From: Populus alba
Lineage: Eukaryota; Streptophyta; Magnoliopsida; Malpighiales; Salicaceae
Direction of reading: 5' to 3'
Length of the DNA stretch: 64,000 nt
Assembly: GCF_005239225.2 (NCBI RefSeq)
Contig: NC_133293.1
Span: forward strand, 868,001-932,000
Position numbers and translations under genes: made by a program. Each line of letters opens with the position of its first letter. The stretch's first letter is position 1. The notes beneath the pieces were generated by a model. The model was given only the letters and a program-made list of their open reading frames with translations. It did not search any database and had not been told where the DNA came from. Positions 1 through 64,000 of the stretch are shown here, one piece after another.

Positions 1-2
1 CT

Positions 3-776
3 GAAGCCAAATCTGTTGGCACTCCACTCCCATCTAGCCCCCCACTTTCCATACATTCTGGCGACCTCTTATCTGATCCCACAGAATTTCGTTCTGTTGT
101 AGGCAGTCTTCAATACCTCCTCCTCACTAGACTTGACATTGCCTTTGCAGTCAATAAACTCTCCCAGTTTATGCATCAACCAACCATTGATCATTGGGCA
201 CAGGTCAAACGACTTCTTCGTTACCTCTGTGGTACTATTGATCTTGGCCTTCAACTCCACTGTGACTCTCCTTCCTCCCTGCATGCATTCTTGGATACCT
301 TACATGCTTACTCTGATGCTGATTGGGCAGGTGACCCCGATCATTTTTCCTCCACCGGTGCATACATTATATATCTTGGTCGCAATCCTATCTCCTGGAG
401 CTCCAGAAAGCAGAAAACAGTTGCACGTTCTTCAACTGAGGCAGAATACAGGTCTGTTGCCAACACAGCTGCTGAACTCAATTGGGTGTCCTCTCTGCTA
501 TGTGATCTTGGTCTACCACTGCTCACCTGTCCAGTAATTTACTGTGACAATGTCGGTGCCACTCAGCTGTGCTCAAATCCTGTTTTCCACTCCAGGATGA
601 AACATGTTGCTATTGATTTTCATTTCATCCGCGATCAGGTGCAAAAAGGGACTCTACGTGTTGCTCACGTCTCCTCCTCTGACCAGCTAGCTGATCTGCT
701 CACTAAATCACTTCCAAGAGTTCGGTTTCTGTTTCTTCGTGACAAGATTGGTCTCTCATATCGAGCTCCATCTTGA
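3..776 (+). mobile_element. Copia-1: Ty1/copia polyprotein C-terminus (RT end + RNase H), cut by window edge
   Basis: The reading frame is open from base 3 to the stop at 774-776, so the protein starts outside the window. It begins with the end of a copia reverse transcriptase (FRSVVGSLQYL, then a variant of the usual TRPDI motif reading TRLDI). It continues into RNase H with the acidic motifs DADWAG, SSTEAEY and YCDN and the usual late motif QLADLLTKSLP. RNase H degrades the RNA strand during reverse transcription. The frame has no internal stop, so this part of the element decayed little. The stop codon overlaps the polypurine tract, as is usual in plant copia elements. Confidence 0.93.
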
Positions 777-783
777 GGGGGGA
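775..783 (+). promoter_or_regulatory. Polypurine tract of Copia-1
   Basis: GAGGGGGGA directly follows the RNase H stop codon and precedes the 3' LTR. In LTR retroelements this tract primes plus-strand DNA synthesis. The position and purine run are seen; the role is known for the family. Confidence 0.75.
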
Positions 784-1095
784 TAATAACCATACACTCC
801 CACCCACTGTGCTAATTCAAATATATCACAGTGAGCTCAAGGAATGCAACCGGCCATGCAATACATGCAACAGCTGTAACAACCCAAGACCATGCAGCAG
901 ATATAAACCAAAACCATGCAGCATAGTGTGCTCATCAATATAAACGCTCATGCAATGCAGCAGGTGTAACAATCATGTGGTTTAGTCTGCTAACAAATCT
1001 GTTAGCTCAAGATTAGGAATTCTGTTATAATATTATTTCCAACGTGTATATATATACCAACATGATGAATACGAAATTAAGCTTTCATCAATATT
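784..1095 (+). repeat. 3' LTR of Copia-1 (approximate end)
   Basis: Non-coding sequence after the polypurine tract, with a TATA-like run at about 1,047-1,056. The start is set by the polypurine tract. The end is uncertain, because a LINE tail interrupts the sequence at 1,096 and LTR sequence may resume at 1,371. No second LTR is in the window for comparison. Confidence 0.55.
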
Positions 1096-1354
1096 TTTTT
1101 GGAATAAGTCGATATATTGAAAGGGCTAACCAGAAGGTAGCCAAAAACAAGATACATGAAAAAAAAAAAATCACAATAACAAAAAGCAAACACAAAAAGA
1201 AAGGAAAAGAAAGTCAACAGATACATAACCGAAAAAATACATTAGGAATGATGAAGCTGATACGCCATGCTAAAAGCCTTTATTTGGTGTTAGACCAATC
1301 TATAATACCTTCAGGACCCATAATTAAAGAAGTGCCAGTAGCCATGAAGAACTT
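1096..1354 (-). mobile_element. 5'-truncated LINE tail inserted in the Copia-1 LTR
   Basis: The 16-bp sequence AGCTTTCATCAATATT occurs at 1,080-1,095 and again at 1,355-1,370. On the minus strand the enclosed 259 bp end in a short A run next to one copy. Long target duplications, an A-rich 3' end and severe 5' truncation are the signature of LINE-type insertion. I recognise no coding domain, so the class rests on structure alone. Confidence 0.5.
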
Positions 1355-1370
1355 AGCTTTCATCAATATT

Positions 1371-1689
1371 ACTGTGTGTTACTCTTTAGAAAGAAGAATT
1401 GCCAATTCAGGATTACTCTTCTGTGAAGCTAGCCGCACCTTCTATTGATGGCTCACCAAAAGAGAAAGAACAAGGCGAAAGCATAGCTTGATGAGATCCG
1501 GGATGAGGAAGCCGTTAATCGTCGAGAGAGTGGCTTCTTTCTCCTCCCCCTTCTGTCTCCCTTGTCTGCCTAAGGTGAGGGCGGGCCGCCCTCTTTTCCA
1601 AGAGAAATGTTAGGGACAAAGGAAGATCAGATCGATGAAGAGAGAGTGCTAAGTTAATTGTTTTTCTACTGTTATGGATGTTATTATCA
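1371..1689. other. Unassigned sequence between Copia-1 LTR and polygalacturonase remnant
   Basis: About 320 bp with a GC-rich patch near 1,580-1,600 that stands out from the AT-rich surroundings. No reading frame, RNA gene or repeat is recognised. It lies where the rest of the polygalacturonase gene should be, so it is probably part of the material that replaced it. Confidence 0.35.
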
Positions 1690-2242
1690 GGGGATAAGTA
1701 GCCTTGCCGTTCCCCTATCAAGAAGGTTCCCATGGGGATAAGTAGCCTTGCCGTTCCCCTATAATTGCATGCAGCCCTCCATGCTCGGATGAAAGACTGC
1801 AAAGGCCAAACCCACTTTGTAATCAATTTCATCAAAATGAAAATCAAGGGAAAGTTCAGATATTTTTGCCAATTATAATACTCCAAACCCCCCATCAAAT
1901 GTGATTTTCTTTTAACAGATGATTACAATTTACAACCATTGTAATGCTTCACTTTCAATGTTACATGGTATATTATGAACATACATAGTATCCAAAATAT
2001 CAACTCCTTACCAACGCACTATCCTGTTTTCCTCCAGGTTTTGCTCCGTACTGTAACACGTTGAAGACCTTTTCATTTGAGTCTGTTCTACTAGCAGTCC
2101 GGAGAGGTGATATTGCGGCAGAAGCGCTGCGTCCCAGACCGTTTGCCTCGCAAGAGGCGGCTAATAAGCACAAGATAAGTAGGGCATTTGCCAAAGATTT
2201 CATTGTAGTATACTTAGCCATTGTATGTTTCTCCTTCTCCAC
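1690..2242 (-). pseudogene. Polygalacturonase (pectin-degrading) gene, 5' part only, broken
   Basis: Polygalacturonases cleave pectin in the cell wall. Exon 1 (2242-2012) starts at either of two in-frame ATGs (2242 or 2221). It encodes a signal peptide (hydrophobic core ALLILCLLAASCEA) followed by the family's opening motif VFNVLQYGAKPGGKQDS. A donor GT lies at 2011-2010. Exon 2 starts at 1796 after TTTGCAG and reads SFIRAWRAACNYRG, then LLIPMGTFLIG, typical of the family's second exon, in matching phase. A 28-bp stretch (1690-1717 and 1734-1761, offset 44 bp) is then repeated, which shifts the frame. The rest of the protein, including the catalytic NTD, DD and GHG motifs, is missing. It looks like a dead gene with an intact promoter end. 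Confidence 0.8.
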
Positions 2243-2355
2243 AAATTAAAAAGCCTCGCTAGGAGGCTCGTCCGATGTAATTGTGGCAAACTATCTTTCC
2301 ATTCTTCTTTCTTTATACCATGTTTGTAGTAAAACAGACAGGTGGAGGCACAAAC

Positions 2356-2363
2356 TATTTATA
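2356..2363 (-). promoter_or_regulatory. TATA box of the polygalacturonase remnant
   Basis: TATAAATA on the minus strand, about 115 bp upstream of the first ATG (2242), a normal distance for a plant leader plus core promoter. Confidence 0.6.
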
Positions 2364-2764
2364 GGTTGTCTAATTACCAGATAATTTTGGTTAGCCGTGA
2401 GGTAGGCATTAATTTTTAGTGTTGTCTTTCCCTAGATTTAGGAGCAGTGATATTTTCCCTTATAGTTGGCTTATTCTCCTCCTTTGTTTACAAGCTCTTT
2501 AATGATCTAGCTACATTCATCACCAGCATTGAACCCAAGCAATTACAAGACTTTAATTCTTTCTGGTTTAGAGGAGGATATTCGGGCTAAATCCCGGAAG
2601 AAATGACAAAATATCAAGAGCATGTGCTAGATATATTCGGTCTATGAGAGTAAAACCTTTCTATTTCTGATTATCTAAAGCTAACTAACGTTTATTATAT
2701 AACCGTCAATTTGCTGTAACTTAATTAATGTATTCGAACCTTTGTTTAAATTTTTTTATTTAGG
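2364..2764. other. No gene seen
   Basis: AT-rich sequence upstream of the polygalacturonase remnant. It may contain the old promoter, but I recognise no specific element. Confidence 0.4.
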
Positions 2765-3098
2765 ATATGTAGCCACCAGCAGATTTTCGATCAAACGATA
2801 CTCCCTACCCAGTCAGCATTAGTAAACCCATGCAGTGATAAAGTGGAGCCTCAAGTAAGGTGACTTTGTGTTACTGCAGGTTTTTGGTGCAATTTTTGCA
2901 ACTGGATTGTTGCGTCCTCAATGGTCTCTTCTTCCTCGTAATATTCTCTTCCTCGTAGCATCTTTTGCTGGTAAAGCCATCTCTCGCTATAGTATTCCAG
3001 CCTACTGCACTTGTCTCTGCAACCAATGCATCCATGATTGCTGCAACAGTTTTTGTTAAAAATACAATCTTTTCTAAACTACAACACATTCCATAATA
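2765..3098. mobile_element. Shuffled copia fragment (RT piece, gag piece, LTR end)
   Basis: Three pieces match the Copia-5 element (54,818-59,270) in an impossible order. 2765-2865 matches its RT/RNase H junction and is antisense. 2870-3055 matches its gag start but in the sense direction. 3062-3098 matches the LTR end of Copia-5 (ending CATTCCATAATA) and is antisense again. This is a rearranged remnant, not a simple insertion. No working coding capacity remains. Confidence 0.7.
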
Positions 3099-3779
3099 TC
3101 CTCAAATTTTAAAAATTTCAGAATCCCACTTTTTTAAACTTATACCAATTTTCTCCCCTCATTTACAATCTAGCTATTTATACCCCTCTATCTCTTTTAC
3201 TAACATATTTTCTCATTCTGCTCCTCTCTTACACTCATCCTCTCTCATTTTCTCACCTTTTGTTTTATTAACCATCTACCTCTCCCACTCTATTCCAATC
3301 ACTTTCCAACTTTAAATTATTCTCTTTCTCTCCATATCTTACACTTTATTTTTATTCTTTCCTCCACTTTCATTTCAACATATTACCTTTCTTTCTTTCT
3401 TTCTTTCTTTCTTTTTTCCCATCACATTCTATATCTCAGTAATTAACTTTCTCACGAAAATGGATTAACTAAAAATTAATTTAAAATATTTACTTCATTG
3501 TTTAAATTAAAGATGATAATGGTGTTAATCCTTAATAAAAAAAAAGTTGTTGATGACAACTAATATTAATAGCAATTAATTGTCTACTTATTCTTATTTC
3601 TGTTCTTTTATCTTCTATTTTCCTACATATTAGCTTAATTGGTTAATTTTATAAAATTAGCTCCTCAACAAAGATGAACTTGAGCACAAGGAATAGCCCT
3701 TCACCATCCCAGGTGAACAATTTGTATGCAAAGTGCAAAACCATATGCAGAGCAATATCATCGAAGCCCATAATCCTTC
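3099..3779. other. Pyrimidine-rich and AT-rich non-coding stretch
   Basis: From about 3,180 to 3,420 the plus strand is dominated by T and C with few G. The rest is AT-rich. No gene, RNA or element is recognised. Confidence 0.4.
3385..3414 (+). repeat. TTTC microsatellite
   Basis: About seven tandem TTTC units followed by a T run. Confidence 0.9.
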
Positions 3780-4656
3780 ATATATTTCTTGTTCTTGGAG
3801 ATGGCTATTGAAAGCTTTTCTTTTGGCTGCTTTCTTTTCTCTTTTGTGTTTTCATTTTTTATTTTCGCATGTTGTTTTGTTTTGTTTTGTTCTTTACTTC
3901 CTAGGTTTCCTAGGCTTTGGCCTATGAGTTTGTTCATTTTCCTTGCCTTAGCTGTTGTTTTCTGTTCTCATTTGGCTTAAAGCAAGGAATATCATCACAA
4001 TGTTAATTTCCTTTTAATTTCTTAAAATTAAAACGTTATTTTGTGGCCATTAACTATTTAAATAATAAATTTTTCACATTAAATAATTTTTTCCTAAAAC
4101 GTTATGTACGATAGGTTGTATATTTTGAGACTTGTTATTTAACTGTCCATACAGATATATAATAACTCCTCTTTTAATGGGAAAGAAGTCTTCAGATGAT
4201 AATATGCAATAATATATATATAAAATTATTTTCACATAAGAAAAAAGGTCTCTGGTCTAACAAGAAAGTCTGTGATCTCTTCATCAAGCACATGGATTAA
4301 TTAAACTTTTATCTATTTTTTCTCTTACAGCTTGGTATTTTTGCTTTTTTACAATTAAAATCTGATTGCTATGGCTAAAGATATGTATTCTTGGGCTTCC
4401 GCTTTTAATTTAATTACTAAGACTCCATGATGATATTGCTAACACACAACCCGCAGATACAAAGAACACAGAAAGATCTTACATTATAGATAAGTGAACT
4501 GCGTGACAACAGGAGCCCTAAAGACAGAATTTACAAGGTTCTTTAGCAGATCAAGAAGCTTCACTTATGAACAAGAAACTGGGAGATTTAAAACCAAGTG
4601 ACTCAGATTACTCATACATGATAATAAGTATGTTCAGTAACTGCACGAAACCCATA

Positions 4657-4987
4657 TTAAGTTGCCTCATCGCTAGTGATAAAACGCTCTTTCACCACAC
4701 CACCTTAATATCGAGGCACCTCATTTCTAGCAATAATAGGCTCCTCCGCCAAGGTTCTATAGTATTGAACTACCTCGTTGCTAGCGATCACTGGCATCCT
4801 CACCGTGGTAATTTGAGGTCCCTGATAAATCAATGTTTGCTGATGTTGGTATTGATGGTGATGATGATGAGGACAATAGTGATGTACCTGAGTTGAGAGG
4901 AGTCTTCCAGATCTTCGGGGCCAGCCATGGCCATCCTCAATCAGAGTAAAGCCTTCCATTCCAGTCCTTGTGAGACGAAGTAAAAAT
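4657..4987 (-). pseudogene. Decayed member of the MARQ-DRL small protein family (copy A)
   Basis: It aligns with the gene at 50,703-51,056: both share GMEGF, then GR(L)xSTQV, a histidine run, QQTLxYQG, QITTVRMPVI and the SNEVVQYY motif. Compared with that gene, the start segment (MARQVD) has been deleted, so no equivalent ATG exists. A stop at 4705-4707 also replaces a Gln codon, cutting off the last 15 codons of the aligned frame; the aligned frame ends at 4657-4659. The sequence on both sides is also duplicated between the two places. I do not know the function. An open frame using an upstream ATG at 5031 exists, but its first residues have no counterpart in the family. Confidence 0.65.
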
Positions 4988-5040
4988 AACACAAAGAACA
5001 ATCCACACTTTATGGTTTGCCTTGGTAACAAATAGGTTAT

Positions 5041-6340
5041 ACATGCATTCTTATATAAATGCCGAAAGCATGTAGCTTGTAAATTTCTTTCTACTTTTTT
5101 TACACGAATATACTGTTGTTAGTTTGAGTTTTGACGCAGAACTAGAATAAATTCTGTACTTGAAATATCAAGAGAAACTTCTGTATGTTCAAGTGCAAAA
5201 AAAAAAAAAAAAAGTATTAGAAAATAACCAGTGAAGATGTGGCCTACTCAATAATGCAAAATATTAATCAGTGAGGTGCTAAAGGCACTTTATTCTAGCT
5301 TTCCTTAGTTGCTTAAGGATGTGCTAGATTCTGTAGTAATGGACAATCAATTGAGATCTTATGGATATGGACATATGGTTATCCATAGAAGGCTTTCTGG
5401 ACACTTAACTCTCAATCCCAATACCATAGTCCAGACAGTTAGCTGTGGCTTTTCCTTAGGTTAATAACAATAGAAAAAAAGGTTCTGATGCCACCTCAGG
5501 TGCTCACTTGTAAAGATTAAAATTTATCATATTATATGCCTCAGATTCCTCAGGGCTTTCACTGAGAGACCATTTTCTTGGAGGGGTATCCTGAAGAGGA
5601 CTTGAGGATTTCTTTCAGTTCCATGTGATAATAGAAATCATATGTACTGATTATCCAAAAAAAATTAAAAATAAATCATATAATATCAACTAAAATTTTA
5701 ATTTTTTGAATTAAAATAATTTTTTAATATTATATTAAAAGAATATTATTAATTAAATGGTTACGAGTTTAAATATAATTATTTTTATTAATTTTATTTA
5801 ATAAAATTAAACACAAGATAGTGGTGAGTATATATAATTTTTAAATTTAAAAAATATTTATTTAATGAAGTATATTAAAAGATAATATAAATTATATTTT
5901 AAAATTTTATATACAAATTTAAATTTTTAGATGAAGGTATATGTTTTACAATAACGAAGCAGAAAAAAGAAAACTCTTTCGGATAGGACCCATTTGGTGG
6001 CAGTTTCATGTCATCAAAAGGTCAACAAAAGCCGATGCTTGCAATCGCTATTTTTCAGAAGCATTAATATTCTTGTTTATCTTTCTATGCTAAGATATTA
6101 AATATGGCAAGTAGGGGGAAAGAATCCTCATCTTGTTTGAAGCGTCCTATTTATAATTAATTAATGAGGGATTGGAGAAGAAATATACTCAGAGCATTTT
6201 CCCCTTCCCTTCTTTCAGTAAAGAAATGTAAAAAGCTTCAATGGGGACTCATCCCATTCTCATGGGAGGCGAGATATTTTTACTAGATACCTTTGCTCAC
6301 ATAACTATCGCCTAATGCTAATTTTAACTAGAGATAATTA
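5041..6340. repeat. Duplicated block, copy A (upstream of the small gene)
   Basis: Several stretches here (for example around 5,120-5,350, 5,560-5,600 and 5,940-6,310) recur in the same order at 12,180-13,215, 51,110-52,190 and in part 60,386-61,190. Shared pieces include GTGAAGATGTGGC, ATGTGCTAGATTCTGTA, CATGTCATCAAAAG and GATATTTTTACTAGATAC. The 5,640-5,930 part is extra AT-rich sequence absent from the other copies. It is probably old segmental duplication; whether it acts as promoter is unknown. Confidence 0.7.
5048..5058 (-). promoter_or_regulatory. TATA-like element upstream of copy A
   Basis: TATATAAG on the minus strand just upstream of the copy A gene, at the place where the 50,703-51,056 gene has its TATA box. 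Confidence 0.4.
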
Positions 6341-7159
6341 ATAAATGGCATGACTGGATATTTCAGTCAAATTGAGAAGTTTTCTTATTTTTACTCTAAT
6401 GTCTGAAATTTATAAATTTTAAAGGTTAATTCCAGTCATTTGTTTTCATTAAATTGAAATTGAAATACCATGATTTCGTATATTACCTTTATTTTATTTC
6501 TCTTATTCAACTCAATAATAAATTTTGAACAATAGCCGATGATGTTTCTTTAAGAACACGAGAGGATCTAACCAATTCTTACAATAAATCCTCGGAATTA
6601 TTAGTTGTAAGTAAGAAGATAAATTTGATGACCAGTTCCGTCGTTTCCTCACAGCCCTTCTCCTTTACAGATTTCCTCCAAGATAGTAGGAAGCACCTTA
6701 CATCTTCCTATAACATTTACTACTAATTTTACCATAAACCATGTACATTTTTTATAGACAAGGAATTCTTACAGGCAAGGGGGACGCGTAGTTATAGCTT
6801 GGGAGTCATGGTCCCTCTAAAATTTCTGAAAATTGATCTACTATATTTATAATTTTTCAAAAATTTCCATAATTTTTCTTACTCTAAAAATAATAAAACT
6901 AGATACTTGCTTGAAATTAACAAACAATTCAAATTATGATGGCCCAGCTACCTAAACTTCAAAGCGAATCAATACGTTGGATTAAGGTCACTAACTCACA
7001 ATTACATGTGAAGAAGGATGATCCGTAATTCAAGGCGAAAAAGTATAACAATCCAAAAGCTAATGGACAAGGAATTTGAACTTGCGTAAATTTGATCAAT
7101 TCTCTTACCAATTTTGATGGGTTTGTCTTAAATTGTGAGTCCAAGTGAAAAAAGAAATA
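6341..7159. other. No gene seen
   Basis: AT-rich sequence without recognisable coding frames, RNA genes or repeats. Confidence 0.4.
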
Positions 7160-8222
7160 CACTTGTACTTAGTCTATATAAAATTCTAAAGTTGTCATAT
7201 AAGATAATGTTTATTTATGAATTCTTTCATTCTCTGCACTTTAGTGGCTAGAGAAAAAGAATAAAATAAATGAGTTTTAGATTACTTTGGGATTTTAGGC
7301 AAGAGAAATTTTATGTAACCCATTGTAATCTTATATTTTCTTATACTGAATTTATCTGATCATCTCTCTTGTAGAATAGACTTAAGTTATTAAACCATGT
7401 AAATCAAATCTATTCTCCTTGTGATTGATTGTGCTTGTCTTTTATATTTCTCTACTTGCCAATTTATTTGAGATTTTAGGGTTGTTTACATTACAAATTG
7501 ATATTAGAGCTTGTATTGTTATCATTTATCTTTGTCAAATAACCCATTCAACCCAAAAACTTAAGTTATTAGGTGAGGTTCTAAGATATGATTTATATTT
7601 TTCTTTAACACACCCCTTCAAGTGAAAGCTCTTTGAGCTTGAAACTTGCATATACCCACACTATCTTGCACTTAATTTTTATCAAATAAATAGGGATGGT
7701 AAGATTTGAATTCGTTATCACTTGGTAATCAAGACTCTGATATCATGTTAAAGAACCAATTCAACCCAAAAGCTTAAGCTATAAGGTGAGGTCTTAAAGT
7801 ATGATTTATATTATTTTTTAATAGCTTTCGTGATGGTAATAAGAGTAATATCAATGATTAAGTTTGATGTAGAGAAATTTAGTTGTAGGGAGAACTTCAA
7901 TCTATGACTTATTAAGATGCACACCTTGTTAGTTCAACAAGGTTTATCAAAGGCATTAAGAGGTGTATACAATTTTCTTGAAAGGATGGATGATGAAGAG
8001 AAAAAAGATCTTATGGAATAGGCACATGGTGATATTCAACTTTTTTTTGTCTAAAGCATTTGCTATATGCTCTCTGGATGAAAGAAGGTATGTCCATTAA
8101 AGATCATCTTGATGAATTCAATAGAGTAATTTTAGATTTGTAAAATATTAATATTAAGGTTGAAAATGAAGACTTTGATATGATTTTATTGTGTTCTTTA
8201 CCTCAATCTTATGGATTTTGTA
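7160..8222 (+). mobile_element. Copia-2: old copia remnant (5' LTR end, primer site, gag part)
   Basis: A primer-binding-like site TTGATATTAGAGC lies at about 7,497-7,509, one or two changes from the plant initiator-Met site TTGGTATCAGAGC. Sequence before it resembles an LTR. From about 7,835 a broken gag frame reads KFDVEKFSCRENFNL, then VQQGLSKALRGV, KDHLDEFNRVILDL and LLCSLPQSY, which are landmarks of a Tork-type copia gag. Several stops and small gaps break it. The remainder of the element is absent. A miniature element sits between primer site and gag. Confidence 0.65.
7533..7822 (-). mobile_element. TRIM-like miniature LTR element inside Copia-2
   Basis: Two direct repeats of about 78 bp (7533-7610 and 7746-7822) share runs such as TTCAACCCAAAA and GGTGAGG. 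Read on the minus strand, the upstream repeat ends TTTAACA and is followed by TGATATCAGAGTC, a primer-binding-like site. The downstream repeat is preceded by the polypurine tract TTGAAGGGGTG and starts TGTTAAAG. With no room for coding sequence (290 bp in all), this fits a terminal-repeat retrotransposon in miniature. No clean target duplication was found. Confidence 0.6.
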
Positions 8223-8229
8223 TTTATAT

Positions 8230-8700
8230 TTATTGAAGAGAGAAAATTTAATGGTTTTTTTATCTTCCGATCACCATCAATGACAAAACCATCATCAAAT
8301 GAGAATTTTTCATCACCAAGAGTTCCTTCACAACATAGAATTAGTAAATTTTCAATATGAAAAGAAAAATAGGGGACACACGAACACTGCTCATTAACAG
8401 TTGTTGTCAGCCTAACAGTACAGCCACTTTTATGAATTTGTATTCGGCATAAATGAGAATATCTGATCATGTGATTAAAGAAAATCAATTCTTCCCTGCT
8501 TTTGGTGATTCCTTGATGGTGAACCAATAAAGTAGAGAGGAGTGTTGCTGTAATTCATGCCATCCATTCGGTTGAAGTGGTCAGGAATCAAGTCAGGTCC
8601 ATAAGCCACTTAATGTTGAAAAAACACTGAACTTTCTCAGATGCCAACTATGAAAAAAGATCCAGGGTATTTTATCTCGGTTACCTTATGTTCTCTACTT
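8230..8700. repeat. Dispersed repeat X, copy 1
   Basis: It shares ordered blocks with 11,640-12,135 and with 14,160-14,370 plus 15,225-15,430. Common pieces include CATCACCAAGAGTT, ATGTGATTAAAGAAAA, GGTCAGGAATCA and GTATTTTATCTCGG. No coding function is recognised. Confidence 0.65.
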
Positions 8701-9223
8701 TTTTCCTCTACAAAGGATATTTATATTGATGATATCTCAAAAAATCCAAGTAGAGGGATAAGGTTTATGTTTTGAATAATCAGTTAATTTTTTAATTCTA
8801 GCGATACAATTTATTTTTTCTATCCAAGATGGTTGATGATTAGTGCCTAATAATTGCAAAATATCCCTTTCTGGTGAGTTTAGGGATTCTCTGATGCTTA
8901 AGTAAGTATCATTTTGAAAGTAAAGATAATCATATTTCTAAGAGACTCGAAAATTAAATAGAAGATAAAGATTTCAAACCTCTTGTTTGAAGGATTTGCG
9001 GCGTCGCGGATATCACCCTACTGGACCGGGATTTTTGTGGTGATGGGTGGAAAGAATAAGGGATTGTTGTTTATCAGTAATATAAATAATAGAATTGCCA
9101 CCTAATATTCTAGTTACTACAAACTGCAATTGGTCTTAGAGTCTGAATAAGAAGACTTATTGTGTTTAGAGAAGACCTATCACCCCTAAGAATTGCTACC
9201 TAATATTCTAGTCTGAATAAGGA
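8701..9223. other. No gene seen
   Basis: Non-coding. A 24-bp near-identical direct repeat (CACCTAATATTCTAGT core) occurs at 9,092-9,115 and 9,189-9,212. Confidence 0.4.
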
Positions 9224-9593
9224 GACTCGCGAGTTTGATTCGTAAAATCGTATGTTTTACAAGTCAACTCATATATAATGTGTTGAATCAAGTTAAAAAC
9301 TCGAAAATAAGCAAACTCGGTTAAAATCAATCAAACTCGGTCAAACTTGATCAACTCGAACCGAGTTTAAGATTTTAACAAAAGTTACAATTTACAAAAC
9401 TATACTGAGTCTGAGTCCCTTCCAAGTCCCCACTCTCCTTTACCCTTTCTCTTTTGCTGTAGCAACACCACAACTTCCAGCCTTCCACACTCTGTTAATC
9501 TCTCTCTCAAGAGCAACACCCAAAAAGTAGTCTTAGCTTTAGGTGGTTTTTCCTGTTGTACCATTCGCCTTCTGTGAGGAGCCAATTCTTATT
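9224..9593. repeat. 370-bp direct repeat, copy 1
   Basis: Near-identical to 10,366-10,733, with only about ten differences by eye. It begins ACTCGCGAGTTTGATTCG and ends GCCAATTCTTATT. It holds a minus-strand frame of 61 codons (9400-9585) kept open in both copies and differing at two residues. I do not recognise that frame, and similarity due to recent duplication is enough to explain its conservation. Confidence 0.85.
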
Positions 9594-10365
9594 TAAATAA
9601 GTTATTGGAAGCCGACTTTGCTTGCTCTCACAGAATAAGAAAAGACTTTGTTTTAGATTAGGAAAGAGTCACTGAGGCGGCTATAAAAGAACATTGCTCT
9701 TTTCCTGTTACCTACCACGCAACACTTCATGTTGCTTTTTTATTAACCGCGTAGCATCCACCTAGTAACCAAACGTCTTGCTTCAAAATCAATATCCAAC
9801 TTGATGCTTTGTGAACATTGTGTCAATATCTACGGGCAGAATTGGTGATATCATTAAACCAAGTGTGGTACTGCTCAAGTTTGGATTTAATTAACGGTGC
9901 AGCCTCACATGGAAACAACAAGATGAACTCGTATTCAATGTTTTTAGAAAAAACATTTAGTTTATTTAATACTAGAAAAACACCTAGCATATAAGTCACA
10001 ATTCTAAATACTAAATATAAAATGGTAAGAAAGTCCCAAATTAATTGCACAATAAATCCTTAAAATTCAAAATAATAATAAAAGACGTGAGCATTTGGGA
10101 AAACACAAAGAAAACAGAAAAATAAGGATGCCCAAAATAATAAAATTAGAACATGTTTATCAAACAAGATTTAATAATAAAAAAGAGTATTTTCTTCTAC
10201 TAATTTTGACAAATCCAAACTGAGCCTTAGCCTTAAAAAGGCTAAGACCACTTACCTAAAACCAACACAAGGGGATTCTGACCAAGGGAGAAGAATTTAA
10301 ATATTAATGATTAGCTTATCTTTATCATCAAATTTAAATATTATAACACTAATCAATGTTATTAA
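9594..10365. other. Spacer between the two 370-bp repeats
   Basis: Mostly AT-rich non-coding DNA. A patch at about 9,907-9,942 closely matches the copia gag of Copia-3 near 38,495 (CACATGGAAACAACAAGATG and beyond), so at least a scrap of copia sequence is present. Confidence 0.45.
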
Positions 10366-10733
10366 ACTCGCGAGTTTGATTCGTAAAATCATATGTTTTA
10401 CAAGTCAACTCATATATAATATGTAGAATCAAGTTAAAAACTCGAAAATAAGCAAACTTGGTTAAAATCAATCAAACTCGGTCAAACTCGATCAACTCAA
10501 ACCGAGTTTAAGATTTTAACAAAAGTTACAATTTACAAACTATACTGAGTCTGAGTCCCTTCCAAGTCCCCACTCTCCTTTACCCTTTCTCTTTTGCTGT
10601 AGCAACACCACAACTTCCAGCCTTCCACACTCTGTTAATCTCTCTCTCAAGAGCAACACCCAAAAAGTAGTCTTAGCTTTAGGTGGTTTTTCCCGTTGTA
10701 CCATTCGCCTTATGTGAGGAGCCAATTCTTATT
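10366..10733. repeat. 370-bp direct repeat, copy 2
   Basis: Second copy of the repeat at 9,224-9,593, in the same orientation, with the unit start offset by 1,142 bp. Confidence 0.85.
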
Positions 10734-11639
10734 ATTTAGATTCCAAATGAGAGAGAGAGAGAGAGGAAATGAAGAGGAGGATGTTTTGATAAGAAAAATG
10801 CTTAATACAGTGAGCCCTTACGTTTTGCTTTCCTTTTATACCAAGGCCACTTGGCCTTCAATTTGTGTGGTTTTATTTAAAAAATAATAATTATTAATTA
10901 TGATGATGTAATTTAATTCTTTAAATATCATCTCAACATTAGGTGTTCTAATTTTTTTTTTCCATTTTGGCTAATATATAATTAACTCCCACTAGTTTAA
11001 TATAAGATTTGATATAAATTATAATATGAATAAATAAGTTATTGAATTGACCGGTAAAGTCAAGTTGAATTTAAATATAATTAGGTGTTATGTAGAAAAT
11101 AAAGGAGAGATGGATCATCATTAGTTTTTTATAGTAGTAACTAGTAATAGCATTAATGTTCACAATATCAATACTGATATTAGTAGTAATAAAATAATTT
11201 TTTAAATGGTAATAATTTTAATTAATATTTTAGGAATAAGGAGAAAAATAAAGGTAATAAGACTGTGTTTAGTTACATGATACAACAACAAATTGTTTGT
11301 TTTAGATTTGTTAATTTTTAGTTAATGAAATTCTATGAACATAATTTTATTGTATTGTATTGTTAAGTTATTTAAATCATGTATGAATTTTTATTTGAAT
11401 AATGTATTTTAAGATTGAATATTTGTATTGTTTATTTCTCTTTTATTTTAATTATGTTATATTATTATTTACTACTTGATTGGAATTATCAATATATAAT
11501 TAGTTAAAATATTTTATTTATGATTTTATGATTCAAGTTTACGATCAAAATTTATATTATATATTTCGTGTCGTGTAAAAAAAATATTTTTGACAACCTT
11601 GATAATAACCAGAGAGAAAAATCAATAGTTTTTTCTTCA
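10734..11639. other. AT-rich non-coding stretch
   Basis: A short GA run near 10,748-10,766, then very AT-rich DNA. No gene or recognised element. Confidence 0.4.
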
Positions 11640-12135
11640 TCTTATCACTAATGACGATAAAACCACTATAAATGAAAAAACAAATCATCAAAAGTTTGTT
11701 AATATCAAATTTAAACACAAAAAAAATTTAAAACTGTTAGATTTGGATGTTTTCAATACTTAATATATTTTATACAAAAGAAACTTTTACTGGTTTTTTT
11801 GTCGTGCGATCACCATCAATGAGAAAGCCATCACCAAGAGTTTATTATTATCGACTTAGTAAATTGAAAAATAAGGGAGGGAAACACTGCTCATCAACAA
11901 CTGTTTTCAGCCAATCATGAGAGCCACTTTTATGAACATCTGATCATGTGATTAAAGAAAACAAAAGCTTCCCTTCTTTTGGGCTAATGCTGTTTCTACC
12001 GGTCAGGAATCATGTCAGGTCCAAAAGCAGAGGTAGCAAAAACACTAAACCTTCTCGGAAGCCAATTATGAAAGAAGATTCAGGGTATTTTATCTCGGAT
12101 TCCTTCTGTTCTCTAATCAGAATAATCTCAGTTTA
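11640..12135. repeat. Dispersed repeat X, copy 2
   Basis: Closest relative of the 15,225-15,430 copy: both carry GAAAACAAAAGCTTCCCTTC, GCTGTTTCTACCGGTCAGG and AATCTCAGTTTAATTAATG. It lies directly next to a copy of the duplicated block. Confidence 0.7.
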
Positions 12136-12179
12136 ATTAATGTGACGATATTGCAGTTTTTGGGCACTTCATCTCTCTG

Positions 12180-13215
12180 CCCAACAGTTTCATCCCCACT
12201 TTCTAATTAATGGAAATAAGCACAATCGGGTGGAATTGCTTTCTGCTTTTTGGACCCATCACAATCAACAGAGGTTTTCAAGATTTATGGGGTTCTCCAC
12301 TTGGGGCTGATTCCATATCCACAAGCATACATATAATGCTGTTAGTTTGAATTTTGATGCAATATTACAAGTATTGGTGTGTAGGTTACTTGCACAACCA
12401 GAATAAATATTGTCCATGAAATATCAATAACAGGTTCTGTATTTTCAAGTGCAATTTAACAAAACAATACTATTAGAGAATAAACAGCGAAGATGTGGCT
12501 AGAGGTGCTTTATTCTAGCTTTCTTTAGCTCCTCAAGGATGTGCTAGATTCTGTATTAATGGACAATCATATAGTACAGAGACTTAGTTGCGGCTTTCCC
12601 TTTAGTTAATAAAATTAGGAAAATAGGTTCTGATCCCACCTCATGGCTACACCTGATAAGATTAAGATTTATCATTTTTATGATCTTGGGACGATATATA
12701 TCTCATATTATATGCCTCAGATTCCTCAGGACTTTCCATGAAAGACCATTTTCTTTCGGGGGGTACCCTGAAGAGGACTTAAAGATTTCAGTTGTATATA
12801 TGCGATAACAGAGCAGAAAAAGAAAACTCTCTCGGAATAGTACCCAATTTGTGGCAGTTTCTTGTCATCAAAAGTTCACCGAAAGGCGATGCTTGCAATC
12901 GTTATATTTCAGAAACAATAATATTCTTGTTTATCCTTCCAGGCTAAGATGAAACATGGAGGATCGTTAAAGCACATCTCATGTTTTTGATGGGTCCCAT
13001 TTATAATGAAGGTTTTTAATGAAATATGGAGGAGGTTAAAGCACATCTCAAAGCATTTCCCCTTTTTCCCTTTTTCTGTAAAAGACATGTGTAAAGCAAA
13101 GCTTCAAAGGGAGGCGTACTAATCTCATTTTCATGGGAGATGAGATATTTTTACTAGATACACTTGCTCACATAGCTCGGATTGGGAATCATGCTTTTTC
13201 TTGACTCTTCATCGA
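12180..13215. repeat. Duplicated block, copy C (gene lost)
   Basis: It matches 51,178-52,190 closely over most of its length, including CTTTTTGGACCCATCACAAT, TTGAATTTTGATGCAATATT and the final GATATTTTTACTAGATACAC. In copy E this block lies just upstream of a small gene. Here the gene is absent and repeat X lies in its place, so only the upstream part remains. Confidence 0.8.
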
Positions 13216-13664
13216 CTATCAGCTTAGTTAAAGAGCTGTGGAGGAAATTTTGGTTACAGAATTAACAGATGATCAGCTTATTGTTCACTAATAAGAAGCT
13301 TGCCATCACTTGTTGTTTGTGGATCCTGCGATCTATTTAAGCATATGGCAATAACAGAGCACACCTGCTGTTTATATTCATACGTACAGTACTCTTGCAT
13401 ACAGTGCAACAATCAGAGGTGAATCAGGTGATAATTAGGAAGTCAGAAAGATAATTATGACAATACATACTTGACCAGCCAAATAGAAAATTATGATATA
13501 TAAATCACAGAAAGTTTATTTGAAGAAGTAAGAAGAAGCTCCTGACTCGAGTTCTAGCAACCTCTCCTCGTCTACGTTTAGCAGAGGGAGAATATCGTAC
13601 AGGACTAAAGGTAACACAAGTACTGGAGGAGGTTATGCATAAAAGAAACGTAAGTGATTGGTCT
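13216..13664. other. 3' flank of the small gene
   Basis: No separate gene is recognised. The part nearest 13,664 is probably 3' untranslated sequence of the minus-strand gene at 13,665-13,913. A second minus-strand frame here looks like a shadow of that gene and its tail. Confidence 0.4.
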
Positions 13665-13913
13665 TTAAAACGGAACTGGTTTCCCCTTTGGGTAATCGAT
13701 ATAAACCCTCCCATTGTAGCGTTGCGCTGCCTCGTTGCTGTCGATTAGTTTTGTTGCAGGAATTTGGTTTGCCTGATGAACGTGGTAATATGTGGGATGC
13801 GCATAGGGAACCTTCATAACTGGTGGCCGCCTCTTGGCCCGGCCAAAGTGCTCATCAATGGCTGCAAAACCCTCCTGCCCAATCTTAACAAGACGATCTG
13901 CCTGACGTGCCAT
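13665..13913 (-). CDS. Small uncharacterised MARQ-DRL family protein (82 aa)
   Basis: A complete single-exon frame of 82 codons. The N-terminus MARQADRLVKIGQEGFAAID matches MARQVDRLTRIGMEGFALIE of the gene at 50,703-51,056. The middle is basic and Tyr/His-rich. The C-terminus holds SNEAAQRYNG, a motif repeated in its relative, and ends YPKGKPVPF. There is no signal peptide or membrane segment. The start is chosen because the conserved N-terminal block begins at this ATG and a TATA box lies about 100 bp upstream. I do not recognise the function. The N-terminal block could form a short amphipathic helix. Of the three family members in the window this one looks the most gene-like. Confidence 0.7.
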   Translation of the reverse strand: MARQADRLVKIGQEGFAAIDEHFGRAKRRPPVMKVPYAHPTYYHVHQANQIPATKLIDSNEAAQRYNGRVYIDYPKGKPVPF

Positions 13914-14013
13914 GTTAACTACAACTAATCAACACACTAAGACAAGTAGCTATGAAATATATAGGTTTTGTTTGTTTTCTTGCTTTGGCTAATATGTAGG
14001 AGGCCAAGCCAGC

Positions 14014-14022
14014 CTTTATATA
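14014..14022 (-). promoter_or_regulatory. TATA box of the 82-aa gene
   Basis: TATATAAAG on the minus strand, about 100 bp upstream of the ATG at 13913. Confidence 0.6.
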
Positions 14023-14159
14023 GATAGGAAAGGTTTGGTTGACAACAGCTGTCAAATGAATAATTTTAGACAGCACTCCTTTTTGTAAATAAAAGCACCC
14101 GACATTTGTGTATTGCTTTAAACTGTAATATCAAGTTTAAATATTATAATACTAACCAC

Positions 14160-14370
14160 TGCAGAGAGAAAAATCAATAGCTTTCTTTCATCTTATCATT
14201 ACTGACGATAAAACCATCATAAAATGAAAAAAAAATTATCATCAAAAGTTTATTGATATCAAATTTAAACACAAAAAAATTAAAAACCTTTTGATTTTAC
14301 TGGTTTTTTTGTTGTCCGACCACCATAGATAACAAAACCATCACCAAGAGTTTATTACTATCGACTTTGG
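14160..14370. repeat. Dispersed repeat X, copy 3, first part
   Basis: It shares with 11,640-11,860 the runs AATCAATAG, TCATCTTATCA, GACGATAAAACCA and CATCACCAAGAGTTTATTA. Copy 3 is split: its other part lies at 15,225-15,430. Confidence 0.6.
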
Positions 14371-14403
14371 ATTAGAATTGAATATTGTTCTAAATACTTA
14401 GTA

Positions 14404-15176
14404 AACGGTTTAGCACGTAAAGTCTATATTAACTCATGCTTCAAATAAAAATTCATACATAGTTCAAGCACTTTAAAAATAATGATTGTGTTTCTTAGCC
14501 ATATTTCTTTGTGTTTATATTTTAGTTATTTTTCTTTTAATTTGGTATGTTTATCCTAAAATTAAAGTCTAATTTTATTTAATTAGACGGTTTATTTAAA
14601 ATTAAAAAAAGTATGGGAAAAAACTGAACAACTTGACTGTTCATGTAAATACATGAAGATCCATGAAGTTTCTCATATTTTTCTATTAAAATAAATATTT
14701 TTTATGGTTAAGTACTTATGAATTAATAAGTGAAAAAAGAAGAAGAGAATCTCGTGAAGTGCTCATTCAATTTCAGAAATCTCAGTTCATAAAGGCATTT
14801 AGGACATAAAGTGGAAAAGTAGTTTATTAACTAGTGTGTACTGTATTGTATTAATTAAGCAGTATTAAAAGCCGTAGACAAGACAACGCATGCTTCAAGT
14901 TGCAAATTCTTTTTAGTAGAAAGTGAAGAGAGAAGACTGATTCGGTGAGTCACGGTTACTGAATAAATTGCCTTCGATCTGTTCAAGCCAATCGGCGGGT
15001 GACACATGGCAGCTGCACTGGATTTTGTTCTCCTGCGGGCAAACTCGTGCAATCGGTGGTGAAATCATGATTTTATGCGATTTCGCCCGATTTTACCGAT
15101 TTTAACTGTTTCTGACCCAATTTTGCTCATTTCCGAGTTTTATGAACGGTTTAGCACGTAAAGTCTATATTAACTC
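14404..15176. repeat. 32-bp direct repeat bracketing about 710 bp
   Basis: The same 32 bp (starting AACGGTTTAGCACGTAAAGT) occurs at 14,404-14,435 and 15,145-15,176. It splits repeat X copy 3. The enclosed DNA is AT-rich with no coding frame. The sequence just after the second copy (to about 15,222, ending GATTTTAACAACC) looks like a small transposon end, but terminal inverted repeats are not clear. Confidence 0.5.
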
Positions 15177-15224
15177 GTAAAAACATATGACTTTACGACT
15201 TGAATCGCGATTTTAACAACCATG

Positions 15225-15430
15225 GTTGGGCATAAATTAATGAGAATATCAGTTCATGTGATTAAAGAAAACAAAAGCTTCCCTTCTTTTGGACTAATGC
15301 TGTTTCTACCGGTCAGGAATCAAGTCAGGTCCAAAAGCAGAGGTAGCAAAAACACTAAACCTTCTCGAAAGCCAATTATGAAAGAAGATTCCTTCTGTTC
15401 TCTAATCAGAATAATCTCAGTTTAATTAAT
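15225..15430. repeat. Dispersed repeat X, copy 3, second part
   Basis: Nearly identical to 11,945-12,138, with a deletion of the GTATTTTATCTCGG piece. Confidence 0.75.
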
Positions 15431-16399
15431 GGCAATAAGCACAATCCCAAGCAATGTCTGTTCAAGAACAGCAAGCACTGTTGTCTCGGAACTTCATATG
15501 TAAACAAAAGGGAAACTTACCGAATCCCAGTCCAATTAAAAGGCAATTTGTAGTAAAAACAAAATTGATCTCTGAGCCAACCGGCCCCCGCAAGCTATTC
15601 CAAGCTTATTTTACAGAATATTAACTCACCCCAGTTTTTTCTTCTTCCAAAAAACTATTAAAGAACATAATTATGTTCTTAATTAGCACAAATGGCAAAC
15701 AAATGGCCTTCAGTACATTTGAATAACGATTCAGTACTTAGTGGCACGAAGGTTCTCTCTAGCTAGTGCCAAGTTCAATTATTGTAAAATTGATTCCTTC
15801 CAACTTGTTTCCTAGAATCGATGAGACTCAAATTTCTTTGTGAATCTGATTCCTTATAACTAAACTTTTCCTTTCAATTTATATCCATAATATGTTGTTT
15901 TTTTTTTTTTTTTTTTTTGCTGTAACTGATCTTGATTCTCTCCGAAGCTTGATATCTTTATATCTTACTCTAGTTAACTTCATGACATAATCAATGTGAC
16001 GCAACCTGACCACCTCATCCTAACAAAAAATCTATTTACATCTCAAATCCTAGTAAACAAGTTGCTTGCATTAAACTATAAAATAATAATCTTAAATATA
16101 ATTGTGTATGAAATAAACTATAAAATAATATTGAAGGAATAATAGAAAATGAAATTTTGGTCAAAAAGTTGCCTCAGATTCTATTCTTTGACATAGACAA
16201 GTTGACCATATAATAATCTTAAATATAATTGTGTATGAAAATTAATAATAATAATTTTAGGAAGTTTTTTTTCAACCAACAAAACTTAAACAAATTAGAT
16301 TGATGCAAAGCATGGGTGTTTCCCTTGGCTCATGTTTTTTATTTTTCTTTCTCTATGTTGGAAGTTTGAAAAACCTCTTGACAATAATACAGTTCACAA
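15431..16399. other. Non-coding; part shared with 61,322-61,428
   Basis: A T run of about 20 lies near 15,898-15,919. From about 15,918 to 16,023 the sequence (AACTGATCTTGAT, GTTAACTT, ACCTGACCACCT) matches the stretch just before Copia-6, so this belongs to the duplicated blocks. An 18-bp piece AATCTTAAATATAATTGT recurs near 16,088 and 16,217. No gene is seen. Confidence 0.5.
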
Positions 16400-16755
16400 A
16401 TTAGATTGATGCAACTAAGTTAAACTTGAGCAACCTTCAAGCATTAATTTGAACTGTGCAAGTGAGAAAGAGAAAGAAAAAGCAATCTTCAAGAGTAACA
16501 AATGAGTTTTTCTCACTCCATAACAAGAACAATTAGGTTGTCGAATTTCAAATCAGATGGAAAAATTTTAAAGGGCATTAAAGCCAACAAATACATATCT
16601 ACTGATCAGAAAGAAGCCTTTGGAGTAACTTCAAGCATCTCTCTCTATAAATGATCTTGTGCTCAATGATTTATCTTTTAATGCTCTCACGTCCAATCCA
16701 ACACTAGGTTGTCCATGTCTTCTACGCCGTTGTCCTTGTTCCCTTCCCTACAAAC
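16400..16755 (-). pseudogene. Relic of a TIR-NBS-LRR gene (exon 3 and start of LRR exon)
   Basis: Read on the minus strand, about 16,750-16,530 matches exon 3 of the neighbouring gene (19,484-19,209). LDVRA and KSLSTRSF correspond to LDVRASEAKSLNTGSF there. About 16,460-16,405 matches the start of its LRR exon (DNA run TTGAGCAACCTTC). Order and strand agree with the intact gene. Stops and gaps break the frame. It is the remains of a tandem copy. Confidence 0.75.
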
Positions 16756-17313
16756 CAACAAAATTCAATACAAAAAAAACAACTCCGTTTTACTTTTAGT
16801 TAAGAAACTTATTTTATAATTAAAAAGGTTATTTTCACATCGTTTTTTTTTTTTGTTTTAAAATATCAAATTTGAAATAAAATATAAAAACAAAAATCAA
16901 TACTAAAAAATTTCCAAATCAACTAAAGTGATTTTATAAATTTAGGTTAGTCATTGTTGGCTTTTCTTTTTTACACAAGAATATCAAAACATACAAGTTT
17001 TTCAATTCATGTTTTAAGAAATTTAAAAATATTATCATAAAAAAATAAATCAAACCGTCTCTAAATATTTCTAATTTTAGCTCTTCCTGCTATTCTTTTG
17101 CCTTAAAAGACACACGAGTTGCTACCAATAAAAATAATGGTTTAATTAAGTGCGATTCGATGGATTGTTTGATATCAGCTTAAGTGATTCAACTAATGCA
17201 TTTTGGGGGATTTTTATAGCTAATAATTAATTGATGTTTTTAAAATTAAATAAGAAAAAAAAAATCATTAAAGATAATATTTAATTTCATAAATTAAATA
17301 GAATTAAATAAAA
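16756..17313. other. No gene seen
   Basis: AT-rich DNA between the relic and the 3' end of the intact gene. It may contain the 3' untranslated region of that gene. Confidence 0.4.
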
Positions 17314-20300
17314 CTAAAGGGAATATTTATTCTTACCACAAATTATTACTTCGCGAGGTTTTTTTTGCATCAAATAAGCTTTCCACTGCGCAGTTGTAGA
17401 CGCTCTTATAAGACCATAATTGGGATGATAAGGAAGCAGACGATATGGCCGTGATGCAGGCATCACTCTATGATCTCTTCCCACTTCTAACTCTTTGATC
17501 ACATGAACTTCACATTCTGTCACATTAATGTCTTTTCTCCCCGAATTCAAGTGCAGTTCCAACTCCTCATCTCTTGACTCTATGTTGTTAATCTCCCGAT
17601 CCCACTCTGACCCTTCAAATGAATCTGTCTCTTCTACTATCACATGGATCCCACACTGTACCACTTTGCTTCCATCAATGGGCTGGCTCCCCAGATACAG
17701 TTCCAATTCCTCATCTCCACAGTATTCTTCCATTGCCATATCACTTATACTTATGTATCTTACCCATTTACGAGGGTAACTGCATCCTACTTCTAGTTCA
17801 TCTTCAAACAATTGAACACCGTTGTTTTTATTTTTTATAATAACCCGGTAACCGATGGTGTAATTCACAGTACTATGAACATCAAATGGAGAAACAACCC
17901 AAACAACCAAGCCTTGGAAAACTGGAGGTATATGAAATGATAATGAACATCCTTCTCCACGGTAGCTTAACCAATTTGGCATTGGCATGTTACCAGGAAA
18001 GGAGTCAATAAAATACCCATAATCACCATTGCATGATGCCTGTATATATATATATTGATTTCAAGAAATGCTGAAATTTTAGAAACTAATTGATTAATGT
18101 GTATATTTGTGTGCTGGAGAGACAGAGATAGTACCTCAGCAAGACTCTTCAGGAAATTATTTGATGAATCACTGGGGAAATCAACGTCAATAGACCAGTA
18201 ATTATTACTTGGACCTTCGATGCCCTGAATCTCTTCTAACATATAACATTTATTGAGATGCATAGATGGTGAGTGTTTTGACTGGATTGGAATTCTTACA
18301 CTTTTCATTGAACTGCAACGAAAGGCATTCAAACAGTGTAAATTTGAGGGAAGATCTGAGATTGATACAAGCTTGATGCATTCCTCAACACTCAAAATCG
18401 AAAGCTTGGGAAGGAAGCCGATCCCGGCAGGCAGGCTAGAGAAATTGTTTTGTGATAGATCCAATTCTTTTAGAGAGGACAAACCCCTGAAATCAACACA
18501 GTTAGTTGTACGATCAGACAAACCACTATTAGAAAACTTAAGACATTTCATTGATCTCCATTCAAAAGATGTTGGCAGCAAACGTTTCCAATTTAAAACA
18601 GTACTTGCTATGATCGAAGATGAAACTGGTAGAGGCCAGGATGTAGACGACGGTGAAAGCCATGATGAAATTTGGGAAACCGAGGATGTAGGTGATGGTG
18701 AGTCCCGACAGAAACTGTATCCACACAATGATAACTTTCTGACATACTTTAAATGTACAAATGAAGGTAGAAGTTTATTTTTAATTCCATCTGCTAGCAG
18801 CTCAGTTAAGGATTCCATATCACCCATGCATTCTGGCAACTTCTCAAGTTGTGAATATCCAGAAATATTCAAACGTTTAAGAGACTTTACATCACCAATG
18901 CTTTCGGGAAGAATCTTTAGGCTCCGACATCTCTTTAGATTCAAGAAAATGAGGCTCTTCAAATTTCCAACAGATTGATGCACATCAACTAAACTCGAGC
19001 AACCTTCCAACCTTAGTTTCTGTAGACTTGAACTATGTAAGTTTGGTGTTTTAACTAGGAATTGAGAATGACTGAGATTAAAGATTTTCAGCTTGTTGAG
19101 AATCTGTCAAAATAGAGAGAAAAACAATGAAAAGTAATCATATAAAGTCATAACATGTAAATATTATATTTACTGGAGAAATTTGGTGGATTGTAGTTTG
19201 TTTCGCACCTTTTCTCCTTTCCATAATTCTCTGAGGTTACTGTATTGCATATCAAGAACAACAAGATTGTCCAAAGTAAAATCAAATGGCAAATATTGCA
19301 AAGGACATTCAAACCAACAAATCCACATCAACACTTTAGAAAGTAGTTTGAAGGATCCGGTGAGATGTACCCCATTGATCTGTAGTAAATTTAAGCATCT
19401 CATTTTTGCAAATGATCCTGTGTTTAATGATTTAGCTTCTGATGCTCTCACATCCAGTGCAAGACCCTCTACAACTTCCGTACCCTAGAAAAAAAAACAA
19501 TACAACTTTCATATCATTATTTTTAATAAGCTTGACAAGAAAATATGCATGACTATGCTTTCGTGTATGCATTGAGCTCTTACCTTTTGCTGGTCAAGTA
19601 CATTCCATGCATCCTCTTGATTCCAAATTCTGTTCCTTTCTCCAGGTTGTTTCGGTGACTTTTCACGAATGATCTCCCTTCCCATGTCTCGTAATAGATC
19701 ATGCATGGTTATCTTTCCAATGGCAGTAACTTTAATCAGAGACCTTTCACTGAGAGTTCCCAAATCAACTTCTGGATCGTAACCACAACGGGCTTCTAGC
19801 ACTTTTTCAACGTATTCTTTCTTTCTACCAATAAAGAAGCATGCAATATCAAGGAAGGCATTTTGCAGTTCATCATCGTCCAGTCCATCAAAACTTATTC
19901 TAAGCTTTCCTTGAATATCGCGGTTTGGAATTCTTCTCAACTTGTCAATTACAGATTTCCATCTGTCTTTGTTTTTCCCGGACAAACAAGCTCCTATAAC
20001 CTCAAGAGCTAAAGGAAGTCCTCCACAGTAATCAACTGCATACTTCGAAAGCTCAATATAGTCTTCTGCTGGCTTGGTGTCCTTAAAGGCATGCCAGCTG
20101 AAAAGCTGAAAGGACTCGTCTGGTTTCAATTCTTCGATCCGATATGTTTGATCTGCTTTAAGTAGAAAACTTGAATCTCTTGTTGTTATAATTACTCTAC
20201 TTCCGGGACCAAACCAGCTTCGCTCTCCCATCAAAGCATTTAGCTGGTCAAGATGAGACACATCATCAGCAACAACAAGAACTCTTTTGCGACAAAGCCG

Positions 20301-21313
20301 TTCTTTGATCAGAACCATTCCTCTATCAACATTGCTGATGTTAGCAGCATCTTGTTTTAGAATATCATGAAGAAGTTGCTTTTGTAAAAGAGCGAGACCA
20401 TTAAATTGTCTTGATGTTTCATTGATATTCGAAAGAAAACAGCTTCCCTCGAATCCAGAGCAGAGATGATTAAATACAACTTTTGCTATAGTTGTCTTTC
20501 CTATTCCTGGCATCCCATGTATGCCCACAATGCGTACATCATCTGTTGCAGTACTTAGGAAGTCAAAAATATTGCGAGCAAGCGGATCAATACGTACTAG
20601 GAGCTTAGGAATATTTAAGTGCTTGGAATCTAATTTATTCAACACATCCTTGATAATCTCTTGGATAAATTTTGCTTCATGCCTGTTCATAGACAAAGGA
20701 AAGTCATTTGATAGCAAGTTAATTAAATATGCTCAAAACAATATTTTATTGTTTAACTTTGAAAAATCAAATGTGTAATGACTCCATAAATGGCAGCAAG
20801 TGAATCTTAGAAAGAAAAGGCATACCCATTTTCCATATCATTGAGATTCCATCCAGAAAGATTTCCCGCATCCTCAAGAGCTTTTCTCCACTCCTTCACC
20901 TTTTCTTTATAACGTTCTTCATGTTTATCAAATGCTTTTGAAAAACTGTCAGTCTGCTTTCTCACATCTGAAGGATCAATGTCATAGAATATAGGAAGAG
21001 CAATCTGACCGGTTTTCCTATTTTTGCACTCAAGAATCTCTACAAGCTCATTAAGACACCATCTATAAGAAGCATATCCCTTTGAAAAGACAACTATAGA
21101 TATCTTTGATTCTTGAATTGCCTTGAGGAGATGATCGGAGATTTCTTCTCCTCTAGGAAGTTCATTATCATCTCGAAAAGTGTGGATTCCTGCTTGGACT
21201 AAGGCTGTATATAGATGATCTGTAAATGTCTTGCGAGTATCTTCTCCTCTAAAACTCAAAAAGACATCATAGGCCCCTTCTGTTCTAGATTTAGAAGACT
21301 CTGGCTCTGTCAT
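17314..21313 (-). CDS. TIR-NBS-LRR immune receptor, five exons, about 1,185 aa
   Basis: Exons on the minus strand: 21313-20826, 20682-19584, 19484-19209, 19103-18135, 18039-17314. All introns are GT-AG and the phases join without a stop. TIR domain (residues about 14-150): YDVFLSFRGEDTR, BB loop RDDNELPRGEEI, and CLNEL with Glu89, the NADase catalytic position known in plant TIRs. NB-ARC: P-loop GMPGIGKTT (219-227), kinase-2 VLVVADDV (about 297-304), RNBS-B GSRVIITTR, GLPLAL (384-389), FLDIACFF and MHDLL (489-493). Exon 4 holds the leucine-rich repeats (SLKELDLSQNNF, LPKLSILSVEEC). Exon 5 is the post-LRR jelly-roll-like domain starting near PGNMPMPNW. Such receptors sense pathogen effectors in the cell and signal through TIR NADase products. 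All key motifs are present, so it is likely functional. A donor-like site at 17336-17335 near the stop leaves room for an extra 3' exon. Confidence 0.93.
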
Positions 21314-22298
21314 GGCAGCTGCAGAAATTAAGGCACAATTAATTAGCAATGGAGCAATTGCAGAAGGTATCTACTCTCTTGCAAATACTAGCAAGGGGTG
21401 CATGTGAAGTGATCATCAAAGATAATACAATAGCTTAAGCTAAATAACGAGAGAGCATAAAAAAATAGCAACTGACAAATAGTTTCATCTATAATTAAGT
21501 TTACGTGATACCGACAATTGAAAGTTATTCATATTTGGCTAACTAGCAACACATCACAGGCAGAAAGTCTACGAACATGAAAAAGATAATGGAAACTAAC
21601 TAACTGTGATGGGATGATTTGACAATAATCTTGTACTAGAAGACATAAACTGATCAATAATGATCTATCTGAACATAAAGCTTTCAAATTATTGCTATCA
21701 GTGAATTCATGAAATCAAAACAAGAAAAAAGCATAGAAGAGTTAGTTATACCTATATAGAAGGAAAAGGGTTGGTTGGATTCCACCACCTATGAAATTGC
21801 AGTTCTCGGAGAGAAAGGTTAGCTGAAGAATCAACTAAGGGATATGCTTTCGTGCAAATTCTTAGCAAGTCAGCCAGTCAACTAATTAAGGAATATTACC
21901 CTCAGAACATGGAAATGAAACTAACTGTAAGAAAAAACTCTGTAGCCATTTTGTTTTGGAGACAGTGAAGAAGAGAGAAAGTGCTTTGAAAGTTCTTGAA
22001 TGAAGATGAAATGAAATTGGAAAGATTGACGGTACAAGAAATATAAAGAAAAATCCCACAATGGGAGTGAGAATATAAAATTACTCTGCAGTGATGGGCC
22101 CATCTGCTAAAGCAGTTGATCCACTCCTAGAAAGCAACTGGCTGGCCAACACCTGCTTCCCCATCAAAAATACGTTGACTCAAATGAAGACTTATATATA
22201 TATATATATATATCAAATTTAAATCTTGTCATTATCAATTTTAACAACTTGCTGCATTAAAAAAAAAAAAAAAGAACGAAGACTTGGCAGTGCACATA
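21314..22298 (-). promoter_or_regulatory. Upstream region of the TIR-NBS-LRR gene
   Basis: No other gene is seen. A W-box core TTGACT lies on the minus strand at 21881-21876 and another on the plus strand near 22,174. WRKY factors bind such sites, but single copies are weak evidence. Transcription start and any leader intron cannot be placed. Confidence 0.35.
22193..22213 (+). repeat. TA microsatellite
   Basis: About ten tandem TA units. Confidence 0.9.
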
Positions 22299-22453
22299 TG
22301 TTATGGAATGGGTTAATATAGAAAATATTATATTATTAATGTATTGATTTATATGCTATACCATAACATATATACTGCTGTAATTATATAAATAAAAGAG
22401 GTGGCTATCTCATTAGATTAAGCCTCTCAATTAGCACAAATATTATTTTAACT
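22299..22453 (+). repeat. 5' LTR of Copia-3
   Basis: It starts TGTTATGGAATG and ends ATTTTAAC before the primer-like site TTGTATCAAAACC. Start, end and the piece TTAAGCCTC resemble the 170-bp LTR of Copia-5. There is a TATA-like run near 22,390-22,400. Confidence 0.65.
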
Positions 22454-22704
22454 TGTATCAAAACCAATTTATCTTAACAGATTTATTCTTCAAATGGCAG
22501 CCCCTCTATTGTTTCTATTCAACAAAATCTAATTGCGACTCCTTCATTAGCTAATTATTCTTTAAATGGCAGCCCCTCTAATTAGCTAATTACTTGCTTC
22601 ATTGTGCTACTGTTAATTAGCCTCACGATCTGCAACGTTGATTCTGCTTCTTCTGTTGATTTCTGATTGATAATGCTTCTCTCCTTCAGCCATCAGCGTG
22701 TTAT

Positions 22705-23177
22705 TGTTGGGTTGGTTGCCATTGCATGTGCAGCAAATGGACGGCACCAATCATTGCATCCTTGGCAGCCACCATTGTCAAAGAAGGAGGCTACAATGGT
22801 GGCTTGTTGGTGGCAGCCACCAACCATTGACTTTGACAGCCACCATTGAGAGGAGCTGCCATTGATGCTTATAAAAGAGTCATGATTTTAGAGAGCAAAA
22901 TGAGAGAGTTGTGAGACATGTAGAGAGACCAAGAGAGAAAGTGAAGGCAGCAGCCTTGCTGCCATTGCAGGAGCTGCAAGTGCAGCAATGTAAGCTGGGA
23001 GTAGAGTAGAGTGAAGTGATCCTCCTCCTCCATGTATTTGCTTTGTAATCCTTTCTCTATCTCTAAATAAAATGAACCTCTCCCGTGGATGTAGGTGATT
23101 TGCCGAAATATTGTGTGTCAGTGTGCTTCCCCTCCTATGAGCAATTATCAGTACATCACCGGTCGGAATTCCCAACA
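22705..23177 (+). repeat. 5' LTR of LARD-1
   Basis: 473 bp, bounded by TGTTGGG and CCCAACA. It has a TATA-like CTTATAAAAGAG near 22,868 and AATAAAATGAA near 23,067. It lacks most of the 36-bp repeats seen in the 3' LTR. Confidence 0.88.
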
Positions 23178-24445
23178 ATTATCAGAGCATATGGTTTGAA
23201 GTGGTGTTTGATTTTTTGCTCAAAAATGAAAGTTGTCAAAATAATGTTTTGACCATACCACTGTCTAGAGGAGGAAGAGACGAAGCCACTGGTGAAAACG
23301 GCGTCAAAATCGAACGTCGGACATGGCCACACTCTCCATCACTCTCCAGCAAGGCGTCTGCCCACGTGCGCAGACGCGCCCCACGTGTGCCACGCGTCTT
23401 CTTCACCCGGATGGGTTGACTCGACCCGAATACCAGTTGACCCGACCCATGTGACTGACTCGGATAAGGATGACATCAGTATGACATAAAAGTGACATCA
23501 TCATGAATAGTAGACATGAGCATGCAAAAGGGTCACGTCAGCCTGATGTAACGATGACATCAGCATGCAATTGACCAGTCAACATACATGTCAACATATA
23601 TTCGGTGATTGTGATTTCTCGAGGGGATGAAGACCCTGATAATGGAAGAGAAATACAACAAGGGGATAAAGATTGGCACCCTATTTTGACTTGGATAGGT
23701 GTTGTGACAGGATGAGCTGCTGTCAAACATAAGCAAGGAATATGGAGAAATCTGGAGAACAATATTGCACGAGGGCACATAGAGATTGTGCAGGAGTACC
23801 CGTAGGATCCTAACAAGGTATTGTATTGAGACAACAGGTGCAAGGAGAAGAAGAGTTCCCAGATGAAGCTCAGAGCAGAGACTATATACAATATGAAGTC
23901 TCTTGTGCTCTTGATGAAGACAACATGCGAGGACCTTTCCAATGCATGCAAGGATGGAAAGATGAGCTGTTGCAGAGGCACCTAATTGAGGGGGTGCAAA
24001 CGCCTGTGATAAAAGGCGATCGCCTATGAAAGGTGAAGACACTAAAGAGAATTGGTGTAGGTGGAGCTATCAAACAGAAAGGCATAAAAGCTCCAAATAT
24101 AGAATCGAGGTGGAGGATTGCGAGGAGTATACCACAACTTTCTCTTTCTATGTAGTTAGTGGCAATAATCTCTCCCAAGTCCACATGGTGGTAGAGAATC
24201 TTGGAGCCACTGAAGCATCCTAGCTGAAGGAGGATGCTTGCCTATGAAAGGCAAAGACACCACAAGAGAAGGTGTGAGGGCCATGATAAGAGCCCCAGTT
24301 CAGACCGTCCCATGACAACGGGCGAAGACACCTTATGGAAGGTGTGAGGGCCATGATAGGAGCCCCAGTTCAGAACGCCCCAAAGCCAATGTGATGGCTA
24401 GATATGAGTGGACAAGTGTATAGCCAATGAAGTGGCTATGATGAG
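23178..24445 (+). other. Left interior of LARD-1, non-coding
   Basis: No retroelement protein is recognised. It holds two CACGTG boxes (near 23,353 and 23,373) and several TGACATCA or TCACGTCA-like boxes between 23,468 and 23,566, the core type bound by plant bZIP factors. At about 24,250-24,375 a roughly 70-bp unit with GGTGTGAGGGCCATGATA is present twice. Several short frames in this part are not convincing genes. Confidence 0.6.
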
Positions 24446-26281
24446 TGACACGACCAAAAGATTGATGTCTTCTCCCAAGTGCAGGAGTGTCGAAGTAATA
24501 AATAACCCGGCAAGACCGGGGTCGAACCACAGAGAGGTTAATTGTATAAATTATAAATAACAAGACAACAACAACAACAACAACAACAACAATAATAACA
24601 ACAACAACAACAACAACAATAATACTCAGTACGTGGCGTTGTTATACCTAAGAATGATCTAAAAGAACGGGTCACAGGTTTCCAGCCTATATACTGATTT
24701 TATGATAATAATAGTAATAATAATAATAGTAATATTAATAGTAGTAATAATAATAATAGTAGTAGTAGTATTAGTAGTAGTAGTAGTAGTATTAGTAGTA
24801 GTAGTAGTAGTAATAATAGTAATAATAATAATAATAAAAAGAAGAGGAGGAAGAAATTAATGAGAACTTTGAGATGGAAGATTAATGTAAGGATTAAACA
24901 ATGATAAAAAACAAATGTCAAGGTTAGAGGATCCACTAATGGTGTTTCAAACAAGTATAGTATAAACTCTTATTACTCAACTGGAAACCACACACAAAGG
25001 AGGTTCCAATCACATGATTTCTCATTAATAGCTCATTATAAATTATTAACATGATCATATTAATTATCTTAATTACATAACACCAAACTTTTAAATATTG
25101 TCAGGAATTCATGATATTAACTGATGTTAACAACAAATCAAGTTTCTTTCATAGCCAAGTGTAGGTAATACGATACTGTTGGGCTATGAGAGTGCCAAGC
25201 ATTTGTTGTACCAAGTGTTATACAACACAAATCTAGATTAACCATTTAACAAGCAAGGTATTAAGAATTAGTAAGATAAAAAGATAAGACATGTTAATAT
25301 TAAACATTAAGATCCATGTTGAGTTTACACTATATTTATTCTTACACCATTAGTGTAACCTTTTCACCTTGACATAATAAACTTAGCTAAACATAATGAA
25401 GAAGAGAAACATAAATAAACAAAACAAGAACATAAAGAAAATACAAGTTAACTAAGTAAAGGAAAGGAAATGAAAAGCATAAACAAGATATTAATGAAAG
25501 CAAAACTTAAAAATTACAAAAAAAATATAAAGAGAGAAATAGAGAGCATGAGTTTGATCTGAACAACCAAGCCACCAAATACATGGCAAATGCCTCCTTT
25601 TATAAGCCAAAATTCGGAATTATTGATTTGATGACTAATTGTTGAGTGGGTGGCCAACTTTTGACTTGGTAAAAATCCTTATCTTCTTGTCTGAATAAAA
25701 CCAAAATGCTACCATCCGAACTGGGTCCACTAGAAAACATAAAAGTTGTAGAAAATTGACTCAGCTTTACATGAAAAAAAAATGGAGGTCATTTGGAGTT
25801 CTAGAACTCCAGATATGGGCCAAACACTGAACAGTGTTCGGGCTGCAGAACAGATTCAGACTTCTCCGTTGTTGCTATAATTTGGACTGGAAAACGACCT
25901 TCTTAGATCTTGATGAAAACATAAAAGTTATAGGCCTATGTCTTACTGAATCTGTGTAAAACTTTGAGGTCATTTGGACATCTAGAACTCAAGATATGAC
26001 CTAATTACCAAGCAGTGTTCCAGTTTGGACTGCACCAACATCTCTTTTCTAAGTTTCACCCTCTCTTTATCTTCGCAAATTTCAGTAGTTGAATTCATCA
26101 ATCAATCCTTTGATTTATGTGATAGGCCTACATTTAAGATGAACATTTACCATATATTAGGGCATTTTATAGTATTAGACTTGTTATTATAAAACATGCT
26201 TTAGTTAAGGAGTTATTGATACTTTAAGTGCAAAATGATGATATAAAACCCTGATAAATATACACTTTTAAGTACTAATCA
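24446..26281 (-). repeat. 3' LTR of Gypsy-1
   Basis: 1,836 bp, very similar to 35,195-37,028. It contains a CAA-type microsatellite (about 24,565-24,620) and an ATA/GTA-type microsatellite (about 24,705-24,836). These create a spurious leucine-rich frame on the minus strand. Confidence 0.92.
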
Positions 26282-27485
26282 CACCCCCCAACCAGCTTAT
26301 TACTAGTCCCTAGTAATCAAAGCATTAAAATAGAAAAACAATTTGCAAATTCCATAAAGCAAGGCATTCATCATTCAACTTACTTTAATCTATCCAGATA
26401 AACAAACTCTCATTAAATTCATATATCTGCTCAATACCTCTTAAACAAGATATTACTAAACCTTTCTTTTGTGCTCAAAATATCAACATATAGTTATGAG
26501 GCTTTACTTGGAAGAAAAACAAATTTTTGCTCTAATGTTTAAGGTTAACTTCCTTGGGTTAGGATTTTTATCTTTTTTTTTTGTTTTTTTGTTTTTTTTT
26601 TATATATACATATAACTTAAAACACAATGCATCTTTAACCCATGTAACGAGCTTTCAGCTAATGACTCCTAGACCAGTTGATCTTAGGGCATTAGGTGTT
26701 GAGACACCCCTACGAGCTAAGTAACTCGGGTTGCAGATACTGATATGTAGATAGTGCAATGTTTGATTCCCTTAAGCTTTTCTCCTTAACCCATGTAACA
26801 AGCGTTGGGCCAATAGCTCCCAAGTCAGTTGACTTTAGGGTATTAAGTGTTAAAACACCCCTTCGGGCTTAATTCCTTAGGTTAGGGAGGCTACGAAACC
26901 AAACTTATCTACCTTTTTATTATCATTATTTTTTTTTGTTTTTTTATTTTGCAAATTATATACTATCCCTTTCCCTTAATTGTTACCTATAACAAAAGAA
27001 CATAAATAATGTAATAATCCAATGTGCAACCCACAATCATATGTTAAAGTGTGTGTGAAAATGAAGATTTAAGAATACTTGTTAAATGAGCATATGAGCA
27101 GAATCAAGTACTAGCAATACGAGAGTTTGTAAACCTGAATATTTCAAGAAGTATTATGATAGACCTTGTTAAGAATGTTTACTAAGATGCGTCTCAAGAG
27201 TCACTTTAACAAAAGAACTCATTTTACTCTGTCATCCTAGTAACAACAGTTTTGCAAATAGTTTATCAAATAGAAAACATGGTTTTTTTAAAAAAATATT
27301 TTTAAATATCAACTACTATCCTTTCCCCCCAAACAAAATGAGACATTATCCTCAATGTCCTAAGGTAGAAAGCTAGAGTATAGAAGACATCACCTGAAAT
27401 AGCGAACACTAACAAACCTGAAACACACTTAAACAAATATAAGAAACAACAAAACATAATAATAAAAACAAAAGACACAAAGTTT
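26282..27485 (-). other. 3' interior of Gypsy-1, with polypurine tract and a duplicated unit
   Basis: The tract next to the LTR lies at about 26,282-26,293. Further in, a unit starting CCCATGTAAC occurs twice (about 26,638-26,735 and 26,792-26,890), about 150 bp apart. Near 27,330-27,365 the minus strand reads GGACATTGAGGATAATGTC and then a G-rich run, a pattern I know from the post-integrase region of Athila/Tat elements. No protein frame is seen. Confidence 0.6.
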
Positions 27486-28138
27486 TTACAAACTAAGGCT
27501 CAAATCCAATCTAAGGTTTTTACGGCTTTCCTTAGTTGACCAATTTATGCGACTTATGGAGGGATCAATTACAGGGATGAAAGATTGTAGTTGGTCAATC
27601 AATTGTTCAGCAGTAGTAGCAGAGATTATGATTTGTCGTGCCAAAGATGTTAGAAATTCTTGTTCCACAGCATGATCAAGAAAAGACAACAACTTATCAT
27701 AAAAACCATTAACATTTAACAGACCTATGGGTTTATAGTGAATGTGCAGTTGGGCCTAAGAGGAAATATGAAAGATCTCTTCCAATGTGCCCAGACCACC
27801 TGGTAAGGCAATGAAGGCGTCAGCATGGTTAAACATTGTATTCATTCGATCAGACATTGTGGGGACCTATAATTCCTCTCCAATTGTTTTTTCAATGATG
27901 TCCCCTTGTGCTAAAGCTTTGGGGGCAACCCCCAAAACTTGACTACCACCTAAAATGCAGCTTTTGATACTCCCCCTATTAACCCAAGGCTGCCTCCTCC
28001 ATACACTAAATGAATCTTTCGCTCAGCTAGTACCTGACCAAGATGATTTGCTGATTCTAAAAACTCTTTTTCTTTCCCAGGACTGGATCCACCAAAAACA
28101 CAAATATTGTTTATCTGATGACTTGAGGAACCTGCCAT
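27486..28138 (-). pseudogene. LOG-like: Intron-free LONELY GUY (LOG) cytokinin phosphoribohydrolase copy inside Gypsy-1
   Basis: LOG enzymes release active cytokinin from cytokinin riboside 5'-monophosphate. The frame starts MAGSSSHQ at 28138. It shows CVFGGSSPGKEKEF, LVYGGGSLGLIGG, then in another frame MFNHADAFIALPGG with GLGTLEE (the family's PGGxGTxxE signature, near 27,785-27,810), then KPIGLLNVNGFYDKLLSFLD and a family-like C-terminus. The total of about 653 bp equals a full-length LOG of about 215 residues with no intron, although plant LOG genes normally have several. Damage: one frameshift near 27,947, a stop at 27,867-27,869, and a stop at 27,756-27,758 where LOGs usually have Trp. 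Element sequence lies on both sides in the same strand. It is a retroposed or transduced host gene, now probably inactive. Confidence 0.85.
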
Positions 28139-28487
28139 TTCTACACACTTCTGTATTTGTTGAATGTATGGGTTGAGTAGAAATAAAGAGAAGGAAGAGA
28201 AGAATTTATAGATGAGAAATTGAAAATGCAATCATATCACCTATATGTAGGCTAGCCGTAGTCTCACTCTCTCTCTCTATTTATTTATTTTGAAAAAGCA
28301 CGTGTATGTACAAGTAGTTGTGATTGTGTCTCACATCTTTCCTTGGTTTTATGTCTAAGAACGGCTTAAACACCCTCTATGGGTCGGGGATAGGCTTCCC
28401 ATCCAGTTTTCTTAAAAACTGGCAAACAGGGTCTTTTTTAGTCAGATTCCTAAGACTAAGTCGAGCATGTTCTTTATGAAAATGGAG
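28139..28487 (-). other. Linker between integrase remnant and LOG copy
   Basis: The minus strand continues the frame after the integrase zinc finger, past a stop, with HFHKEHARLSLRNL and FLRKLDGKPIPDP. I cannot assign this. It is not the integrase catalytic core. It may belong to another captured sequence or to the LOG transcript leader near 28,140-28,230. Confidence 0.4.
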
Positions 28488-29566
28488 TCATAAGTCATGA
28501 AATGCACAATGCACATCTCCACTATGATGAGACTTAAGAGTCAATAAAAGATTATCTAAAGACTCTCTATGTTTTGAAATAAATCCTACCTTTTGACAAT
28601 TTTCACAGGTTTTGCAGAATGCATATGAGTCCTTGAACATGGTGGGCCAGTAAAATCCACTTTGTAAGATTTTTGCAATCGTCTTTTTTGACGAGAAATG
28701 ATCCCCGCATGCTTCAAAGTGACAAAATTCAATGACACTACTTACCTCATTGTCGGGAATGCATCTTTGAAATATTTGATCAGGACAATATTTGAATAAG
28801 TAAGGGTCATCCCAATAAAGGTTTTGCACGTCGCTCAAAAACTTTCTTTTATCTTGGTTATCCAAATGAGCTGGAAAAAATCCTGAAGCAAGAAAATTGT
28901 TATTTTTAGCAAACCAAGGCATTGAACTAAGAGAAAGTAAAGATTCATTAGGAAAGTAATCATTGATTGGTGTGATGTTGGATGTCGAATCTATTGTCAA
29001 CTTTGATAAATGATCCGCGACAACATTTTCGGTGCCTTTTTCATCATCGATTGCTTCCTGTTTGGTCATGGCATGAGGAAATGGAAGTGCTGGTAGGAAA
29101 TCAGTATTTTCTTTGCAATATTCAGATTCAACCCCTTCCTTACTCTCAGAGATTGACTCATCATCTTTCTTACAAGGTTCAAGAATAGGTTTTTCAATAA
29201 CCTTACCACTGCGAAGAGTGATGTCTGATTTAACTTGATCCTTGTATTGACTTCTGGAACTACTTGCATTTACATTGTATTTCTCCTTTGGATTTTGTTG
29301 TGGTTGAGATGGAAACTTACCGTTCTCTTGAAAACTAAGAGCAGATGTTAACTTTGCAAGAGTATCTTTAAAACCTGTCATGCTTTGAGCAAGTTGAGTG
29401 TTGATTATCTCTTGCTTTTCAATGAATGAATGCAATGTTTCCTCAAGATTTCTTCTAGAAGGTGGAGCATAAGGAGGTACATATCCATGAAAATTTTCGA
29501 AATTATGGTGTGCTTGAAACGATGGTTGTGAAGTTTGTGCATTTTTGTTATCATCTTTCTCACAAG
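28488..29566 (-). pseudogene. Gypsy-1 fused remnant: gag C-terminus joined to RNase H end and integrase zinc finger
   Basis: A 315-codon frame runs from 29435 to 28488. Its first part is gag C-terminus (LTSALSFQENGKF, ITLRSGKVIEKP). From about codon 135 it reads TENVVADHLSKL, the end of a gypsy RNase H, then the H-H-C-C zinc finger of integrase (HFEACGDH with CKTCENCQ). Protease, RT and most of RNase H (well over 1 kb) are gone without breaking the frame. Upstream, gag sequence continues to the LINE junction near 29,566. The fused protein could not replicate the element. Confidence 0.85.
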
Positions 29567-32500
29567 TTTCTGCTCAAGTTGTGCATGTTCTCATTACTTG
29601 TTTGGAGAGTCATTATAGTTTCACAACTTCTTTTGTTTATGGTTTCAACACTATTTCTCTTCGGAGATCCCTATGGGATGACCTGTGGAGGTGGAGTCCT
29701 AACTCTCCTTGGCTGGTTCTTGGTGACTTTAATTTGGTGCTTTCTCAGGATGATAAACACAATGGTGCTCCTGTGACCAACTACGAAGTTACAAACTTTA
29801 GGGAATGTTGCTCAGACCTGGGTCTTGCTGACCTAAACTCAACTGGCTGCATTTACACTTGGTCAAATGGACATGTCTGGAGCAAAATTGATAGAGTTAT
29901 GGTCAACACTCATTGGTCCACTTTGCAACAGCAGGCTCTTGTGCATTTTGATAATCCTGGGGCTTTCTTGGACCATTCCCCATCCTTTATTCATCTAGGT
30001 TCTCGGCAGCCTTGCAGGAACAGGAATTTCAAATTTTTTAACATGTGGGCTGATCACCCTAAATTCTTTGAGTTGATTGAGCAATGCTGGAATACTCCTG
30101 TCTATGGTTCAAACATGTTCACTTTGTGTCGGAAGCTGAAACTGTTGAAAAGGCCATTGAAGGAGCTCAACAAGCTTCATTACAGTCACATCTCACAACG
30201 TGTTACCATGGCTGAGGAAGAACTGGATAGCCTTCAATCTCTTTTGAATCAAGACTGTGATAACATCCATCTTCAGTCTCAGGATAAGCATCTTAGATCA
30301 CAACTTGTGCACCTCAAGTCAGCGGAGCAGAGTTACTATGGGCAGAAACTCAAATTCACTTTCTTAAAGGAAGTGGACAAAGGCACCCGTTTCTTCCATG
30401 CTTTGCTGAGCCAAAAGCATAGGAGAAATCATATTCCAGCAATCCAGGTCCCCTCTGGCATGTATACTTCTTCGGTGGATGAGGTGGGGGATGAGTTCGT
30501 CCGATTCTTTAAAAATCTCCTTGGCTCTACAAAACAAACCATTCCCATCAATGAGGATGTCATCCATTGTGGCCCCTATCTTGATGCAGCTTCTCATGAT
30601 TCTCTTTTGGGACCAGTAACAAATGACCTTATCCAGCAAACGCTTTTCAGCATTAGCAATGAGAAGGCCCCAGGGCCAGATGGTTACTCTTCCCTATTCT
30701 TCAAGAAAGCATGGAGTATAGTGGGTGGTGATTTCTGTGCTGCAGTCAAGGATTTCTTTGCATCGGGACATTTGCTCAAACAAGTCAACCATTCTGTCAT
30801 TGCCCTTATCCCAAAATCATCCAATGCAAACTTAGCTGCTGACTTTCGGTTGATATCTTGTTGCAATGTCATTTATAAGGTTATTTCCAAGATTCTTGCG
30901 GGGAGAATGGCGCATGCTCTTCAGGATATCATCAGCCCTGCCCAGAATGCTTTTCTGGGAGGAAGAAATATGGCCGACAATATTCACCTCATGCAGGAGC
31001 TTTTACGTCACTATGGGAGGAAGAGGGCGTCCCCTAGATGTATTATTAAAGATTGATTTCAGGAAAGCTTTTGACTCTGTTCAGTGGTCTTTTCTGCTAT
31101 AAGTTTTGCTGTCCTTGGGTTTCCCTCCTCGGTTTGTCAGGCTGATTATGCAATGTGTTGAGACTGCTTCTTTTTCTGTTTCTGTTAATGGGAATCTATA
31201 TGGTTTCTTCAAGGGGCAATGTGGTGTTCGTCAAGGAGATCCTCTTTCTCCATATCTTTTTATTGCTTGTATGGAATATTTTTCCAGGATGATTATCCAG
31301 AGTACGCAGCACGTTGATTTCAATTTCCACCCCAAGTGTTGTGCTCTAGGGGTCAGCCACTTGGCTTTTGCAGATGATGTCCTACTACTCTGCCGGTGTG
31401 ATACGCAGTCAGTTAGCATATTAAACTAGCAGCTTCTTTCTTTTGGTCGGATATCAGGCCTTGATATTAATGCTGGGAAGTCCTCTATATAGTTTGGTGG
31501 AGTGGGGGGAAGTGTTAAGCTTGCCATCCTGCACCTTACTGGCTTTATAGAAGGGAGTTTTCCTTTCCATTATCTAGGGGTCCCTCTAAGCCCTCATAGA
31601 TTATTGGCTAGTCAATTCTCCCCTCTCCTGCAAAAATTGGAATCTTCTATTCAGAGTTGGATGGTGAAACACCTCTCCTATGCGGGTCGCCTTGAGCTCA
31701 TCAGATCAGTTCTGCATGGCATGGTTCAATTCTGGCTCAGTATCTTTCCGATTCCAGGTATAGTTATTACCAAGATTAATAGCATCTGTCGAAGCTTTCT
31801 TTGGTCGAGTAAATCTGGTTCCCCTCACTCTGCCCTTGTCTCCTGGGAAAAAGTATGTCTTCCCAAGCAGGAAGGAGGCCTGGCTCTCCTAGATATCAGG
31901 GCAAGAAACAAAAGTTTTTTAGCAAAACAGCTATGGAACTTTCACCTTAAATCTGACTCTTTGTGGATTCGTTGGGTGGCACATTATTACCTTCCTCATA
32001 CAACAATCTGGGTTGTGGGTTTAAGGAATGTTTCATCGCCTTTATGGAAGTCCATTTGCACTCTCAAAAACCAGCTGGTGGAGCAATGCGGAGGCATACC
32101 TGATGCAATCACTACTCTTGAAAGTTGGCATAGTGGTACGGGGTCATTTCTTGTTAACGCTCATGATTTCTTTAAGATTAAAGGGGAGAGTGTCCAGTGG
32201 ACTAGGGTGGTTTGGGAGGAATGGTCCCTGCCTTGATCCAGATTTATTCTATGGCTCGCTACCCTTGGAAGACTCCGCACAAGGGATCGGCTCAGCTACC
32301 TTCCCACAGAAACTGTTTGTTCCTTGTGCAGCAGAGAAGACGAGACACACGCCCATCTTTTTTTCAATTGCAACTGGACTTCTTTACTATGGAATCAAGC
32401 TAAGAGATGGCTAAGAATCAATCGGCCTATGTCTACACTTTCCAGTGCCATTAGAGGTCTGAATGGGAGGAGTAAAGAGCTGAAGCTAAAAATGAGGCGT

Positions 32501-33989
32501 GTATCCCTTGCCCTACTTGTGTATTTGATTTGGAATGAAAGAGACAACCGCATCTTTGCACAGAAGTCATCCTCTGTAGATGCCACATTCTGAAGATTCC
32601 AAATTCTGTTTTACACAGTTTTGCTTTTCCATGAAAAAGACCACTCTTTTTACCATGTTGCTGCTTAACAAAGATGCTAGTTCTCTTTGATTGCTACAAC
32701 TGGTTTTGTAGTTGGGTTTTCCTCTGCTCAGCTTCTGTTTTCAGAATGATAGAGCCCCAGTCTTCATGTTTGGTTTTGTCAATGATAGAGCCCCAGTCTT
32801 CATGTTTGGTTTTGTTGATCCTGTCTCCTGCAAGTTCCAATTTCAGTTTCCTTGGTATTTCATGCAAATCGATTTCATCCCGATACGTGACTGCTTGGGG
32901 AAGCTTTGGTCATGCATTTTTTACATGCTGCTTTTAATGCCAGGTCCCTTGTCTCTGCATGAATAGCCATTACCCACTGTTATTGGCAGCTTGTGGTTTA
33001 ATTTGCATGGCTGTCGTTTTTGTATCTCTGCATGGATGGTAGGGCTGTCTGCTAGTGAATTAAATTGCATTGATATGAGGCTGGGTTGTCTGCTATTGAA
33101 TTAATTTCCGTTGTTGACTGGGTTGGCTGCTAGTAATTCAATTTGCATGGATGGCTTGGTTGTTTCTACGTGCTTTAATTTGAATGGTCCCCGTTTCTGC
33201 TTCTGAGTTTTCCACTACGTCCCTGCATGGAGGAGCTGTTTGTGTCTGTCTTCTCGGCTGCTAGTGGATGCTGTGTAACTGTCTCTCCTTGTCGGCTTGC
33301 GGCTTGTTGTCATGATTTTTGGCTGAGCCCCTCTCATCTCTGCATGGATGTTGCTAGACGTGCATGTTTCCTTACTTCTGCATGGTTTGGGAATGCATGG
33401 GCTTTTGCTGATCTTTTTCTCTAGTTTTATATGCTCATTTATCTGCATGAATGAGGTGATGCCCCCTGGTATTGGTTCTAAGCCTATTAATGTGTTTTGG
33501 CTGGGCTGTCTTGTCTCAGCCTCGGCAAGGAGATTCTGTTTCATTTTTGCTTGGATGGCTGGTTGCTACACTTCTCCTGCTGCATGGAAGAGCCTCCGTC
33601 TCTGCATGGAGGAGTCATTGTCTGCTGCAGCCGTTAGCTTGTGTGGTTGCTGCTGTAACTGCTTCATTTTCTTGCTGGCTTGCGGGTTGCTCTCGTGGTT
33701 TGATTATTAAATCTGTTTGAGCTATCTGGTCATATTTAACTGTTGTAAATTTTGCAGGATGTCTTTTTGTCCTGTCTTTTGCGTTGTGTTAGGATAGGAA
33801 CCTTGTATATGCGGTTCCTCTCATAACCTTTGTCTTCATTTTTTGGTTTCTATAGTGGCTTTCTGTATAGCTCATTAAGGGAGTCTGTTCCCTTTTTGTC
33901 TACCTTTGTTTCTGTACTCGCTGGCTCTCCAGTATTGTATATTTTTTGATCTTTTTATACACTTACATTTTGATAAAAAAAATAAAAAA
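29567..33989 (+). mobile_element. L1-type plant LINE, 5'-truncated, inserted in Gypsy-1 gag
   Basis: Coding runs 29,567-32,593 with damage. It has the C-terminal part of the endonuclease (LVLGDFN, FLDHSP), then reverse transcriptase (EKAPGPDGYSSLFFKKAW, SVIALIPKS, IDFRKAFDSVQW, GVRQGDPLSPYLF, catalytic FADDVLL near 31,370) and the zf-RVT zinc knuckle (CSREDETHAHLFFNC). A frameshift lies near 31,020 and stops near 31,100, 31,428, 31,490 and 32,234. ORF1 and the endonuclease N-terminus are missing. The 3' untranslated part, 32,594-33,973, is long and ends in an A-rich tail (33,974-33,989). It lies opposite to gag and interrupts it. Confidence 0.92.
32594..33973 (+). other. 3' untranslated region of the LINE
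   Basis: About 1.4 kb without convincing frames. It has a perfect or near-perfect 36-bp tandem duplication (32,745-32,780 and 32,781-32,816) and many copies of the heptamer TGCATGG between 32,950 and 33,610. Confidence 0.7.
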
Positions 33990-34989
33990 TTGGGTGATTT
34001 CTCCAACCAAGATTGTATGTTTGCGAGTATGGGTTATGATTGGGCCTTTGGAAACTGTTTAAAGCATGGGCTTGTTCATGGAGGCATTCCTTGAAAGAAG
34101 GCAAAGTTGGACAATCATTGGTTGCATGTTCATTTGTTTCACAGATTTGACACACAATGTCTTGAACATATTTTAATTGACCACTCCTTTTCAATTCTAG
34201 TGCCTCGACTTTTCTAGCTAAAGATGCAGTGGATTGGAGGTCATGATCTTCCCTAAGGTTATACATACCTCCATTAGATGTATGAGGTTGAGTTTTACTC
34301 GGTGCCTCATAAGTGCCCGTAGTGTCCCAATTTTGTGCATTTTTAGCTAGCAAATCTAGGTACTCCATTGCTTCATCAGGGTCTTTATCTTCAAAAGTTC
34401 TATTGCACATCAATTCCACCATTTGCCTCTCTTTAGGTGTTAATCCTTTATAAAAATGTTAAACCAATCTCCATGTTTCAAAACCATGATGAGGGCAAGT
34501 ATTAATCAAGTCCCGATACCTATCCCAACATTGGTAAAATGTTTCTCCTGGTTTTTGAGTGAAAGTGGTGATTTGTCTTTTGAAAGAGTTTGTTCTGTGA
34601 AATGAAAAAAACTTCTTTAAAAATTATTGTTGCATTTCATCCCAAGCACGAATGGATCTTGGTCTCAAAATTTGTAGCCATGTTTTAGCTTTATCTTTTA
34701 AAGAAAAAGGAAAAAGCTTTAATCTGATGGTGTTCATGCTACAATTTGAGTCATTATAAGTGTTACAAACTTCCTCAAATTCTCTCAAATGCAAGTATGG
34801 ATTTTCTAGATCTAAGCCATGAAAAGAAGGTAAAAGTTGAATAATGTCTGGCTTAAAATTAAAATGAGATGCATCAGGAGGAAAAAATATACATGATCGC
34901 GTAATTGTTCTTGTTGGATTCATGTAGTCTCTAAGTGTTCTAACCCGATTATTCTCATTATAAAGCGATTGATTATCCTCTTCGGCCAT
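33990..34989 (-). pseudogene. Gypsy-1 gag, N-terminal two thirds
   Basis: It starts MAEEDNQS at 34989. Retrotransposon gag domain: LPSFHGLDLENPYLHLREFE, KLFPFSLKDKAKTWL, then CWDRYRDLINTCPHHGFE. Stops interrupt the frame after DEMQQ (near 34,623) and near 34,457. A zinc-knuckle-like CQICETNEHATNDCP follows in the next frame segment. The LINE cuts it at 33,989, and the same protein resumes below 29,566. Gag would form the particle that packages element RNA. Confidence 0.88.
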
Positions 34990-35171
34990 GTTTTCTAAAA
35001 AAGATGAGTATACTTTACAAAGTTTATCATTTAATGTACGTGACCAAACTCTCATGCACGTGTAGAAAGAGAAGAAAAGGAAGAAGAAAAGAAAAACAAA
35101 AAGAAACAAAACAAAAGAAACAAAGTTAGAAAAAATAAAATAAATACTATAATTTATACAAGAATTTACCT

Positions 35172-35189
35172 CCCAGGCAACGGCACCAA
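35172..35189 (-). promoter_or_regulatory. Primer-binding site of Gypsy-1 (tRNA-Asp type)
   Basis: TGGTGCCGTTGCCTGGGA on the minus strand, five bases inside the 5' LTR. It differs at two positions from the complement of the plant tRNA-Asp 3' end. Confidence 0.75.
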
Positions 35190-35194
35190 AAACT

Positions 35195-35508
35195 TGACAC
35201 GACCAAAAGATTGATGTCTTCTCCCAAGTGCAGGAGTGTCGAAGTAATAAATAACCCGGCAAGACCGGGGTCGAACCACAAAGAGGTTAATTGTATAAAT
35301 TATAAATAACAAGACAACAACAACAAGAACAATAACAACAACAACAACAATAATAATAAGAACAATAATAATAATAATACTCAGTACGTGGCGTTGTTAT
35401 ACCTGAGAATGATCTAAAAGATCGGGTCATAGGTTTCCAGCCTATATACTGATTTTATGATAATAATAGTAATAATAATAATAGTAATATTAATAGTAGT
35501 AATAATAA

Positions 35509-35564
<56 letters not shown>

Positions 35565-37028
35565 ATAGTAATAACAATAATAATAAAAAGAAGAGGAGGA
35601 AGAAATTAATGAGAACTTTGAGATGGAAGATTAATGTAAGGATTAAACAATGATAAAAACAAATGTCAAGGTTAGAGGATCCACTAATGGTATTTCAAAC
35701 AAGTATAGTATAAACTCTTATTACTCAACTGGAAACCACACACGAAGAAGGTTCCAATCGGATGATTTCTCATTAATAGCTCATTATAAATTATTAACAT
35801 AATCATATTAATTATCTTAACTACATAACACCAAAATTTTAAATATTGTCAGGAATTCATGATCTTAACTGATGTTAATAACAAATCAAGTTCCTTTCAT
35901 AGCCAGATGTAGGTAATACCATACTGTTGGGCTATGAGAGTGCCAAGCATTTGCTGTACCAAGTGTTATACAACACAAATCTAGATTAACCATTTAACAA
36001 GCAAGGTATTAAGAATTTGTAAGATAAAAAGATAAGACATGTTAATATTAAACATTAAGATCCATGTTGAGTTTACACTATATTTATTCTTACACCATTA
36101 GTGTAACCTTTTCACCTTGACATAATAAACTTAGCTAAACATAATGAAGAAGAGAAACATAAATAAACAAAACAAGAACATAAAGAAAATACAAGTTAAC
36201 TAAGTAAAGGAAAGGAAATGAAAAGCATAAACAAGATATTAATGAAAGCAAAACTTAAAAATTACAAAAAAAATATAAAGAGAGAAATAAAGAGCATGAG
36301 TTTGATCTGAACAACCAAGCCACCAAATACATGGCAAATGCCTCCTTTTATAAGCCAAAATTCGGAATTATTGATTTGATGACTAATTGTTGAGTGGGTG
36401 GCCAATTTTTGACTTGGTGAAAATCCTTATCTTCTTGTCTGAATAAAACAAAAATGCTACCATCCGAACTGGGTCCACTGGAAAACATGAAAGTTGTAGA
36501 ACATTGACTCAGCTTTCCATGAAAAAAAAATGGAGGTCATTTGGAGTTCTAGAACTCCAGATATGGGCCAAACACTGAACAGTGTTCGGGCTGTAGAACA
36601 GATTCGGACTTCTCCGTTGTTGCTATAATTTGGACTTGAAAACGGCCTTCTTAGATCTTAATGAAAACATGAAAGTTATAGGCCTATGTCTTACTGAATC
36701 TGTGTAAAAATTTGAGGTCATTTGGACATCTAGAACTCAAGATATGACCTAATTACTAAACAGTGTTCCAGTTTGGACTGTACCAACATCTCTTTTCTAA
36801 GTTTCACCCTCTCTTTATCTTCGCAAATTTCAGTAGTTGAATTCATCAATCAATCCTTTGGTTTATGTGATAGGCCTACATTTAAGATGAACATTTACCA
36901 TATATTAGGGCATTTTATAGTATTAGACTTGTTATTATAAAACATGCTTTAGTTAAGGAGTTATTGATACTTTAAATGCAAAATGATGATATAAAACCCT
37001 GATAAATATGCGCTTTTAAGTACTAATC
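35195..37028 (-). repeat. 5' LTR of Gypsy-1
   Basis: 1,834 bp, TGATTAGTACTT to TCGTGTCA on the minus strand, matching 24,446-26,281 including both microsatellites. Confidence 0.92.
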
Positions 37029-37091
37029 ACACCCCCAACCAGCTTATTACTAGTCCCTAGTAATCAAAGCATTAAAATAGAAAAATAATTT
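37029..37091 (-). repeat. Extra copy of the Gypsy-1 3' interior end, upstream of its 5' LTR
   Basis: 63 bp that match 26,282-26,344, the polypurine tract and adjoining interior. They should not lie upstream of a 5' LTR. This suggests a former tandem element or recombination during integration. Confidence 0.75.
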
Positions 37092-37494
37092 AAGGGGTTG
37101 TTGTAAGCCTGTGATCATATTCAGATACTCAGATAATGACTGTCGCACTTGGAAATAGAAATTTCCGTTTGGGGGGTGTTGTAAGTCTTGGTGTGAGGCT
37201 TGACGAATCATTCCGGACCGAGCATGGTTGATACGCTCGAAGGGGAATGTTGTGTCCTAGAGACAAGCGTTAACACTCTTCAGATGTGAAGTGGCAGACC
37301 ATCTGGTTGTAGTGATCCTTTTGTGTGAGAAAAGGTGTGCTTTTGTGACTCTGGTGATTGAAAGGTTTGGCGAGTACCTGTAAACTTGGCCACAGACGCT
37401 CTTGAAATGGTAAGCTTGGAAGAGCTGCAAGATGCAAACTTGTGTTGAAGAAGCAAGAGAACAGTTGCCCCACATGAATGGCAAAGGGGGTGAT
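37092..37494 (+). other. Right interior of LARD-1 with polypurine tract
   Basis: Non-coding. The last bases GCAAAGGGGGTGAT (37,481-37,494) form the polypurine tract. Short frames on both strands here have no recognised similarity. Confidence 0.65.
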
Positions 37495-38036
37495 TGTTGG
37501 GTTGGTTGCCATTGCATCCTTGGCAGCCACCATTGTCAAAGAAGGAGGCTACAATGGTGGCTTGTTGGTGGCAACCACCAACCATTGACTTTGGCAGCCA
37601 CCATTGTTAAACAAGAGACGGAGTTTGGCAGCCACCATTGTTAAAGAAGAGACGGAGTTTGGCAGCCACCATTGCTGACAAAGGAGCAAGAGGAGCTGCC
37701 ATTGATACTTATAAAAGAGGCATGATTTTAGAGAGCAAAATGAGAGAGTTGTGAGACATGTAGAGAGACCAAGAGAGAAAGTGAAGGGTTGCAATGGCAG
37801 CAGCCTTGTTGCCATTGCAGGAGCTGCAAGTGCAACAATGTGAGCTGGGAGTAGAGTAGAGTGAAGTGATCCTCCTCCCCCATGTATTTGTTTTGTAATC
37901 CTTTATCTATCTATAAATAAAATGAACCTCTCCCGTGGATGTAGGCGATTTGCCGAACCACGTTAAATATTGTGTGTCAGTGTGCTTCCCCTCCTATGAG
38001 CAATTATCAGTACATCACCGGTAGAAATTCCCAATA
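37495..38036 (+). repeat. 3' LTR of LARD-1
   Basis: 542 bp. It matches 22,705-23,177 but contains three copies of a roughly 36-bp unit (TTTGGCAGCCACCATTG start, about 37,591-37,680), mostly deleted in the 5' LTR. It is followed by target copy GTTAT. Confidence 0.88.
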
Positions 38037-38154
38037 GTTATTACTGATTTTTTATTACTGTTTATGTTCTGAAGTCAACGTTTTCTACTGTTTTCTTTGC
38101 TACTATTTCAGCTTCCCTGCAACTATTTGTTGTCAGCTTCTATTTTCTACTCAT

Positions 38155-39013
38155 ATGGATCCTTCGGTTTTTGCTGCAGCTAGCACCACTGGCAGTCCTT
38201 CTTCTCCCAACACCAATGTCAACGCTTTTTATCCCAACATCAATGCAGTCATGCTTCCCTCTGCTGCGACAACAACTGTTATTCCCCTCTCAAATACACA
38301 ACAGGTCATCAACCCCAAACTCACTGATTCCAATTATCTATTTTGACGTATTCAGATGAAGCCATATCTGATTGGCCAAGGGGTGTTCTCATTTGTTGAT
38401 GGCTTACATTCCTACCCTTCTCCACTTGATCTGTCCACTCACTATACTATTGCCTTTGCCAACATTAATTATTGTCCTTCTCAAGCGTTTCTCACATGGA
38501 AACAACAAGATGATGAACTCATATTCAATGCTTTGCTCTCATCCCTCTCCATTGATGTTCTTCACCTTGTGGTGGACTGCCAAACTTCGACAAGTGTTTG
38601 GAGCACCTTAAAACATACCCTTGCCTCTCCATCCAGCTCTAGGATTATGCAATTCCATGGCTCTGTCCAGGATCTTCATCAAGGTGATGATACTGTCACT
38701 TTATACCTGCAAAAAGCTAAGGGCTTCTTTGACAAACTAGCCTCAACAGATAGACCTATCTCCCTCACCAACTTTAATCTCTATGTTTTTCGGGGTCTTC
38801 GCGATGAATTTCGAGATTTGGTTACTAGTCTGTCGACCAATGTTAAGCCTCTTGCGTATTCTAAGCTCCATAGTCACTTGTCTACATATGAATTTTTACA
38901 CATAAGCTCTATTCAATCCATTCCAGTTACTGCACCGTTGCTGCCCACACCCTCACACCCTCCCTCTGTATATGCTGCACAGCTGCCTTCGTTGGATGTG
39001 ATGGCAATAGCTC
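38155..39013 (+). pseudogene. Copia-3 gag, N-terminal part
   Basis: It starts MDPSVFAAAST at 38155. Motifs are typical of copia gag: VINPKLTDSNYLF, a stop at about 38,344 replacing the usual Trp, then QMKPYLIGQGVFSFVDG, FLTWKQQDDELIFNALLSSL and YLQKAKGFFDKLA. It is interrupted at 39,013 by a solo LTR and resumes at 40,729. Confidence 0.88.
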
Positions 39014-40723
39014 TGATTAGTACTTAAAAGTGCATGTTTATTAAGGTTTTATATCATCATTTTGCACTTGAAGTATCAATAACTCCTTAACTAAAACATG
39101 TTTTATAATAACAAGTGTGATACTATAAAATGCCTTAATATATGGTAAATGTTCATCTTAAATGCAGGCTTATCACATAAGTCAAAGGATTGATTGATGA
39201 ATTCAACTATTGAAATTTTGAAGATAAAGAAGGGTGAAGCTTAAAAAAGAGATGTTGGTGCAGTCCAAACTGGAACACTATTCGGTAATTGGATCATATC
39301 TGGAGCTCTAGATCTCTGATTTAGGTCCATTTTATATGGATGGAAAGCTAAGACATAGGCCTACAACTTTCATGCGGAACCCAAGAATTATAAAGGCCTT
39401 TTTGAAGTCCAAATTGTTGGAACAACGAAGAAGTCCTAAGCTGTCTTGCAGCCAAGACACTATTTAGTGTTCAACCCATATCTTGAGTTCTAGAAGTCCA
39501 AATGACCTCATCTTTTTTTTGTTGGAAAGCTGAGACAATTTCCTAGAACATTATTGAGAATTCTGGGCAAATTATGATGTTAGCAATGACGTCTTGTTCA
39601 AACAAGAAGATAAGGATTATCATCAATTAGTCAACAAATCAATAGTTCCAAATTTTAGCCTATAAAAGGAGGCACTTACCATGTATTGAGGCATCTTGGT
39701 TTTCAGATCAAGATCATGCTCTTGCTTTCTCTCTTTGTATTGCTCATGTTTTGCTTTCATTAATATCAAGTTTATGCACTTCATTTCCTTTCCTTTATTT
39801 AGTTAACTTCTTTCTCATTTATGTTCTTGTCTTGTTCATTTATGTTTCTTCCTTTCATTATGTTTAGCTAAGTTAATTATGTCAAGGTGAAAAGGGTACA
39901 CTAATGGTGTAAGAACAAGTATAATATAAACTTAACATGGACCTTAATGTTGGATACTAACATTTTTATATTTGTTATCTTGTTCACTTTCAATACTTTG
40001 CTTGTTAAATGGTTAATCTAGATTTATGTTGTATAACACTTGGTACAACAAATACTTGGTACTTTCATAGCCCATACTGTATGGTATAACCGACACCTGA
40101 GCTATGAAAGGAACTTGATTTGTTGTTAACATAAAGTTATAATCATGAATGCCCGACAACATTTACAAGCATTAACATTATTCGAATAAGATAACTAATG
40201 TAATTATGTTAACAATTTATAATCTGATTGGAACCTCCTTTGTGTGTGGTTTCCAATTGAATAATAAAAGTTTATACTATACTTGTTTGAAATACCATTA
40301 GTGGATCCTCTAACCTTGACATTTGTTGTTGTCATTGTTTAATCCTTACATTAATCTTTCATCTCAAAGTTCTCATTAATTTCTTCATCTTCTTCTATTA
40401 CTACTACTACTACTATTATTATTTTTTATTATTATTATTATTGTTGTTGTTGTTATTTACATTCTGTAATATATCCCTTTGATCTTTTCATAAACTCAGT
40501 ATATAGGCTGGAAACCTGTGACCCGATCTTTTGGATCATTCTCAGGTGTAACAACGCCACGCACTGAGTATTATTGTTGTTGTTGTTGTTGTTATTGTTG
40601 TTGTTTTGTTATTTATAATTTATACAATTAACCTCTCTGTGGTTCGACCCCGGTCTTACCGGGTTATTTATTACTTCGACACTCCTGCACTTGGGAGAAG
40701 ACATCAATCTTTTGGTCGTGTCA
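39014..40723 (+). repeat. Solo LTR of the Gypsy-1 family inside Copia-3 gag
   Basis: 1,710 bp from TGATTAGTACTT to TCGTGTCA, in opposite orientation to Gypsy-1 and clearly the same family. The five bases AGCTC lie directly before (39,009-39,013) and after (40,724-40,728). Recombination between two LTRs of a former full element explains the lone LTR. Confidence 0.93.
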
Positions 40724-40728
40724 AGCTC

Positions 40729-43700
40729 CTCTTCTCATCAGTGCAAAGGAAAAAGAGGAGGCTGGAGAGGTAACTCTCGCATCAATTATAACCAATACCT
40801 TGGCCAGCCTTACCATGGAAATAGAGGGAGCTCCTCCTGGCAGAACACCAGGAGCTACGACAGCAGCAAAAACAAAAAGGGCAACACCAGTGGCCTTGGC
40901 AGATTAGATGCTAACTTTACAGCAACATCAGACACTCTGCACAACAATGCTCTCAACTTGTGCATCATGAGAATCAAGCCTCGGCCAACCTCTCCTTTAG
41001 TGATGCTTTAGTGGCAAATTCTATCACTCGGTTCCTCGATACATATGTGGATCAACATGTTACTCCAGACATTGTCGGTATGACACATAAAGACCCTTGT
41101 GTTGGTAATGATTAATTGTATCTTGGTGATGGTAAGAGACTTATTATATCTAATACAACTCATAAAATTTTGCATACTCCGAAACAAACCTTTACTTTGT
41201 CTAATATTCTACATGTTCCAAAAATTAAGAAAAGACTCTTATCTGTTCAACAATTTTGTCGTGAAAATTGTATCTTTTTTTAGTTTCACTCTTCTTTTTT
41301 CTATTTCAAGGATCTCATAACCAAGGAAATTCTTCTTTCCGGTCAGAGTAAAGATGGCCTTTATATCCTTACCGAGTCCTCTACCACGTGTCTTCCCAAG
41401 GCTTTTATATCCACCTCTACCAATGTTTGGCATCGTCGCCTCGATCATCCTAGCTTTCGTGTTCTGAATCTCTTAGCGTCAAATAAAAAGGTTATCTGTA
41501 CTTCTCTTCCTTTAAATTTTCAATGTCAAGTTTGTCCATTAGAAAAATCATCTCTTCTGTCTTTAAGCCTTATAGGTCATCAGACATCTACTCTTCTTGA
41601 ACTTGTTTTTAGTGATGTGTGGGGCTCTACTCTTATGTTATCTTCGGATGGTTTTTGCTATTTTGTTATTTTTGTGGATGTGCATACGAAATTTATATGT
41701 TTTATCCTCTTGTCCTCAAATCTGATGTCTTTAATGTGTTTCATCAATTTAAAGTCTTTGTCGAATGACAATTCTCTCAAAAAATTAAATATGTTCAAAC
41801 TAACAAGGTGGTGAACATCGTAAATTAAATTAATTATTCAAAACCATTGGTGTTCATCATCGTCTTATATGCTCACATACGCATGAACATAATGGTATTG
41901 TTAAGTGTCGTCATCGTCACATTGTTGAAATTGTTCTTACCCTTCTTAATCAGTGTAAGACACCTTTAAAATTTTGGACTTAGGCTTTCGAAACCTCTAT
42001 TTACCTCATTAATTGTATGCCCACACCGATTTTGCGCAACAAATCTCCTTTTGAATGTCTGTGTCGTCAACTACCTAATTATGATTTTTTACGTACTTTC
42101 AAATGTCTCTGTTTTCCCTTCCTTCGACCTTATAATGCTCATAAGTTAGACTATCGCTATACTCCATGTGTGTTCTTAGGCTATAGTTCATCTCATCTAG
42201 GGTTTCCTTGTCTTGACTTATCATATAAGCATTTTTATATCTCATGTCATGTTCGATTTAATGAACACGTGTTTTCGTTTCTCGAGTCTGCCCATCTCCC
42301 TTCACCTACCAGCCATACCCATCTGCTTACCACTGTCACATACCTTCCCTCGCTCACCATCTTTCTGTCCACTACACCATCAGCCCCACCACCCACTTCC
42401 TCTAACCCCGTTGTCCCCTTATCACCATCTGCCTCCATATTTGTTGATCATTTTATAGGTACAGGGTAAAACTCGCATTGTCTGTGTTCACATCTCCCAG
42501 TTGTTGTCTCTCCAGCACGGTCATCCAGCTCTTCCTCTCCATCCAAATAATCTGTTGTGTCTTCACCAGGTTTGGACCTCTGTGTTAATCTGTCAAGTTA
42601 TACTCTTCCGCAGCAATTGTCCCCTGTTCAAAGCCCTGCTCCTCCAGGACAACGACAACACCCCATGGTGCTGTGTCCTAGACATAACAGGATTGCCAAC
42701 ATCACTTTAGTCGCCGCTTCTTCCTCACTGCCTCCATCTTCACTAGTAATGTCTCCTTCTACTCTTAAACCTCTTACTTTTAAGGAGGCTGACCGTTTTA
42801 TGTGCTTGCATACTGCTATGAAGTATGAAATTGCATCTTCACATGCCAATGGTACTTGGTCCTTGGTCCTTGGTACCTTTTGATCCCTTCATGAATGTAG
42901 TTAGTTGCCGATGGGTGTATAAAATAATAAAGCGCCAAGTTGATGGTGCTATTAACCGCTATAAGGCTCGCTTGGTTGCGCGTGGGTTCACTCAACAAAA
43001 AGGCATTGATTACTCAGAAACCTTTAGTCCTGTTGTTAAACCAACTAATGTTCAGTTAGTTCTCACTATTATCGTTCCAAAGGATGGCAGATTCAACAAC
43101 TTGATATCCACAATGTCTTCCTCAATGGTTCACTTTGAGAGGTTGTTACATGGCGCGACCCACATGTTTTGTAGACTCTGCTCTGCCAAATCATGTTTGT
43201 CTTCTTCACAGGTCTCTGTATGGTCTAAAACAAGCCCCTTGGGCTTGGTACATCCGTCTGAGTACTTCCTTCAGACTATTGGTTTTCGAGCTTTCAAGGT
43301 TGATACCTCTCTTTTTATTTTGCCGAGGAATCATGATATTTGCTACCTGCTTGTCTATGCCGATGACATCCTACTTATTGGTAACAACTCTACCTTAATT
43401 CATCGCCTTATTACCATACTGAGTTCAGAATTTAAGCTCTGCGACTTGGGTAATGCTCATGATTTTTTGGGAGTTGAGGTCACTCTTACTGGTGTGGGAC
43501 TCATACTGAATCAACATAAGTATGTTCTTTATATTCTCTATCGTGCTCGTATGTCATCATGTAAACCTGCTGATACACCAACCTTTATTTCCAAGCTTGA
43601 TCTGTCGTCTACTATTTTATTCTCGGATCCCACTCGCTTTCAACAAATTGTTGGTGCTCTTCAGTATCTCATGTTTACTAGATCACACATCTTTCATGTT

Positions 43701-43945
43701 GTCAACAAGGTCTGTCAGTTTATGCATGCTCCTACTGAGAGTCATCGAGCTGCCATTAAATGTATGTTACATTACTTGAAAGGTACGTCATCTTATAGCA
43801 TCCACCTTAATTACTTGTGGCTCCTCTTTATCACTTTATGGGTTCACTGATGCTGATTGGGCGGGGAGTGTTGATGATCAAAAATCTACTGGTGGATATA
43901 ATGTTTGCCAAAGAGTTTTTTTTGGCCCCTCCCTCAAAGAAGAGT
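40729..43945 (+). pseudogene. Copia-3 polyprotein: gag end, protease, integrase, RT, RNase H start (broken)
   Basis: Gag end with basic Gly/Arg/Asn-rich part (40,729-41,010). Protease near 41,040 reads DTYVDQHV where an active enzyme has DTGA, so the active site is lost. The integrase zinc finger is WHRRLDHPS with CQVCPLEKS. The integrase core is damaged. Post-integrase CVFLGYSSSHLG is near 42,170. RT lies in the frame 42,825-43,850 with RYKARLVARGFTQQKGIDY, DTSLF and catalytic YADDILL (near 43,355). A double frameshift garbles about 43,080-43,240. RNase H stops near 43,920. Confidence 0.88.
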
Positions 43946-44984
43946 GTCCTTCCTCTAGCAGCAACACCCCGCCCTACAATCCTTCTCTCTCCCTAACTAG
44001 CAACGACAACTAGTTTCTATCTTTGCTAGCTTTGAAACAACACCTGGAATCACCATGAGCCACCCCAACAACTAGTGGTACCAGCTGTTTCCACCACTCA
44101 ACAGTAGCAACACAACCATAGTGAGCCACCCCAACAACACTGATAATACCAGCTATTTTCGCCACTCAATAGTAGCAGCATAAACTTCTCCTTCCACCAC
44201 CAGCAATGCCTTGTAACCAGCCCTGCATCTCCTACTGTTTAGTAACAATTTTCCATTTCTGGCACCACCAATAAGATTAGACCCAGACCAGGTAATGTTT
44301 TTCTTCTTTCTTTGAGTTTTCCTTGTTTCTGTTATTTTTCTTGTATGCAAAACATGATTAATTCATGTTTTGCAACAAGCAAATTGTTAATAGCTTCAAC
44401 CTAGTAACCTGGCAGATGGCTTTGGGCTGGACCTTCAGCCCTACCCCTAAAAAGGGGTTTTGTTGGGCCTTTGATAAGCCCAACTAGCCCAGTCCTTAGA
44501 TTAAGGGTGTGTTTGGTAGACACACCCTTATATCTTTCTTTTAGTTTTAAACTTGTTTTTATCTTAGAATTCAGCAAAACAGGCCATTAAAAAAAAACTT
44601 CAGAAAATTCCAAAAATAATCCATGGATCATTTTGAATCTATTTGTTGGTCTGTCACATATTTTCTTAATTTTATAATTCATATTAGGACTATGAATTTA
44701 TACTTTGAGATACTGACCCGATATTAAAATGCCTATTTTTCATTGAAATTTCAAGAAATTCCAAAAACCTTTTCTAGAAATTTTCTCACTTCAAAAAAAT
44801 ACAAATAACAATATTTTATTTTAATTTGCATACGACTAAGTCTCTTAAAAATATATAAAAATATGTATTTGCATGTATTTTGGGATTTAATAACAATTTA
44901 TTAAAGCCATGAGAATTTAGCCTATATTTTAAACATATCAAAAAAATATAAGAAGAGGTAGGAATGCGACCTCTACAGACTGTA

Positions 44985-45245
44985 ACAGTTTAAGACAGTA
45001 ACAATCCAAGACAGTAACAATCCAAGACAGTAACAGTTCAATGTCTAGACAGTAACAGTTCAATATAATAACAGTTCAAGATAGTAAAAGTTTGAGACAA
45101 TAACGGTTCAATACAATAACAGTAAAAGTTCAAGACAATAACGATTTAATACAATAACAGTTCAAGACAGTAACGGTTGGACAATAACAGTTCAAGGTCT
45201 AAACAATAATACTTCGAGATTTAAACAGTAACAGTTCAATTATAA
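44985..45245 (+). repeat. Minisatellite, unit about 17 bp
   Basis: Around 15 imperfect units of the type ACAGTAACAGTTCAAG, some with the extra word GTCTA. Confidence 0.85.
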
Positions 45246-45664
45246 ACAAAGGAATGATAACTATGGTTGGATAAAGAATGACAATACTAACGAGTGTAAT
45301 GAGAAAAACATAAAATATAAAGAAAATAATTATTGAAAGAAAGACCTATTAGCTGTTGATATGATTATTATATAAAACATATCATTGAATGAGGAAAATT
45401 TATAAGATAAGCTTATGATTTCAAGAGGGACCACATGCATGGTGTAGTAGCAGCAGTAAGGGAGCACGAGTAGAGCTTCTACTGCAGGGATGTGATCCTC
45501 ACTTGAGCTTTTTAGTTAAATTCAAGAATTTAATATGTTAGTAATATGAGATGTGAACTTACAAACGTTGGATATTATGTGAAAGGATGGAAGTTGGTGT
45601 AATGATGTTATTATTTCGGATAATATCATGAATGTATGTTTGTTCAAGGTGAACTACCTTTGTG

Positions 45665-46000
45665 TGTATTGCCAAGTGATGGGAGTACCATTGACAAAGA
45701 AAATATGAGAAGTGTATTGCCAAGTGATGGGAGTACCACTGACAAAGAAAATATAAGAAGTGTGATATGTGTTTTAACTAACATATATTTAGTGTATGTT
45801 AGGATTCCAAGTAAGCGGATCACCGTGTTTTTGACTAGCATACATTTAATGTATGTTAGGATCCCAGGTAGGGGATCACCCTATTTTGACTAGTATATAT
45901 TTAGTGTATGTTAGGATCCCGGTGTAAGGGGATCACCATAATTTTTTACTAGCATACATTTAGTATATTTTAGGATCTCGGGTAAGGGGATCTCCATATG
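45665..46000 (+). repeat. Two adjacent tandem arrays (about 50-bp and 64-bp units)
   Basis: First array: two units with GTATTGCCAAGTGATGGGAG. Second array, from about 45,775: four units with TAGTGTATGTTAGGAT, then a GGATCACC-type box. Units diverge by point changes and small gaps. Confidence 0.85.
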
Positions 46001-46814
46001 TTAATGCTAATAGGATGATGATGATACTGATGAAAAGGGTATTAGTAATGTGGGGTGAGATAGTTACAGTTGATTTTATGGAATCTTGAATTGAAGTTAG
46101 AAATGAGAGATAAAACAATTTTCAATAGATGAATGAGAAGGAGTTCTAACGGAAATGAATAGGGAAAAGGAATAGAATAAGAATAACAAAAATGAATAGG
46201 GAAAAGGAATAGAATAAGAATACATATCTATTTTTAAAAATAATTATTGAAAATTTATGCTACTGTACTTATTGTGATATTCATATTTTAATAATATGTA
46301 TTTTGTTTTAGGACCATCGCATACATGATAGGAGTAGATGTTAACTTTTATTCATATTTTTTTATGTAGTCTAGGTTGGATAACCTTACATTTTGTAAAC
46401 ATGGAATCATTTGTATAACTTAATTTATATAATTAATGTTTAAACTTGATTTGATGAACTTAACTCTATAGTTCATGTAACCATGTTCCATGTATGCGTA
46501 TTTATATCTTTTATCCATCCATAATGATATTTGTTATATAATGTACATCATAAATATTGTGGTTAATATGTATTATGATATTTGTGGGATTGAGACCCAG
46601 GATGATTGGGTTATGATTGAGTTAGGAGATGCAGGTTATTAAAAGTGTAAACATGTTAAATATCGATAACTTGAGACCTTCTGGTATAAGGGAGACTTCA
46701 TCGAAATTTCGGTTGACTTTAATATGAACACCATGTGTGTGTATAAATTTAATTACTCTATTTCTGATTGACATGAGATTTTATTTTTTATCCCGGATAT
46801 AAGGATGTTACAAA

Positions 46815-49800
46815 TACAGAAGATAAAAACACTTAATAAGATTGCCTTCCTCTCAAATCTTCTTCTTATTCTTTAGTTTTGTTTATTGTTTTGCCTTCCA
46901 TAAACTCCTACCACGTTAATTGTTTTTCAACAATTGATATTAAAGTTTGTTTTTTATTGTTTGACATGGCCAATTCAAGCTTCCCACTTCAATATTCTCA
47001 TTTGACAAAGAACAATTGTGAAATTTGGTGTATCCATACGAAAGCTTGGTTAAGTTCTTGAGATGTGTTGGAAACGATTGAAAAAGACTTTGAAGAGCCT
47101 ATAAAAGGAGTAACATTGACTTTAGCCCAAAGTGATGTTATACAAAAAGCATGAAGAAAGGATTAATAAGTACTCACACTTATTTAAGAATTTCTAGATG
47201 ATGCCACTTCTAAGATAGTGGTAATATAACTACCGTAAAACAAGCATGATAAATTTTGCAACAATCAAACTAAGGAGCTAATAATGCTAGAAAGGTACTC
47301 CTATAAAATTTACGAGGTGATTTTGAAAGTTATATATACTTGAATGAGAGAGTATTTCAGATTACTTTGTTGGAGTATTGGCTATATACAATCAAATGAA
47401 GAGATATGTGGAGAAGATGTAGGAAATACGTGTATTAGAAAAGATTTTATGCTCACTGCAAAAATAATTCCCTAATGTGATGGTCGCGATAAAAAAAATC
47501 ATAAAATATGGACTTTTTAACTATTCAAGAACTTATAGGAAAACTACAAGCCCTTAAAAAAAGAGTCAATGACATTCAAGAAGACATGAATGCACAAGCA
47601 CTCTTTTCAAAACACTATTCAAAAAAAGAAGCAAGATGGTTCTGGATATACCTAAAGAGGTTGAGGGCATGGTCAAGGTAGAGGAAGAGAAGAAAGAAAC
47701 AGATGAAGTCAACTATTTATTGGTGATTTCTATTATATTTTTAATGTAAAAAGCAATATATTGAGTTTTTAACAATTTTTTAAGAAAGGCTATAAGACTA
47801 AGATGAAAGATTGTACTTTCACATTACTTGATACCCATGGAGCTATGATCGCAAAAGTAATCATGACAAATAATTTAATGTTTTTGCTAACCATATAGAC
47901 GGATGTGCCTAAATGCTTACAGGTATGCGTGAATGATGAGACTTGGCTTTGGCATATGAGACTTTGGCATGTTTATGGGCTTTGACCAAATGTCCAAAAG
48001 ATATAAGCTTTACAACCCCAATGAAGGACATATGATGATTAGTAGATACGATAAGTTCGATGAAGAAGGAGCATGAGATTGGAAGATAGATGATGGTGAG
48101 AAATATTATTTTCTACCGGTTCTTGATAAAGGGAAAGAGAGTTATGAAGATCATCAAGAACAAACTACACCTCTACAATCACCAATGGTGTCATCTTTAC
48201 CTTGATTTTTTTTTTCTAATGGAAGTTCAAGTAGTGGCAACCCATTAAGTCCACCAAAAAGAATGGGGAGCCTTGATGAGCTATATGAGGTAACTACTCC
48301 TATTGATGATGATGTAACACTATATTTTCACCTTGCTACATGTGATCCTATAGTGTTTGAAGAAGTAATAAAGGATGCAAAATAGAGAATTGCTATGGAT
48401 GAGAAGTTTGCATCAATTGAAAAGAATGGCACATAGAAATTTGTTCCTAGACCAAATGGAAAAAAGCTAATAGGTGTCAAGTGGATCTGTAAAGAAAAGA
48501 AGAATGCCAAAGGAGAAATGGAGAGGTACAAAGAAAGGTTAGTGGAAAAAGGTGAAAGCTAAAAGTATGAGATTGACTAGGATTAGGTTTTTGCTCTCGT
48601 TGCTAGATTGAAGACCATTCGATTAATCATTGCCAAAGGTATCCAACATAGATGGAGAATCTATCAAATGGATGGCAAATTAGCCTTTCTTAATGGTTTT
48701 CTTATGAAGGAGGTCTACATTAAGCAACTTATGAGTTATGAAGTGAAGGGACATAAAGAAAAGGTACTAAAGTTTGAACAAAGTCTTATATGGATTACCC
48801 TATGCTATAGATTGATGAAGAATGGATTTGTTAAATGTCCCTATGAATATGCTATTTATGTAAAGATCAAAAAGAGTAGTGATACTCTTATTATATGTTT
48901 GTATATGGATGACTTAATCTTTATAGGAAATAATCTAAAGATGTTTAAAGACTTCAAGCAAACAATGATCAATGAGTTTGAAATGATAGACATTGGTCTT
49001 ATGACATATTACTTAGGGATTGAGATCAAACAAGGAGAGGATGGAATCTTTGTAAGCCAAGAGAAATTTACAAAGGAGATTCTCAAAAAGTTCAAGAAGA
49101 AGGATTGTGCGAAAAAAGAATATTCCAGTTGAGTGTGGAGTGAAGATGACAGAGAATGATGAAGAGGAGAATATAAACTCTACAACATTCAAAAGCCTAG
49201 TTGGGATTTTGAGATAATTGACATGCACTCGTTCATATATTCTTTTTGGAATAGGACTTGGAAGTAGGTTTATGGATACACTAACTATGACACACTTTAA
49301 AGCTTTGAAGTGAGTTCTTCGGTATATCAAAGGTATTGTTGATTTTGGCTTGTTTTATGGATATTCTAATAGCTTTGATCTTGTGGGTTATAATGATAGT
49401 GATTGAGCTAAAGATATGAATGATAAAAAGAGCACTATTGTTTTGTTTTTTATATGGAAGACACAACATTCACATGGTGTTTTAAAAAAGCAATCTATAG
49501 TCACTTTATCAACATGTGAAGCTGAATATATAACTACTACATTATGTGTTTGTCATTCCATATGGCTAATAAGATTATTGAAAGTATTACAGATCCCATA
49601 AGAGAAGTCTACATAGATTTATGTGGACAACTCAATAGCCATTGCCTTAGCTAAAACTCAAGTTTTTCATGGCAGAAGTAAGCATATTGACACAAGATTT
49701 CATTACCTAGAAGATTGCATTACAAACAAAGAAGTTGAAACCAAGTATGTAAAGACACAAGAGCAAGTTGCAGATATTCTCACAAAACCAGTTGAATATG

Positions 49801-50240
49801 ATGTTTTTACCAAAATAAGAGATTTGCAGGGAGTTAAGAAGAAATCAAGGTTTAAAGAGGTTTTGAAAATTGAACTTGATTTCTTGTTTTTATTAGAACA
49901 GAAGAACCGATCCACTGGTTGGGAACTAGTTGATTGGTTTAGTAAGCATAATACAATTTCTGTTCAAATTAGGATTTCCTTGTATTAGTTTAATTCCTTG
50001 ATTATCTACGACTTTATACCTATAAAAGGCTTGTAAAAGATTTTATACCTATAAAGCATTATTAAGAAGAATAAAAGCAGAGAGAATAACTAAAAGAGTT
50101 TAGAGAGAAATACTTAATAAAAATATACATTTCTCTCAATCTTTTTCTTGTTATTGAGTTTTTGACTTTACATTACTATTTTTGATATTATACCACACCT
50201 ATCTCTCTTTTAACATAAACTCCTACCATCTAATTTTCTT
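46815..50240 (+). mobile_element. Copia-4: old, heavily decayed copia element
   Basis: A primer-like site TTGATATTAAAGTTTG lies near 46,936. A gag start MANSSFPLQYSHLTKNN is at about 46,964. Integrase traces are weak. RT is at about 48,440-49,130 (GVKWICKEK, QMDGKLAFLNGFL, catalytic YMDDLIFIGN). RNase H is at about 49,390-49,810 (STCEAEYITT, GRSKHIDTRFHYLEDCI, VKTQEQVADILTKP). Many stops and gaps are present. The 3' LTR (about 49,970-50,240) and the partial 5' LTR (46,815-46,935) share ACTTAATAA and TCTCAA pieces but have diverged strongly. Confidence 0.82.
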
Positions 50241-50702
50241 CCTATTGTTTTTGGCTACTTTCTTTTTGTTATCATTTTTTATTTTTTTTCTGTTGTTTTG
50301 TTTTTTAATTCATTTTTTCCTTCATATTCTATGCTGTTTTTTTCTTTAATTCCTAGCTTTAGCTTTCATTTCGCCTTGCCTTAGCTGCTGTTTTCCAAGG
50401 TGTGCCTTGAGAATCATTTGGCTTATCAGAAGTAAGAAAGTTCATCACAACCCACACCCAGAAATAGAGAGAGAGAGACATAAAGAGTTACAGTAAAGCT
50501 GACATAAGACAACTGCGTGACAACAGGAGCTCTAAAGATAAAATTTACAAGGTTCTTTAGCAGACCAAGCTGCTTTATCTATGAGTAAGAAAGCAGAAGA
50601 TTTAAGAACCAAGTGACTCAGATTACTCATACATGACATTAAGTATGTTCAGTAAATTCATGAAACCTAATAATCTAAACGAAATCGTTTCTTTCTACCA
50701 TC
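50241..50702. other. 3' flank of the copy E small gene
   Basis: It matches parts of 3,800-4,660 (TTTGGCT, GACAACAGGAGC, TTTACAAGGTTCTTTAGCAG, CAAGTGACTCAGATTACTC), so the duplicated block extends downstream of the gene. No separate gene is seen. Confidence 0.6.
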
Positions 50703-51056
50703 CTATTGAGCTGCCCCATCGCTAGTGATAACAGGCTCTTTCACCACACCCCCTTGATATTGAGCTGCCTCATTGCTAGGAATAACAGGCTTCTTCACCA
50801 TGTTACCATAGTATTGAACTACCTCATTGCTAATGATCACAGGCATCCTCACCGTGGTAATTTGAGTTCCCTGATAAACCAATGTTTGCTGATCTTGGTA
50901 TTGATGATGATGATGATGATGATGATAGTGATGATGATTTTGCTGCACCTGAGTTGAGGGGAGTCTTCCAGACCTTCCAGGCCAGCCATAACTATTCTCA
51001 ATCAGAGCAAAGCCTTCCATTCCAATCCTTGTGAGACGATCTACCTGACGTGCCAT
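50703..51056 (-). CDS. Small uncharacterised MARQ-DRL family protein, His-rich (117 aa)
   Basis: Starts at 51056, giving MARQVDRLTRIGMEGFALIE, the block shared with the 82-aa protein at 13,665. An ATG five codons upstream exists but is not conserved. Then come GRSGRLPSTQVQQ, a His-rich run (about 10 His), QQTLVYQG and QITTVRMPVI. After these, the unit SNEVVQYYG / SNEAAQYQGG / SDGAAQ appears three times with spacers like VVKEPVI. There is no signal peptide or membrane segment. A His run can bind metal, but that is only a thought. The His run is coded by CAT/CAC repeats that behave like a microsatellite, so its length may vary. Function unknown. Confidence 0.62.
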   Translation of the reverse strand: MARQVDRLTRIGMEGFALIENSYGWPGRSGRLPSTQVQQNHHHYHHHHHHHQYQDQQTLVYQGTQITTVRMPVIISNEVVQYYGNMVKKPVIPSNEAAQYQGGVVKEPVITSDGAAQ

Positions 51057-51109
51057 ATGTGAAATTAACACTGTAACTCAAAGAACAATTAAAACTGTAT
51101 GGTTTGCCT

Positions 51110-52190
51110 TGGTACAAAATAGGTCATATATGCAGCCTTATATATATTTGCAGAAAGCAGGCAGCTTGTAACTTGCTTTCAGCTTTTTGGACCCATCACA
51201 ATCAACAGAGGTTTTCAAGATTTATGGGGTTCTCCACTTGTGGCTGATTCCATATCCACAAGTATACACATACTGTTGTTAGTTTGAATTTTGATGCAAT
51301 ATTACAAGTATTTGTGTATACGTTACTTGCACAACCAGAATAAATATTGTCCATGAAATATCAAGAACAGGTTCTGTATTTTCAAGTGCAATTTAACAAA
51401 ACAAAACTATTAGAAAATAAACTATGAAGATGTGGCTAGAGGTACTTTATTCTAGCTTTCTTTAGCTACTCAAGGATGTGCTAGATTCTGTATTTATGGA
51501 CAATCATATAGTACAGAGACTTAGTTATGGCTTAGTTAATAAAATTAGGAAAATAGGTTCTGATCCCACCTCATGGCTACACCTGATAAGATTAAGATTT
51601 ATCATTTTTATGATCTAGGGACGATATATATCTCATATTATATGCCTCAGATTCCTCAGGACTTTCCATGATAGACCATTTTCTTTCAGGGGTACCCTGA
51701 AGAGGACTTAAAGATTTCAGTTGTATTTATGCGATAACAGAGCAGAAAAAGAAAACTCTCTCGGAATAGCACCCAATTTGTGGAAGTTTCATGTCATCAA
51801 AAGTTCACCGAAAGGCGATGCTTGCAATCGTTTTGTTTCAGAAACAGTAATATTCTTGTTTATCCTTCTAGGCTAAGATGAAATATGGAGGAGGTTAAAT
51901 CACATCTCATGTTTTTGATGGGTCCCATTTATAATGAAGGATTGGGAAAGATCAAGAAAAGGTGTATACTCAAAGCATTTCCCCTTTTTCCCTTTTTCTG
52001 TAAAAGATGTGTAAAGCAAAGCTTTAAAGGGAGGCTTACTAATCTCGTTTTCTTGGGAGATGAGATATTTTTACTAGATACACTTGCTCACATAGCTCGG
52101 ATTGGGAATCATGCTTTTCCTTAACTTTTCATCGACAATCAGCTTAATTAGTTAAAGAGTTGTGAAGGTAATTTTGGCTATATAAGTAAT
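51110..52190. repeat. Duplicated block, copy E (upstream of the small gene)
   Basis: It matches 12,180-13,215 almost throughout, and 5,041-6,340 and 60,386-61,190 in part. Confidence 0.82.
51139..51147 (-). promoter_or_regulatory. TATA box of the copy E small gene
   Basis: TATATATAA on the minus strand, about 85 bp upstream of the ATG at 51056. Confidence 0.55.
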
Positions 52191-53696
52191 GATTTGCTAA
52201 GAATTCACAAATGATCCATCTATGGTCATCATCGCTGATATTCTTAGATATTGTTCACTATTGTAAATTTCTATTTAAATGCAGATAGAACTCCATTTAT
52301 TTTTTCTTTCTTAGCCAAACTATATATAAAAAAATAATCATGAGTAGTAAAATATAATGATTTAAGAATATATTCTATAGAACAACTTATAGAAATAACC
52401 AATTATATAATTTCTTAGGTGGGAAGCAGGTTCCATGTGATGGGATAAAAACAAGATTTTTTTCCCCATCAAAATCACATCTCTTGTATTAACTAAGTTT
52501 TATTCAAAAAAAATAAATGAAGCTTTAAATATTTCTTCACCAATAAAAGGTTGACACTTGGGATGAGATATTCAAAATATCTTATTATAAATGCAAGTTC
52601 ATCAATAAAAATCCACCAATAAAATTATGTCATGTGGCATTGGAAGAGGACCTAGGATCGAATCCTTACAAATCCCTATAAATAGAGGGCCTCAACCTAA
52701 AGAAAAAAAAAAGGAATTCATGGGAGATACAAATTTTCTTCAAGACAAGTTCTTCAAGTAAGGAAACTCTCTCAAAAACTAAAGAGTAGAGAATCATGTC
52801 ACGAGAAGGATTTTGACCCGAGTTTGCAGTATAATGTGGACTTGTTGAGGTCTAGATCATACCAGAATTTAATCATGGAGAAAAAATGTATATTGGGACC
52901 CGATTAATGTTTCAAAGATTTATCGGGTTAATTAAAGATCAATTTTAAACATTAGAAAGTTGATTGGTTTGGTTGAAGGAATTGAAAAAATAAGAACTAG
53001 ATCAGAAAACATCATAATAATTTTTGTTACTTGTCTGCCACGCTAGGGGAACATTTCTGCTTCTTGAAATGACACCATGCAATCCTTCATTTTAACAAAC
53101 CATACTGCACTGTATGAAACAACCCCATAGTTGAATGAATTAGCATGGTATTATTTCATTTGTGTTTTGAGAACAATACCCTAGTTTGCAATTCCTTTCT
53201 TTTTTTGCAACCATTCCTACTAGTCTATTTTTTTTCCTCTCACCCTTGCATCCTCTGGCTGGTTTGGCATACAATAATATCACCCCTTTTCACGCCAAAT
53301 GCTCAGCTATAATTCAGTTTAGCTCCAGTACAAGAGCTTCAAAATGATAAAAGAGAGGAACATCCTCATGATCCAAAGGCCCAAATTTTTTCCCTAACAA
53401 ATACGGTCAAGATGAGAGAACATTAGAGTGGTCTCCAAGTCTGTTTGGCTATATAAACAATCTGGCTTTGTTAGAAAAAAAAAAAAAAAAGAACGTGTTG
53501 GCGATAACATAGAGCATCAAGGCTAATATTAAGGAAGCAATATATCAAGGAGATAATTACTGAATCATACATGTGAATAAAATAATTACTACAATATAAA
53601 AGATCACAGATATAGCAATTGATTGGTGCTGGTTATAGAATGTATAGTCATATTTCCTTATATGGCACATGTGTCTTTAAACTAAGTCTGTAAAGG
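52191..53696. other. No gene seen; LTR-like patch
   Basis: AT-rich. Around 52,560-52,760 the sequence CCTATAAATAGAGGGCCTC followed by an A-rich leader resembles a retroelement LTR core promoter, but no partner LTR was found. An A run of about 17 lies near 53,475. Confidence 0.35.
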
Positions 53697-54015
53697 TTTC
53701 TATATAAGTGAATCTCCAGCCATATGCAAGGGGTGTGGTTTTTTAATCCTTTCATTACTATCTAAACCTTCACTGAACGGGGAAAGAAATAGAGAGAAAA
53801 AGGAAATAGAGAGAGAGGAGAAAGAAAACAAAGTGAGACGAGAAGAAAATAAAAAAGAAAGAAAACAGAGGGAACAAGAAAGCCGAGAATAAAAAAACCA
53901 AGAGAACAAAAGAGAAAGTATTTCTTTGGTTACTAGAGGCAAGAAGGCATAAGCCTTGTCCATCAGCTTGCATGTCATCTTTTACATTCAAAACAAGCAA
54001 TAACAGCAGGTATGA
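53697..54015 (+). promoter_or_regulatory. Possible promoter and first non-coding exon
   Basis: CTATATAAG at about 53,700 is a good TATA box. About 60-240 bp downstream lies a strongly purine-rich leader. Near 54,009 AACAGCAGGTATGAG resembles a splice donor. No protein frame starts here and none follows in the next 800 bp. It may be the start of a non-coding RNA or of a lost gene. Confidence 0.3.
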
Positions 54016-54812
54016 GTCTCAGCTTTTTTCTTCCTTGTCATATGCATAGTTGATGTCTGATGTTTGTTCTTTTCAAAACTTGTTTCTGCTATTATTTTGG
54101 ACATTTGAGTTTTGTTTTGGCAACATGGTTGTGCTCTTGCCTACCTTTTCTTCCATGGCTATGAGTAAATAGGCATTTATGTTAAGATTTGTTGGTTCCT
54201 TTCTTTCCTTTTTGTTCTTTAGGAATTAGGGGCCTTAAAGGTCCTCATTATCCTTCCTTTCCTCTGTTCGGGTGTTTCCTTGTCTTAGAATTATGTAAAG
54301 GGTTTCTGCTCCTAAAGGTTGTTTGTCTAAAGGAGAAAATAAGAGCACAAGGGAAATTCTTTTCACCTGAAGTAATCATGTTAACAAGATCTTGGGTCAT
54401 TTTTTTTTTCTTTTCTCCGTCTGCATTTTAGAGAGGAGATAGTTGGCCATGATTTTAATAGTTTTAGTTTTGTGACGTATGTGGTAAAGGCATGCTCCTA
54501 AAGTTTTTTTTCTCTATTGCATGAAAGAAGTATGACAACTTCTAAGATTAGAAAAACAAAATGGGTTGAGTCACGGGTTCTGCCATATGATTTGTGCACG
54601 CACACTTACTCCTGTCTATTTGAAAACAACGGGTTAGGCTATGTTTAGGCTCTGAGTTTGTAGACCGAATTTTTATTTGGGGAGAGTTGACTGTGAGGGG
54701 CCATCTTCATTTTTTTTTTTTTTATATGAAATGTTCAATTTTCTTTCAAATTTTAGGAATATATATGTATGGTTCGTTGTCTTTATTTGTGATTACTCGC
54801 GATACTTATGTT
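54016..54812. other. No gene seen
   Basis: T-rich DNA, without recognised frames or repeats, up to the Copia-5 insertion site. Confidence 0.4.
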
Positions 54813-54817
54813 TTGAC

Positions 54818-54987
54818 AGTTAAAACAAGGTTTATGATTAATTTAGGAGGCTTGCATAATGTAGTAGCCATCTCTTATATTGATATGAGAAGGACAGAAT
54901 ACAATAGTTGTTGTGTAGCATAGTGCGCAATATAACTCTATACAAGGAAAATACAATCTTTCCTAAACTACAACACATTCCATAATA
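54818..54987 (-). repeat. 3' LTR of Copia-5
   Basis: 170 bp, preceded on the minus strand by the polypurine tract TTGAAGGGGTG (54,998-54,988). Confidence 0.92.
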
Positions 54988-54994
54988 CACCCCT

Positions 54995-57900
54995 TCAAGT
55001 TGAAGGTGGGCGGTCCACTTGAAGCTTGGACAGTAAATAGAAAAATGTAGTGTGAGGGAGCGACTTAGTAAGAACATTAGCTAATTGGTCGTTGGAGGGT
55101 ATAAAGCAAATTTGTATCTCTTTTTTGACAACTCTATCATGAATAAAGTGATAATCAACCTCAACATGTTTGGTACGTGCATGAAACACCGGATTAGCAG
55201 AAAAATAAGTAGCACCTAAATTATCGACCAAGTGGTGGTAATAGAACTAAGAGAGAAGCATAAATCTAAAAGCAGATAATAAAGCCAAATAACATCACTA
55301 GTACCATCAACTAAGGCCTTATATTTTGCTTCAATGGAAGAGCGATCAACTGTGCGTTGCTTACCAGATTTCCATAAGATGGGAGTGGTGCCAAGAAAGA
55401 CGATGTAGCCATTAGTAGATTTTCAATCATCAATACTCCCCACCCAGTCCGCATTAGTAAAACCATGCAGTGATAAGGAGAAGCCTCGAGTAAGGTGAAG
55501 GCCAAAAGAGGACGTACCTTTTCAATACCGTAAAATACGTTTGACAGCAACCCAATGACTCTTAGTAGGTGCATGCATAAACTGACAGACTTTGTTGATA
55601 GGATAACAAATGTCTGGTCTAGTAAATGTGAGATATTGAAGAGCCACAACAATTTGCCAATAACGAGTGGGATCTGAGTATAAACCATTAGGCTGGAGAC
55701 TGACCTTAGAAATAGAAGTCATTTTATCAACAAGCTTACAAGATGACATACCAACCTGACTAAGAATATCAAGGGCATATATGTGTTGACTAAGCATGAG
55801 TCCTATGCTGGTGGGAGTGAGCTCAATTCCCAAAAAATAATGAGCATAACCCAAATCCTGGAGCTTAAACTCTAAACTCAGCAGATTGATAAGGCGACAA
55901 AGCATAGTATAATTATTCCCAGTGAGCAAAATGTCATCTACATAGTCAAGCAGATAGCAAATATCTTGATTTACAATTAGAATAAATAAGAAGGTATCAA
56001 CCTTGGAAGCGCGAAAGCCAATCAACAAAAGAAAGTCACTCAGTCGTGTGTACCAAGCTCGCGTAGCTTGTTTTAAACCATAAAGGGATTTGTGATGGTC
56101 ACAAACATGAGTGGGCAGACTAGGGTCAATAAAACCCATAGGTTTCGCATATAAACAACCTCTTGAAAGGAACCATTAAGGAAGGCATTATTTACATCAA
56201 GCTGCTAGATCTACCAATGGTAAGATATAACAATGGCAAGAACGAGCTGAACAATAGTTGGTTTAACAGCAGGACTAAAGGTTACGGATTAGTCGATTCC
56301 CTCATGTTGAGTGAAACCACGCGCAATCAAGTGCGCCTTGTAGCGATCAATGGCACCACCAACACCATTCATGGAAGGTTCTTGATCCTTTAAAGCTGCA
56401 ATTCGCATGTAAAGTTGCAATTTCATATTTCATAGCAGATTGCTAGCACAAAAACTGGTTAGCATCTTTGAAATTTAAAGGTTCGTGATCAGAGGAACAT
56501 GTTACCTATGAGTGTGGTTTCAATGGAGAAACAGAGCTCGGGTTGGCAAACTTGGTTTGTCGGGGATGCAACACCATGTTGTGCTGGTGAGAGACCTCTG
56601 GAGCAACAAACATGTCTAACATGGACTGCTGTGGGAGGGAGTAGGTGGAGAGATCAACACTGAGATCTAAAGCTGGTGTAGATAGAGTAGGATACTGTGA
56701 GGAAGATAAAGGCATAGACGTTGAGGCAGATTGGTCACTAGAGGCGCAACATGGGGCGCAACAAATTTGGTGGTTGTGCTGTCCGGAGCTGCAAAATGAT
56801 TAATAGACATAGCGGCAATTGGTGGTAAGGGGACCTATTTAGACAAGGTTGATGGTGTTTTGGTGGATGGGAAGTGTGTTAAGGTAGGAAGATGGGAGTA
56901 AGGGGCCTTCATCTTCCTCACAATATCCTATAGACATGAAGATGGGAGTCAAAGATGGCAAAAACATGTGCAGTTTTAAGAAAGGGAAAAGATTGTTCAT
57001 GAAAACAGACATGAAGGGAGATATAGATACAATCAGAAGACAAGTCGAAACAGCGATAGCCTAGATGACATGAGCTATACCCTAGAAACACACATGGGTC
57101 AAAGATCACAAAATATCAGAAACCATCAGAAAACAAATAAGGGCAGGGCCCCAAACATCACTAAAAATTAGTTCAAGTGGAGCAGATGTTTTGTGACCAG
57201 TAGGTCCTAATGATAGACGCGATGATTTTCCTAACGAACATGCTGGACACTGAAAATTTAAAGGACGGGAAGTACAAGTGACCTTTTTATTTGATGCTAA
57301 GAGACTCGAAACCCAGGAGGTGGGGTGACCAAGTCGACAATGCCAAACATCAACAGAAGTGGATAAGCTAGTAGACGAAAAAGCTTGAGGCAGAAACATG
57401 GCAGAAGACTCTAAAAGGACATATATGCCATCTTTACTCTGACTGGAAAGTAGAATTGCCTTGGTTATGACAAGTCCCTTACCATCACCAACATGTAATT
57501 AATCATTACCAAGATAGGGTTTTTCATTGTCATACCGAAAATATCTGGAGTAACATGTTGATTTGCACCAGTGTCAGGAAACCAAGTTACAAAATTTTAT
57601 GCGGATGAAGTGTTACTGAAAGAGAGATTAGCTAATGCTTGATTCCCATGGAGCACAAGTTGTGAGCACTATTGTGCGGAATGCCCAAACATGTTACAGA
57701 GCTAACACTTCAGCTAAAGCCCCCACTTTCCAATGATGGATCTGTTTGGCTGCCAGTTTGGATGGTTTTGCTTCCAGTTTCCACGGTGATGCTGCCAGTT
57801 ATGCCCGTTGTTACCTCCTTTGAAATCATTTCCACTATATTGGTAGAGGAGGGGCGCATGTTACGACATCCATTATGTCTTCCTTTGCCTTGCTGGGAGG

Positions 57901-58968
57901 AAGAACTAGTGCCACTAAATCCTGAAAATGCTCGCTAGGTAGCAAAGGTTGAAGGGGGCTGTGTAAGTGTTGGCAACAATGGTGCAGATGTGGAACTAGA
58001 TGGAAGAGAGCTCTGATGTAAAAATTCATGAGTGGATAGGTGGCTATGGAGTTTAGAATACAATAGAGGGTCTGCTTTTGTTGACAAACTTGTAACAAGA
58101 TCACGAAAGTCACTGTAGAGACCCTAAAATATGTATAAATTGAAGTCCATAAGAGAGATGGGGCGACTTGCGGCAGCAAGTTCATCAAAAAACACCTTAG
58201 CTTTCTGCAGATAGGTGGTGACAGAATCATCACCTTGGTGAAGATCCTGAAGACAACCATTTAATTACATGAAGTTTGACGGGGATGCAAGAGCAAGTGT
58301 GCTCCATACCCTTGCAGATGTTGGGCAATCTACCACAAGATGGAGCACGTCTATGGATACAGAGAAGAGGAGAGCGTCGAGGATGAGTTGATCATGTTGT
58401 TTCCATGCCAAAAAGGCTTAGGAAAAACTAGAGTTGTTGGTTGTTTCAGTGGTAGAAACATCATTGTGCGGAGAAGGACATACATCGAGCCATCAATAAA
58501 AGAGAAGACACCTTGACCAGTAAGATATGGCTTCATCTGCATGCACTAAAATAGATAATTGGTGTTGGTAAGCTTAAGGTTGATTACCTGTTGCGTGTTA
58601 GATAGTGGGATGATGACTCTTTTTGTGGCAGAAACTATTGCAGCAGTCATGGTTGCATTGTTGGCAGAGACAAGTGCATTCAAGGAAGAAGCAGGAGAGG
58701 AAGAGCTGTCATTATTCATGGTTGTGGCAACAGGAGAAGGATCCATAATCGGTAAATTACTGCTGGAGAAATAACTTGCAGGTGTAGAGTTTGCATAAGA
58801 AATAACATTGGAATACTGTAGCGGAGGAAATAGGCTGGAAGAGAAATAATGTTGGAATACTGCAGCGGAGGAAATAAGCTGGAATGCTGTAGCGGAAGAA
58901 AATATCACGAGGAAGGAGAGACGGCTGAGGATGCAACAATGCGGTAGCAAAAACTGCACCAAAAACAT
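54995..58968 (-). pseudogene. Copia-5 polyprotein, broken and lacking the integrase core
   Basis: Gag N-terminus 58,968-58,546 (VINLKLTNTNYLF), further gag 58,542-57,835. Zinc finger of integrase 57,350-57,200 (HCRLGHPTS with CPACSLGKS). The sequence then jumps from SDVWGPA (near 57,150) almost directly to CVFLGYSSCHLGY (near 57,080), so the catalytic core is deleted. RT 56,139-55,522 has LYGLKQATRAW and YVDDILLTGN, with Val in place of the usual Ala. RNase H ends with [13 protein letters not shown] near 55,060. Several stops separate the parts. Confidence 0.88.
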
Positions 58969-59088
58969 GCAGTAGCGAAGATCGGGTAAGAGAGAAAATA
59001 TAGGGAAGAATCTGTTCTGTAGGGGACGCAGCCTTGAATCTATTTTGCAGAGAGGAAGGAAGCCTTGAATCTGTTCTAGACGTTTTCA

Positions 59089-59100
59089 GCTTTGATACAA
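59089..59100 (-). promoter_or_regulatory. Primer-binding site of Copia-5
   Basis: TTGTATCAAAGC on the minus strand next to the 5' LTR, two changes from the initiator-Met type TTGGTATCAGAGC. Confidence 0.7.
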
Positions 59101-59270
59101 AGTTAAGACAAGGTTTATGATTAGTTTAGGAGGCTTACATAATGCAGTAACCATCTCCTATATTTATATGAGTAAGGCAGAATACAATAGTTTCTGTGTA
59201 GTGCAGTGCGTAGTATAACTTTATATAAGGAAAATACAATCTTTCCTAAACTATAACACATTCCATAATA
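59101..59270 (-). repeat. 5' LTR of Copia-5
   Basis: 170 bp with a TATA-like ATATAAATATAG in the middle. Its outer end directly meets target copy TTGAC at 59,271-59,275. Confidence 0.92.
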
Positions 59271-59275
59271 TTGAC

Positions 59276-60385
59276 CAAAAATAAAATGTTTTTTTTTTTG
59301 TGTTGCATACGGATAATATCATAAAAATATTTTGAACATTTCTTTTTTTTGAAAAATAAATATTTGAAGTTTCAAAAATGTGTTTTAGCATGAATTTCTT
59401 AACCACAAAAATTATTTCCTTGCATTTTGGATTTTACAACATGTTTGTAAATTCCAAACGGATGTTGGCCAATATTCCAAAAATATAAAAATCTTATTTT
59501 TGGGGAATTTGTTTTTATTCACTATTAATATTTGGATAAAGAAACCCCAAATGGTTAATATCCAAAATATTATTGGAAATAATTTTTATTATTCACTATT
59601 AATATTTAGATAAAGAAACCAGATGGTTTATATCCAGAATATTTTTCTAGGAAATAATAAGTCATCATCCCTTAATAATACAATGGCAAAGAAACCTATG
59701 AAATGTAAATGTCCAAAATACTGTTGAGAGTAATACAACTTGTTTATTTTTAACATAAGGGTAAATTTATGCCCAAAATGTTATTTAGAACAATTTAATT
59801 ACACATCCTTGAAAGAAGCCTCAATTATAATTGGGGACATTTCAAATTTTGATTTCACAGTTTATGAGTCATGAAAGAATGAAATACTAAGGCAAAAATA
59901 GGCTTTTAAAGCACTTTGAATTTCCTTAGATTTCTTAGTTTTCTTGTTTCTCTTCTTTGCGATTTGCGAGTCGCAAACACTTGAAATACTAAGGGGAAAA
60001 TGGGTTTTTAAGCACATTGAATCTCGTTAGATTTCTATCTTAGCTGTCTCTTAATTCATAGGTTGTAAATTTAGTTTAAATCAAACACAGATTTCAAGAG
60101 ATCCACATCGGTTTTCCTTGGCACTCTATAGACATATCTAAAGGTATGATCCATATTGGCCAAGGGTTCTTTCTTTTAGACTTTGAACCCAAGTTCATCG
60201 TAACAAACTTATCCTAGAAAAACAAATGGGATTAGAGAACACCAACACCATATCAATTATAAGGCAAACCAAACATCAAGCAGCTTACCTTAGGTAGGAC
60301 GTACTAGGGATGCTAAAATCTTCCTTTGACACAATGAGTACCTTGCCTTAGAATCTCTAAAAACCAGTTAGGGTTCACAGTGATC
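59276..60385. other. Non-coding, with a roughly 70-bp tandem pair
   Basis: Near 59,515-59,650 a unit with TATTCACTATTAATATTT occurs twice. GCGAGTCGC near 59,967 is a short palindrome. The style resembles an old gypsy LTR and leader, but no diagnostic end or frame was found. Confidence 0.4.
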
Positions 60386-61190
60386 ATAATACTATATGAT
60401 GACTCCCTTTTTCATGAAACAAAGACCCCCATCATCCCCACAAGGTCATCGCGATGTCGCGCTCTCGAGAGGGTACAACATTATTGATGTCAACATATGG
60501 TTATCCTTAAAAGCATTTAATTTGGACTTTGTACCTCTCAATCCCAATATTATAGTACAAACAGTAAGTTATGGCTTTCCATTTTGTTAATATTAATACG
60601 AGAATAGATTCTGAGACCACTTCAAGTGTTCATATGCTCACATTTTTTTGATACTGGGACAAGATATAACGTTTTATTTGCATCAAATTCCTCAGGACTT
60701 ACCTTGTGAGACCATTTTCTTGGAGGGTTACTCTGAACAGATTTAAGTTCTATGTGATAACAGAACAAAAAAAGAACACTCTCTCGGATAGGACCCCTTT
60801 TGTGGCAGTTTCATGTCATCAAAAGTTCACTAAAAGTCGATGCTTGCAATCTTTATTTTTCAGAAGCAATAATATTCTTTTTTATATGTAGAGAAGGCAA
60901 GGGCAGTGAGATGCTGAGGAAATATGATGGAAGTTAAAGCTCATCTCATTGCATTTAATATTAGAGATTCCTATCATACACAAAGTTAGTGAAAAGAATC
61001 CTCATCGTGTTTGATGGGTCCTATTTATAATGAAGGATTGGAAAAGATCAAGAAAAGCTATATACTCAAGAGCATTTCCCCCTTCCCTTTTTTCTGCAAA
61101 GACGTGTAAAGCATCAACGGGAGGCCTACTAATCTCATGATGATTTCTACTAGATACACTTGCTCATAGAGCTATCAACGACTATGTCTA
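60386..61190. repeat. Duplicated block, fourth copy
   Basis: It shares with 5,300-6,340 and 51,500-52,190 the runs TCCTCAGGACTT, GACCATTTTCTTGGAGG, GTGGCAGTTTCATGTCATCA and CTACTAGATACACTTGCTCA. No small gene is next to it; Copia-6 is inserted about 240 bp further on. Confidence 0.72.
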
Positions 61191-61426
61191 TTATGTGATA
61201 ACCCAAATTCATTATGGAAGACAACAAAATGACGGAAGTTAAATCTTCATATATTCCCAACAATATATCTTGTATTCTTTAAAACCTGATTCCTTATAAA
61301 CTGTTTTTTTTTCTTTCATTTGTTGCTTTAACTGATCTTGATCTCTCTGAAACTTGATATCTTTATTTCTTACTTTAGTTAACTTTAGTAACATGACTTA
61401 ATCAATGTGACACAACCTGACCACCT

Positions 61427-61606
61427 TATTATAGAATAAGATTCTAATATAGGATGTTGTAATCATTACAGTTACTCATGTATCTATCAGAATAAGATTC
61501 TAATATAGAATGTTGTAATCATTACAGTTACTGCAATGTTCTGTTGCCTCTATATAAATAGGAAGGTTGGCTAAGGCACAACTCAACACATTCCATTATT
61601 CTCAAC
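61427..61606 (+). repeat. 5' LTR of Copia-6
   Basis: About 180 bp from TATTATAGAATAAG to CTCAAC, directly before the primer site. It contains a 56-bp tandem duplication (61,434-61,489 and 61,490-61,545) and a TATA box CTATATAAATAGG near 61,550. The left edge is set by analogy with Copia-5. Confidence 0.72.
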
Positions 61607-61620
61607 TTGGTATCAGAGCC
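61607..61620 (+). promoter_or_regulatory. Primer-binding site of Copia-6
   Basis: TTGGTATCAGAGCC, a perfect plant initiator tRNA-Met type site. Confidence 0.9.
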
Positions 61621-61680
61621 ACAAAACCCTAAAATAAATTAAACCTACTTTTCTCAAAGCCTCCCAGCCTCCCTTCTTCA

Positions 61681-64000
61681 ATGGAATAGCCGCCACATAC
61701 ATCTTCAAATTCTGCAGCATTAGCAGTCCAGCTTTCTTCTTCTCCGACAGTGCAGCCCTCTTCTCTTGCAGCGCCTCCTCTGTTTTCCTTTGCTGCGTCA
61801 CCTCCTGGATTCTCCTCTGTCATGGTTGGTGAACGCCTCCTCTTGCAGCCCACGTCTGCTGCCTCTACTGCCGCAAGCATTATCTCCCTTTCTCACACTC
61901 ATCAACTCATCTCCCTCAAATTAACAAACACCAATTATTTATATTGGCGTATGCAAATGCTGCCTTATCTCTTAGGCCAAGGAGTTTTTGGTTTTGTTGA
62001 TGGCTCCAACACATGTCCATCAACACATGTTCTTACCCATCAACACATATCTGCCTTATGCAAATGCTGCCATACATGCTCCTCTGCTGCCCACACCCAG
62101 CATTCCATCTTCTACTCTTGTTGCGCAACACCAGACTTTTGGCAATTATGGCCACAGCAGGGGCCGCTTAAACGATGGTTGGCGTCCCAACCAGTCCAAC
62201 AATAGAAGCAACCGATTTGCTAGCTCCAGACTTGATCACCGCAGCTTCCAAAACTCCTCCTTCGGTGACAATAGGCAAGGCTCTTGGCAGCGCAATAGGG
62301 GGTAGAATCCACGTTGCCAACTGTGTCAGAATTTCATCCATACAGCTCCTCATTGCCCTCAATTCCAGCAGCGAGGTTATGGCCAACAACCTACTGCCAA
62401 CCTGGTGCAGCGCAATCTCTCCTCAACCGGTTCTGTTGATTGGTTTCCAGATACCGGTGCCAATCAACACGTCATACCTGATCTTGCAACCTTGACCGCT
62501 TCAGAACCGTATCTTGGTAATGATAATTTGCATGTTGGTGATGGTAAAGGCCTTCCTATATCTCATCTTGGTCATACAAAAATATATACACCATGTCGTT
62601 CTTTCACCTTATCTAATGTTCTTCATGTTCCCGCAATCACAAAACCTCTGCTCTCTGTTCAGAAACTTTGTCTTGATAATAATGTTTATTTTGAATTTCA
62701 CCCTCGTGTGTTTTATGTCAAGGATTTCAACACCCATGAAGTCCTTCTCTCTGGTCAGAGTGAAGATGGTCTCTATGCCCTAACCAAGTCTTCTGTCACG
62801 TCAGTTCCTCAAGCCTATTGGTCTCCCTGCACTTCTGCCTCTGCCAATTTATGGCATCGTCGACTAGGTCATCCTACTTCATGTATTTTTCAATTGTTAA
62901 TCTAAAAAAATAAGATCATTTGTAACAACAAACATCTTAATTTTCAATGTTAAAGTTTTCCTTTAGGAAAATCATTGCGTTTGTCTTTAGGACCTACGGG
63001 TCACAAAACTTCTGCTCCACTTGAATTAATTCTTAGTGATGTATGGGGCCCTGCTCCTCTTTTTTCTTCAGATGGCTATCGTTATTTTGTTATCTTTGTT
63101 GATGCTTATACTAAATATGTATGGTATTATCCTCTCATTGCCAAGTCTGATGTTTACTCTGTTTTTCATCAATTTTAGACTCTTGTCGAACGTCAATTTT
63201 CATTAAAAATAAAATATGTTTAAATTGATTGGGGCGGTGAATACAGAAAACTATCCATATTTTTTCAGACAATTGGTATTCATCATCGTCTGAATTGTCC
63301 CCACACTCATGAACAAAATAGAACAGTAGAGCATCGTCATAGGCATATTGTGGAAACAAGTCTTACTCTTTTAGGGCAATGTAAAGCACCTTTTTTATTT
63401 TGGAATTATGCTTTTAAAACCTCTATTTATCTTATAAATCGCATGCCTACTCCTATTCTTGCCCATCGCTCTCCGTTTGATTGTTTATTTCAACGGTCTC
63501 CTGATTGTCATTTTTTGCATACATTTGGGTGTCTATGTTTTCCTTTTTTGCGTCCATATAATAATCATAAATTGGATTTTTGTTCCTCTCCATGTGTGTT
63601 TTTGGGATATAGTTCCTCGCATCTTGGTTATTGATGTCTTGACATTTCATCTCACCGTATTCATATTTCCCGTCATGTCCGCTTCCATGAACATGTGTTA
63701 CCATTTGATAATTTTGAACAGATTGCAAAGGTCTCCACCACAACCCTCACCCCACCCGCTACTGTCACCCTCCCAAATTTTCTAAACCACCCACCGCCAC
63801 CCACTTTCACTAGCCAGCCAAACAGCCCACAACACTCCGCTTTGCCACTCCAAACAGCCACCCGACCACAGCCTCCACCCATCCCTTGGCCATCATCCCA
63901 TGCTTGTTTATCTAACCCTTATGATGCAGGTTTAGATCGTCAATTGGTCTCCTCTCCTCATGGTCTTGGGGCACTTTCTAGTCCCTCCTTTGCTTCGCCC
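61681..64000 (+). mobile_element. Copia-6 polyprotein (gag, protease, integrase), runs off the window
   Basis: Gag near 61,750-62,330 (LISLKLTNTNYLYWRMQMLP) has lost its middle part after FVDGSNTC, and its zinc knuckle reads CQLCQNFIHTAPHC. Protease has an intact DTGANQHV (near 62,450). Integrase: zinc finger WHRRLGHPTS, then a damaged second half (Cys codons disrupted near 62,949), core SDVWGPAP, YFVIFVDAYTKYVW, and post-core CVFLGYSSSHLGY near 63,590. In-frame stops occur near 62,903, 63,176, 63,221 and 63,633. RT and the 3' LTR lie beyond the window. It is the best-preserved copia here apart from Copia-1. Confidence 0.9.

Follow-up and report, generated by a model that had tools for sequence, protein, structure and literature searches.

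A decayed LOG gene behind a virus-like ORF remnant in a high-copy, likely Athila-type retrotransposon family of Populus alba

LOG-type domains have already been described in gypsy retrotransposons of plants. The YgdH/LOG domain was reported in gypsy consensus sequences of Citrus sinensis, C. clementina and, with the filter switched off, P. trichocarpa, and this was presented as being in line with Steinbauerova et al. 2011 (PMC9289625). The presence of LOG in a gypsy element is therefore not new. The P. trichocarpa elements share the LOG-type domain, the gypsy type and the genus with the Populus alba family surveyed here and are very likely the same family; in the available part of that report they are documented by a domain match alone, whereas the partner gene, the selection, the phylogeny and the active-site change come from the present analysis. 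Orchid gypsy elements of the same report (PMC9289625) likewise form a Ty3/gypsy family with an additional ORF for an enzyme, but as far as the part available describes them the enzyme is a 2-ODD/AlkB m6A demethylase, the elements are Tat/Ogre relatives and Phalaenopsis was the only source in that screen. Comparable, too, are Athila elements in which an additional ORF follows pol and precedes the 3′ LTR (PMC6317226, PMC11728184); in the available parts of these sources such ORFs are env-like or Athila ORF-1, whereas the P. alba family has an ORF resembling viral nucleic-acid-binding proteins (NABP) together with LOG. In the literature searched, the virus-like companion, the link to Sapindaceae, the selection and the lysine change of the element LOG were not found, and none of the titles and abstract openings listed (2 of 2, 20 of 160 and 17 of 18) ties a carlavirus-type NABP to an LTR retrotransposon. 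A preliminary description of the present locus, made from the sequence alone, proposed that a gypsy element had acquired a cytokinin-activating (LOG) gene. The reading of LOG in a gypsy family is upheld here, as an idea already published for Citrus and P. trichocarpa; the capture by this particular element is not, and the nature of a “hormone gene” is putative.

The window, that is the whole stretch of 64,000 nucleotides that was analysed (contig C10, positions 868001-932000), belongs to the Populus alba assembly of 416 Mb in which the genome searches were done. It contains an Athila-like Ty3/gypsy element on the minus strand, with the following features.

35195..37091, minus strand: 5′ LTR; identity between the two LTRs 96.4% (1905 columns, K2P 0.0292)
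35171..35188, minus strand: probable primer-binding site adjoining the inner end of the 5′ LTR, read as TGGTGCCGTTGCCTGGGA
34624..34989, minus strand: N-terminal piece of gag; Pfam Retrotrans_gag 21.7 bits, just below the cut-off of 24.1
33955..34458, minus strand: second piece of gag; among the 20 loci L009-L028, tblastn finds homologues in 18 (not in L009 and L024); no Pfam match of its own
29518..33710, plus strand: nested LINE-like retrotransposon on the opposite strand; long plus-strand ORFs recognised by eye, breaking the gag/pol homology
28488..29573, minus strand: ORF with the C-terminal part of gag, the RNase H end and an integrase zinc-binding remnant; Pfam Integrase_H2C2 2.9e-12 and comparison by eye with the fuller copy L040
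28377..28566, minus strand: remnant of the C-terminal end of the virus-like NABP ORF, in a broken frame; identified by tblastn with the L005 NABP, the whole ORF being present in other copies
27486..28138, minus strand: LOG accessory gene, decayed by one frameshift and two in-frame stops
24446..26344, minus strand: 3′ LTR, from the LTR-LTR comparison

The primer-binding site presumably resembles the tRNA-Asp type of Athila elements, and the L040 ORF homologous to the N-terminal gag piece reaches 76.7 bits with Retrotrans_gag. The element in the window is without RT and without the integrase core; it is a dead copy of a pol-deleted type, in which both the NABP and the LOG frame have decayed since. 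Lacking both RT and this core, the type could have moved only with the help of fuller relatives. A clean target-site duplication of the window element was looked for and none was seen. LTR substitution rates used for dating range from 1.3e-8 down to 2.5e-9 per site per year, and on these the K2P distance gives, very roughly, an insertion age of about 1 to 6 million years. The element, its nested LINE and the outer flank (about 23659-33700) recur as locus L009, some 150-160 kb away on the same contig (96.7-98.2%). An independent insertion that happens to share the frameshift was ruled out for L009, because the alignment extends beyond the LTR and across the whole nested LINE; L009 is therefore a segmental duplicate.

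Some minor observations concern the same element. Both LTRs (25800-25956 and 36548-36704, plus strand) match the Rfam family RF04032 MIR2912 above the cut-off, and this microRNA family is probably the LTR itself. In the gag region, at 34481-34591 on the plus strand, snoR71 of Rfam is matched at a borderline score (41.1 bits against a cut-off of 40), and beside the element, at 39014-40723, stands another LTR-like copy of this family in inverted orientation.

The preliminary description had placed at 27486..28138 a full-length, intron-free LOG with its signature motifs, on the strand of gag, between integrase remnants and the 3′ end of the element, with one frameshift and two stops as the gross damage, and all of this was borne out. 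The homologue covers reference positions 1-654 without an intron, its frameshift is at codon 62 and its stops are at codons 91 and 128, the motifs GGGSLGLIGG, ALPGGLGTLEE and KPIGLLNVNGFY are read in its frames, and it is flanked by the integrase H2C2 remnant on one side and by the 3′ LTR on the other. The undamaged homologue L005 of the same genome matches Pfam PF03641 at E 2.4e-39, TIGR00730 at E 1.2e-50 (above the cut-off) and Arabidopsis LOG3 (2a33) at E 5.2e-59, so the identity as LOG is far beyond chance. Plant LOG genes had been said to contain introns normally; the three ordinary P. alba LOG loci that were fetched are all matched by tblastn in pieces, as exons, whereas the window LOG is not. 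Both stops are of the C>T/G>A type and stand at codons where other copies also have stops, and the frameshift is present in 2 of 43 aligned copies, namely the window and its duplicate L009. For these reasons the frame may well have been open when the element inserted, in agreement with the earlier suggestion that the copy was intact while the element was mobile.

The distribution of the family in the genome was surveyed with several queries. Two LOG searches gave 1191 (with LOG DNA) and 1248 first-look candidates (40 and 150 scored, respectively), the DNA just upstream of LOG gave 2845 (40 scored) and the LTR gave 4164 (40 scored); as only 40, 150 and 40 of the 1191, 1248 and 4164 were scored, these totals are indications and not counts. 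At least 150 LOG genes were matched in this genome, and the family has a high copy number. In the list of 150 scored places, which is ranked towards intact copies, every place is above the Pfam cut-off, 149 are free of stops within the match and 129 have an open frame of at least 216 aa. A second set of 20 loci was chosen by the flank (numbers 2-21 of the 40 scored places). In 18 of these, no more than about 20 bases separate the flank match from the start of LOG, the copy in L020 being truncated; the exceptions are L025, where LOG lies 2.3 kb further, and L023, which has no LOG. The position between pol and the 3′ LTR is thus fixed.

This result decides on a processed pseudogene, a cDNA made by a LINE that fell by chance into one element, which had been the reading to adopt if other members of the family were found to lack LOG and the copy to have its own target duplication and poly-A tail. 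The intron-free state of LOG and the LINE-like element within the same retrotransposon would suit such an origin; with LOG following the same flank in 18 of the 20 flank-chosen loci and tied to element genes in other plant genera, we regard it as extremely improbable. A pseudogene at a private site in one element is ruled out by the same position across the family.

The fuller element type is represented by L040, which lies upstream of the LOG of L007 and holds gag, RT, RNase H and integrase in front of NABP and LOG, with frames broken by single stops. The element of L004 is another deletion type. The RT motifs look Athila-like. Two LTRs, gag and a pol order of RT, RNase H and integrase (the order being that of L040) were found, as in Ty3/gypsy elements, and the Pfam scan of L040 matched one RNase H region only, before the integrase. 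This fits Athila, in which there is no additional RNase H (aRH), the aRH being a mark of the Tat clade (PMC6317226, in the part available). Of the earlier assignment to an Athila/Tat-type element, gypsy is retained, and the single RNase H region matched by Pfam agrees with Athila; the high-copy family is likely of the Athila type.

Between integrase and LOG, the fuller copies contain an ORF of 182 aa. In L004 it matches Viral_NABP (PF05515) with 30.2 bits (cut-off 23) and Carla_C4 (PF01623) with 25.7 bits (cut-off 20.9), and of the 28 members chosen for a scan, 27 match both profiles at E <= 0.01. NABP or its remnant is present by tblastn in all of L001-L028 and in the window. Homologues number 606 at E <= 0.001; a length of exactly 182 aa is shared by 40 of the 120 that were listed, some of these at 65-74% identity. 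The likeness to the NABPs of carlaviruses and related viruses lies in the matched region with its Cys residues and basic stretch, above both Pfam cut-offs; unlike these, the element ORF is 182 aa long, is conserved also in its C-terminal half, to which the Pfam match does not extend, and is encoded by a retrotransposon. A scan of viral contigs with NABP found no relative, a PDB profile search with it gave no match up to E 1, and its structure model (pLDDT 52) was too low for a fold search. The ORF resembles the nucleic-acid-binding proteins of plant RNA viruses and, with a poor model and no relative among the viral contigs, it is from sequence profiles that we infer a viral descent.

The association of NABP and LOG extends to other plants. 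In Acer yangbiense a single gene model (P0261) runs through NABP and then LOG; P0242 of Xanthoceras and P0289 and P0305 of Acer saccharum carry gag/protease-like sequence with LOG, as recognised by eye. The Xanthoceras NABP P0203 and LOG P0255 have adjacent locus tags (032187 and 032186), and for the LOG/NABP pairs P0275/P0181 and P0296/P0125 the longest contigs are equal in size (8723 and 4511, respectively). Proteins of Reevesia and Parasponia join the element-type LOG group by sequence alone. In a tree of 50 LOG proteins, 31 element-type sequences, labelled so by linkage to element genes or by likeness, form one group with a UFBoot of 95. The LOG of the L004 element is 47-56% identical to eight ordinary plant LOGs and 58-74% identical to element-type LOGs from other sources; among the latter, divergent plants have full-length frames (212-217 aa) that contain the catalytic motif, and a C-terminal tail of the KRKLDLTLRL type is common to many of them.

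These comparisons bear on the origin of the gene. If the conserved LOG frames were host genes captured recently in Populus, and their relatives in other plants separate events, the Populus element LOGs should stand with ordinary LOGs, and this topology is rejected (AU 7.6e-6), so that a fresh capture in Populus only is discarded. Intronless LOGs could arise repeatedly and the topologies with two captures are not rejected (AU 0.10 and 0.07); against this stand the common C-terminal tail and the common NABP neighbour, and separate recent captures appear improbable. The claim that the window element itself acquired a LOG mRNA copy is accordingly not sustained, as the gene is common to elements of Acer and Xanthoceras. 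The comparison with host LOGs proposed earlier for finding the parent was made, and a Populus-only capture of an ordinary LOG was the outcome it rejected. Three element-type LOGs (P0090, P0107 and P0270) are named LOGL10 in the records of P. trichocarpa and P. nigra; this should serve as a warning for annotation, since counts of the LOG family would be inflated.

After insertion a copy decays neutrally, and selection can act while the lineages are active. Changes found in one copy only (singletons) were therefore compared with changes shared by copies, as counts of nonsynonymous (N) and synonymous (S) changes and the ratios derived from them. Duplicate loci (L006, L037, L038, L039), host loci (L041-L043), L009, and codons that were interrupted by a gap or carried two or more changes, were dropped before the counts. 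The copies are unevenly sampled, being ranked by LOG, NABP or flank, and the statistics ignore their relatedness; on this basis the LOG of the 16 copies with a full-length NABP has 26 N and 35 S shared changes (61 changes, ratio 0.32, p 1.6e-5) and 36 N and 19 S singletons (ratio 0.82; Fisher 0.016 against shared). Shared variants thus have a deficit of amino-acid changes where NABP is full-length. For the LOG of the 26 copies that lack a full-length NABP, a set with the window copy but not L009, shared changes give 0.70 (p 0.052) and singletons 1.19 (Fisher 0.042), and 10 stop variants are shared. For NABP itself (20 copies, three of them partial) the shared changes are 11 N to 23 S (ratio 0.22, p 1.9e-5) and the singleton ratio is 1.28 (Fisher 9.6e-5).

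When C>T/G>A changes were excluded, the LOG of copies with a full-length NABP kept its shared ratio of 0.32 (p 0.0019) and lost the contrast with singletons (0.56; Fisher 0.31), the copies without it gave a shared ratio of 0.49 (p 0.023; Fisher 0.076), and NABP retained its contrast (Fisher 0.012). No shared stop is left after this exclusion, so the shared stops may be recurrent deamination; they were accordingly rejected as proof that a broken LOG was propagated. An older split of the LOG copies, by how the loci were chosen, gave shared ratios of 0.40 (22 copies, p 7.7e-6) and 0.79 (20 copies, p 0.3); since its “outside” half included copies of the window type, such as L029, the split by full-length NABP was used instead. 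In gag, variants in three or more flank-chosen copies have a ratio of 0.31 for the first piece (p 0.0041) and of 0.75 and 0.91 for two further pieces. The shared mutations suggest that purifying selection kept both LOG (about 0.3, in copies with a whole NABP) and NABP (about 0.2), and for this reason both likely helped the element.

LOG could instead be passive cargo, captured once or twice and hitch-hiking on an active family without benefit to the element. LOG is open over its whole length in only 3 of the 20 flank-chosen loci (L010, L024 and L025) and in only 1 of 10 loci chosen by NABP, and in two of the latter, L051 and L053, nearly all of LOG is deleted with the same breakpoints behind an intact NABP ORF. 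These two are a LOG-less sublineage that amplified, and LOG is dispensable for some amplification. Together with the LOG-less L023, the few whole-length open frames of the flank-chosen set and the weak constraint on LOG where NABP is not full-length, they agree with passive cargo, as does the fact that some captured genes of plant elements are fragments, the Bs1 element reportedly carrying such pieces. The shared ratio in copies with NABP and the full-length frames with the catalytic motif kept in divergent plants argue against it, and we consider passive cargo unlikely, though less so than separate recent captures in Populus. Our preferred reading, which we hold to be reasonably probable, is that the window LOG is a decayed intron-free gene at a fixed site between pol and the 3′ LTR, behind NABP or its remnant in a high-copy and likely Athila-type family, and that it likely served the mobile element.

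The possible function was considered from the active site. In a bacterial LOG, Arg99 and Glu122 are catalytic and Met96, Lys100 and Glu121 contact the adenine (PMC4979012, in the part available). The 31 element-type LOGs have the PGGxGTxxE motif with the catalytic residues (Arg99 in 30, Glu122 in all 31), and retain Glu121 in 30 and Met96 in 29; the adenine contacts are incomplete through Lys100, which is found in only 8 (otherwise Ile in 12, Met in 7 and Leu in 4) and in 18 of 18 ordinary LOGs. None of the 43 aligned P. alba copies has Lys100 (Leu in 31 and Met in 10 after Arg; the other two have Leu and Ile after a changed Arg codon), and His97 is also replaced in all 43. The MHERK motif is mostly retained in the Sapindaceae-type element LOGs. 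A model of the L004 LOG (pLDDT 85) has 2a33 as its nearest Foldseek match (E 1.9e-23). The element LOG is thus like the plant enzymes AtLOG3 (2a33) and AtLOG8 (1ydh) in fold, PGGxGTxxE motif and catalytic Arg and Glu, and unlike them in being intronless and carried by an element, in having mostly lost Lys100 and in its own C-terminal tail. From the retained catalytic residues and the predicted fold, the protein is a predicted nucleoside-5′-monophosphate phosphoribohydrolase; except in the Sapindaceae type, it is uncertain whether cytokinin nucleotides are among its substrates. With Lys100 in only 8 of 31, activation of cytokinin is putative; of the suggestion that the element could have spread a hormone gene, the LOG homology stands and the substrate-contacting Lys is replaced in every aligned P. 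alba copy.

It is accordingly possible, and to be taken seriously at somewhat less than an even chance, that the element LOG was selected in another capacity than as a cytokinin enzyme, acting on other nucleotides or as a binding protein. The replacement of Lys100 and His97 in all 43 P. alba copies with Arg99, Glu121 and Glu122 kept in nearly all, and the use of the LOG fold by other nucleotide-binding proteins, point in this direction, whereas the MHERK motif of the Sapindaceae type points away from it. On the reading preferred here, of a gene serving the element, LOG would be made from the element, probably via a spliced or separate message, and would change the nucleotide or cytokinin state locally, to the advantage of dividing cells. 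In the Sapindaceae type, with its mostly whole active site, a likely release of active cytokinin would favour dividing or meristematic cells, where new insertions are passed on; in the Populus type the lost Lys predicts an altered substrate range or a weaker cytokinin activation. NABP would bind the RNA of the element and, like related proteins of viruses, may dampen silencing.

We suggest, tentatively, that an old Ty3/gypsy lineage of plants, spread over several rosid families, may hold a two-gene cassette in the style of a virus, with an RNA-virus-type NABP and a host-derived, hormone-type enzyme, both under selection, by which silencing and cytokinin would be manipulated as by a plant virus. 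Should such a cassette function in the predicted way, a hormone-type enzyme under selection would stand beside a virus-type RNA-binding protein in plant retrotransposons, and the long-open role of Athila-like extra ORFs would become directly testable by a known enzyme assay.

Elsewhere in the window, ORFs resembling by eye a TIR-NB-LRR resistance gene lie at 17314-21370 on the minus strand, and copia-like pol ORFs, also recognised by eye and mutually inverted, lie at 41284-43850 and 55311-57498.
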